Below, piece by piece: positions 1-39,030 of a stretch of DNA of 39,030 nucleotides; the stretch's first letter is position 1; the number at the start of each line of letters is the position of its first letter. The position numbers were made by a program, and so were the translations under genes. The notes under the pieces were generated by a model. That model worked only from the letters and a program-made list of their open reading frames with translations, did not search any database and was not told where the DNA came from. The stretch covers positions 1 through 39,030 of the forward strand of contig WQZD01000025.1 in assembly GCA_009780915.1 (NCBI GenBank). The letters are read 5' to 3'. Origin of the DNA: Propionibacteriaceae bacterium. Lineage in GTDB: Bacteria > Actinomycetota > Actinomycetes > Propionibacteriales > Propionibacteriaceae.

Positions 1-133
1 AAAGACCTCAACCTCAAAGACCTCAACCTCAAAGACCTCGACCTGACGACCATCATAACCACCCCCAACGTCGTGAACCCACCCACCCCCTACGTCGCGT
101 ACCCACCCCACTCCCCCACGTCGCGTACCCCCC
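1..133. repeat. Two adjacent short tandem repeat tracts at the window edge
   Basis: Positions 1-45 hold three copies of a 15-nt unit beginning aaagacctcaacctc; the third copy has two changes. From about 62 to 133 follow three imperfect ~24-nt units sharing the core acgtcgcgtaccc. The first tract would read as repeated Lys-Asp-Leu-Asn-Leu in frame 1 and could be the tail of a protein encoded upstream of the window, but that frame runs on into the second tract and stops only at 172-174, so this is not certain. The second tract looks non-coding. Confidence 0.75.
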
Positions 134-171
134 GCAGGAACATGATAGAAACTAGATTCACAAAGATGTCG

Positions 172-183
172 TAGACTGGTGTC
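172..183 (+). promoter_or_regulatory. Probable leaderless promoter (-10 box) of the LacI-family gene
   Basis: TAGACT at 172-177 lies six bases before the ATG at 184, which would put the transcription start on or beside the start codon. There is no Shine-Dalgarno sequence in front of this ATG. No convincing -35 box is visible. The same -10/six bases/start arrangement recurs at three other genes in this window. Confidence 0.5.
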
Positions 184-1239
184 ATGCCTGAGCCGCGTAA
201 ACGAGGCGCGAGGGGGCCGGCACCAACCAATGAGGCGAACCTCCGTGATGTCGCCGCCCTCGCCGGAGTGTCCCCCGCCACTGTCTCGCGCGTTCTCACC
301 GGAACGGCCGGGGTACGGGACGAGACCCGTGCCAAGGTACGTGAGGCCGCCGAGGAACTGGGGTACGTGGCCAACGGCTTGGCGCAGGCCATGCTCGGCC
401 GGGGGCGTCGCCCCTTGGCACTCGTCACCCCCGCCCTCCATGACGCGGCGTTCTCCGAGCTGGCGAGTGGCGCCGAAGAGGTGGCCACCCATAACGGCCA
501 CCTGTTCCTCATGGCGTTCACCCATGGTGACGTCGCCCGCGAGGAAGCCATCATCGCGACCCTGCGCGAGCAGCGTGCCGCCGGAGTCGTCTTGGTCCAC
601 GCCGGGGCGCCGGACAAGGAAGCCGACCAGCGAATCGCGGGATACCTTCATTCACTGGCCTCGGTCAACGCCACGCTGGTGCTGTGCGGACACCCGTACC
701 TCCCCTCTCTGCCCTCCGTGGCCACTGTCAACGTCGACCAGATCGGCGGGGCGCGCGCAGCGGTCATCCACTTGGGGGCCAAGGGCCATAGGCGGATCGC
801 ATTCCTGGGGCTGACCCACTCCTCCGCCGCCAATCAGCGCTTTCTCGGGTACTCGCTCGGGCTGCGTGACGCCGGGTTGACGATCGACTCCTCCTTGGTG
901 GTCGAGTGCCCCGACGAGACCGTCGAGGCCCATCTGGCCGCCCTCCTCCTGCTGAGGAAGCCCGATCCGCCCACGGCCATCGTCTGCTTCTCCGATATCG
1001 TCGCCGTCGGCGTGTACCGCGCCGCGCGAGACTTCCACGTGGACATCCCCGGCCAACTCGCCGTCGTCGGCTTCGACGACTCCCCCTTCGCCGCCGACCT
1101 GACCCCCGGTCTGACCTCGATCCACGCCCCCTTCTACGACATGGGCGCGCGCAGCGCCCGACTAGCGCTGAGGTTGACGGACGACGACACTCACGTCGAC
1201 CTGCCCACCGAGCTCGTGGCACGGGACTCCACCGGGTGA
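184..1239 (+). CDS. LacI/GalR-family transcriptional regulator
   Basis: This 351-residue protein has the two-part LacI/GalR design. The N-terminal helix-turn-helix covers about residues 20-40 and contains VSPATVSRVLTG, followed by the hinge region with ETRAKVREAAEELGY. The remainder is a periplasmic-binding-protein-like sugar-sensing domain, ending in a typical segment (VVGFDDSPFAADLTPGLTSI). Family members repress carbon-utilisation genes until an inducer binds. The N-terminus carries a short basic extension. No sugar gene lies beside it inside the window, so its target is unknown; the likely regulon is to the left or elsewhere. It appears to be transcribed without a leader. The gene converges on murE across a repeat-rich spacer. 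Confidence 0.9.
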   Translation: MPEPRKRGARGPAPTNEANLRDVAALAGVSPATVSRVLTGTAGVRDETRAKVREAAEELGYVANGLAQAMLGRGRRPLALVTPALHDAAFSELASGAEEVATHNGHLFLMAFTHGDVAREEAIIATLREQRAAGVVLVHAGAPDKEADQRIAGYLHSLASVNATLVLCGHPYLPSLPSVATVNVDQIGGARAAVIHLGAKGHRRIAFLGLTHSSAANQRFLGYSLGLRDAGLTIDSSLVVECPDETVEAHLAALLLLRKPDPPTAIVCFSDIVAVGVYRAARDFHVDIPGQLAVVGFDDSPFAADLTPGLTSIHAPFYDMGARSARLALRLTDDDTHVDLPTELVARDSTG

Positions 1240-1332
1240 GGGGCACCCCAACTCACGATTCACATGCATGATGTTTCTGCGTCGTGTCCCCGCGTCTCGT
1301 CCCCGCGTCTCGTCCCCGCGTCTCGTCCCCGC

Positions 1333-1383
1333 GGGGGCACGAATCGTCCATGTGAGCGCAAACAAACCACGATTCGCGCCCCC
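1333..1383. repeat. Intergenic palindromic repeat, copy 1
   Basis: Left arm GGGGGCACGAATCGT pairs with right arm ACGATTCGCGCCCCC around a ~21-nt A-rich loop that begins ccatgtgagcgc. Pairing can extend outward to CCGCGGGGG/CCCCCGCGG (1329-1387). It belongs to the same family as the copies at 1417, 7763, 7824, 7974 and 8035. Confidence 0.8.
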
Positions 1384-1416
1384 GCGGACCCAACACAGAC
1401 CCCCGCCATCCACCGA

Positions 1417-1467
1417 GGGGGCACGAACTGTCCATGTGAGCGCAACCAATCAGCTATTCACGCCCCC
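1417..1467. repeat. Intergenic palindromic repeat, copy 2
   Basis: Left arm GGGGGCACGAACTGT and right arm ATTCACGCCCCC flank the same loop start, ccatgtgagcgcaa, as in copy 1. The arms carry more mismatches than in copy 1, as expected of an older or degenerating copy. Confidence 0.7.
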
Positions 1468-1556
1468 GCGGGCCACAACGGACCCAGCACCACCCCGAAC
1501 CGCAGCACCACCCCGAACCGCAGCCCCGCCGTCAGTCTCGGGGACCGGCCCCGCCA

Positions 1557-3065
1557 TCAGTCTCGGGGACCAGCTCCGGCGAGGATCTCGCGGACGGTGT
1601 CGATGTCGGAGGGGACGGTCTCAGCCGCCACGCCTCGGTACTGCCAACGTTCCGCGCCCTTGCCCAGGATGAGGACCAGTCCGTCGTCGGGGGCCGACGC
1701 GACGGCGCGATGGATCGCCTCGACACGGTCGGGGACGATGTGCGCCGGCTTATGGCCGACGGCCAGGATGTGGGTGAGCACCACCTCGCAGATGTCGACC
1801 ACCGGGACCTCCCCAGGGTCCTCTTCGGTCAGGTAAATCTCGTCGGCATGAAGCCCGGCGAGCACCCCGAACTCCTGGCGGCGGTTGAACGCCTTCTCGC
1901 CCGGAGTGCCGAACACCATGGTGATGGGCGCCTGCGGGTAGTCCTGCTTCGCCCATGCCAGCAGCGTCTCGATCGACAACTTTTCATGAGCGTAGTCCAC
2001 GATGATGGTCGTCCCCCTGGGCAGGGAGAACACCTCCATACGTCCCACGACTTTCACCGCAGCCAAGCCCTCGCGCATGTGGTCGACGGGGATGCCGAGC
2101 AGGGTGGCCACGGCGATGGCCGCGAGCGCGTTCTCCACGTTGAAGGATCCGCGCAGGCCGATGCAGAATTCATGCTCCACGCCGTCGATCAGCGCGGTGA
2201 ACCGCTGAGCAGTCCCCACGGGGCGTACGTCGTACCCCTGGATGTCGGCCTCCACCGGCGCCTCCCCCCGCAGAGCGAAGGTCACCGTCTTCTCGCACTG
2301 GCGCGCCGCCGCCATGACCCGGTCGACGTCCCTCGTCCGCGCGTTCACGACGGCGTGCCGCGACTGGGAGAAGATCTGAAGTTTCGCGGTCAGGTAATCC
2401 TCGTAGTCAGGGTGCTCCTGCGGGGAGATGTGGTCCTCGGCGATATTGAGGAAGCACCCCACCTCGAAGGTCAGATTCGCCACACGGCGGTAGCGCAGCG
2501 CCTGGCTGGAGACTTCGACGCACATGTGCGTCAATCCGCTGGTCACGGCGTTGTGGAGGTGGCCGTACAGGTCGAGCGTCTCGGGGGTGGTACGGGTGGC
2601 CTCCTCGTCCACGACCCCGTCCTCGTACCTGATCGACGTGAGGATCCCCGGCCGGGGCCGTCCCGTCGCGGCGGCCCAGGCTGCCAGGATCGAATGGATG
2701 AACGAGGTGGTGGTCGATTTCCCCTTGGTGCTGGTCACGCCGATCATGGTCAGCGCGTCCCATTCGCAGTCATAGTACGTCGCGCCCGCCGTCGCGATGG
2801 CCTCGCGGATGTCGGTCACCTCGACGCAGGGCTGGTCGACCTCGGGGTACGCGCAGGCGCTCAGGTACGCCACGGCCCCACGGTCGATGGCCTGCCTCAG
2901 GTACGTCGGCGAGAAATGGACTCCCTTGCAGATGAACAGCGCCCCGGGTCGTACCTCACGGGAGTCGTACGTCACCTGCGTGATGATCGGGTCCGATCCG
3001 ACGGACGCGCGACGCACGAGCGGACCCAGCGCTGACACGTAATCACTGAGACGATGGTGAGTCAT
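1557..3065 (-). CDS. murE: MurE-type UDP-N-acetylmuramyl-tripeptide ligase
   Basis: This Mur-ligase-family enzyme (502 residues) would join a diamino acid to UDP-MurNAc-L-Ala-D-Glu in the cytoplasm for peptidoglycan synthesis. The N-terminal Mur ligase domain has TYDSREVRPGALFICKG; the central ATP-binding loop at about 109-119 is GVTSTKGKST, where most MurE proteins have GTNGKT. The C-terminal domain includes FGTPGEKAFNRR. At the position of the DNPR motif of meso-DAP enzymes it reads EDPG, so the substrate is probably not meso-DAP (inference). The ATG at 3065 was chosen over one nine codons upstream because a purine-rich stretch (gggaaggga) precedes it and the N-terminus then fits the family. 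It stands alone rather than in a cell-wall cluster. The last codons and stop are duplicated just downstream. Confidence 0.85.
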   Translation of the reverse strand: MTHHRLSDYVSALGPLVRRASVGSDPIITQVTYDSREVRPGALFICKGVHFSPTYLRQAIDRGAVAYLSACAYPEVDQPCVEVTDIREAIATAGATYYDCEWDALTMIGVTSTKGKSTTTSFIHSILAAWAAATGRPRPGILTSIRYEDGVVDEEATRTTPETLDLYGHLHNAVTSGLTHMCVEVSSQALRYRRVANLTFEVGCFLNIAEDHISPQEHPDYEDYLTAKLQIFSQSRHAVVNARTRDVDRVMAAARQCEKTVTFALRGEAPVEADIQGYDVRPVGTAQRFTALIDGVEHEFCIGLRGSFNVENALAAIAVATLLGIPVDHMREGLAAVKVVGRMEVFSLPRGTTIIVDYAHEKLSIETLLAWAKQDYPQAPITMVFGTPGEKAFNRRQEFGVLAGLHADEIYLTEEDPGEVPVVDICEVVLTHILAVGHKPAHIVPDRVEAIHRAVASAPDDGLVLILGKGAERWQYRGVAAETVPSDIDTVREILAGAGPRD

Positions 3066-3211
3066 GCCAGTCCCTTCCCTATCACGGATCACGAGCGTAC
3101 CAGACCCTGGAAGCAGACAGGCCCGCAGCGTGCCCTAGCCACCGGGACGCGGTCCTTGGCAACCCCTCCTGAAATGGACTAACGTGGCCTGCAACCGGGA
3201 AGGGGGCACGG

Positions 3212-4132
3212 ATGGGCTTCGCCGTCACGGCACAACAAGTGGCGCTCATGTTCGTGTTCATCCTCTTCGGCCTCGTCGGCGCGAAGAGGGGCTGGATCGG
3301 CCCGCAAGCCGTCACCGGCCTGACCAACATCCTCGTCTTCTTCGTCACGCCGGGCGTCATCATCCAAGCCTTCCACCGCCCCTTCACCCTCGACCGCCTC
3401 CACGACCTCGGGATCGTCGCCCTGATCGACTTCGTGGCCTTCCCCGTCATGATGGCCCTGGCCTGGGTCGTGTACGGGAAAGTCGTCGCCCCCGACCGGC
3501 GCCGGTCCCTGAGGTTCGGGCTGATCTACTCCAACGCCGGCTTCCTCGGCATCCCCTTGGCCCAGGCCCTGCTGGGCCCGGACGGGGTCTTCTTCGCCGT
3601 GATCTTCCTGGTGCCGTTCAACGTCTTCGCCTGGACCCAGGGCTGGTCCATGTTCACCTCCGAGCATGTCAGCATCGTCAAACAGTTGTTCTCCAACCCC
3701 GCGATCCCGGCGGTCCTGGTGGGGCTGGCCCTGTTCGCGTCCTCGCTGCCCCTGCCGGGGATCGTCGTCACGGGCCTGGGGTACCTCGCCGGAATGAACG
3801 CCCCGCTGTCCATGTTCGTCGTGGGCGCCAGTCTGGCGGCGGTCAGCCTGCGCACGGTGGTCGCCGACCCGTGGCTCTGGCTGGGCACGGCCATGCGCAA
3901 CCTGGCGATCCCCACCGTCGGGATCCTCGTCTTGTGGGCGGTCCCCCTGCCCCTGGTGGCCAAGCTGTCCATCCTCATCCCCCTGTCGTGCCCGGTCGCG
4001 ACGTACCTGGTCATGTTCTGCGTCAAACACGCGGTGGACGCCGATTTCTCGGCACGGCTGGTGAGCATGTCCACCCTGGCGTCGATCGTCACCCTGCCCG
4101 CCGCCGTGAGCCTGGGGTCAGCATTGTGGTGA
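3212..4132 (+). CDS. AEC-family (auxin efflux carrier-like) permease
   Basis: The 306-residue protein is almost wholly hydrophobic, with about ten predicted membrane spans arranged as two repeats of five around a central loop, as in the AEC/BASS-fold transporters. The start VALMFVFILFGLVGAKRGW and the segment SNAGFLGIPLAQALLG (Asn-Ala-Gly-Phe-Leu-Gly) are typical of bacterial AEC carriers. Characterised members export or exchange organic acids such as malate or malonate, or other small anions; the substrate here cannot be read from sequence. An AAGGGGG ribosome site lies about seven bases before the ATG. It is followed after 77 bases by the ABC exporter genes, which have their own promoter. 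Confidence 0.85.
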   Translation: MGFAVTAQQVALMFVFILFGLVGAKRGWIGPQAVTGLTNILVFFVTPGVIIQAFHRPFTLDRLHDLGIVALIDFVAFPVMMALAWVVYGKVVAPDRRRSLRFGLIYSNAGFLGIPLAQALLGPDGVFFAVIFLVPFNVFAWTQGWSMFTSEHVSIVKQLFSNPAIPAVLVGLALFASSLPLPGIVVTGLGYLAGMNAPLSMFVVGASLAAVSLRTVVADPWLWLGTAMRNLAIPTVGILVLWAVPLPLVAKLSILIPLSCPVATYLVMFCVKHAVDADFSARLVSMSTLASIVTLPAAVSLGSALW

Positions 4133-4197
4133 ATGGGCGCCCCTGGGCGCGAACTTCCTTGTCGAAGCCAATGGCGACGGGCTTTCTCCCTGCCCTA

Positions 4198-4209
4198 TAT
4201 ACTGACACC
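4198..4209 (+). promoter_or_regulatory. Probable leaderless promoter of the ABC exporter operon
   Basis: TATACT at 4198-4203 matches the -10 consensus closely and lies six bases before the ATG at 4210. No Shine-Dalgarno sequence precedes that ATG. The local sequence is clearly more A/T-rich than its surroundings. A -35 box is not obvious. Confidence 0.55.
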
Positions 4210-5130
4210 ATGACAACATCTGCTATGCAATCGCCCGTTGTCCATGTCGAGAATTTCCGGATGAATTTCGGAGCGACGCCTGTCATCAAAGATCTCAGTT
4301 TCGACGTGTATCCCGGCGAGACCTTCGGCTTCCTGGGCTCGAACGGATGCGGCAAGACCACGACGATCAGGGCCCTTCTCGGCATCTACATCCCCACAGC
4401 CGGGGTGCTCCACATCAATGGTCGGCCCTTCGAACCCTCGCAGTCCGGCGAGTTGGGGTACCTCCCCGAAGAGCGCGGGCTTTACAAGAAGGAGACCGTC
4501 CTCGACACGATGGTGTACTTCGGGCGCCTGAAGGGGATGTCCGCCGCCGACGCGCGTGCGTGGTCCTCGTCGTACCTGGACCGCGTGGGCCTGCCCACCA
4601 AAGCCAAGATCCGGCTCGACAAGCTCTCCGGCGGCGAGCAGCAGAAGGTCCAACTCGGGGTGACGATCATGAACAACCCCAAACTATTGATCCTCGACGA
4701 GCCGACCAAGGGGTTCGACCCGGTGAACAGCCGCCTCCTGATGAGCATCATCGAAGAGCGCAAGGCCGCGGGGGCGACCATCGTCATCATCACCCACCAG
4801 ATGGACGACGTCGAGAAGCTGTGCGATCGGATCATCCTGCTCAAGGACGGGGTCAAGCACGCGTACGGCACGGTGGAAGAGGTCCAGGAGCAGTTCGGGG
4901 GCACGACGGTCAAGATCGAGGCTGACATGCCCCTGCCGTCCTCCCCTTCCTACACCATCCTCACCGACGAGCACGGGCACTCCGAGATCGCGCTCTCACC
5001 GGGCACGGCGGCGTCCGCCGTCCTCGACGACCTCGTCCGCGCCGGGATCACCGTGTCGAGCTTCACCCCAGGCCGCCGGTCCCTGGAATCCATTTTCGTC
5101 GCCGTGTACGGCGCCAAGGAGGTCGACTGA
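4210..5130 (+). CDS. ABC transporter ATP-binding protein, NatA-like
   Basis: This 306-residue ATPase drives a two-gene ABC exporter. Walker A is GSNGCGKTT (about 43-51), the signature is LSGGEQQ (139-145), Walker B is LLILDEP (159-165) and the switch histidine is H196. The region usually holding the Q-loop reads YLPEERGLY, the variant seen in NatA/YhaQ-type exporters. After residue ~215 a C-terminal DUF4162-like domain ends in the typical LESIFVAVYG. NatA relatives pump Na+ or peptides or give antimicrobial resistance; the substrate is not known here. The ATG at 4210 was preferred to upstream in-frame starts because a good -10 box sits six bases before it and the domain begins immediately. 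Its stop overlaps the permease start by one base (TGATG), so the two are translationally coupled. Confidence 0.9.
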   Translation: MTTSAMQSPVVHVENFRMNFGATPVIKDLSFDVYPGETFGFLGSNGCGKTTTIRALLGIYIPTAGVLHINGRPFEPSQSGELGYLPEERGLYKKETVLDTMVYFGRLKGMSAADARAWSSSYLDRVGLPTKAKIRLDKLSGGEQQKVQLGVTIMNNPKLLILDEPTKGFDPVNSRLLMSIIEERKAAGATIVIITHQMDDVEKLCDRIILLKDGVKHAYGTVEEVQEQFGGTTVKIEADMPLPSSPSYTILTDEHGHSEIALSPGTAASAVLDDLVRAGITVSSFTPGRRSLESIFVAVYGAKEVD

Positions 5131-6350
5131 TGGCCAAGAGCAATATCGCCACTGTGGTGTCTTTCGAGGTCGTGCGCACGTTGCGCACTCGGGTCTTCTG
5201 GGTGGGATCCCTCCTCGGGCCCGTCTTCATGGCCGTGCTGATCGGGGTGTTAGCCGCCTCCAACTCGTCGGCCGCCGATTCGCTGGGCGCACAGACCCAG
5301 ACCTTCTCCTTCGAGTGGGTCGACGAGTCCGGCCTGGTGAACGCGGACATCGCCACGTCGATCGGCGGCACCCAGATCACCGACCCGGCACAGGGAGTCG
5401 CCGACGTGAAGGCGGGGAAGGTGCAGGCGTTCTTCCAGTACCCCAAGGACCCCACCACGTCGCCCATCCTCGTCTCCGCCCAGGACCTCGGGATCCTGGA
5501 CTCCCAGCAGTTCCCCGGTCTCGCGTCCGAGATCCTGCGCCAGTCGGCCGTCCAGGACGTGAACAATTCCACGCTGGTGTCGCTGGTGTCCGGCTCGATC
5601 CCGACCCAGCTGACCACGTACAAAGATGGGGTCGTGACCCCGGGGGTCTGGGGGATGATCCTGCCCCTCGTCCTGATCGCCGTCTTCTTCATCATCGTCG
5701 TCATGCAGGGCAACCGCATGCTGACCGCCCTGCTGGAGGAGAAGGAGAACCGCGTCACCGAGATGATCCTGACCACCATCAAACCCACGCAACTGTTGAC
5801 GGGCAAGGTGGCCGCTCTGGGAGTGATCGGCGTCGTCCAAGTCCTCGTCATCGTCGTGCCGACGATCATCGTGGGCCTCGTCCTCGACCGCGCGGGGATG
5901 ATGCCCACCATCGACCTCAGCAAACTCGTCTTCGAGCCCGTGCCCATGATCCTCGGCATCCTGATGCTGCTCGGTGGTTTCCTGCTCTTCACCTGCTCGC
6001 TGGTGGCGATCGGGGCCGCGATGCCGACTGTGCGCGACGCGCAGGGCATGTTCGCGACGGTGATCCTGCTGCTGATCGTCCCCATCTACCTGATCATGTG
6101 GATGCTGACCAACCCTGGCAATGTGATCGTGCAGGTCTTCACCTTCTTCCCGTGGACCGCCCCGATCACGGCGATGGCGCGCAACGCCCTGGGCATGCTG
6201 CCCTGGTGGCAGGGCGCCATCGTGGTCGTCGTCCTGTTCGCGGCCGCGTACCTCGTCTTCCTCGTCGCCGCACGGTTGTTCCAGTACGGCTCCGTGGAGT
6301 ACTCCAAGAAGATCGACGTACGCTCCGCCCTGCGCACTACCTCGAAGTGA
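5130..6350 (+). CDS. ABC-2 type permease, NatB-like
   Basis: This is the membrane partner of the preceding ATPase (406 residues). The pattern is that of NatB/ABC2_membrane_3 proteins: one membrane span near residues 24-45, a large extracytoplasmic domain to about 170, then about five or six spans. The sequence LLEEKENRVTEMILTTIKP, just after the second span, is the hallmark cytoplasmic coupling segment of this family. The start codon shares one base with the stop of the ATPase gene. The 3' end overlaps the convergent LLM oxidoreductase gene by 14 bases (6337-6350), so there is no room for a separate terminator. Substrate unknown. Confidence 0.9.
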   Translation: MAKSNIATVVSFEVVRTLRTRVFWVGSLLGPVFMAVLIGVLAASNSSAADSLGAQTQTFSFEWVDESGLVNADIATSIGGTQITDPAQGVADVKAGKVQAFFQYPKDPTTSPILVSAQDLGILDSQQFPGLASEILRQSAVQDVNNSTLVSLVSGSIPTQLTTYKDGVVTPGVWGMILPLVLIAVFFIIVVMQGNRMLTALLEEKENRVTEMILTTIKPTQLLTGKVAALGVIGVVQVLVIVVPTIIVGLVLDRAGMMPTIDLSKLVFEPVPMILGILMLLGGFLLFTCSLVAIGAAMPTVRDAQGMFATVILLLIVPIYLIMWMLTNPGNVIVQVFTFFPWTAPITAMARNALGMLPWWQGAIVVVVLFAAAYLVFLVAARLFQYGSVEYSKKIDVRSALRTTSK

Positions 6351-7443
6351 CGCCCGCCGCTGTCATCCTGGCGCGACGCTCGACCAGGTCGGCGTGGCTG
6401 GGAGGATCAGTGGGGACACCCGGCGCGCGCCGTGCGGCGAACTCCGTCCGCAGGGTGGGGACCACCTGCGATCCGAGGAGGTCCAGTTGCCCGAGGACGA
6501 CGTCGAGCGACATCCCGCCGTGGTCGATCCAGAACATCTGCCGCTGGTAGTCGCCGTACAGATCGCGATTGGCCAGGATCTTCTCGGTCACCTCCTGGGG
6601 AGACCCGACGATCACATGGGCGTCGGCCTCGGCCTGCTCCAGGCTCATGTCCGGGTCGAAGACCGGGCTGGCGTGGAAGTAGGGACGGAACAGGCGACGA
6701 GCGTCCTGGGAGGTCTCGGCCACGAAGACCAACTGGCCCACTCCCACGATGGCCTGATCGGCTCGGCCGTGACCGTTCCTCTCATAGGCGCTCCGGTAGT
6801 GGTCGATGACCGTCGCCACCTCGTGGGGACGCCCGAGCATGGTGGCGGCGAACAGGCCGTCGGCGTACGACGCCGCGTGCTCGGCCGCGGCGATGGTGCG
6901 GGCCGCGCCGTGCCATACGAAGGGGGGCACATCATCGAGAGGCCGCGGGTTGGCGGTGAAGCTCATCAGGGGGGCGCGGAACTGCCCGTCCCAGTCGACC
7001 TCCTTCTCTCGCCAGAGGAGCTGGAGCAAATGATAGTTCTCGTACGTGAGGTTCTGGGCCGCACGCGTGTCGTTCGTCGACCGCCCATAGGGGGGTACGG
7101 TGCCGCAGCGCCCCAACACGATGTCGACCCGTCCGGCTGCGACGTGTTGGACCGTGGAATAGTCCTCAGCCAGGCGCACAGGGTCGCTGGTGGTGACCAT
7201 GGTCACGGCGGTGGACAGTGCGATCGTCGAGGTCTGCGCCGCCACGGCGCCCAACAGGACTGGCGGAGACGACGAGAAGTACCCCGAGGTGTGATGCTCC
7301 CCGATGGCGAAAACGTCCAAGCCCGCCTCCTCGCAGGCCCGACCGATCCGCTGAGTCGCATCAATGCGCATCGCGTGACTCGGCATCACTCCACTGACCG
7401 GATCACGCGTGACATCAGCGACTGAAAAGACTCCAAACTGCAT
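6337..7443 (-). CDS. LLM-class flavin-dependent oxidoreductase
   Basis: The 368-residue protein belongs to the bacterial luciferase-like monooxygenase superfamily (TIM barrel, FMN or F420). The early barrel strand FAIGEHHTSGYFSSSPPVLL carries the EHH motif common in this group, followed by the usual TSTIALSTAVTMVTTSDPVR strand. A later segment, GRVDIVLGRCG, corresponds to the strand carrying the flavin-binding glycine motif. Members oxidise varied substrates using reduced flavin; the individual reaction cannot be predicted. A GGGGAGA element lies close to the ATG. The gene is the most downstream of a minus-strand series but is separated from the next by nearly 0.8 kb of repeats, so it probably has its own promoter, which I could not identify. 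Confidence 0.88.
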   Translation of the reverse strand: MQFGVFSVADVTRDPVSGVMPSHAMRIDATQRIGRACEEAGLDVFAIGEHHTSGYFSSSPPVLLGAVAAQTSTIALSTAVTMVTTSDPVRLAEDYSTVQHVAAGRVDIVLGRCGTVPPYGRSTNDTRAAQNLTYENYHLLQLLWREKEVDWDGQFRAPLMSFTANPRPLDDVPPFVWHGAARTIAAAEHAASYADGLFAATMLGRPHEVATVIDHYRSAYERNGHGRADQAIVGVGQLVFVAETSQDARRLFRPYFHASPVFDPDMSLEQAEADAHVIVGSPQEVTEKILANRDLYGDYQRQMFWIDHGGMSLDVVLGQLDLLGSQVVPTLRTEFAARRAPGVPTDPPSHADLVERRARMTAAGVTSR

Positions 7444-7582
7444 ATCTCCCCATCCCGACTGCCAACATTTAGTTCAACCATTGGTCCGAGCCCCGTATTC
7501 CCGGAATTCAACACATGTGGGCAATCTGTGAATTAATTCATAGTGGTGGAAAAATGTGCAGTGGCGGAAGTGTTCTTCGTTA

Positions 7583-7668
7583 GGGCATGCGAAGCGTGGG
7601 GGCGTGCGAAGCGTGGGGGCGTGCGAATCGTGGGGCGTGCGAATCGTGGGGCGTGCGAACCGTGGGGA
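7583..7668. repeat. Short tandem repeat, ~17-nt unit, about five copies
   Basis: Units follow GGGgCGTGCGAAnCGTGg with length varying between 16 and 18 nt. The unit shares its GCGAAnCGT core with the palindrome arms further along, so the tandem tract and the palindromes probably derive from one another. Confidence 0.75.
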
Positions 7669-7761
7669 TGCTTGTCGCGGTGGCACATGGGTCGCTCTCG
7701 CGGGGGCATGAACCGTGGGGATCCCCGGCCAGGGGGGCACGAACCGTGGGGATGCCAGCCA

Positions 7762-7938
7762 CGGGGGCGCGAACCGTGCATTTCAGCCTCCACATGAACA
7801 GTTCGTGCCCCCACGAAAATCCGGGGGGCGCGAATAGTCCATTTCAGTCCGAAAAACCACGGTTCGCGCCCCCAACGCCATGAGCGGACCATAAGACACG
7901 CGGCACGTCGATGAGCATCACCTCACCAGGAGGGGGAC
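7762..7938. repeat. Direct duplication, copy A (~177 bp)
   Basis: It matches 7973-8149 without insertions or deletions. It contains palindromes at 7763-7812 and 7824-7873 and a non-palindromic tail (gcggaccataagacac through cctcaccaggag). Confidence 0.85.
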
Positions 7939-7972
7939 GCGTCAGGGGACACGAACCGTGCAGATCCCGGCC

Positions 7973-8149
7973 GGGGGGCGCGAACCGTGCTTTTCAGCCC
8001 CCATACGAACAGTTCGTGCCCCCACGAAAATCCGGGGGGCGCGAATAGTGCATTTCAGTCCGAAAAACCACGGTTCGCGCCCCCAACGTCACGAGCGGAC
8101 CATAAGACACCCGGCACGTCGATGAGCATCACCTCACCAGGAGAAGGAC
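7973..8149. repeat. Direct duplication, copy B (~177 bp)
   Basis: Counterpart of 7762-7938, with palindromes at 7974-8023 and 8035-8084. Arms are of the type GGGGGCGCGAA/TTCGCGCCCCC and loops start with tgcttttcag or tgcatttcag. Differences from copy A are scattered base substitutions. Confidence 0.85.
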
Positions 8150-8231
8150 TCACCGTCGATCAGGGCCACCCACACAACGGATGACACACCACAGGCCAGG
8201 TCCACCCGCACAACGGAGCACCCGCCGCGAC

Positions 8232-8975
8232 TCAGCGGCGGCCGATGAGGGGTTGGGGGCCGTACCGGACCCCAACAGAGGGGACCACCACGGGCTCGAC
8301 ATGGTGGTAATCGTCCATGTCGGCGAAGAATCGTTTCGCCGGGGGAAACCAGAGCAGGACAGCGGCGACGGCCAAGGGGCACATCGCGGCGGTGAACCAC
8401 CAGGTGGCGAGATAGGAGGTCGCGGTGACGGCCAGGCAGACGAGGGCGCCGACGCGGATCCACCGGTGACCGGCCCAGGCGTTGTACGCGACCGCGCCGG
8501 CGGCGGCCACCATGAGCAGGGCGACCAGGCCCACGGCGATGACCAGGATGATGGCCGTGGCGGACACCGGATCGGGGTTGAACCAGGCCACGAGGCGCGC
8601 GCTCGTGGGGAAGGTAGTGATGTGCGCCGCGTTCCACCACCACCAAGCGAACGCGACGATGGTGACAGCGACGGAGGTCCAGGCCGCGACGATGGCGGCG
8701 ATGAGGATCCCCGGCCGACGAGGTTCGCCGGTACGGTGGCTGAGTCGGCGCGGGGACGCCGCGTCAGGGGGTAGAGCTGGCAAGGTGGCGACCTCGACGT
8801 CATTCAGAACAGCAGGTACCGTACCGACCTCCGCATCCCCCGGAACACCCGACACCACACCGTCCACCGTACCGCCCCCCGCATCGCCCGAGGCCCCCTC
8901 CTCGGGGCCAACGGCATGTGGGACAGGAGGATCTCCCCCCTGTCCCACAGATGACCTCGTCATGGCGTTCGCCAT
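8232..8975 (-). CDS. Four-helix membrane protein of unknown function
   Basis: I do not recognise a family. The 247-residue protein starts with about 85 residues rich in Gly, Pro, Val and acidic residues, probably disordered and cytoplasmic, followed by a short basic stretch (RRLSHRTGEPRRP). Four hydrophobic segments follow at about 89-114, 138-165, 175-195 and 197-212, with several Trp at the first span's edge (WWWW). The tail is short and contains DDYHH. Its ATG shares one base with the stop of the upstream CoA-transferase gene (TGATG), so the two are co-transcribed and coupled; a role tied to organic-acid metabolism or export is possible but only an inference from that coupling. An internal start nearer the first span cannot be excluded. 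Confidence 0.6.
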   Translation of the reverse strand: MANAMTRSSVGQGGDPPVPHAVGPEEGASGDAGGGTVDGVVSGVPGDAEVGTVPAVLNDVEVATLPALPPDAASPRRLSHRTGEPRRPGILIAAIVAAWTSVAVTIVAFAWWWWNAAHITTFPTSARLVAWFNPDPVSATAIILVIAVGLVALLMVAAAGAVAYNAWAGHRWIRVGALVCLAVTATSYLATWWFTAAMCPLAVAAVLLWFPPAKRFFADMDDYHHVEPVVVPSVGVRYGPQPLIGRR

Positions 8976-10477
8976 CAGGCCTTCATCGTTCCCGTCTCAA
9001 GGAAGCGCACGTGCCAGCTCAGGGCCTCGCGCAGGTCGTGAGGCGTGTGCAGAGCCGAGGACTTCTCCGCGCGCTCGACGTAGTCCAGCAGCGCGTCGCG
9101 GTAGTCCGGGTGGGCGCAGTTGTTGATGATGGCCCGAGAGCGCTGACGCGGCGAGAGGTGACGCAGATCAGCCAGACCCTGCTCCGTGATGATGACCATC
9201 ACGTCGTGCTCGGTGTGGTCGTGGTGGCTGACCATCGGCACGATGCAGGAGATGTCTCCGCCCTTGGCCACCGAGGGGGTGACGAAGCAGGAGATGAACG
9301 CGTTGCGGGTGAAGTCGCCCGATCCGCCGATGCCGTTCTGCATCTTCGTGCCCATCACGTGGGTGGAGTTGACGTTGCCGTAGATGTCGGCCTCGATCAG
9401 CCCGTTGCACGAGATGGCGCCGAGTCGACGGATGACCTCCGGGTTGTTGGAGACCTCCTGGGGACGCAGGACGATGTACTTACGGTAATGAGCGGCGTTG
9501 TCGTTCATCTTCACCGCGTACTCGGGCGACAGGGAGAACGCCGTCGCGGAAGCGACCTTGAGCTTGCCGGAGTCGATCAAGTCGACCATGCCGTCCTGGA
9601 TGACCTCGGTCAGAGAGACGAGGTTCTCCAGATCGGACTCCAGCAGACCGGCCAGAACGGCGTTGGCGATGTTGCCGACACCGGACTGGAGCGGCATCAG
9701 GCTCTTGGGGATACGACCCTGCTTGACCTCGTTCTTCAGGAAGTCCAGGAAGTGGCCGGCGATGGCCTTCGAGTCCTCGTCCAGCGGCTTGAACGGGGTG
9801 TTGCGGTCGGCGTCGTCGGTCTCGACCACGGCGACCACCTTGTCCGGATCCACACGCAGGTTCATCCCGCCGATGCGGTCGCCGGGGGACATGATCGGGA
9901 TCGGATGGTTGGGAGGGGTGGTCATGTCGTAGTAGATGTCGTGCATGCCCTCGAGGTCCTCGGACTGCCACGAGTTGACCTCGAGGATCACCTTGTCCGC
10001 GCACTCGAGGTACACATTGTTATTGCCGACCGACGACGAGGGCACGAGTTCCCCATCCTCGGTGATCGCGGTCACCTCGATGATGGCCACGTTGAGTTCG
10101 CCGAGGAAGCCGTGACGCACCTGAGGGCCGGAATGCGACAGGTGGATGTCGGAGTAGCCCGTGACGCCCGTGTTGATCGCCGACCGCATGGAGGGATCGG
10201 ACTGATAGGGCATGCGGAACTTGATGGCCCCCGTCTCAGCCAGGACGCCGTCCAGTTCGGGCGCGGTCGAAGCCCCGGTGAACAAGCCGATCGAGAATTC
10301 TTCCCCCCTCGCGTGGGCTGCCTTGATACGGTCAGCCAGAGCCCCGGGCAGTACCTTGGGGTAGCCGGCCCCAGTGAAACCTGAGACGCCAACATTGTCG
10401 CCATTGTTGATGAAAGCGGCCGCGTCGGCGGCGCTCATGACCTTGGCCTGGAATTTGGGGGAGCGGATGCGTGACAT
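8975..10477 (-). CDS. Succinate (acetate/propionate) CoA-transferase
   Basis: This 500-residue enzyme belongs to the acetyl-CoA hydrolase/transferase family (AarC, Cat1, ScpC). It moves CoA between succinate and acetate or propionate in the cytoplasm, a step that conserves thioester energy in succinate- and propionate-forming fermentation. The glycine motif VSGFTGAGYPK (31-41), the QSGVGNIANAV segment (264-274) and TEVIQDGM (290-297) are all present; Glu291 aligns with the glutamate that forms the CoA thioester in AarC. The ATG at 10477 is chosen over upstream in-frame starts because AGAAAGGA lies just before it and the family begins there. Sequence does not separate acetyl-CoA from propionyl-CoA as partner. 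It is coupled to the downstream membrane protein gene. Confidence 0.9.
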   Translation of the reverse strand: MSRIRSPKFQAKVMSAADAAAFINNGDNVGVSGFTGAGYPKVLPGALADRIKAAHARGEEFSIGLFTGASTAPELDGVLAETGAIKFRMPYQSDPSMRSAINTGVTGYSDIHLSHSGPQVRHGFLGELNVAIIEVTAITEDGELVPSSSVGNNNVYLECADKVILEVNSWQSEDLEGMHDIYYDMTTPPNHPIPIMSPGDRIGGMNLRVDPDKVVAVVETDDADRNTPFKPLDEDSKAIAGHFLDFLKNEVKQGRIPKSLMPLQSGVGNIANAVLAGLLESDLENLVSLTEVIQDGMVDLIDSGKLKVASATAFSLSPEYAVKMNDNAAHYRKYIVLRPQEVSNNPEVIRRLGAISCNGLIEADIYGNVNSTHVMGTKMQNGIGGSGDFTRNAFISCFVTPSVAKGGDISCIVPMVSHHDHTEHDVMVIITEQGLADLRHLSPRQRSRAIINNCAHPDYRDALLDYVERAEKSSALHTPHDLREALSWHVRFLETGTMKA

Positions 10478-10667
10478 TCTTTGTCCTTTCTCACAGAAAT
10501 GCACCACAGATGCCAGTATGGTTTGATGATTTAGCCCTAAGGTTATCGGAGATTCTCGCCCGTGTTCCACTCTTTTTCCTCAGAATTTCCGCCCCGGCCG
10601 CTTGAGCACCAGCCGCCTGAGCCCCACCGACGCGCGCCCGCGTCCCAACTCCCCCCGGCCCCGCAAA

Positions 10668-10688
10668 GTTGAGCGTACCTCGCTCAAC
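10668..10688. promoter_or_regulatory. HAIR-like HspR operator, distal
   Basis: GTTGAGC and GCTCAAC form perfect 7-nt inverted arms separated by 7 nt, matching the HspR-associated inverted repeat (CTTGAGT-N7-ACTCAAG). It lies just upstream of the dnaK promoter -35 box. Confidence 0.85.
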
Positions 10689-10693
10689 CCTGT

Positions 10694-12617
<1,924 letters not shown>

Positions 12618-12622
12618 CATGT

Positions 12623-12655
12623 GCGCGCCCGTGGTCCCCAGGGCCACGGGCGCGC
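12623..12655 (+). terminator. Strong hairpin between dnaK and grpE
   Basis: Perfect 12-bp stem GCGCGCCCGTGG/CCACGGGCGCGC with a 9-nt loop, just after the dnaK stop. No T-tract follows, so complete termination is unlikely. It more probably acts as an mRNA 3' stabiliser or partial attenuator that gives more dnaK than grpE-dnaJ-hspR message. Confidence 0.65.
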
Positions 12656-12750
12656 CATCCACAGCACACGCAGGCCCGCCACGCCCACCGGGCGGATCTG
12701 CGTACACTGGTTGCCAGGTGGGGTGACGACGTGACGACGACAGGAGAGCA

Positions 12751-13449
12751 ATGACCGAGAACAGCGACGCTGATCGCACATGGGATGAAGAACTGAACAA
12801 GCTTGTGGACGGCGTGTTGGACGACTCCGCGGGCGATGTCCCCGAGGATGTCGTGGACGCGGCCGACCTGGGCGCGACAGGCGAGGACGCCGATTCGGTG
12901 ACCCCGTTCGAGAAGGACATGGCCGAACTCCTGGCTGAGCGAACCCTCGACCTCCAGCGGCTCCAGGCCGAGTACGTCAACTACAAGCGCCGCGTGGACC
13001 GCGACCGCGACGTGGCCCGCCAACGCGGGATCGAGGCCGTGCTGGCGGACCTCCTGCCCGTCCTCGACGGGATCGACGCGGCCCGCGCCCACGAGGAGAT
13101 GACCCCCGGCGCGACCATGCTGGCCGACGAGGTGGCCAAGGTCGCCACGAAGTACGGTCTGACCAGCTTCGCCGAAGAGGGCGACCCCTTCGACCCGCAC
13201 ATCCACGAGGCCCTCATGCACGTCCAGAAGCCGGGGTACGCCGTGGAGTCGGTGGCCCAGGTCTTCCAGAAGGGGTACGCCATCAAGGACAGGATCGTCC
13301 GTCCGGCCCGCGTGGGCGTGGCCGATCCCGACGAGAGCCTGCTCGCCCAGCCCGGCGCCGCCGACCCGTCCCCCGCGTCGACGTCCCCCGTGTCCGCTGA
13401 CGCGCCCGCCGACGCGCCCGAGACCCCCGAAGCCCCCAGCGGCGAGTGA
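12751..13449 (+). CDS. grpE: Nucleotide exchange factor GrpE
   Basis: GrpE (232 residues) releases ADP from DnaK. Residues up to about 50 form an acidic leader; then comes the long helical dimer stalk (LQRLQAEYVNYKRRVDRDRD) and the C-terminal beta domain with the family signature around AVESVAQVFQKGYAIKDRIVRPARVGVA. The tail is Pro/Ala/Asp-rich and probably disordered. An AGGAGA site precedes the ATG. It lies 133 bases after dnaK, the space being occupied by a stable hairpin, and 44 bases before dnaJ, as expected for the actinobacterial dnaK-grpE-dnaJ-hspR order. Confidence 0.96.
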   Translation: MTENSDADRTWDEELNKLVDGVLDDSAGDVPEDVVDAADLGATGEDADSVTPFEKDMAELLAERTLDLQRLQAEYVNYKRRVDRDRDVARQRGIEAVLADLLPVLDGIDAARAHEEMTPGATMLADEVAKVATKYGLTSFAEEGDPFDPHIHEALMHVQKPGYAVESVAQVFQKGYAIKDRIVRPARVGVADPDESLLAQPGAADPSPASTSPVSADAPADAPETPEAPSGE

Positions 13450-13493
13450 CCGCCGCCCCATCCGCACACTGTCTTTGGTGAGAAGGTGACCCG

Positions 13494-14636
13494 ATGAGTC
13501 AGAAAGACTGGCTTGAGAAGGACTATTACACGGTCCTGGGACTGAAGAAAGACGCCACGCCCGACCAGATCAAGAAGTCCTTCCGTAAACTGGCGCGCCA
13601 GTACCACCCCGACCAGAACAAGGACCCCCAGGCGGAGAAGAAGTTCAAGGACATCACCGAGGCCCATGACGTGCTGTCGGATCCCGCGACGCGCAAGGAG
13701 TACGACGAGGCCCGCTCCCTGTTCGGCTCGGGCGGGTTCCGCTTCCCCGGCGGTGGCGGCCCGGGCGGCGCCCGGGGCGGCACGGTCAACTTCGACGACC
13801 TGTTCTCCTCCGGGATGGGCGGGGGCATCTCCGACCTCCTGGGCGGGCTGTTCAACCAGTCGGGCGGCCACGGCCAGCGAGGCCCGAAGCGCGGGAGCGA
13901 CGTCGAGTCCGAGATCACTCTGAGCTTCCATGACGCGGCCAACGGGACCATGATCTCCGTACGCCTCAGCTCCGACACGGCGTGCGACGCCTGCCGGGGA
14001 ACCGGCGCCAAAGCCGGAACCTCGCCGCGGGCCTGTCCGACCTGTCAGGGGTCGGGCATGACCGCCCGCGCGTCGGGCGGCTTCGCGGTCTCCGAGCCGT
14101 GCGCGACGTGCCACGGCCGCGGGCTGATCATCGACACCCCCTGCCCCGCCTGCTCCGGCACGGGACAGGGCCGCTCCAACCGGACGATCCAGGTGCGCAT
14201 CCCCGCCGGAGTCCTCGACGGCCAGCGCATCCGTGTCGCGGGCAAGGGCACGGCCGGCAGTCACGGCGGCGCCCCCGGCGACCTGTTCGTGGTCGTCCAC
14301 GTCACCCCCGACCCGCTGTTCTCCCGCCAGGGGGAGCACCTCGCCATCACCGTGCCGGTGACGTACGTCGAAGCGGCGCTGGGCGCCGAGATCGGGGTGC
14401 CCACCCTCGACGGCGGTCAGGTCCGACTCAAGATTCCCGCCGGGACACGGTCGGGACGCACCTTCCGCGCCAAGGGCAAGGGGATCGAGCGTAAGTCCGG
14501 GCGTACCGACCTGCTGGTGACCGTGCAGGTCCAGGTCCCCGAACACCTCTCCCAGGAAGCACAGGACGCGTTGCGCGCCTACGAGGCGCTCGCCGGCGAG
14601 GGCAACCCGCGGGCCGGTCTGAGAGCCGGGGTCTGA
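13494..14636 (+). CDS. dnaJ: Co-chaperone DnaJ (type I Hsp40)
   Basis: DnaJ (380 residues) delivers unfolded protein to DnaK and stimulates its ATPase. The J domain covers about 10-75 with the HPD motif at 38-40. A Gly/Phe-rich linker follows (about 80-130). The zinc-binding domain has four CxxCxGxG motifs (CDACRGTG, CPTCQGSG, CATCHGRG, CPACSGTG), and the C-terminal substrate domain completes the protein. It is the full-length, zinc-containing type. An AGAAGGTGA site precedes the ATG. Its stop shares a base with the hspR start (TGATG), so DnaJ and HspR are translationally coupled. Confidence 0.97.
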   Translation: MSQKDWLEKDYYTVLGLKKDATPDQIKKSFRKLARQYHPDQNKDPQAEKKFKDITEAHDVLSDPATRKEYDEARSLFGSGGFRFPGGGGPGGARGGTVNFDDLFSSGMGGGISDLLGGLFNQSGGHGQRGPKRGSDVESEITLSFHDAANGTMISVRLSSDTACDACRGTGAKAGTSPRACPTCQGSGMTARASGGFAVSEPCATCHGRGLIIDTPCPACSGTGQGRSNRTIQVRIPAGVLDGQRIRVAGKGTAGSHGGAPGDLFVVVHVTPDPLFSRQGEHLAITVPVTYVEAALGAEIGVPTLDGGQVRLKIPAGTRSGRTFRAKGKGIERKSGRTDLLVTVQVQVPEHLSQEAQDALRAYEALAGEGNPRAGLRAGV

Positions 14637-15142
14637 TGATGGGCCAGCACGCCGACCCCGAGAAGGATCTCCCCACGCAGGACACGCCTGATCAGGGGAG
14701 CGCCCCCCACGCGCAGGGCTCCGCGTCGTCCCGCCTCCCCCAGCGCTTCGACCCGGACGTCCCCCTGTTCCTGATCTCGACGGCGGCCCGCCTGGCCGGC
14801 ATGCACCCCCAGACGTTGAGGACCTACGACCGGCTGGGGCTGGTCGTGCCCAAGAGGGCGTCGGGTCGCGGACGCCGGTACACGATCAGGGACGTGGAGA
14901 AACTGCGGCTCGTGCAATACCTCTCCCAGGAGGAGGGCATCAACCTTGTCGGAGTGCGCCGCATCCTGGAACTGCGCGCCGAGGTGGAGCGGCTCCAGGC
15001 GCACGCGGCCCACCTGAGCGAGGAACTGCGCGAAGTGCGCGCCACGCACCCCGCTCCCCCTACCCCTGGGCGAGTCTTCACAGCGTCCAGTTCCGAAGGG
15101 GTCTGGCTGCGCACGACCCGTACCCTGGAGATCTTGGGCTGA
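14636..15142 (+). CDS. hspR: Heat-shock repressor HspR (MerR family)
   Basis: HspR (168 residues) represses the dnaK operon by binding HAIR sites, two of which lie upstream of dnaK here. The MerR-type winged helix covers about residues 40-110 with STAARLAGMHPQTLRTYDRL and the wing GRGRRYTIRDVEKL. A short coiled segment (LELRAEVERLQAHAAHLSEE) follows. The N-terminal ~38 residues are a polar extension longer than in streptomycete HspR. Two ATGs, at 14636 and 14639, could serve; the first overlaps the dnaJ stop. The known mechanism has DnaK acting as co-repressor so that stress, by titrating DnaK, relieves repression. Confidence 0.93.
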   Translation: MMGQHADPEKDLPTQDTPDQGSAPHAQGSASSRLPQRFDPDVPLFLISTAARLAGMHPQTLRTYDRLGLVVPKRASGRGRRYTIRDVEKLRLVQYLSQEEGINLVGVRRILELRAEVERLQAHAAHLSEELREVRATHPAPPTPGRVFTASSSEGVWLRTTRTLEILG

Positions 15143-15152
15143 GCCCGAGGCC

Positions 15153-15186
15153 CGTCAGGCGGACCAACTCGTCAGGCGGACCAATC
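15153..15186. repeat. 17-nt tandem duplication at the end of the dCMP deaminase gene
   Basis: Two copies of cgtcaggcggaccaa plus two bases (15153-15169, 15170-15186). The right copy contains the deaminase stop and last codons (Trp-Ser-Ala-stop on the minus strand); the left copy repeats them downstream. murE shows the same pattern with a 25-nt unit. Confidence 0.8.
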
Positions 15187-15618
15187 CGTCAGTGCTTGGC
15201 GATCCAGTTCGCCACCAGGCCACACAGCCCGCTCGATGCCGGCCGCGGCGAGAGCCTTGCGGCATCCGGGGCACGGCGGGTCCGTGATGTACGCCGTGGC
15301 GCCCTTGGTGTCGCGGGTGGCGAAGAGCAAGGCGTTGACCTCGGCGTGGATGGCGATGCAGAAGCCGGGGGTGCCAGGACGGTCGTAGTCGCCCAGCCCC
15401 GGGACCTGCGTGTAGTCGAGCAACCCCCTCGGGCAGGCGCCCTCCAGACAGTCGGGCTCTCCCGGCGCGGCGCCGTTGTACCCGGTCGCGATGATGCGCC
15501 GTTCGACGGTCAAGACCGCGCCGACTGTGCGGCGTCGACACTTCGCCCTCGCAGAGACCGCCTGCGCGATCCCCAGGAAGTACTCGTCCCATCCCGGCAC
15601 CACAAACTGCTCGGCCAT
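15172..15618 (-). CDS. dCMP deaminase (ComEB-like)
   Basis: This 148-residue zinc enzyme most likely converts dCMP to dUMP, feeding thymidylate synthesis. The catalytic motif HAE is at 91-93 and the zinc-binding PCPGC at 115-119; the extra Cys residues in the segment PDCLEGACPRG, before the HAE, are typical of dCMP deaminases of the ComEB type rather than of tRNA adenosine or cytidine deaminases. Length matches the family. It lies convergent with hspR, with 29 bases between their stops. The gene appears to be single, with no DNA-uptake genes nearby, so a comE role is not implied. Confidence 0.87.
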   Translation of the reverse strand: MAEQFVVPGWDEYFLGIAQAVSARAKCRRRTVGAVLTVERRIIATGYNGAAPGEPDCLEGACPRGLLDYTQVPGLGDYDRPGTPGFCIAIHAEVNALLFATRDTKGATAYITDPPCPGCRKALAAAGIERAVWPGGELDRQALTDWSA

Positions 15619-15708
15619 GCCGCCTCCTCACCGCCGCGCTCTCCGCGTGGCATACCCAATCAGCATAGTGGGCGTCCCAAGGGGACGAGCGCACCTGCGG
15701 TCAGCCCG

Positions 15709-16653
15709 TTAGAACCATTTCTTGCGGATGAAGAAGAGCACCACGCCGATGGCGATGGCGAAACTGATCCCGACGACGATGGAGAAGCCCCAGGCCGACT
15801 GGGCCACGGGCATCCCCGTCAGGGCGGTGTTCATGCCGTACGCCGAGAAGATCATCGTGGGGATCGACAGGACGATGGTGACCAGGGCCAGGGTCTTCAT
15901 GATGGCGTTCTGGTTGTTGGCGATGACCGAGGCGTAGGCGTCCATCGTGCCGGACAAGATGCCGGTGTAGATGTTCGCCATCTCCATCGCCTGCTCGTTC
16001 TCGATGATGGTGTCCTGGAGGAGGTCTTCGTCGTCGGCGTACTTCTTGATCACCGAGGTGCGGACCATCCGCTCCAGCACCCGCTGGTTGCTCACCAGGG
16101 AGGTGTTGAAGTAGACCAGGGATTTCTCCAGTTCCAGCATCCCGATGAGTTCTTCGTTCCGGGTGGATCCGCGAAGACCGGCTTCCTGCTGGTCGATCAT
16201 CTTCTCCATCTGGCGAAGGGCGAGAAGGTAGGACCCCGCATTGCGCAGGAGCAACTGCAAGGTGAACCGTGTCTTGAGGAAGGTCCGCAGGTCCCGGACG
16301 TTGCCCGACTCGAAGGAGGCGATGACGGGGACCCGCTGCAAACACACCGTGATGATCGACGTGGAGGCGATCACGATGGCGAGAGGAATCGTGATGTACC
16401 ACGATCGGCCGCCCCTCAGTTCTGTTGTGGGGACGTCGACGAGGACGAGGACGTAACCGTCCTCCGCCGTGACGCGGGAGCGTTCCTCCACGTCCAAGGC
16501 CGCTCGAAGGTCGTCGGGGTCGATTTTGCACTGAGTCGAGACGGCTTCGATCTCGGCTGGCGTCGGGTCGACGAGGCTGATCCATGATCCGTCGCAGAAC
16601 TCGTCCACACGATTGAACGAACCCTCCGGCGTAGATTGAAAGATTGTTTGCAT
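15709..16653 (-). CDS. CorA-family Mg2+/Co2+ transporter
   Basis: The 314-residue protein has the CorA layout: a large N-terminal cytoplasmic alpha/beta domain, a long helix and two C-terminal membrane spans. The ion-selectivity signature YGMN lies at about 272-275 between the spans, and the last residues FFIRKKWF are the typical basic cytoplasmic end. Members form pentameric magnesium (or cobalt/nickel/zinc) channels. The ATG is preceded by an almost complete anti-16S match (GGAGGTGA), the strongest ribosome site in this window. It lies 82 bases downstream of the RarD-like gene on the same strand and may be co-transcribed. Confidence 0.93.
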   Translation of the reverse strand: MQTIFQSTPEGSFNRVDEFCDGSWISLVDPTPAEIEAVSTQCKIDPDDLRAALDVEERSRVTAEDGYVLVLVDVPTTELRGGRSWYITIPLAIVIASTSIITVCLQRVPVIASFESGNVRDLRTFLKTRFTLQLLLRNAGSYLLALRQMEKMIDQQEAGLRGSTRNEELIGMLELEKSLVYFNTSLVSNQRVLERMVRTSVIKKYADDEDLLQDTIIENEQAMEMANIYTGILSGTMDAYASVIANNQNAIMKTLALVTIVLSIPTMIFSAYGMNTALTGMPVAQSAWGFSIVVGISFAIAIGVVLFFIRKKWF

Positions 16654-16735
16654 TGCTTCACCTCCGCAGTAACCCTACACCGTCCGGCCAATCCCGTCGC
16701 AACCAACGAGACCGCCGACCGGACACCGGCGAGGA

Positions 16736-17635
16736 TCAGGCCGCGCCGCGGGAACGCGCGCGGCGCACCATGTCCCAGCTGAGAACGACCAGAGCCGCCC
16801 AGACCAGGCCGAAGCCGACCCAGCGGACCACGGGCATGTGCTCGTGGAAGACGAGGACGCCGATGAGGAACTGCATGATGGGCGTCACGTATTGGATGAA
16901 CGCCAAGGTGACCAGATTGAGCCGCGCGGCGCCGACCGCGAAGAGGAGCAGGGGGATGGCCGTGACCACGCCGGTCGTCGCCAGGAGGAGGGAGTACGCC
17001 GGAGACACGGTCGTGAAGGTGCCGCGCCCGAGGAGTTCGATCACGACGATGTACCCGACAGACACCGGGGCGAGCGCCAGCGCCTCGACGCCGAGGCCGA
17101 TGACCGGCGACGCGCGGTGGCCGACGCGGTTCTTCGCCAGGGAGTACGCGCCGAAGGACGCGGCCAGCCCCAGGGAGATCCACGGCACGCGGCCCAGCCC
17201 GATGACGATCACCAGGACGGCGGCGACCCCGATCAGGAGGGCGACCAGTTGGGCGGTGCGGACCTTCTCCCGTACGACGACGATCGCGAGCAACACGGTG
17301 ACGAGGGGGTTGATGAAGTACCCGAGGGCGCCGTCGACCACCCGGTCGGTGGCGACGGCGTAGATGTAGATCAGCCAGTTGAGGCTCACCAGCACCCCGG
17401 CGCCCAGCAAGGTGGCGACGAGCCCCCGGTCCGCGACCACGGAGCGCACCTTCCCCCAGGCGCCGACCACGGTGACGCCGATGACGCAGAACACGAGAGT
17501 CCACGCGATGCGGTGGGCGACGATCTCCACGGCGCCGCTGCGGGAGAGCAGATGGAAGTACAGCGGGAAGACCCCCCACAGCCCGTGCGCGAGGAAGGCG
17601 CTGGCCAAGCCCTTCTCGTCCGTTCTCTGCTCCAC
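16736..17635 (-). CDS. rarD: RarD-like permease (EamA/DMT superfamily)
   Basis: This 299-residue protein with ten hydrophobic segments fits RarD, an EamA/drug-metabolite family member of about 296 residues in E. coli whose substrate is not established. The start [22 protein letters not shown] and the segment [15 protein letters not shown] are characteristic of RarD. GTG at 17635 is chosen: upstream extension adds only non-conserved sequence, and a -10 box (TACACT on the minus strand, 17642-17647) sits six bases before it, suggesting leaderless transcription. It is divergent from tnaA with a 177-bp shared control region. Confidence 0.85.
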
Positions 17636-17647
17636 GGGTCGAGTGTA
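17636..17647 (-). promoter_or_regulatory. Probable leaderless promoter of the RarD-like gene
   Basis: On the minus strand TACACT (17647-17642) is followed by six bases and the GTG at 17635. No Shine-Dalgarno sequence is present. The -35 region is weak. Confidence 0.5.
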
Positions 17648-17690
17648 CGCGAGCGCGGGGCGCGCTCTCAGCCATCCCACACTAAACTTT

Positions 17691-17709
17691 CTGTTGATAT
17701 TTTCAACAG
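17691..17709. promoter_or_regulatory. Perfect palindromic operator candidate before tnaA
   Basis: CTGTTGA-tattt-TCAACAG: 7-bp perfect arms with a 5-nt A/T spacer, in an otherwise GC-rich region. It overlaps the tnaA -35 box, so a bound dimer would compete with polymerase. A regulator is encoded at the end of the same operon (21303-22055) and is a natural candidate, but this is inference. Confidence 0.65.
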
Positions 17710-17721
17710 GGCGTGTAAACT
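17694..17721 (+). promoter_or_regulatory. tnaA operon promoter
   Basis: TTGATA (17694-17699) and TAAACT (17716-17721) with a 16-nt spacer. The transcript would have a leader of about 85 nt containing hairpins CTGGCC/GGCCAG (17735-17751) and GAGTGC/GCACTC (about 17765 and 17786). No Trp-containing leader peptide like E. coli TnaC was found. Confidence 0.55.
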
Positions 17722-17812
17722 TATGCTCACGATCCTGGCCACGGGGGCCAGATCCCGTCACGACGAGTGCCAACCACCGCTGTCAGCACTCATGTTCATA
17801 GAGGAGCAACTG

Positions 17813-19192
17813 ATGAAGTACATCGCCGAACCCTTCAAAATCAAAATGGTCGAGCCCCTGCGCATGACCACCCGCGAAGACCGCCAAGAAGCCATCAAGA
17901 AGGCCTTCTACAACGGTTTCGCCCTCAAAGCCGAGGACGTGTACATCGACCTGCAGACCGACTCCGGGACCGGAGCGATGAGCAATGCCCAGTGGGCCGG
18001 CATGATGATGGGCGACGAGTCGTACTCGGGCGCCCGCAGCTACTACCACCTCATGGAAGCGGCTGAGGACATCTTCGGGTACCGCTACAACCAGCCGGTC
18101 CACCAGGGCCGCGCCGCCGAGAAGGTCGTCTTCCCGGCGCTGACCAAGCCAGGCCAGTACTGGCTGTCCAACACCTTCTTCGACACCACGCGCGGCCACG
18201 TCGGCCTCGCCGGCGGGCGTCCGGTCGACATCGTCTGCCCGGAGGGCCTGGACACGACCACGTACGCCGACTTCAAGGGAGACGCGGACGTCGAGGGCAT
18301 GCGCGCCTTCATCCAGGAGCACGGCGCGGAGAACGTGGCCGGCATCGTGATGACCATCACCAACAACTCGGTCGGCGGCCAGCCGGTGTCCGTGGCGAAC
18401 ATGAGGGCCGTGCGCGCGCTCGCCGACGAGTACGGGCTGCTGCTCATCATCGACGCCGCCCGCTTCGCCGAGAACGCCATGTTCATCAAGATGCGCGAGC
18501 CGGAGTTCGCCGACGCCTCCATCAAGGAGATCACCCGCGAGACCTTCTCCTACGGGGACATGTACACGATGAGCGCCAAGAAGGACGCCATCGTCAACAT
18601 GGGCGGCATGCTCGGGGTGCGCGACAACGACGAGCTGGCCGAGAAGATCAAGTCCTTCGTCATCCCCTTCGAGGGCTACCTCACCTATGGCGGCTTGGCC
18701 GGGCGCGACCTCGAAGCCCTGGCCATCGGCCTCGAAGAGGGGCTGGACGAAGACTACCTGCGGTACCGCTTGGGCCAGTCCCAGTACCTCGCGGCCCGCT
18801 TCGAGAAGGCGGGGATCCCCTTCCAGAACCCCGTCGGCGGGCATGGCGTGTTCATCGACGCCGGCAAGCTGCTGCCCCACATCCCGTGGCACCAGTTCCC
18901 CGGCCACGCTCTGGCCGTCGAGCTCTACATCGAAGCCGGCATCCGCTGCTGCGACATCGGCTCCCTGCTCATGGACCGCGATCCGGTCACCGGCGACGCC
19001 CAGCAGGCGCCCGCCGAGTTCACACGGCTCGCCATCCCCCGCCGGGTCTACACTCAGGCCCACCTGGACGTCGTCGCCGACGCCCTCGAAGCCATCAAGG
19101 CACGCGCCGACCAGGTCCCCGGATACGAGATCACGTGGGAACCCAAGGTCTTGCGCCACTTCACCTCCCACCTTCGACCGGTCACCGCATGA
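17813..19192 (+). CDS. tnaA: Tryptophanase (L-tryptophan indole-lyase)
   Basis: This 459-residue PLP enzyme cleaves L-tryptophan to indole plus aminoacrylate, which becomes pyruvate and ammonia. It belongs to the beta-eliminating lyase family shared with tyrosine phenol-lyase. The PLP lysine is K257 in MSAKKDA; LLTDSGT-like [11 protein letters not shown] (47-57) and HQGRAAE (97-103) bind cofactor phosphate and substrate. Specificity residues favour tryptophanase: Asp124 where tyrosine phenol-lyase has Thr124, and Ile382 where that enzyme has Arg381. Some surface segments (for example [10 protein letters not shown]) resemble tyrosine phenol-lyase more, so activity on tyrosine should not be ruled out. 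GAGGAG at 17801-17806 fixes the start. It heads a four-gene operon with a permease, RidA and a regulator. Confidence 0.87.
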
Positions 19193-19210
19193 CAGGTCGG
19201 ACGGGCGCCT

Positions 19211-19240
19211 CGGCTCAGGCGGGCCACCCCGCCTGAGCCG
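19211..19240 (+). terminator. Intercistronic hairpin between tnaA and the permease
   Basis: Perfect 13-bp stem CGGCTCAGGCGGG/CCCGCCTGAGCCG with a 4-nt loop, 18 bases after the tnaA stop. No run of T follows, so it is likely a partial terminator or mRNA stabiliser that lowers downstream expression relative to tnaA. Confidence 0.65.
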
Positions 19241-19266
19241 GGCCCCTCGTTCCCCTAGGAGCATCC

Positions 19267-20718
19267 ATGTCTAGTGAACTCTCTTCAGCTGCCAACGACG
19301 CCGTCAACGAAGAACTCAAAGAAATCGCCGGCATGCAACGCCGCCTCAAGAACCGCCACATCCAGATGATCGCCCTCGGCGGCTGCATCGGGACGGGCCT
19401 GTTCTACGGTTCGGCGGAAGCCATCGGCATGGCGGGTCCCGCCATCATCCTCGCCTATCTCGTGGGAGGCGCAGCGATCTTCTTCGTCATGCGCGCCGTC
19501 GGCGAGATGAGCGTGCGCACCCCCGTGGCCGGCGCCTTCACCCACCACGCCTACGCCAACTGGGGCAACCGTGCCGGTTTCGTCTCCGGATGGAACTACT
19601 GGTTCAACTACATCCTGGTGTCGATGGTCGAACTGGCCGTCGTCGGCCTCTATCTGCACTATTGGCTGCCCGACTTCCCCGCGTGGGCGACGGCGGCCAT
19701 CTGCCTGGTCCTGATCACGGCGGTCAACCTGATCGGCGTGAAGTCCTTCGGCGAGTTCGAGTTCTGGTTCGCCATGATCAAGGTCATCGCCGTCATCGCC
19801 ATGATCGTCGTCGGCCTGATCATCGTCATCGCGGCCATCCACAACCCGGGCACCCCGGTCCCGACCTTCTCCCATCTGGTCGATCCCTCCACGGGCGGAT
19901 TCCTGCCCTTCGGGCTCCTCAGCCAGGTGAACGGCGCCTGGGTGGGCCTGGTCATGGCCCTCGTGGTCGTGATGTTCTCCTTCGGCGGCGTCGAACTCGT
20001 GGCGATCACCGCTGGCGAGGCCGACAACCCCGGCAAGACCATCCCTCGGGCGATCAACCAGATCGCCTGGCGTATCCTGATCTTCTTCGTGGGCGCCTTG
20101 ACCGTCATCATGGCCGTCGTGCCCTGGCAGTCGATCAACGGCCAGATGAGCCCGTTCGTCCAGATCTTCGACTACGTCGGGATCAAGGCGGCCGCGGCCC
20201 TGCTCAACTTCGTGTGTATCACGGCCGTGCTGTCCGTGTACAACTCGGCCGTGTACTCCAACGGGCGCATGCTCCACTCGCTCGCCCACCAGGGCAACGC
20301 GCCGAAGTTCCTGGGCAAGGTCGCCAAGAACGGCGTCCCCATGGCCGGGGTCCTGGCCTCGGCCGGCATCACCGTCATCGCGGTCGTCGTGGTCTTCCTG
20401 TGGCCCGAGTTCGCCTTCAACTACCTGATGTCCATCGCCCTGATCGCCGGCATCATCAACTGGATCATGGTGATGATCACCGAGATCAAGTTCCGTAAGC
20501 GGATCGGCCCCGAGGAGGTCTCGAAACTGACGTTCAAGCTGCCGTTCCAGCCGTACAGCAACTATCTCGTGATCGCCTTCCTCGCGTTTGTGGTGGTGAT
20601 GATGTGCTTCTCCCCCGGGTACCGCATCGCCGTGATCGTCGGGCCGATCTGGCTCGCCGTCCTCCTCATCGCCTACCAAGTGAAGAAGACCGGCCAAAAG
20701 GTGGCCGACCGCACCTGA
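19267..20718 (+). CDS. Amino-acid permease (APC superfamily, AAT family)
   Basis: This 483-residue protein has about twelve membrane spans and the marks of the amino-acid transporter family: LKNRHIQMIALGGCIGTGLFYG at the start of span 1 (unwound GxGxG-like substrate site), GEMSVRTPVAGAFTHHA, and FGGVELVAITAGEADNPGKTIPRAI after span 6. Relatives import aromatic amino acids, GABA, lysine and others with protons. Its place immediately after tnaA suggests uptake of tryptophan or another aromatic substrate (inference). An AGGAG site precedes the ATG. The first ~30 residues are a polar cytoplasmic leader. Confidence 0.9.
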   Translation: MSSELSSAANDAVNEELKEIAGMQRRLKNRHIQMIALGGCIGTGLFYGSAEAIGMAGPAIILAYLVGGAAIFFVMRAVGEMSVRTPVAGAFTHHAYANWGNRAGFVSGWNYWFNYILVSMVELAVVGLYLHYWLPDFPAWATAAICLVLITAVNLIGVKSFGEFEFWFAMIKVIAVIAMIVVGLIIVIAAIHNPGTPVPTFSHLVDPSTGGFLPFGLLSQVNGAWVGLVMALVVVMFSFGGVELVAITAGEADNPGKTIPRAINQIAWRILIFFVGALTVIMAVVPWQSINGQMSPFVQIFDYVGIKAAAALLNFVCITAVLSVYNSAVYSNGRMLHSLAHQGNAPKFLGKVAKNGVPMAGVLASAGITVIAVVVVFLWPEFAFNYLMSIALIAGIINWIMVMITEIKFRKRIGPEEVSKLTFKLPFQPYSNYLVIAFLAFVVVMMCFSPGYRIAVIVGPIWLAVLLIAYQVKKTGQKVADRT

Positions 20719-20741
20719 CAACCAGACTCACGCTATCCTGA

Positions 20742-20789
20742 GAACCGGGCGAAGGGTCCCGGCCCCCGGCCAAGCCCTTCGCCAGGTTC
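20742..20789 (+). other. Long imperfect stem-loop between permease and ridA
   Basis: GAACC-g-GGCGAAGGG (20742-20756) pairs with CCCTTCGCC-a-GGTTC (20775-20789): 14 pairs with one G/A mismatch around an 18-nt GC-rich loop. It lies 24 bases after the permease stop with no T-tract, and about 80 bases before ridA. It is probably another mRNA processing or partial termination point. Confidence 0.6.
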
Positions 20790-20867
20790 CCGGGACGTGG
20801 GTCAGCACATACCTCGGCGCCTTCATCGCCGATGAGAAGAGCAATTCCAGAAAAGGAGAACTGATTC

Positions 20868-21263
20868 ATGACATTGGTCAAGCAGACAGCCATTGCGACC
20901 GACCAGGCCCCAGCGGCGATCGGCCCCTACTCCCAGGCGGTACGGGCAGGCGACTTCATCTACATCTCAGGCCAACTGCCGATCAACCCCGCCGTGGGCG
21001 CCATCGAGGCCGAGGACGCCGCAGGGCAGGCCGCCCAGGCGATCGACAACCTCGAAGCGATCCTTCGCGAGGCCGGCCACAGCCTGGCGAACATCGTCAA
21101 AGCCACCGTCTTCCTGACTGACATCGCCGATTTCGCGGCCGTCAACCAGGTGTACGCCGCCCGGTTCACATCCGACCCCAAGCCGGCACGCGCCGCCTTC
21201 CAGGTCTCGGCCCTGCCGGCCGGGGCCGCCGTCGAGATCGAAGCCGTCGCGTACGTGGGCTGA
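20868..21263 (+). CDS. ridA: RidA-family imine/enamine deaminase
   Basis: RidA (131 residues) hydrolyses reactive 2-aminoacrylate/iminopropionate to pyruvate and ammonia. The family hallmarks are present: IGPYSQAV (18-25), YISGQLPINP (32-41), NLEAIL, and Arg108 in KPARAAF, equivalent to the catalytic Arg105 of E. coli RidA, with the closing VEIEAVAYV. Length is typical. Tryptophanase releases aminoacrylate, so this gene's position in the tnaA operon makes immediate biochemical sense. An AAAAGGAG site precedes the ATG. Confidence 0.93.
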   Translation: MTLVKQTAIATDQAPAAIGPYSQAVRAGDFIYISGQLPINPAVGAIEAEDAAGQAAQAIDNLEAILREAGHSLANIVKATVFLTDIADFAAVNQVYAARFTSDPKPARAAFQVSALPAGAAVEIEAVAYVG

Positions 21264-21302
21264 CACCCGACCCCCTCCGCCCCCAATCCGAGCAGGTGAA
21301 CC

Positions 21303-22055
21303 ATGACCGCCAAGGACCTCCCCCACATTCGGGCCGTCGAACTGAGCGCATCGCAAAGCGCTGAACGCGACGGCATCATGGCGACATTGGCCCAACTGGT
21401 CGAGCCGCTGGCACGGGTCCTGCCCGGATCGGCGGAGGTGGTCCTCCACGACTTGGCCCGGCTGCCCCATTCGATCATCGCCTTGGAGGGGACCCTGACG
21501 GGGCGGTGCGTGGGCGGTCCCGCCACGGACATGCTCCTGCAGTCGGCGGTCCGGGGCGACCTGACCACCCGCATCGGGTACACCGGGCACGGCATCGACG
21601 GCCAGGAACTGCGCTGCTCCACGCTCATCTTCCGGACCAGCCAGGGCACCCCGGTGGCGGCGTTGTGCATCAACTGCGACACGAGCGGATGGCGCATCGT
21701 CGCCTCCCTCGCCTCGGCCATGCTGCCCGACCACGCCCTGGGGGGCGATTCGCAGGGCTCGGCGGAGCAGACGCCCGCCGAACATTTCGTCGGGGACGTG
21801 GACGAGTTGGCCGACGACCTGATCGTACGGGCCATCGCCTCGCTGGACGTCCCCGTGCCCCTCATGCAGAAGCGCCACAAGATGGCGGTGGTCTCCGAAC
21901 TGAAGTCGTCAGGGTTCTTCATCCTGAGGGAGTCCGTCGAGCGAGCCGCCTCCGCCCTCGGCGTGACCCGCTTCACCGTGTACAACTACCTCAAAGAACT
22001 CGACCGGGACCACGCGATCTCCCCCGACGCCGCCGATCACGGCGAACCGAACTGA
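21303..22055 (+). CDS. YheO-type PAS/HTH transcriptional regulator
   Basis: The 250-residue protein has the two domains of the YheO/DauR family. A PAS_6-like sensor covers about 20-140 (LAQLVEPLARVLPGSAEVVL, followed by CSTLIFRTSQGTPVAALCIN), and a HTH_22 DNA-binding domain lies in the last 60 residues (VERAASALGVTRFTVYNYLKEL). Known members control amino-acid catabolism, for example D-arginine use by DauR. It is last in the tnaA-permease-ridA operon, 40 bases after ridA with an AGGTGA site, and is therefore the likely local regulator responding to an amino acid or its imine. A variable acidic linker (about 145-175) separates the domains. Confidence 0.85.
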   Translation: MTAKDLPHIRAVELSASQSAERDGIMATLAQLVEPLARVLPGSAEVVLHDLARLPHSIIALEGTLTGRCVGGPATDMLLQSAVRGDLTTRIGYTGHGIDGQELRCSTLIFRTSQGTPVAALCINCDTSGWRIVASLASAMLPDHALGGDSQGSAEQTPAEHFVGDVDELADDLIVRAIASLDVPVPLMQKRHKMAVVSELKSSGFFILRESVERAASALGVTRFTVYNYLKELDRDHAISPDAADHGEPN

Positions 22056-22079
22056 CGCGGGCGGGGACTGAGCCGGCGA

Positions 22080-22619
22080 TCACCGCGCATCCGTGGGCAT
22101 CGCCCCACGCCCTGCTCGCCGTACCCCCTGAGCCACCAACCACGCCACACACTCGTCCCGATTCTGCGGCGTCACCGTGAGCAGCGTCACCGACGGGTGG
22201 GCCCGGATCGCGTCGAGGAACGCCGTCCGCTTGGGCTGGACGACCCCGAGGACGGGCACGTCCCCCTCCAGGCGACGCAGCACCGCCTCCTGGAAGAGGA
22301 CCGCCGAGGACTCCAAGGCCCCCACCTCGTCCATGATGATGACATCGCGACGCCCGCACGCGTCGAGGATCCGGACCCCGTCGATGTCGAAGACACCCGC
22401 GACACCATCCACCGCCACGGCACGGCCCTGGTCGCGGCACGCCACATCGACCCCCGCGCCGGGCGGGGAATCGTACGCGGACAGCGTCAGGCGGCGCCCG
22501 GCGTCCCCATCGACCCAGGTGGTCACGAACCCGTCAGCCCCCAGCCCGGACTGCGCCACGAACCGCTGGATGACCGTGGTCTTGCCGACCTGTTTCGCGC
22601 CTGTCAAGAAGACGTGCAT
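22080..22619 (-). CDS. THEP1-type nucleoside-triphosphatase
   Basis: The 179-residue protein is a small P-loop NTPase of the NTPase_1/THEP1 family. Walker A, GAKQVGKTT, lies within the first 17 residues, and the Walker B segment DVIIMDEVGALES is followed by a strand that ends in VLGVVQPKR, a common THEP1 pattern. In vitro these enzymes hydrolyse NTPs; bacterial members often sit beside metal or oxyanion importer genes and their cellular role is unclear. The ATG at 22619 is chosen because it places the P-loop near the N-terminus and a -10 box (TAGGAT, minus strand, 22632-22627) stands seven bases before it; an alternative ATG is at 22628. It is divergent from a FecCD-class importer, suggesting a joint role. 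Confidence 0.8.
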   Translation of the reverse strand: MHVFLTGAKQVGKTTVIQRFVAQSGLGADGFVTTWVDGDAGRRLTLSAYDSPPGAGVDVACRDQGRAVAVDGVAGVFDIDGVRILDACGRRDVIIMDEVGALESSAVLFQEAVLRRLEGDVPVLGVVQPKRTAFLDAIRAHPSVTLLTVTPQNRDECVAWLVAQGVRRAGRGAMPTDAR

Positions 22620-22656
22620 GCAGCCCATCCTAGTCGGAGAACACCCGAAACCACCC

Positions 22657-22684
22657 TTGACTATTCCCCGCCAGCGGCTAGACT
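22657..22684 (+). promoter_or_regulatory. Promoter of the FecCD-class importer operon
   Basis: TTGACT (22657-22662) and TAGACT (22679-22684) separated by 16 nt. Transcription should begin near 22691, leaving a leader of about 118 nt before the ATG at 22809. Confidence 0.7.
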
Positions 22685-22690
22685 GGAAAA

Positions 22691-22808
22691 AACTGTTACC
22701 GTGCCTTTCGGTCTAAGGGCGATGCCTATGAGCGACTGGCCTGAACGTAGACGTTCACGGGGTCATGGTGGAAACGACATGGCCTTCCATGCTTGAGAAG
22801 GGAACAGG
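22691..22808 (+). promoter_or_regulatory. Candidate riboswitch-like leader of the importer operon
   Basis: The leader can fold in two exclusive ways. CTGTT (22693-22697) and CCTT (22704-22707) can pair with AACAG (22803-22807) and AAGG (22798-22801), which form the ribosome binding region, closing a multi-branch structure. Alternatively GCCTTT (22703-22708) pairs with nearby AAGGGC (22715-22720), freeing the site. Inside are a 6-bp hairpin TGAACG/CGTTCA (22742-22757) and two competing partners, CATGG at 22764 and 22778, for CCATG at 22787. I cannot assign a class; molybdenum-cofactor type is one guess because BtuCD-like importers with THEP1 neighbours can carry molybdate or tungstate. Confidence 0.5.
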
Positions 22809-23822
22809 ATGAAGAGGGCGCCTGGTCGGCGCGGGTGGGTCATGCCCGCGCTCGCGACGCTATTGGTCGCCGCGATCCTGGGGTCGTTCGCCATCGGCCG
22901 TTTTCCCATCGGGCCGTACGAGTTGCTCGGCGCGGTCGCCCCCCGCTCCTGGGGGATCGGTGAGGTCACCGACCAGATGAGGGCCATCGTGCTCAACGTC
23001 CGCGTCCCCCGCATCCTCCTGGCATGCCTGGTGGGGTGCTGTTTGTCGGGCGCGGGCGCCTCCTACCAAGGGGTCTTCCGCAACCCCATGGCCTCCCCCG
23101 ACTTCCTGGGCGCGTCCTCGGGGGCGGCGACGGGCGCCGCCTTGGCGCTGCTCCTCCAGTTCCCCGCGCAAGTCGTCATGCTCGTGGCCTTCGCCTCCGG
23201 GCTGGCCACCATCGGCATCGTCATGGCCATCGGACAAGCCGCGCCCGGCCATCGCCTCCTGCGGATCATCCTGGCCGGGATCATGGTCTCGTCCTTGTTC
23301 AACGCCGCGACCTCGTTCATCAAACTGGTGGCCGACCCCACGGACATCCTGCCCGAGATCACCTACTGGCTGATGGGGTCCCTGGCGAAGACGAGACTCG
23401 ACACCGTGGCGTTCGTCCTCGTTCCCATGGTGGTGGGCCTGGTCCCGCTGGTCCTCCTGCGGTGGCGCGTGAACCTGTTGACCCTGTCTGACGCGGAAGC
23501 CCGCACGATGGGCGTGGACGTGTCACGGGTACGGTGGGTGGTCATCGTGTGCGCCACCTTGGTGACGGCGGCGTGCGTGTCGGTCTCGGGTTTGATCGGC
23601 TGGGTGGGACTCGTCGTCCCCCACCTCGCGCGGCGACTCGTGGGCAACGATTACCGCCGCCTGCTTCCCGTGAGCATGGTCGGCGGCGCCGTGTTCCTCC
23701 TGCTGGTGGACGACGTGTCCCGCAACCTGTTGGCCACCGAGATCCCGTTGGGCATCCTGACCGCCGTGATCGGCGCGCCGTTCTTCCTCTGGATGATCAC
23801 ACGCAGGAACGAGGCGATATGA
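22809..23822 (+). CDS. ABC importer permease, FecCD/BtuC class
   Basis: The 337-residue permease has about ten membrane spans and the FecCD signatures: LNVRVPRILLACLVGCCLSGAGASYQGVFRNP near the start, SPDFLGASSGAATGAALAL, and GLIGWVGLVVPHLARRLVG, which contacts the ATPase. The family imports siderophores, haem, cobalamin and, in MolBCA of Haemophilus, molybdate/tungstate. Its stop overlaps the ATPase start (ATGA). The ribosome site AAGGG at 22798-22802 is part of the potential switch in the leader. The genes order permease, ATPase, binding protein is complete for a type II importer. Confidence 0.92.
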   Translation: MKRAPGRRGWVMPALATLLVAAILGSFAIGRFPIGPYELLGAVAPRSWGIGEVTDQMRAIVLNVRVPRILLACLVGCCLSGAGASYQGVFRNPMASPDFLGASSGAATGAALALLLQFPAQVVMLVAFASGLATIGIVMAIGQAAPGHRLLRIILAGIMVSSLFNAATSFIKLVADPTDILPEITYWLMGSLAKTRLDTVAFVLVPMVVGLVPLVLLRWRVNLLTLSDAEARTMGVDVSRVRWVVIVCATLVTAACVSVSGLIGWVGLVVPHLARRLVGNDYRRLLPVSMVGGAVFLLLVDDVSRNLLATEIPLGILTAVIGAPFFLWMITRRNEAI

Positions 23823-24589
23823 GCATCGAGGTGAGGAACCTGTCCTTCGCGTACGAGGACCACGGGGTTCTCCACGACGTCAGTTTCACCGTCTCGGACG
23901 GGGAACTCCTCGCGGTCCTCGGTCCCAACGGGGTGGGAAAGTCCACGTTGTTCTACTGTCTGTCCGGGCTTCATCGCCCCCGACAGGGGACGGTCACCCT
24001 CGACGGTCGCGTGATCTGGGACATCGCCCCGAAACGGCTGGCCCGCCAGATCGCGTACGTCCCCCAGTCCCACGACCCGACATTCAATTACTCGGTGGCC
24101 GACATGGTCCTCATGGGGACGACGGCACGCGTCGGTGGGTTCTCGACGCCCGGCCCCGAGGAGGTGGCCATCGCCCGTGACGCGCTGGACCGCGTGGGCA
24201 TCTCCCACCTGGCGCGTCGAGGCTACCAACAGATCAGTGGAGGGGAACGCCAACTGACCCTCATCGCCCGCGCGCTCGCCCAGCAGGCGGGGGTCGTCGT
24301 CATGGACGAGCCGACCGCCAACCTCGATTTCGGCAACCAACTGCGCATCCTGTCGACGGCCAAGGAGTTGGCCGGCCGGGAGCACACCGTCATCCTCTCC
24401 ACGCACAACCCCGACCACGTCTTCTGGTTCGCCGACCGCGTCCTGGCCCTGAGCGGCGGGCGGGTGGTGGCCGACGGCCCGCCACGATCCGTCCTGACGC
24501 CCGATCTGATCGAGACCCTCTACGGCGTGCGCGTGCGCCTGATCGAAACCGAGGAAGGACGCGTCAGTTGTCAACCAACATTGACTTAG
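23819..24589 (+). CDS. ABC importer ATPase, FecE/BtuD class
   Basis: This 256-residue ATPase powers the importer. Walker A is GPNGVGKST (35-43), Q-loop Q83 lies in YVPQSHDPTFNYSVADMVLMG, the signature is ISGGERQ (139-145), Walker B VVVMDEP (159-165) and the switch histidine H196. The C-terminal DLIETLYGVRVRLIE segment is typical of FecE/BtuD-type subunits. It starts inside the permease stop codon (ATGA), so translation is coupled, and the binding-protein gene follows after about 90 bases. Confidence 0.93.
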   Translation: MSIEVRNLSFAYEDHGVLHDVSFTVSDGELLAVLGPNGVGKSTLFYCLSGLHRPRQGTVTLDGRVIWDIAPKRLARQIAYVPQSHDPTFNYSVADMVLMGTTARVGGFSTPGPEEVAIARDALDRVGISHLARRGYQQISGGERQLTLIARALAQQAGVVVMDEPTANLDFGNQLRILSTAKELAGREHTVILSTHNPDHVFWFADRVLALSGGRVVADGPPRSVLTPDLIETLYGVRVRLIETEEGRVSCQPTLT

Positions 24590-24682
24590 CCTGGACCTGC
24601 GACCATCGGCGGATCCAGGCCGAGACGCGGGACGCGCACCGTGCCCGCGTGCGCGACTCTCACAGAAAGGACACCGCGCGCC

Positions 24683-25774
24683 ATGACTAGATCACACACA
24701 TCGAAGACAATCATCGCCCTCGTCCTGGGGCTCGGCCTGACGCTCCTGTCGTCGTGTACGACCAGCCCCACGGATCCCCCCTCGCCGACCGCCACAACGC
24801 CGGTGTCATTCACCGACGACGCGGGGCGCACCGTCGAGGTCCCCGCCCCCTCCACCCTCACCCGCGTCTCACCATCGGGGGCCCTGTCCCAGATGTTCCT
24901 GATGGCCATCGCCCCGGACCTGATGGTCAGTCTCGGGTCCGCGTACTCCGCGTCCGACGCCGCGTACATCCCGCCTGACGTGGCGGCCCTGCCAGCCGTC
25001 GGGGAACTCTACGGGTCGGCCACCTTGAACTACGAGACGGTCGCCGCCCTCCACCCCCAACTGGTCGTCGACGTGGGCGAGCCCAAGGGCACGATCGTCG
25101 AGGACATGGACACGATCACCGCGAACCTCGCCGTGCCCGCCGTCCACATCACCGCGACCCTGACGTCGACCCCCGACGCGTTCCGCGAGTTGGGACGCCT
25201 GCTGGGACGTGAGGACAGGGCGGAGCAGTTGGCCTCGTTCTGCGAGCAGATCCTCGCCCAGAGCGACGACGTCATGGCGAAGGTCGGCGACGCCAAGCTC
25301 TCTGCCGTGTACTTGCTGGGCAGCGACGGCCTCAACGTCATCCCGAAGGGCTCCTACCACGCCGAGGTGCTCGACGAGGTGACGACCAACATAGCAGTCG
25401 TCCCCAGCCCCTCCTCGTCCGGGATGGGCAACCAGACCGACCTGGAGCAGATCAACGTGTGGAACCCCGACGTCATCCTCTTCGCCCCCGCCAGCGCCTA
25501 TCCCGCGGTGACGTCGGATCCGGCGTGGAGCAGCCTGTCGGCGATCAAGGACGGGCAGTACTACGAGACCCCCGAAGGCCCGTACAACTGGTTCGGCCAG
25601 CCCCCGTCCATCAACCGCTACCTGTCCTTGATGTGGCTGACCAAGCTCCTGTACCCCCAGTACGCCACCTTCGACCTGCGCGCCGAGGTCACCTCGTACT
25701 ACTCGCTGTTCTACGGGCACACCCTGACGCCGGCCGAGTACGCGACGCTGACCGAAAGGTCCCTTCCGCAGTGA
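24683..25774 (+). CDS. Substrate-binding lipoprotein of the FecCD-class importer
   Basis: The 363-residue protein has a lipoprotein signal ending in LLSSC (lipobox, Cys25), so it should be anchored to the outer face of the cell membrane. The mature part is a cluster A-III (FecB/BtuF/TroA-like) binding protein: VSFTDDAGRTVEVPAP at the start, TLNYETVAALHPQLVVDVG in the first lobe, and a helix-rich second lobe with PYNWFGQPPSINRYLSLMWL. That last motif is found in binding proteins of unassigned or molybdate/corrinoid-like importers rather than classical siderophore ones, as far as I recall. The ATG at 24683 is chosen over 24641 because the signal peptide starts there; AAAGGA lies upstream. Confidence 0.87.
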   Translation: MTRSHTSKTIIALVLGLGLTLLSSCTTSPTDPPSPTATTPVSFTDDAGRTVEVPAPSTLTRVSPSGALSQMFLMAIAPDLMVSLGSAYSASDAAYIPPDVAALPAVGELYGSATLNYETVAALHPQLVVDVGEPKGTIVEDMDTITANLAVPAVHITATLTSTPDAFRELGRLLGREDRAEQLASFCEQILAQSDDVMAKVGDAKLSAVYLLGSDGLNVIPKGSYHAEVLDEVTTNIAVVPSPSSSGMGNQTDLEQINVWNPDVILFAPASAYPAVTSDPAWSSLSAIKDGQYYETPEGPYNWFGQPPSINRYLSLMWLTKLLYPQYATFDLRAEVTSYYSLFYGHTLTPAEYATLTERSLPQ

Positions 25775-25940
25775 CCCGTCCCGCGGCGACCCGTCCCGCC
25801 CATCAAGACTCGGGACGACAATGCAGTGAGCGGCTTGTACAGTAGGCGACAGCCGGTCATAGGTGACGCGCATCGACGATGATCGAGGGGGTCGCGCCAA
25901 CCACAAGGGAGGAGACCGGCACGAACCGAAAGGAACGAGC

Positions 25941-28295
25941 GTGACAACACTCACCAGGAAGGCTTTCGCCTCACTGACCGCAGTGGCTCTCGGATTGACG
26001 GGGTTGACCCTGTCCGCGCCCACCGGCGTGGCGGCGCCCACCGAGCAGCCCGTGCACATCTTCACCTTCAACGACTTCCATGGCCGCATCAAGACCTCGG
26101 GCGTCGCATGGGCGTACACCCTCGAGCAAGCCGTGCTGGCTGACTCCGCCAACTCGATGGTGGTCAGCGCCGGCGACAACATCGGCGCGTCCGAGTTCGA
26201 GTCCGCCATCGCGAAGGACGACCCGACGATCCAGTTGCTCAACGACATCGCCACCACACCGGGCATCAACTTCAAGGCGTCGGCGGTGGGCAACCACGAG
26301 TTCGACCAGGGGCTCTCCGACTTGCAGAACCGCGTCATCGGTGGCGTGAACCCCGATGGCAGCGCCGCGCCGGTCAAGGCCGCGTGGACCTACCTGGGCG
26401 CGAACGTCGTCTCGAAGGCCACCGGCGACCCGGTGCTCGACCCGTACTACATCTACACCCTCGACAACGGGATCACCGTCGGCGTCATCGGTGCGGTCAC
26501 CCGCGAAGCCGCGACCCTGGTCAGCCCCGTTGGGATCTCCACCATCGAGTTCACCGATCCGGTCGCCGCCGTCAACACGTACGCCGACCAGCTGAAGGCG
26601 TCCGGGGACGCCGACGTCGTCGTCGCCGTGTACCACGACGGCGCGTCGGTGGCGACCTCGCTGGACGACGCCACGGCAGCGTCCTCGACCTTCGCCGCCA
26701 TCGTCAACGGCACCGACGCGAACGTCGACGCCATCGTCAACGGCCACACCCACCTGACGTACAGTTGGATCGACGCGAAGGGCCGCCCGATCGTCGAGGC
26801 GGGCTTCTACGGCTCGGCCGTGGGCCGCATCGACCTCACCGTCGACACCGACACGATGACGGTCACCTCGGCCACCGCGTCCACCATCCCCACCGTGAGC
26901 GCCGACCAGGTCGACCTCAGCCTCGGGTCGATGCAGACGATCTCGGACCACATCGCCCTCGCCCTGGCCGACGCGGACCATCTGTCCACCCAGATCGTGG
27001 GCCAGATCTCCATGGACGCGACCACCGCCCACACCCTGGGCGCCTGGCAGAACGGCACCTTCGCCTCCCAGCCCGCTCTGACCTATCAGAACACGGGCAC
27101 GGCGGTGCGGGACGACCGGGCTGACGAGTCGAGCCTCGGCACCATGGTGGCCGACGCCTATCTGGACGCGGCCCAGTCCAACCCCCAGATCGGCGCCGAC
27201 ATCGGCATCGTGAACGCCGGCGGCGGACTGCGCGCCGAGTTGCTGTACGGCACCGACGGCTCGATCACCTACGCGGCGGCCAACTCCGTCCAGCCCTTCG
27301 CGAACAACTTGTGGACCATCGAACTGACCGGCGCCCAATTCAAGGAGTTCCTGGAGGAGCAGTGGCAGACCGACGCGACCGGCGCGAGGCCCTCGCGTCC
27401 CTTCCTGGCGACGGCGGTGTCCTCCAACGTCACCTACACCGTCGACACCGACCAGCCGCTGGCCGATCCGTGCACACTCGAGGACGGATGCTCCTGGAAC
27501 GACCCCCGTAGCCACATCACCTCGGTGGCCATCAACGGGTTCCCCCTGGACCCCGATCAGATCTACAAGATCATGACCGTCTCCTTCCTCACCGCCGGCG
27601 GTGACAACTACCGCGTGATGACCCAGGGGACGAACGCGCAGGACACCGGCCTGCTCGACCGCGACGCCTGGATCGCGTACCTCCAGAAGCAGTCGGACGC
27701 GGGGCCCATCGCCCCGAGCTTCGCCCGCCCCTCGGTGGTCGTGAGCAACCTCACTCCGGCGACGGCGCCCATGGACATCATGACGGTGACCGCTGGCTCC
27801 CCGGTGACGGCGTCCCTGTCCCGCCTGGACCTGACGTCCTTGGGAAGCCCCGCGAACACGACGCTGGTCACCATGCTGGCGCCGGCCGACGCGACCGATC
27901 CGTCTCAGGTGACTGTGCTGGCGACGAGCCCCATCACGGCGCCCGGTGACGCGGCCGGTTGCGCGGCGGCAGGAGTCCCCACGGATCTGAATCCCGCGTC
28001 GGACGGGTGCGCCCGCGTGGATGTCACCATCCCCGCCGACACCCCGGCCGGTGACTACTTCCTGGTGAGCCAGGCGTTCCCGAGCGAGACCTGGGTCTGG
28101 ACGGCCATGACGGTCGAGGCGGCCGCCACCACTGGTGACGACTCCGGAACGCCCGAGGGAACTGTGACCCCGCCGCAGACCGTCCCCTCCGGCGGTCAGG
28201 CCGCATCGGCCCCCTGGCTGCCGATCAGCGCCATGCTGGTGCTCATCGGCGTGGGAGTCGTCCTCGGTTCTCGTCGAGCGATCCTCACCCGGTGA
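25941..28295 (+). CDS. Exported 5'-nucleotidase/2',3'-cyclic phosphodiesterase-type phosphoesterase
   Basis: This 784-residue enzyme belongs to the UshA/YfkN family of two-metal phosphoesterases that release nucleosides and phosphate outside the cell. A Sec signal ends near GVAA (29-32). The N-terminal metallophosphatase domain shows FNDFHGR, SAGDNIGASEFES, VGNHEFDQG and NGHTHLTYS. The C-terminal substrate domain has NAGGGLRAELLYG and VQPFANNLWTIELTGAQ. Beyond it lie about 150 residues of beta-rich sequence, a Gly/Ser/Thr/Pro linker, one membrane span and SRRAILTR, so the protein is probably anchored in the cell envelope; no LPxTG motif is present. GTG at 25941 is chosen for the AAAGGA site and the signal peptide. 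It may simply follow the importer rather than share its role. Confidence 0.9.
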   Translation: MTTLTRKAFASLTAVALGLTGLTLSAPTGVAAPTEQPVHIFTFNDFHGRIKTSGVAWAYTLEQAVLADSANSMVVSAGDNIGASEFESAIAKDDPTIQLLNDIATTPGINFKASAVGNHEFDQGLSDLQNRVIGGVNPDGSAAPVKAAWTYLGANVVSKATGDPVLDPYYIYTLDNGITVGVIGAVTREAATLVSPVGISTIEFTDPVAAVNTYADQLKASGDADVVVAVYHDGASVATSLDDATAASSTFAAIVNGTDANVDAIVNGHTHLTYSWIDAKGRPIVEAGFYGSAVGRIDLTVDTDTMTVTSATASTIPTVSADQVDLSLGSMQTISDHIALALADADHLSTQIVGQISMDATTAHTLGAWQNGTFASQPALTYQNTGTAVRDDRADESSLGTMVADAYLDAAQSNPQIGADIGIVNAGGGLRAELLYGTDGSITYAAANSVQPFANNLWTIELTGAQFKEFLEEQWQTDATGARPSRPFLATAVSSNVTYTVDTDQPLADPCTLEDGCSWNDPRSHITSVAINGFPLDPDQIYKIMTVSFLTAGGDNYRVMTQGTNAQDTGLLDRDAWIAYLQKQSDAGPIAPSFARPSVVVSNLTPATAPMDIMTVTAGSPVTASLSRLDLTSLGSPANTTLVTMLAPADATDPSQVTVLATSPITAPGDAAGCAAAGVPTDLNPASDGCARVDVTIPADTPAGDYFLVSQAFPSETWVWTAMTVEAAATTGDDSGTPEGTVTPPQTVPSGGQAASAPWLPISAMLVLIGVGVVLGSRRAILTR

Positions 28296-28317
28296 CGCTC
28301 ATCTGATCATCAGGGCG

Positions 28318-28350
28318 AATGCCCTGGGCGCCTGGTGCGTCCAGGGCATT
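28318..28350 (+). terminator. Terminator after the 5'-nucleotidase gene
   Basis: AATGCCCTGG (28318-28327) pairs with CCAGGGCATT (28341-28350), a perfect 10-bp stem with a 13-nt loop, followed by TTCCTTG. It lies between two convergent genes. Three head-to-tail copies of ttgagtc (28354-28374) follow directly. Confidence 0.75.
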
Positions 28351-28384
28351 TCCTTGAGTCTTGAGTCTTGAGTCGTGGGGGCCC

Positions 28385-29668
28385 TCAGGCGTCCGGGGTC
28401 GGCGACGGTATGGCCGAATCCTCCGCCTCGTTGGTCAGGGCGGCAAGCTCGCGATGGGCGGCTTCGGCGGCCTCGGGGGTGACCCCGGGCTTCTGCACCT
28501 TGGCGGTCAGCTTGCGGATACGCTTGGCCCTGGCGAGCAGGTTGGACAACCGCATGGGGTCCTGGTCGGACGTGGTGGGATTGGACGCGATGAACGCGTT
28601 GAGCCAGCGCGCGTGGGGGTCGATGTCGATGAAGAGCGTCTTCATCAGCAAGGTCGCGGGGATGGCGAGGATGGCGCCGAGGGGACCGAGGATGTACGCC
28701 CAGATCAGCAGGGACAGCACCGCCATCGTCGGGGTGATGCCCACGGCGTCGCCAGCGACCTTGGGTTGGATGAACGTCTGGATCACCGTGTTGAACACGA
28801 AGTACCCGACCACGACCCACAGAGCGGTCAGGGGGTCGTTGGACAACAACGCCATGATCACCGGCGGGACCAGACCGATGATGAAGCCGATGTTCGGGAT
28901 GTAATTCGTCACGAAGGAGAAGACCGCCCAGATGAGGGCCATGGGCACGTCGAGGGCCGCCAGGAGGATCCAGTTGCACACCGCCACGATCAGGCCGAAG
29001 ACGGTGGTCACGACCCAGTACTTCCTCGTGCCGCGCGCGAACGAGGACAGTGCCCACGCTAAGGTCGGGTTGTGTCGCTCCCCCAGCCGTTGCATACGCT
29101 CGGAGAAGCCGACGGAGTCGATGACCATGAAGATCAGGATCATCAAGATCATGAAGATCAGCCCGATGATGCTCGTCAGCGAGGAGGTGATCCCGACCAG
29201 AGTCGACACGATGGTGGTGACGGAGATCCCGCGCAACTGGTCGAGCGCGCCCTGGACCACGGCGTTGGTGTCGATGTTGTTCCGGGTGGCGAAGTCGGTG
29301 ATTCTGGAGACGAGGGAGTAGAACTGCGAGGAGTACTTCGGCAGTTCTTGGACGAGCCGTGCGATGGTCCAGCCCATCGACCAGATGAGCGCGCCGAGCA
29401 GGCCGATGGCGACGATGCCGGCGGCGATGGAGGCCAGGAAGCGGGGGATGATCTTCGCCAGGGCCCGTTGGATCGGCCACACGACGATGACGAGGTTGAG
29501 CGCCATGAACGCGGACGCCAGAGTCGAGCGGATCGGCTGGACTCCCTGCGCCGCGATGAAGACGGCCGCCAGCCCCAGCAAGAGCACCAACGCGCGCGGC
29601 ATGAGCGCTTGAGGTGTGGCAGGGGTCGGCTCGTCTTGCGGGGTCTTGTCCGGTTCTACGATCGACAT
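28385..29668 (-). CDS. AI-2E-family (PerM-like) membrane transporter
   Basis: The 427-residue protein has the AI-2E family layout: two pairs of spans in the N-terminal half, a soluble segment rich in helices (about 100-210), then more spans including FVTNYIPNIGFIIGLVPPVIMALL and the IQPKVAGDAVGITPTMAVLSLLIWAYILGPLGAIL motif, the family's best marker. Members include the autoinducer-2 exporter TqsA and Na+(Li+)/H+ antiporters; the substrate is not predictable. A polar N-terminus of about 25 residues and a charged C-terminal tail are likely cytoplasmic. No clear Shine-Dalgarno sequence precedes the ATG. Confidence 0.88.
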   Translation of the reverse strand: MSIVEPDKTPQDEPTPATPQALMPRALVLLLGLAAVFIAAQGVQPIRSTLASAFMALNLVIVVWPIQRALAKIIPRFLASIAAGIVAIGLLGALIWSMGWTIARLVQELPKYSSQFYSLVSRITDFATRNNIDTNAVVQGALDQLRGISVTTIVSTLVGITSSLTSIIGLIFMILMILIFMVIDSVGFSERMQRLGERHNPTLAWALSSFARGTRKYWVVTTVFGLIVAVCNWILLAALDVPMALIWAVFSFVTNYIPNIGFIIGLVPPVIMALLSNDPLTALWVVVGYFVFNTVIQTFIQPKVAGDAVGITPTMAVLSLLIWAYILGPLGAILAIPATLLMKTLFIDIDPHARWLNAFIASNPTTSDQDPMRLSNLLARAKRIRKLTAKVQKPGVTPEAAEAAHRELAALTNEAEDSAIPSPTPDA

Positions 29669-29758
29669 GGCTTCAGTTTGCCATACCCATACCGTCCCCT
29701 GAGGTCACACCACGAGCGATCCGGGGATAAACCAGGGTAGGAACACACAGGTCGTCTT

Positions 29759-29788
29759 TTGACAGACCCCGCCGTGAGATACCATGAT
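29759..29788 (+). promoter_or_regulatory. Possible fumarase promoter
   Basis: A perfect TTGACA (29759-29764) is followed after 18 nt by CATGAT (29783-29788), or after 15 nt by TACCAT (29780-29785). The -10 is poor in both cases, so only the -35 match is strong. The leader would be about 90 nt. Confidence 0.35.
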
Positions 29789-29885
29789 GATGTTCCACCA
29801 GATCATCAGTGAATGTGGGAGAATTGGCGTAGTTACCGACGACCATGCGATATCCCATCCCCCCGAGGCGCCCGAAAGGAAGGCC

Positions 29886-31556
29886 ATGCCCCAATTCTCG
29901 TACACCGATATGCTGCCGACTACCGCCGATATCACGGTCTACCGCAAGCTCACAGGCGAGGGCGTGCGCCTGATCCAAGAGGCCAACGGACGGAGCTTCC
30001 TCGAGGTGGATCCCGCCGCCCTGACCCTGCTGGCCGAGACCGCCTTCCACGACATCGCCTTCTATCTGCGCACCGCCCACCTGGCCCAGGTACGGGCCAT
30101 CATCGAAGACCCTGAGGCGTCGAACAACGACAAGTTCGTCGCCTTGGATCTGCTCAAGAACGCGGCGATCTCAGCGGGCGGGGTGCTGCCGATGTGCCAG
30201 GACACCGGCACGGCCATCATCATGGGCAAGCGCGGGTCGCGCATCCTCACCACCGGCCCCGACCCCGATGAGCGCAGCCTGTCGATGGGCGTCTACAACG
30301 CGTACACCACCCTCAACCTGCGCTACTCCCAGAACGCTCCCCTGACGATGTTCGACGAAGTCAACACCGGGAACAACCTGCCGGCACAGATCGAGCTCTA
30401 CGCCGACACCGAGCCCAGCCACGCCCTGTCGTACAAATTCCTGTTCATGGCCAAGGGCGGCGGCTCGGCCAACAAGAGCTACCTCTACCAGGAGACCAAG
30501 GCCATCCTGAACGAGGACGCGCTGCTGAGGTTCCTCCAGGAGAAGGTGGCCGCCCTCGGCACAGCCGCCTGCCCGCCGTACCACCTGGCCATCGTCATCG
30601 GCGGCACGTCGGCCGAGTTCGCGCTCAAGACGGCCAAGTACGCCTCCACGAAGTACCTGGACACCCTGCCCACCGCCGGTTCGGTGGCCGGGCACGGGTT
30701 CCGTGACCTGGACATGGAGCAGAAGGTGCTGGACATGACCCGCAGGCTCGGGATCGGCGCCCAGTTCGGTGGGAAGTACTTCTGCCATGACGTACGGGTG
30801 ATCCGCCTGCCGCGCCACGGCGCCTCCCTGCCCGTGGCCATCGCCGTCTCCTGCTCGGCGGACCGCCAGTGCATGGGCAAGATCACGCCCGAGGGCGTCT
30901 TCATCGAGGAACTGGACACCGATCCGGGTCGGTTCCTGCCCGAGGTCACCGACGCGGACCTCGACGCCGACGTGGTGAAGATCGACTTGAACAAGCCGAT
31001 GCCCGAGATCCTCGCGGAGTTGACCAAGTACCCTGTGCGCACCCGGCTGTCCTTGTCCGGACCCATGATCGTGGCCCGCGACATCGCCCATGCCAAGATC
31101 AAGGAGCGTCTGGATCTGGGCGAGTCGATGCCCGAGTACCTCCAGGACCACCCCGTGTACTACGCCGGTCCGGCGAAAACCCCTGAGGGGATGGCGTCGG
31201 GGTCCTTCGGGCCGACCACGGCCGGGCGCATGGACTCCTACGTCGACCAGTTCCAGGCCGCTGGCGGGTCGATGATCATGGTGGCCAAGGGCAACCGGTC
31301 CAAGGCCGTGACCGACGCGTGCAAGAAGCACGGCGGGTTCTACCTCGGCTCCATCGGCGGTCCCGCCGCCCGTCTGGCCCAGGACTGCATCAAGAAGGTC
31401 GAGGTCCTGGAGTACGCCGAACTGGGCATGGAGGCCATCTGGAAGATCGAGGTCGAAGACTTCCCCGCCTTCATCGTCGTGGACGACAAGGGCTCGGACT
31501 TCTTCGCCACGATCAAGCCCGTGACCTACACGATCGGCAAACGCCCCGGCGCGTGA
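29886..31556 (+). CDS. Class I fumarate hydratase (Fe-S)
   Basis: This 556-residue enzyme interconverts fumarate and malate using an oxygen-sensitive 4Fe-4S cluster, consistent with the anaerobic succinate branch suggested by the CoA-transferase elsewhere in the window. Both halves are fused, as in E. coli FumA/FumB. Cluster cysteines are visible in [10 protein letters not shown] (Cys104), KYFCHDVR and the SCSADRQC segment. The C-terminal half has [19 protein letters not shown] and the [20 protein letters not shown] segment. The ATG at 29886 is chosen for its AAAGGAAGG site and because upstream in-frame sequence is unlike the family. Being single-chain separates it from two-subunit fumarases and L(+)-tartrate dehydratase. 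Confidence 0.93.
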
Positions 31557-31609
31557 GGCGGAGGGTCGCTGCTCTCCTGTCGCAGATATGTGTGGCGCAG
31601 GCCTGACTG

Positions 31610-32872
31610 TCAGGCGCCCAGCAAGGCGAGGGGGACGACGGCGACGCCGTCAGGGCGGCGATACGCCTGCGGACCTGTGTTCACAATCAGACGGTCGACG
31701 ACTCTGCCAGGCAATTGATCCTGCAACCACGCGAGATGCTTGACGTCCGTGGGACGTACAGTGTTTGCCAACTTGACCTCGATGGCCAACACACGATGAT
31801 CTGGTCGCTGGACGATGATGTCGATCTCGTGATCGCCTCCTCGCGTGCGCAGATGAGACGTCTGGGCGCCAGCCAAGTCGGCGAGCACCCGAATGGTCTG
31901 GACGGCCAGAGACTCGAACAGCGCGCCCAGGAACGTCCCGTCACGGGCGAAGAACGGATCGTCCCCCTGGATGAGCGACTCACGGGTGGCGCCGACCAGT
32001 CGGGCCGCGAGCGCCGGATCCACCAGGTGATGCTTCGGGGAGAGACCCAGTCTCTTCAGGTGGGCGAACCCCGGCTCCCACGCCGGGAGAGGATCGAGTA
32101 CCCATATCCGTTGCAGCAGTTCACGGTAGGACGACGCCGTCGGCTGACTCAGGGGTGGGACGTCGCCAGGACTGGCCGCTTTGGCGATCACCGCGTGGGA
32201 GGCTGACGTGCCGGTGGCTGCGGCGTATGCGGCCAGCCAGGTACGCAAAGCAGCAGGTCGGCGCACAGAACCTCCAGCCTCGGGTATGTCATGGTCGACG
32301 ATGCGGTCGAGATAGCTGTCCAGCAGGTAGTCCCGACCGGCTTGGCCACGGATGCCGGGGAATCCGGACTCGAGGATCTCATCGACATAGTCCGCCGTTG
32401 TGACCGATGTCATGCCCGCGACCTCCCCTGCGCCACCCGAGAGCAACTGGGCGAACGACACGGATGGCTCGGCCATGCCCCGCTCCGGGATCGTCATCGG
32501 CCGCAAGAGCGTCCGGACGATCCGACCAGCGCCCGAGTGAAGACGCACGCCCGGTGGAGTCGTCGCAGATCCAGCCAGAAGGAAGCTGCCAGGGGCCGCC
32601 CCGTCGTCCACCGCGCGGCGAACCACATCCCACACCGGAGGGACGAGTTGCCATTCGTCGATGAACGTGAGGGGAGCGCCCGCCAGAACAAGGTCAGGAT
32701 TCAACGAGAGATTCTGGGCGGTGGCGATGTTGTCCAGGAGAAAGACAGTGGAAGCCCTGCGGCGGGCCAAAGCCGTCTTGCCCACTCCTTTCGCGCCTTC
32801 GACCGCGATGGCTGGCAAGACAGCTATCATGTCATCTAGCTTGTCGTCTAGGAGTCGGCGAGTGTATGCCAT
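31610..32872 (-). CDS. AAA ATPase with DUF4143 domain
   Basis: The 420-residue protein begins with an AAA_14-type ATPase (Walker A GAKGVGKTA, 26-34; Walker B LTFIDEW, 68-74; sensor region SFLLAGSATTP) and ends in a DUF4143 domain. The C-terminal part contains HEIDIIVQ and AIEVKLA, an Asp...Glu-x-Lys arrangement as in PD-(D/E)xK nuclease folds. The family is widespread in anaerobes and actinobacteria; biochemical function is unknown. The gene seems leaderless (TAAAAT, six bases before the ATG) and its promoter is overlain by four 23-bp tandem repeats. Neighbours are metabolic genes, so it looks like an independently inserted cassette. Confidence 0.88.
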   Translation of the reverse strand: MAYTRRLLDDKLDDMIAVLPAIAVEGAKGVGKTALARRRASTVFLLDNIATAQNLSLNPDLVLAGAPLTFIDEWQLVPPVWDVVRRAVDDGAAPGSFLLAGSATTPPGVRLHSGAGRIVRTLLRPMTIPERGMAEPSVSFAQLLSGGAGEVAGMTSVTTADYVDEILESGFPGIRGQAGRDYLLDSYLDRIVDHDIPEAGGSVRRPAALRTWLAAYAAATGTSASHAVIAKAASPGDVPPLSQPTASSYRELLQRIWVLDPLPAWEPGFAHLKRLGLSPKHHLVDPALAARLVGATRESLIQGDDPFFARDGTFLGALFESLAVQTIRVLADLAGAQTSHLRTRGGDHEIDIIVQRPDHRVLAIEVKLANTVRPTDVKHLAWLQDQLPGRVVDRLIVNTGPQAYRRPDGVAVVPLALLGA

Positions 32873-32884
32873 ACTCCAATTTTA
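32873..32884 (-). promoter_or_regulatory. Leaderless promoter of the DUF4143 ATPase
   Basis: On the minus strand TAAAAT (32884-32879) stands six bases before the ATG at 32872. The 23-bp repeats begin one base upstream of it and therefore cover the -35 region. Confidence 0.55.
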
Positions 32885-32885
32885 G

Positions 32886-32977
32886 CATATGCGGGACTTC
32901 TACTTGTGCATATGCGGATGTTCTACTTATGCAAATGCGGCACTTTTGCTTATGTAAATGCGGTTATTCTCCTGAGG
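32886..32977. repeat. Four 23-bp tandem repeats upstream of the DUF4143 ATPase
   Basis: Units at 32886-32908, 32909-32931, 32932-32954 and 32955-32977 follow catatgcgg-n(3)-ttctacttatg; the first two are closest and the fourth is degenerate at its end. The conserved part includes the palindrome CATATG. There are no spacers, so this is not a CRISPR array. The A/T-rich composition stands out from the surroundings. Confidence 0.88.
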
Positions 32978-33092
32978 CGTGGGAATCCTTGAGCAGCATG
33001 GACCTGGCTGACACGGTGAGGGACACGTGATCGCCCCCCAAGCGGATGGGCCCGATCAGAGGCGACCCCACACACCGGGGCCCACGCTCCCG

Positions 33093-34031
33093 TCAGGGGA
33101 TGATGTGTCCTGCGACGCGGAACAACTCGTACCACTCGCTCCTGGTGAGCGGGATCTCGGATCCGGCGGCGGCTTCGGCCACCCGGGCGGGCTTGGTGGT
33201 CCCCATGACGACCTGGATGTTGGCGGGATGGCGGGTGATCCACGCGGTGGCGATGCCAGTGGCCGTGACGGCGTACTTCGCCGCGAGCCGATCGAGGACC
33301 CGGTTGAGGTCGCCGAACTGCGGGTCGCCCAGGAAGGCCCCAGTGAAGAACCCGCTCTGGAAGGGCGACCACGCCTGGCAGGTGATGCCGTTGAGGCGGC
33401 AGAAGTCCAGCAGGCCCATGTCCCGGCTGACCGACTGGTCTTGGTCGGCCATGTTCATGGCGATCCCCTGGGCGATCAGAGGAGCATGGGTGATCGACAA
33501 CTGCACCTGGTTCACCACGATGGTCTGGGTGACGCAGGTGGACAGCAGCATGATCTGGCCAGGGGTGTGGTTGGAGACGCCGAAGTGGCGTACCTTCCCC
33601 GCCTGCTCCAGTTCGTCGAAGGCCTGGGCGACCTCCTCCGGCTCCACGAGGGCGTCCGGTCGATGAAGCAGGAGCACATCGATGTACTCGGTGCGCAGGG
33701 CCCGCAGAGACGCGTCCACCGAAGCGACGATGTGGTCGCGGCTGAAGTCGAAGTACGCGCCGGCCGCGTCACGGACGATCCCGCACTTGGTCTGGAGGCA
33801 CACCTGCTCGCGTTGGCTGCTGCTCCAATCGCAGGCGGCCGCGAACCTCTCCTCGCAGCGGTGGTACGCGCCGCCATAGATGTCGGCGTGGTCGAAGACC
33901 GTGACGCCCTGCTCCAGGGCGCAGTCCACGAGGGCGCGGATCTCATGGTCGCCCATGTCGGCGATCCTCATCATTCCTGCGACAACGGCAGACACGGCCA
34001 TGGACGTATGCGGCAAGGTGAAAGTCTTCAT
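33093..34031 (-). CDS. Aldo/keto reductase
   Basis: The 312-residue protein is a TIM-barrel aldo/keto reductase that would reduce carbonyls with NADPH. The catalytic tetrad is visible: Asp47 and Tyr52 in FDHADIYGG, Lys in LQTKCGI and His in LLLHRPDAL. The cofactor end has GTTKPARVAEA. Overall it resembles YdhF-like oxidoreductases; the physiological substrate is unknown. A GGAGGA site stands about six bases before the ATG. It is divergent from the CRISPR module with a 230-bp spacer. Confidence 0.92.
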   Translation of the reverse strand: MKTFTLPHTSMAVSAVVAGMMRIADMGDHEIRALVDCALEQGVTVFDHADIYGGAYHRCEERFAAACDWSSSQREQVCLQTKCGIVRDAAGAYFDFSRDHIVASVDASLRALRTEYIDVLLLHRPDALVEPEEVAQAFDELEQAGKVRHFGVSNHTPGQIMLLSTCVTQTIVVNQVQLSITHAPLIAQGIAMNMADQDQSVSRDMGLLDFCRLNGITCQAWSPFQSGFFTGAFLGDPQFGDLNRVLDRLAAKYAVTATGIATAWITRHPANIQVVMGTTKPARVAEAAAGSEIPLTRSEWYELFRVAGHIIP

Positions 34032-34261
34032 CGGTCCTCCTCCAGGATCTCAAACTGGTTATTCTGATAGTCAGTCTAGGCCAGGATGAGGACGTTTCCA
34101 CTCGACCGCAACGGGCAGACAGAGGTGTGTCGAGCAATCCGGGTGGGGTCGCCATTCCATGCCCCGGCGAGAGCTGAGCGTGTGTCTTGATTGAAATACC
34201 ATTCGAACTACAGTTCTATATCGTGGTCGAATATGTCTCTAGCATCACTTAGGATATGACC
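34032..34261. other. Spacer between aldo/keto reductase and cas9
   Basis: It must hold both divergent promoters. For cas9, TTGAAA (34191-34196) followed by A/T-rich ttctatat (34214-34221) is the best candidate, with poor -10 agreement. TTCGA (34202) and TCGAA (34227) form a short inverted pair around it. I looked for a tracrRNA and saw no T-run terminator and, with no CRISPR repeat to compare, no recognisable anti-repeat. Base composition falls from high GC to mixed in this interval, marking the edge of the CRISPR module. Confidence 0.4.
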
Positions 34262-37200
34262 ATGAAAACTTCGCCCTCGCCTCGGCGGTACAGAATCGGC
34301 ATTGACGTCGGTCTGAACTCGGTTGGTTTGGCTGCCATCGAAATTGCTGATGATGACTCGCCAATATCGGTCCTCAACATGGAAACGATCATCCATGACG
34401 GTGGTGTTGATCCCACTGCCAATAAGACCGCGGGAACACGCAAGGCGGTCTCGGGTGTTGCGCGAAGGATGAGACGTCTCTACCGGCAGCGGCGTCACCG
34501 CCTCGCCAATCTGGACAATACCATTCGAGACCTCGGATGGCCGATCGTCGACCTGGAGACGATGGAAGACCCGTGGTACCCGTGGGTGGCGCGATCTCGG
34601 CTGTCGACCCAGAGAGTCGACAATCAAGAACACCTCCACGAATTGCTCTCTGTCGCGATCCGTCACATGGCGCGCCATCGCGGTTGGCGGAACCCCTATA
34701 TGTCAGTCCACACCCTCATGGCGGCCACTGGGCCGAGCAAGCACTTCATGGAGCTGGTCGCGTCTATTGCGAAGACCCTCAACCTTGATGTCCACGATCT
34801 GGCCGAGAGGACCCTTGCCGAGATCGTCTGTATGGTGCGAGGCATGCCTGTGCGTGAACGCGTGAAAGAGAGTGTCAATAAGAAGACTGGCGAGATCAAA
34901 CGGATGGTCTTCGTGGATGACCCACGAAAACTCCGGGGACCAGCCAGACTTGGGAAAAACGATGGACGCAGTCGCGTTGGCCTCCTCACGTCCAAGGTGC
35001 ATCAGTCAGATCTTATCCGAGAGCTTCGAAGGATCTTCGAGATGCAAGGGTTGTCGAATGAACTCTTGCATATCATCATCACCAAGGTGTTCCAGGCGAA
35101 GTCCCCTAAGGGTTCAGCCAAGGAGCGTGTGGCCCGGGATGATCTGGATAAGACCCAGTATCGGGCAGAAAAGGCAAGCTTAGCCTTTCAGCGGTATCGG
35201 ATTGTCACGATTCTTTGCAACCTGCGTGTTCAAGAGCAGTCGGGGCAGCGTGCGCTCACTTCGCATGAGCGCATGGCCTGCCTGGAGTTTCTCTGGAACC
35301 CAGTGGATGATCGTGGCCAGACGATGGTCGACGTGGGATGGGCGGATGTCGCTCAGCGCCTGGGTGTCACCCGGGCTTCCCTGAAGGGGACGGCTGGACA
35401 GACTGAGGATGGAGAGCGAGCCAGCGCACGCCCACCTGTGAATGTGACGGGAGCGTGTGTTCGCGCCTGTGGGGTCAAGGACCTGATCCTTGAGTGGGAT
35501 TCGGCGGACGAGGCCTATCAGGAAGCTCTGGTTGAGATGCTGGGAAACGGCTCTGGGTCGGGTGCCAACCGTGACGAAGTGAGTCGCGCCGAGGAGTTCA
35601 TCGCTGACCTCCCGGAAGACCAGCTCGCCAAACTCGATGCGATCAGTGTCCCGGAGGGTCGAGCCGCCTATTCAGTGAAGACGCTGAGGCGATTGACGCA
35701 ACGCATGCTGACCACCGAGGATGATCTTCATGCCGCGCGGAAGGCCATCTTCGATGTGCCTGATGATTGGAAACCGACTCCGCCAGACATGGGCGAACCT
35801 GTCGGGAATCCTGCTGTGGACCGTGTGCTGAAGATCGTTCAACGATACCTTCTCGCATGTCAACGCGAGTGGGGTGTCCCGCTCAGTGTGAATGTCGAGC
35901 ACACTCGCGATGGGCTGATGAGCGCGAAGCAAGCACGGGATGTCGATCGAGAGAACAATGCGAGATATGACCGAAATCGTGAGCTCGAGGCAGACATTGC
36001 CGCATACCTGAATCAGAACGGGGTGAGCGTCAGATCGGGGGATGATGATTCATTCGAGGAGAATCCCGACACGCCGTTGACTGGTCAGGCTATCGGGCGG
36101 AGAAAAGCGGACATTGATCGCATGAGGGCCCTGTCTCGACAAGAGGGCAGGTGTCTCTACTGCGGGTCGGTCTTGGATTTCCTGACGATGGAGATGGATC
36201 ACATCCTTCCGCGGGCGGGAGCGGGGGCGACGAACACGCAAGTGAATCTGGCGGCAGTGTGTCGTCCGTGCAATCATTCCAAGGGAAAGCAGCCTTTCGC
36301 CGTCTGGGCGCTCAGTGGGATACGCCCCGAGGTCAGTCTTGAGGACGCATTGGACCGTGTGGATGGCTTCAGGTTCTTCGGGATTGATGGCGATGACCGG
36401 CGTTACCAAGCGCGGTTCAAGAAAGAAGTGAAGGATCGGCTCCGACGGTCCGACTGTGACGAGGCCATCGACAATCGCTCTATGGAGTCAGTGGGATGGA
36501 TGGCCAATGAGCTGCACCATCGCATTGAGGCCTACTTCGCGAAGGAGAATGAGCGGACGGACCGAGTGACAACGGTGGCCGTGTTCCGGGGCTGGATCAC
36601 GTCTGAAGCACGGCGTGCTGCTGGAATCGAGGACAAGATCATGCTCATTGGCGGCAAAGCTGGCAAGAATCGTCTCGATAGACGTCACCACGCCATCGAT
36701 GCTGCGACTATCGCCATGCTGCGCCAAGGCGCGGCCCAGAGCCTCGTCACACAACAGAAAGCCCGAGAGGACGGGTTCGGGGATTTCGACATCGCACAGA
36801 TCTTGACGGAACGTGACAGTATGCATCGCGCGTACGAGTTGACGACCAGCGACTACATGCTGGATAAGGATGACCGTCCACGGCCTGCCTGGACTCTGTA
36901 CAAGGGCAGCAATCCTGAACTGTTTAATGCCTGGCAGTCGCAGATGCGGACAATGGCGGACTTGGTCCAGGAGCGTCTGACAGAGGATGGCGTCCCCGTC
37001 TTCGAATTCCTCAGGCTGAAAGTGGGAAGCTCGTCAGGGCATGAGGACACGATGAAGAGTACGATCCGTGCTCGCGTGGGTGACGAAATGTCGGTCGCTA
37101 TGATCGACCGATCTGCCACTCCTCAACAGTGGGTCGCGTTGACGAGGAACCCCGACTTCGACCGTGTACAGGGTTTGCCAGCCGACCCAGCTCGGACCGT

Positions 37201-37927
37201 TCGTGTGGGTTCACAGTGGCTCAACGCAAACGATGATCTTGAGTTCTTCCCCACAGGCGCAGGTTGTGTCGCGGTTCGAGGTGGATACGCTGAGCTTGGC
37301 GCCAGTTTCCATCACGCTCGGATTTATCGGTGCGTGAAGACACTGTCCTCGGGGAAAGCAAAGCCCTTCTATGCCATGATGCGGGTGTACACGCTCGATC
37401 TCCTGCCATTCCGCGATAAGGGCGTCGACGTGTTCTCTGTTCCGCTGCCCCCACAGTGCATGAGCCATCGGACTGCGGAGCCCAAGCTTCGGGATGCGCT
37501 TGCAGATGGGTGTGCGGAGTATGTTGGGTGGATTGTCCCCGGGGACGAGTTATTACTGGACATGAGCACACAGACCACGGGCGCAGTGGGGACGTTCCTT
37601 CAGCAGTTCCCGGGAACATGTTCATGGGTGGTACAGGGCTTCTTTGCTCCTGGCAGACTTCATCTCCGGCCGCGGTACTTGGCGGGGGAGGGCGCCGTCT
37701 CGGAAGCGGAGAACAAGAAGGTAAGTGAGACGCGTGTGGTTGTTCCTCCCAGCACTGAAAAGATTGTCAGTGGACAAGGGTATCTGCCTGCCGTGAATGT
37801 GCTCTTCTCCGAATGCAATCCCCGGATCATCAGACGCGACATCTTGGGACGAGTCCGTGCGCGGTCTGCGGCGCACCTGCCCGCGTCATGGGGTGTTGGT
37901 GCTGTCTCTGCGGAGTCCAGCGTGTAA
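34262..37927 (+). CDS. cas9: Type II-C CRISPR nuclease Cas9
   Basis: Cas9 (1221 residues from this start) cuts invading DNA guided by crRNA and tracrRNA. RuvC-I is GIDVGLNSVG with Asp15; an Arg-rich bridge helix (VARRMRRLYRQRRHRL) follows. RuvC-II has Glu546 (NVEHTRD). The HNH domain has Asp646-His647 in MDHILPR between CLYC and CRPC pairs, a zinc site like that of Actinomyces naeslundii Cas9. RuvC-III has His810 and Asp813 in RRHHAIDA. All catalytic residues are intact. It is longer than most II-C enzymes (about 1000-1100), mostly in the recognition and C-terminal parts. ATG 34262 is preferred to 34256 because AGGA (34251-34254) is correctly spaced from it. Codon use and lower GC differ from neighbours, indicating transfer. 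Confidence 0.95.
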   Translation: MKTSPSPRRYRIGIDVGLNSVGLAAIEIADDDSPISVLNMETIIHDGGVDPTANKTAGTRKAVSGVARRMRRLYRQRRHRLANLDNTIRDLGWPIVDLETMEDPWYPWVARSRLSTQRVDNQEHLHELLSVAIRHMARHRGWRNPYMSVHTLMAATGPSKHFMELVASIAKTLNLDVHDLAERTLAEIVCMVRGMPVRERVKESVNKKTGEIKRMVFVDDPRKLRGPARLGKNDGRSRVGLLTSKVHQSDLIRELRRIFEMQGLSNELLHIIITKVFQAKSPKGSAKERVARDDLDKTQYRAEKASLAFQRYRIVTILCNLRVQEQSGQRALTSHERMACLEFLWNPVDDRGQTMVDVGWADVAQRLGVTRASLKGTAGQTEDGERASARPPVNVTGACVRACGVKDLILEWDSADEAYQEALVEMLGNGSGSGANRDEVSRAEEFIADLPEDQLAKLDAISVPEGRAAYSVKTLRRLTQRMLTTEDDLHAARKAIFDVPDDWKPTPPDMGEPVGNPAVDRVLKIVQRYLLACQREWGVPLSVNVEHTRDGLMSAKQARDVDRENNARYDRNRELEADIAAYLNQNGVSVRSGDDDSFEENPDTPLTGQAIGRRKADIDRMRALSRQEGRCLYCGSVLDFLTMEMDHILPRAGAGATNTQVNLAAVCRPCNHSKGKQPFAVWALSGIRPEVSLEDALDRVDGFRFFGIDGDDRRYQARFKKEVKDRLRRSDCDEAIDNRSMESVGWMANELHHRIEAYFAKENERTDRVTTVAVFRGWITSEARRAAGIEDKIMLIGGKAGKNRLDRRHHAIDAATIAMLRQGAAQSLVTQQKAREDGFGDFDIAQILTERDSMHRAYELTTSDYMLDKDDRPRPAWTLYKGSNPELFNAWQSQMRTMADLVQERLTEDGVPVFEFLRLKVGSSSGHEDTMKSTIRARVGDEMSVAMIDRSATPQQWVALTRNPDFDRVQGLPADPARTVRVGSQWLNANDDLEFFPTGAGCVAVRGGYAELGASFHHARIYRCVKTLSSGKAKPFYAMMRVYTLDLLPFRDKGVDVFSVPLPPQCMSHRTAEPKLRDALADGCAEYVGWIVPGDELLLDMSTQTTGAVGTFLQQFPGTCSWVVQGFFAPGRLHLRPRYLAGEGAVSEAENKKVSETRVVVPPSTEKIVSGQGYLPAVNVLFSECNPRIIRRDILGRVRARSAAHLPASWGVGAVSAESSV

Positions 37928-37945
37928 GTGCATGAAGGGTGGGAC

Positions 37946-38866
37946 ATGGATAACTGGCGAGTTCTGGATTTCACGTCGTTCGTCGGGCAACTCGGATACC
38001 AGAGGGGGCAACTGGTCGTTCGTCCGCAGGAAGGAGCGGAGACATCTCTGCCTTTGGCGGATGTCGGCACAGTTCTCATCGGGCTCCACACGGCCATGGC
38101 GCCTGCGGTGTTACACCAACTGGCAGCCTTCGATGTGATCACTCTCATCTGCGACTGGAACGGCGTGCCTTCTGCCGCTATGACAGCCTGGGCCGATCAC
38201 GGACGAGTCGGCGCCCGGCACAGAGCTCAGTTCGAGATGAGCATCCCCCGGCGGAAGAGCGCGTGGGGGCAGGTCATCAAGGCGAAAATCCTCGGTCAGG
38301 CCGCGAACCTACGGGTGTTGGGTCATCCTGACTGGGATCACTTGGCACAGATGGCCAAACTCGTTCGTTCGGGCGATCCGCAGAACGTCGAAGGCACGGC
38401 CGCTGGTTACTACTGGCGCCGCCTCTTTGAGGGGAGGTTCTCACGGAAACCTCAGGAGGGGGACGCTCGTAACTCCATGCTCGACTACGGGTACGCAGTG
38501 CTGAGGGGGTATGGGATCCGGGCCGTGATGTCGGCTGGGCTAGCAGCCAGTATCGGGGTGTTTCATCGCGGTCGAGGGAACGCGTTCAATCTCGTCGACG
38601 ATTTGATCGAACCATTCCGGCCAGCTATCGACTATGTCGTTGCCACGACTCCTCACGACATGACAATCGCCCATCCCAGCGTCAAGCATCGTTTGGTGGC
38701 AGCGTCCACTCAGGCGTTCGGCAGTGATGGATCAGCAGTCTCCTCCTGCTTGACTGATGTGGCTCAGCACTTCGGAATGTACGCGGAAGGAGGGCTGGAA
38801 CGCTTCACTGTTCCAGCATGGAGGGGGCCGAGCGCAGATTCTCCCATGGAGGGATCAGCCCTGTGA
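37946..38866 (+). CDS. cas1: CRISPR integrase Cas1 (type II)
   Basis: Cas1 (306 residues) with Cas2 inserts new spacers. Metal-binding residues are apparent: Glu149 in NVEGTAAGYYW, His207 in VFHRGRGNAFN and Glu222 in DDLIEPFRP. The N-terminal beta domain with GLHTAMAPAVLHQLAAFDV and the C-terminal helical catalytic domain match subtype II Cas1. The ATG at 37946 is chosen because GAAGGG (37934-37939) is properly spaced; a GTG at 37928, immediately after the cas9 stop, is the alternative. The stop overlaps the GTG of the cas2 remnant. The gene itself seems intact, but its partner is broken. Confidence 0.94.
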   Translation: MDNWRVLDFTSFVGQLGYQRGQLVVRPQEGAETSLPLADVGTVLIGLHTAMAPAVLHQLAAFDVITLICDWNGVPSAAMTAWADHGRVGARHRAQFEMSIPRRKSAWGQVIKAKILGQAANLRVLGHPDWDHLAQMAKLVRSGDPQNVEGTAAGYYWRRLFEGRFSRKPQEGDARNSMLDYGYAVLRGYGIRAVMSAGLAASIGVFHRGRGNAFNLVDDLIEPFRPAIDYVVATTPHDMTIAHPSVKHRLVAASTQAFGSDGSAVSSCLTDVAQHFGMYAEGGLERFTVPAWRGPSADSPMEGSAL

Positions 38867-38934
38867 GCAAAGGGGATGAAGCAGTGTGGTCGCTCGTCAT
38901 GTTCGATCTGGTCAAGTCCCGTCATGTGGTGTAG
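38863..38934 (+). pseudogene. cas2: cas2, truncated after its first strand by an insertion
   Basis: The frame starting at GTG 38863 (overlapping the cas1 stop as GTGA) reads MSKGDEAVW-SLVMFDL, the normal Cas2 N-terminus with the first beta strand and its metal-binding Asp. Instead of the expected P(V/T)KT continuation it reads VKSRHVV and stops at 38934. The sequence after about 38910 no longer looks like Cas2 and instead runs antiparallel to a transposase-like frame. Cas2 needs about 90-110 residues, so this product would be inactive. The rest of cas2 may lie beyond the insertion, to the right of the window. Confidence 0.75.
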
Positions 38935-39030
38935 TTTCAGGCGGCGATGGGGAGTGGTGTGGTGATCGGCTGGGCGGGCTGGGTGGTGTCGGTGGTGAGG
39001 GTGTGGATGAGTCGGCGCATGGAGATTTCT
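38911..39030 (-). mobile_element. Left end of an insertion sequence (runs out of the window)
   Basis: The break in cas2 and the start of foreign sequence place the element edge near 38911. The end sequence gtcaagtcccgtcatgtg is a plausible terminal repeat, but the other end and any target duplication are outside the window, so the family cannot be set. Confidence 0.55.
38937..39030 (-). CDS. C-terminal end of a probable transposase (partial)
   Basis: On the minus strand, 30 codons enter from the right edge and end at the stop at 38937: EISMRRLIHTL, then a Thr/Pro-rich tail closing in PLPIAA. The tail sits about 25 bases from the presumed element edge, as transposase genes often do. The fragment is too short to identify a family; the call rests mainly on its position within the interrupted cas2. 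Confidence 0.45.
   Translation of the reverse strand, partial: EISMRRLIHTLTTDTTQPAQPITTPLPIAA

Follow-up and report, generated by a model that had tools for sequence, protein, structure and literature searches.

A Moco-class riboswitch leader ahead of a FecCD-type ABC importer in a Propionibacteriaceae genome without detectable Moco synthesis

The window analysed here, a stretch of 39,030 nucleotides from the draft genome of a Propionibacteriaceae bacterium, contains the genes of a FecCD-type ABC importer (permease, ATPase and substrate-binding protein) behind a structured RNA leader, with a gene for a THEP1-like NTPase in the divergent orientation and a gene for a 5'-nucleotidase/UshA-like protein downstream (Table 1). 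The first-pass annotation of this DNA had named a metal-type importer as the target of the leader, and the Pfam matches to a FecCD permease, an ABC ATPase and Peripla_BP_2 agree with it. The NCBIfam models that match the permease and the binding protein all stay below their cut-offs, as do those for the ATPase among 25 of its 188 matches. The nearest solved relative of the permease is HI1471 (MolB; E 1.2e-63), followed by haem (HmuU), hydroxamate and B12 (BtuC) permeases. The solved relatives of the binding protein are 4pag (1.3e-29), 4ovk and 4hn9, and then HI_1472 (MolA; 1e-10), so that the kinship to MolB expected of a MolBCA-type system is present in the permease, while the binding protein is not closest to MolA. 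The binding protein also has a PYNW..PPS..R stretch which is missing from MolA in the alignment.

The remaining genes around the importer were considered as well. The 5'-nucleotidase was rejected as a part of the importer module, no homologue of it being found in the loci with related importers; speculatively, a UshA-like protein of this kind could trim dinucleotide cofactors before their uptake. Upstream of the THEP1-like gene, positions 16838-22055 hold ORFs for an amino-acid permease, a RidA-like protein and a YheO-type PAS/HTH regulator, along with one which we take to be a tryptophanase-type lyase.

Table 1. Positions of the leader, its helices and the surrounding genes in the window.
Feature	Position	Strand	Remarks
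Promoter-like site, TTGACT-16 nt-TAGACT	22657..22684	+	consensus match only; 9 of 12 positions match
Moco riboswitch RF01055	22685..22819	+	72.9 bits; gathering score 36
P1, 5' strand	22693..22700	+	partner 22800-22807; A-G mismatch 22698/22802
P2 with internal loop	22703..22740	+	22703-22713/22730-22740; model alignment; 3 of 11 pairs non-standard
P3	22742..22757	+	22742-22746/22753-22757; model alignment
P4 with GAAA tetraloop 22771-22774	22760..22785	+	22760-22770/22775-22785; model alignment; 1 of 11 pairs non-standard
P5	22786..22796	+	22786-22787/22795-22796; model alignment
Shine-Dalgarno AAGGG	22798..22802	+	G22800-22801 in the P1 3' strand; 6 nt to the ATG at 22809
FecCD-type ABC importer permease	22809..23822	+	Pfam FecCD, 294 bits
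ABC importer ATPase	23819..24589	+	Pfam; start ATG and permease stop overlap (ATGA)
Substrate-binding protein Peripla_BP_2, probably a lipoprotein	24686..25774	+	alternative start GTG 24641
THEP1-like NTPase (NTPase_1), divergent	22080..22628	-	Pfam, 83.6 bits
5'-nucleotidase/UshA-like protein	25863..28295	+	NCBIfam matches all below cut-off; operon membership uncertain

The RF01055 leader and its ribosome site

The first-pass annotation had described a ligand-controlled leader, possibly responsive to a molybdenum or tungsten cofactor, to a corrinoid or to something new, and had proposed a scan with Rfam models. When the whole window was scanned with cmscan against Rfam 15, the single match was RF01055, the family of the Moco/W-cofactor riboswitch (E = 6.8e-16), which spans the model over its full length (positions 1-135). 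A rescan of the 301 bases at 22600-22900 up to E = 1 gave no Rfam family besides RF01055, and the E. coli moaA leader (L086), our positive control, scored 103.6 bits with the same model. The leader almost certainly belongs to the Moco riboswitch class, with the ligand inferred from the family. A corrinoid switch was dropped, and a new riboswitch class, refuted by the full-length match, has next to no probability.

All of the RF01055 traits tested, namely the P1, P2, P4 and P5 helices and a GNRA tetraloop with its receptor, are found in the leader. Standard pairs make up 5 of 6 model positions in P1, 8 of 11 in P2, 5 of 5 in P3, 10 of 11 in P4 and 2 of 2 in P5, and two of the outermost three model pairs are non-standard. 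The model pairs of P1 (22695-22700/22800-22805) can be stretched by sequence out to 22693/22807. The internal loop of P2 reads CUAAG/UAUG and resembles a tetraloop receptor, these being what we take to be the letters of that motif. In the published description of the class, a GNRA tetraloop on P4 is likewise matched by a receptor in P2 (PMC2408646). P3, a mark of Moco rather than of the tungsten cofactor (Tuco), is present here and is lacking in one leader (L045) among those of the related importers; section 11 of the same paper associates RNAs bearing P3 with Moco and, with few exceptions, those lacking it with the tungsten cofactor. By its model alignment the leader is thus a further member of the known RF01055 family, of the P3-containing type, as suits the molybdenum or tungsten cofactor suggested at first pass.

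Ensemble prediction for 22691-22819 gives the four outer P1 pairs probabilities of 0.98-0.99 and the three inner ones 0.53-0.62, falling to 0.91-0.92 and 0.49-0.58 when the ensemble is extended to 22691-22870; the chosen pairs of P2, P3 and P4 reach mean probabilities of 0.96-0.99 in the shorter ensemble and 0.94-0.99 overall. The folding energy is ordinary for the composition (z = -1.31, with 23 of 200 shuffles equally good), and the case for the leader therefore rests on the covariance model and not on energy. The covariation proposed as a check at first pass was examined over the 135 model columns in eight leaders, namely that of the window, one each from L013, L029, L045 and L060, two from L067 and that of E. 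coli, with L002 left out. Both sides had changed in 33 of 42 pairs, against 12-16 when the 3' partners were slid by 1-3 positions, and 280 of 326 cells were paired (86%; 46 of 48 in P1) against 35-44% when slid, although these counts are inflated in favour of RF01055 since the rows were aligned by the model itself.

Not all of the pairings described earlier survive in this fold. Two competing pairings had been proposed for a CCTTT stretch, one with AAGGGC and the other with the Shine-Dalgarno; each has an ensemble probability of 0.001 or less, and in the RF01055 fold CCTTT falls in P2 opposite 22735-22739, with two of five positions non-standard. The supposed competition of two CATGG copies for one CCATG dissolves into aptamer helices, because the CATGG copies fall within the two arms of P4, and CCATG within P5 and its loop. 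The CTGTT/AACAG closing pair, in contrast, proves to be P1 itself and takes in part of the Shine-Dalgarno. The good promoter seen ahead of the leader corresponds to the promoter-like site of Table 1, which is the only one in 22300-23100 (shuffles give 0.0, sd 0.2) and in 22600-28500 (0.5, sd 0.8). This site would place the transcription start near 22691 and the whole aptamer in the transcript.

The aptamer, P1 and the partly buried Shine-Dalgarno can be read from the alignment and the predicted fold, as had been proposed for a translational switch with the ribosome site hidden in the closing stem. Sequestration of part of the Shine-Dalgarno by the aptamer-closing stem is the trait of a translational OFF switch, and in section 5 of PMC2408646 the E. 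coli ribosome site lies in P1, from which its authors inferred repression on ligand binding. By analogy, plentiful Moco would bind the aptamer, stabilise P1 and hide the Shine-Dalgarno, turning translation of the importer off; when Moco is scarce, P1 would open and the permease, ATPase and binding protein would be made. Here the direction of control is taken from the family and co-transcription from the gene spacing. Overall, the leader is very probably a Moco riboswitch exerting feedback on a molybdenum- or tungsten-related importer. Since such a switch would shut the importer when the cofactor is plentiful, it seems plausible that the importer feeds the Moco pool.

The host genome contains this one copy of RF01055. 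The family is rare among the relatives of the host, being found in 2 of 198 genomes of the Propionibacteriaceae and in 1 of 19 in the genus with filters strict enough to lose some weak matches. In a permease tree, the window copy falls in a group of seven with six rows from Oscillospiraceae (Bacillota), with support of 100/96. This grouping, together with a host family nearly free of RF01055, points to a horizontal gain of the importer. The other copy in the family (L002 1163-1329 (-), G144:C349, 73.6 bits) precedes an ECF/CbiO-type transporter ATPase, which scores 289 bits with TIGR04520 (below the cut-off of 315) and 230 bits with the cbiO model TIGR01166 (above the cut-off of 212), and an apparent terminator hairpin with a T-run is folded between the two. 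This copy may be foreign, as it lies on a short contig in a bin that is 74% complete.

Molybdenum enzymes and the missing moa block in the host

The draft genome of the host (G000) comprises 2.78 Mb in 45 contigs and is 99.37% complete. It has no match to MoaC (PF01967), MoaA (PF06463) or MoeA_N (PF03453). A joined MoaC+MoeA query gave one weak match, on contig C6 (E 1.3e-5, 23.4 bits), where PF00994 also matches with 28.4 bits against a cut-off of 26.6. This match was rejected as a Moco synthesis gene, its best NCBIfam model being that of the divisome protein Glp (132.9 bits, cut-off 475) and MoeA_N having no match there. It adjoins ORFs which presumably encode relatives of 5-formyl-THF cyclo-ligase and a GNAT protein. 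Glp has been described as a repurposed MoeA (PMC11733289).

The nitrate reductase genes of the host are retained. The narG (1562 bits, cut-off 1084), narH (712, 524) and narI (194, 106) products all pass their NCBIfam cut-offs, and a NarK-like ORF stays below its own (214 vs 312). PF00384 has a second match besides narG, in an ORF that we assume to be related to NuoG; a joined XdhD+FdhF+YdhV query matched in two places only, best on this NuoG-like ORF (E 2.9e-11). NarG is open over 1221 codons. Its dN to G179 is 0.151, against 0.168 for G190 and 0.185 for G187, and its dN to G180 is 0.242, slightly above the 0.237 of G190 and the 0.222 of G187. The replacement rate of the host NarG thus appears to be about that of the four MoaA-bearing relatives compared, with the caveat that silent sites are near saturation and most of the divergence may predate a loss of the moa genes.

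In four relatives from the genus of the host (G179, G180, G187 and G190), 2487-2564 bases separate the end of narI from the start of mobA, and the genes between them are moaC-, moaB- and moaA-like in all four and moaE-like in three. In G180, where MoaA passes its model cut-off and mobA was taken to start with an ORF whose NCBIfam matches to mobA lie below cut-off, mobA is followed by moeA (187 bits with the MoaC+MoeA query; best model MoeA_actino, 328 bits, below cut-off), by modA above its cut-off and by a modB-like ORF above the modB cut-off. The moa genes also follow narI in G182, on a contig without a mobA match, and in G184, the sixth MoaA-bearing relative, the moa block is away from the close narG match. 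Across the genus, MoaA occurs in 6 of 19 genomes; nine have a PF00384 match of more than 140 bits, and the MoaA-less ones among these are the host, G173 (69% complete) and G174 (64%).

About 20 bases separate narI from mobA in the host, and the junction is not an assembly gap since both genes lie on a single contig (C15; L093); the mobA label rests on similarity to the copies of the relatives and on a weak model match (22 bits, cut-off 152). C15 ends inside mobA, in an array of repeats of 48 bp (16 codons). The search of contig ends covered 84 stretches, namely 40 contigs at each end, three small contigs over their full length and C15 at its other end. The C-terminal half of mobA was matched at the end of C9 alone, which also carries the 48-bp repeat in the reading frame found on C15 (L093 1-160; L163 1869-2000). 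Nine further ORFs scanned on C9 beyond mobA gave no match to any family of Moco synthesis. Among them are CutC, DUF3027, a regulator of the DtxR type and a Xan_ur_permease protein, which scores 19.9 bits with the MOT1 family of molybdate transporters, below the cut-off of 30. A contig gap as the whole reason for the missing moa genes is weakened by the finding that the C9 end carries the rest of mobA; it is possible that an unassembled stretch within the array, or a contig lost elsewhere, holds them. The modA and modB of G180 have no match on the 84 stretches or on L093, and modC matched three ABC ATPases.

These observations also bear on the idea that nar and mobA are decaying remnants in a host that makes no Moco, and that the riboswitch and importer are a recent horizontal gain, expressed constitutively and with no physiological link to them. 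The grouping of the importer with Oscillospiraceae copies, the near absence of RF01055 from the rest of the family and the repeat array in mobA would suit it. It is rendered improbable by the open NarG reading frame, by narG, narH and narI scores above cut-off, by a NarG replacement rate similar to that of the four MoaA-bearing relatives, by repeats whose length is a multiple of three and which stay in frame with mobA on both contigs, and by the intact aptamer.

Related importers and the likely cargo

Related importers were taken as the best 80 of 244 loci from one scan of genome contigs, and 50 of their genomes were searched for MoaA, which is present in 19 and absent from 31. MoaC follows the same division, occurring in 18 of the 19 MoaA-plus genomes (G224 being the exception) and in none of the 31 MoaA-less ones. 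A strong MoeA is found in three of the 31 (G198, G200 and G201, which hold L003, L005 and L006, among the nearest importers to that of the window), and five more have weak partial matches of 17-21 bits. These three markers frequently co-occur and are not independent. The joined XdhD+FdhF+YdhV query matches in 28 of the 31 MoaA-less genomes (none in G222, G223 and G243), and 27 have at least one match of at least 100 bits among those listed; such matches to molybdo- or tungsto-enzymes are evidence of homology, and Moco content is not proven by them. All of the 31 records are labelled MAG or uncultured, so that incomplete bins may contribute to the absence of MoaA. The five of the 50 records that are not labelled MAG, uncultured or Candidatus are all MoaA-plus.

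A scan of all 80 loci placed RF01055 immediately ahead of the related FecCD gene in five (L013, L029, L045, L060 and L067). Among the tested genomes it precedes the importer in none of the 31 MoaA-less and in three of the 19 MoaA-plus genomes (L013, L029 and L045), L060 and L067 being outside the tested set. We therefore discarded the riboswitch as a mark of the importers of Moco-less hosts. In L067, one Moco riboswitch lies at 75-235 (-) and another at 3683-3828 (+), less than 4 kb away on the other strand, and one of the two stands before the importer. Another RNA, the ssnA motif RF03031, occurs beside ssnA-like genes at L018 320-367 (-) and L074 1106-1153 (-), near two Intestinimonas copies of the importer.

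Molybdenum-related neighbours were found at 20 of the 80 loci, including 13 of the 31 MoaA-less and 3 of the 19 MoaA-plus genomes, when the fetched flanks were searched with E. coli xdh, yqeB (XdhC family), yqeC, mocA, mobA, ssnA, fdhF, modE and moeA; the other 60 loci have none by these queries, some of them lying on short contigs. One locus, L043, encodes XdhB- and XdhC-type subunits, a permease-like ORF and a MocA-like nucleotidyltransferase, whose stop overlaps the FecCD start. This nucleotidyltransferase (3078-4001), as well as one in L052 (7371-8381), is fused to a ModE-like domain; the models concerned match below their cut-offs, as do the XdhB- and XdhC-type models in L043. L052, from a genome outside the MoaA-searched set, combines the importer, THEP1 and MocA-like genes. 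THEP1 stands beside the importer in 20 of the 80 loci, 8 of them in MoaA-less and 7 in MoaA-plus genomes, and recurs there in Bacillota and also in Methanocorpusculum, with the divergent orientation that it has in the window. At L032, ORFs resembling a molybdopterin oxidoreductase and MobA lie beside the importer together with a divergent THEP1; as THEP1 precedes the MobA-like ORF there, it might, speculatively, help in the nucleotide tailoring of Moco.

Iron chelates and B12 are the usual cargo of the FecCD family. A cargo of iron siderophores, haem or corrinoids, with Moco sensed for another reason, would conform to this usual role and to the BtuC, FecC and F420-0 permease models of NCBIfam, which match the window permease below their cut-offs. 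It is very unlikely, given that Moco riboswitches and genes for molybdenum enzymes and their maturation recur beside this importer group.

The reading that we favour, with a probability of roughly 45%, is that the importer takes up finished Moco (or the tungsten cofactor) and that the riboswitch serves as its feedback valve. The host would have lost molybdopterin synthesis (moaCBEA and moeA), would keep its nitrate reductase, and would use mobA to tailor the imported cofactor; related importers may serve gut Bacillota that have enzymes of the xanthine dehydrogenase, formate dehydrogenase and AOR types and no MoaA or MoaC. This proposal is drawn from gene content and comparison. Against it count the occurrence of the riboswitch before three importers of MoaA-plus genomes and before none of MoaA-less ones, the MAG or uncultured label of every MoaA-less record, and a permease whose nearest solved relative is part of a molybdate transporter. 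Moco is also sensitive to oxidation (PMC9571131). Literature searches aimed at Moco uptake yield no bacterial Moco importer, as far as titles and the openings of abstracts show.

An ordinary MolBCA-like transporter of molybdate or tungstate, subject to the usual feedback by Moco and in a host whose Moco genes were missed by the assembly or by our searches, is a credible if tentative alternative. It draws on the closeness of the permease to HI1471, ahead of HmuU and BtuC, on the presence of MolA among the binding-protein matches, and on molybdate transporters being among the targets of Moco RNAs (PMC2408646). It also draws on MoaA being encoded in 19 of 50 importer genomes, including all five that carry no MAG, uncultured or Candidatus label and all three with a riboswitch before the importer, and on the modA and modB that follow the moa and moeA genes in G180. 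Several findings count against it: the host lacks a match to MoaA, MoaC or MoeA_N and has one weak match to the MoaC+MoeA query; the moa block is absent from its customary position, and the break at the end of C15 is matched by C9, on which mobA is followed by CutC, DUF3027 and further families unrelated to Moco synthesis; and the binding protein is nearest to 4pag and has a stretch missing in MolA. Without the MoaA, MoaC and MoeA enzymes, molybdate would be useless to the host for making Moco. Because nitrate reductase and mobA are kept while enzymes leading from molybdate to Moco are undetectable, we judge the cargo somewhat more likely to be the cofactor, in its finished or a molybdopterin form, than molybdate.

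Comparison with known systems

The leader corresponds to the Moco riboswitch RF01055 as described by Regulski et al. (2008; PMC2408646), with which it has in common P1-P5, the GAAA tetraloop of P4 and P3. As in RNAs of that description, the Shine-Dalgarno lies within P1 upstream of a transporter. The targets given there comprise genes for Moco synthesis, transporters of molybdate or tungstate and enzymes that use Moco or Tuco; the window differs in its FecCD-type importer and in a host without detectable Moco synthesis. The permease, in turn, finds its nearest solved relative in MolBCA of Haemophilus influenzae, a member of the same ABC importer sequence family (PMC7759655). Unlike in MolBCA, the binding protein is nearer to 4pag than to MolA, and use of molybdate by the host is not demonstrable. 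The E. coli moaA riboswitch is of the same family and likewise has its ribosome site in P1, although it controls the operon for the synthesis of its own ligand and scores 103.6 bits, whereas the window leader, at 72.9 bits, precedes an importer. A cofactor-sensing leader over a FecCD-family importer is known from the cobalamin riboswitch with BtuCDF. This is the layout proposed for Moco here, where import of Moco by such a system is putative.

In its gene content the host resembles the "orphan molybdoprotein" organisms of Peng et al. (2018; PMC6147048), which have molybdoenzymes and an incomplete Moco pathway; Table 2 of that study counts such cases, in which Moco-dependent enzymes are present, in 305 bacteria and 5 archaea. 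The explanations offered there are unsequenced genes, pseudogenes, new parts of the synthesis pathway and molybdenum-independent forms, and cofactor import is absent from those in the available text. The Moco-sensing leader, the B12-type importer and the moa block lost from between narI and mobA together make this system a concrete candidate for cofactor uptake. If the candidate holds, import of Moco could account for orphan molybdoproteins such as those reported in 2018 (PMC6147048), and genes for importers of this group would predict which gut anaerobes depend on their neighbours for Moco. Anaerobic communities would then share the cofactor as a "vitamin", traded in the same manner as B12 and haem.
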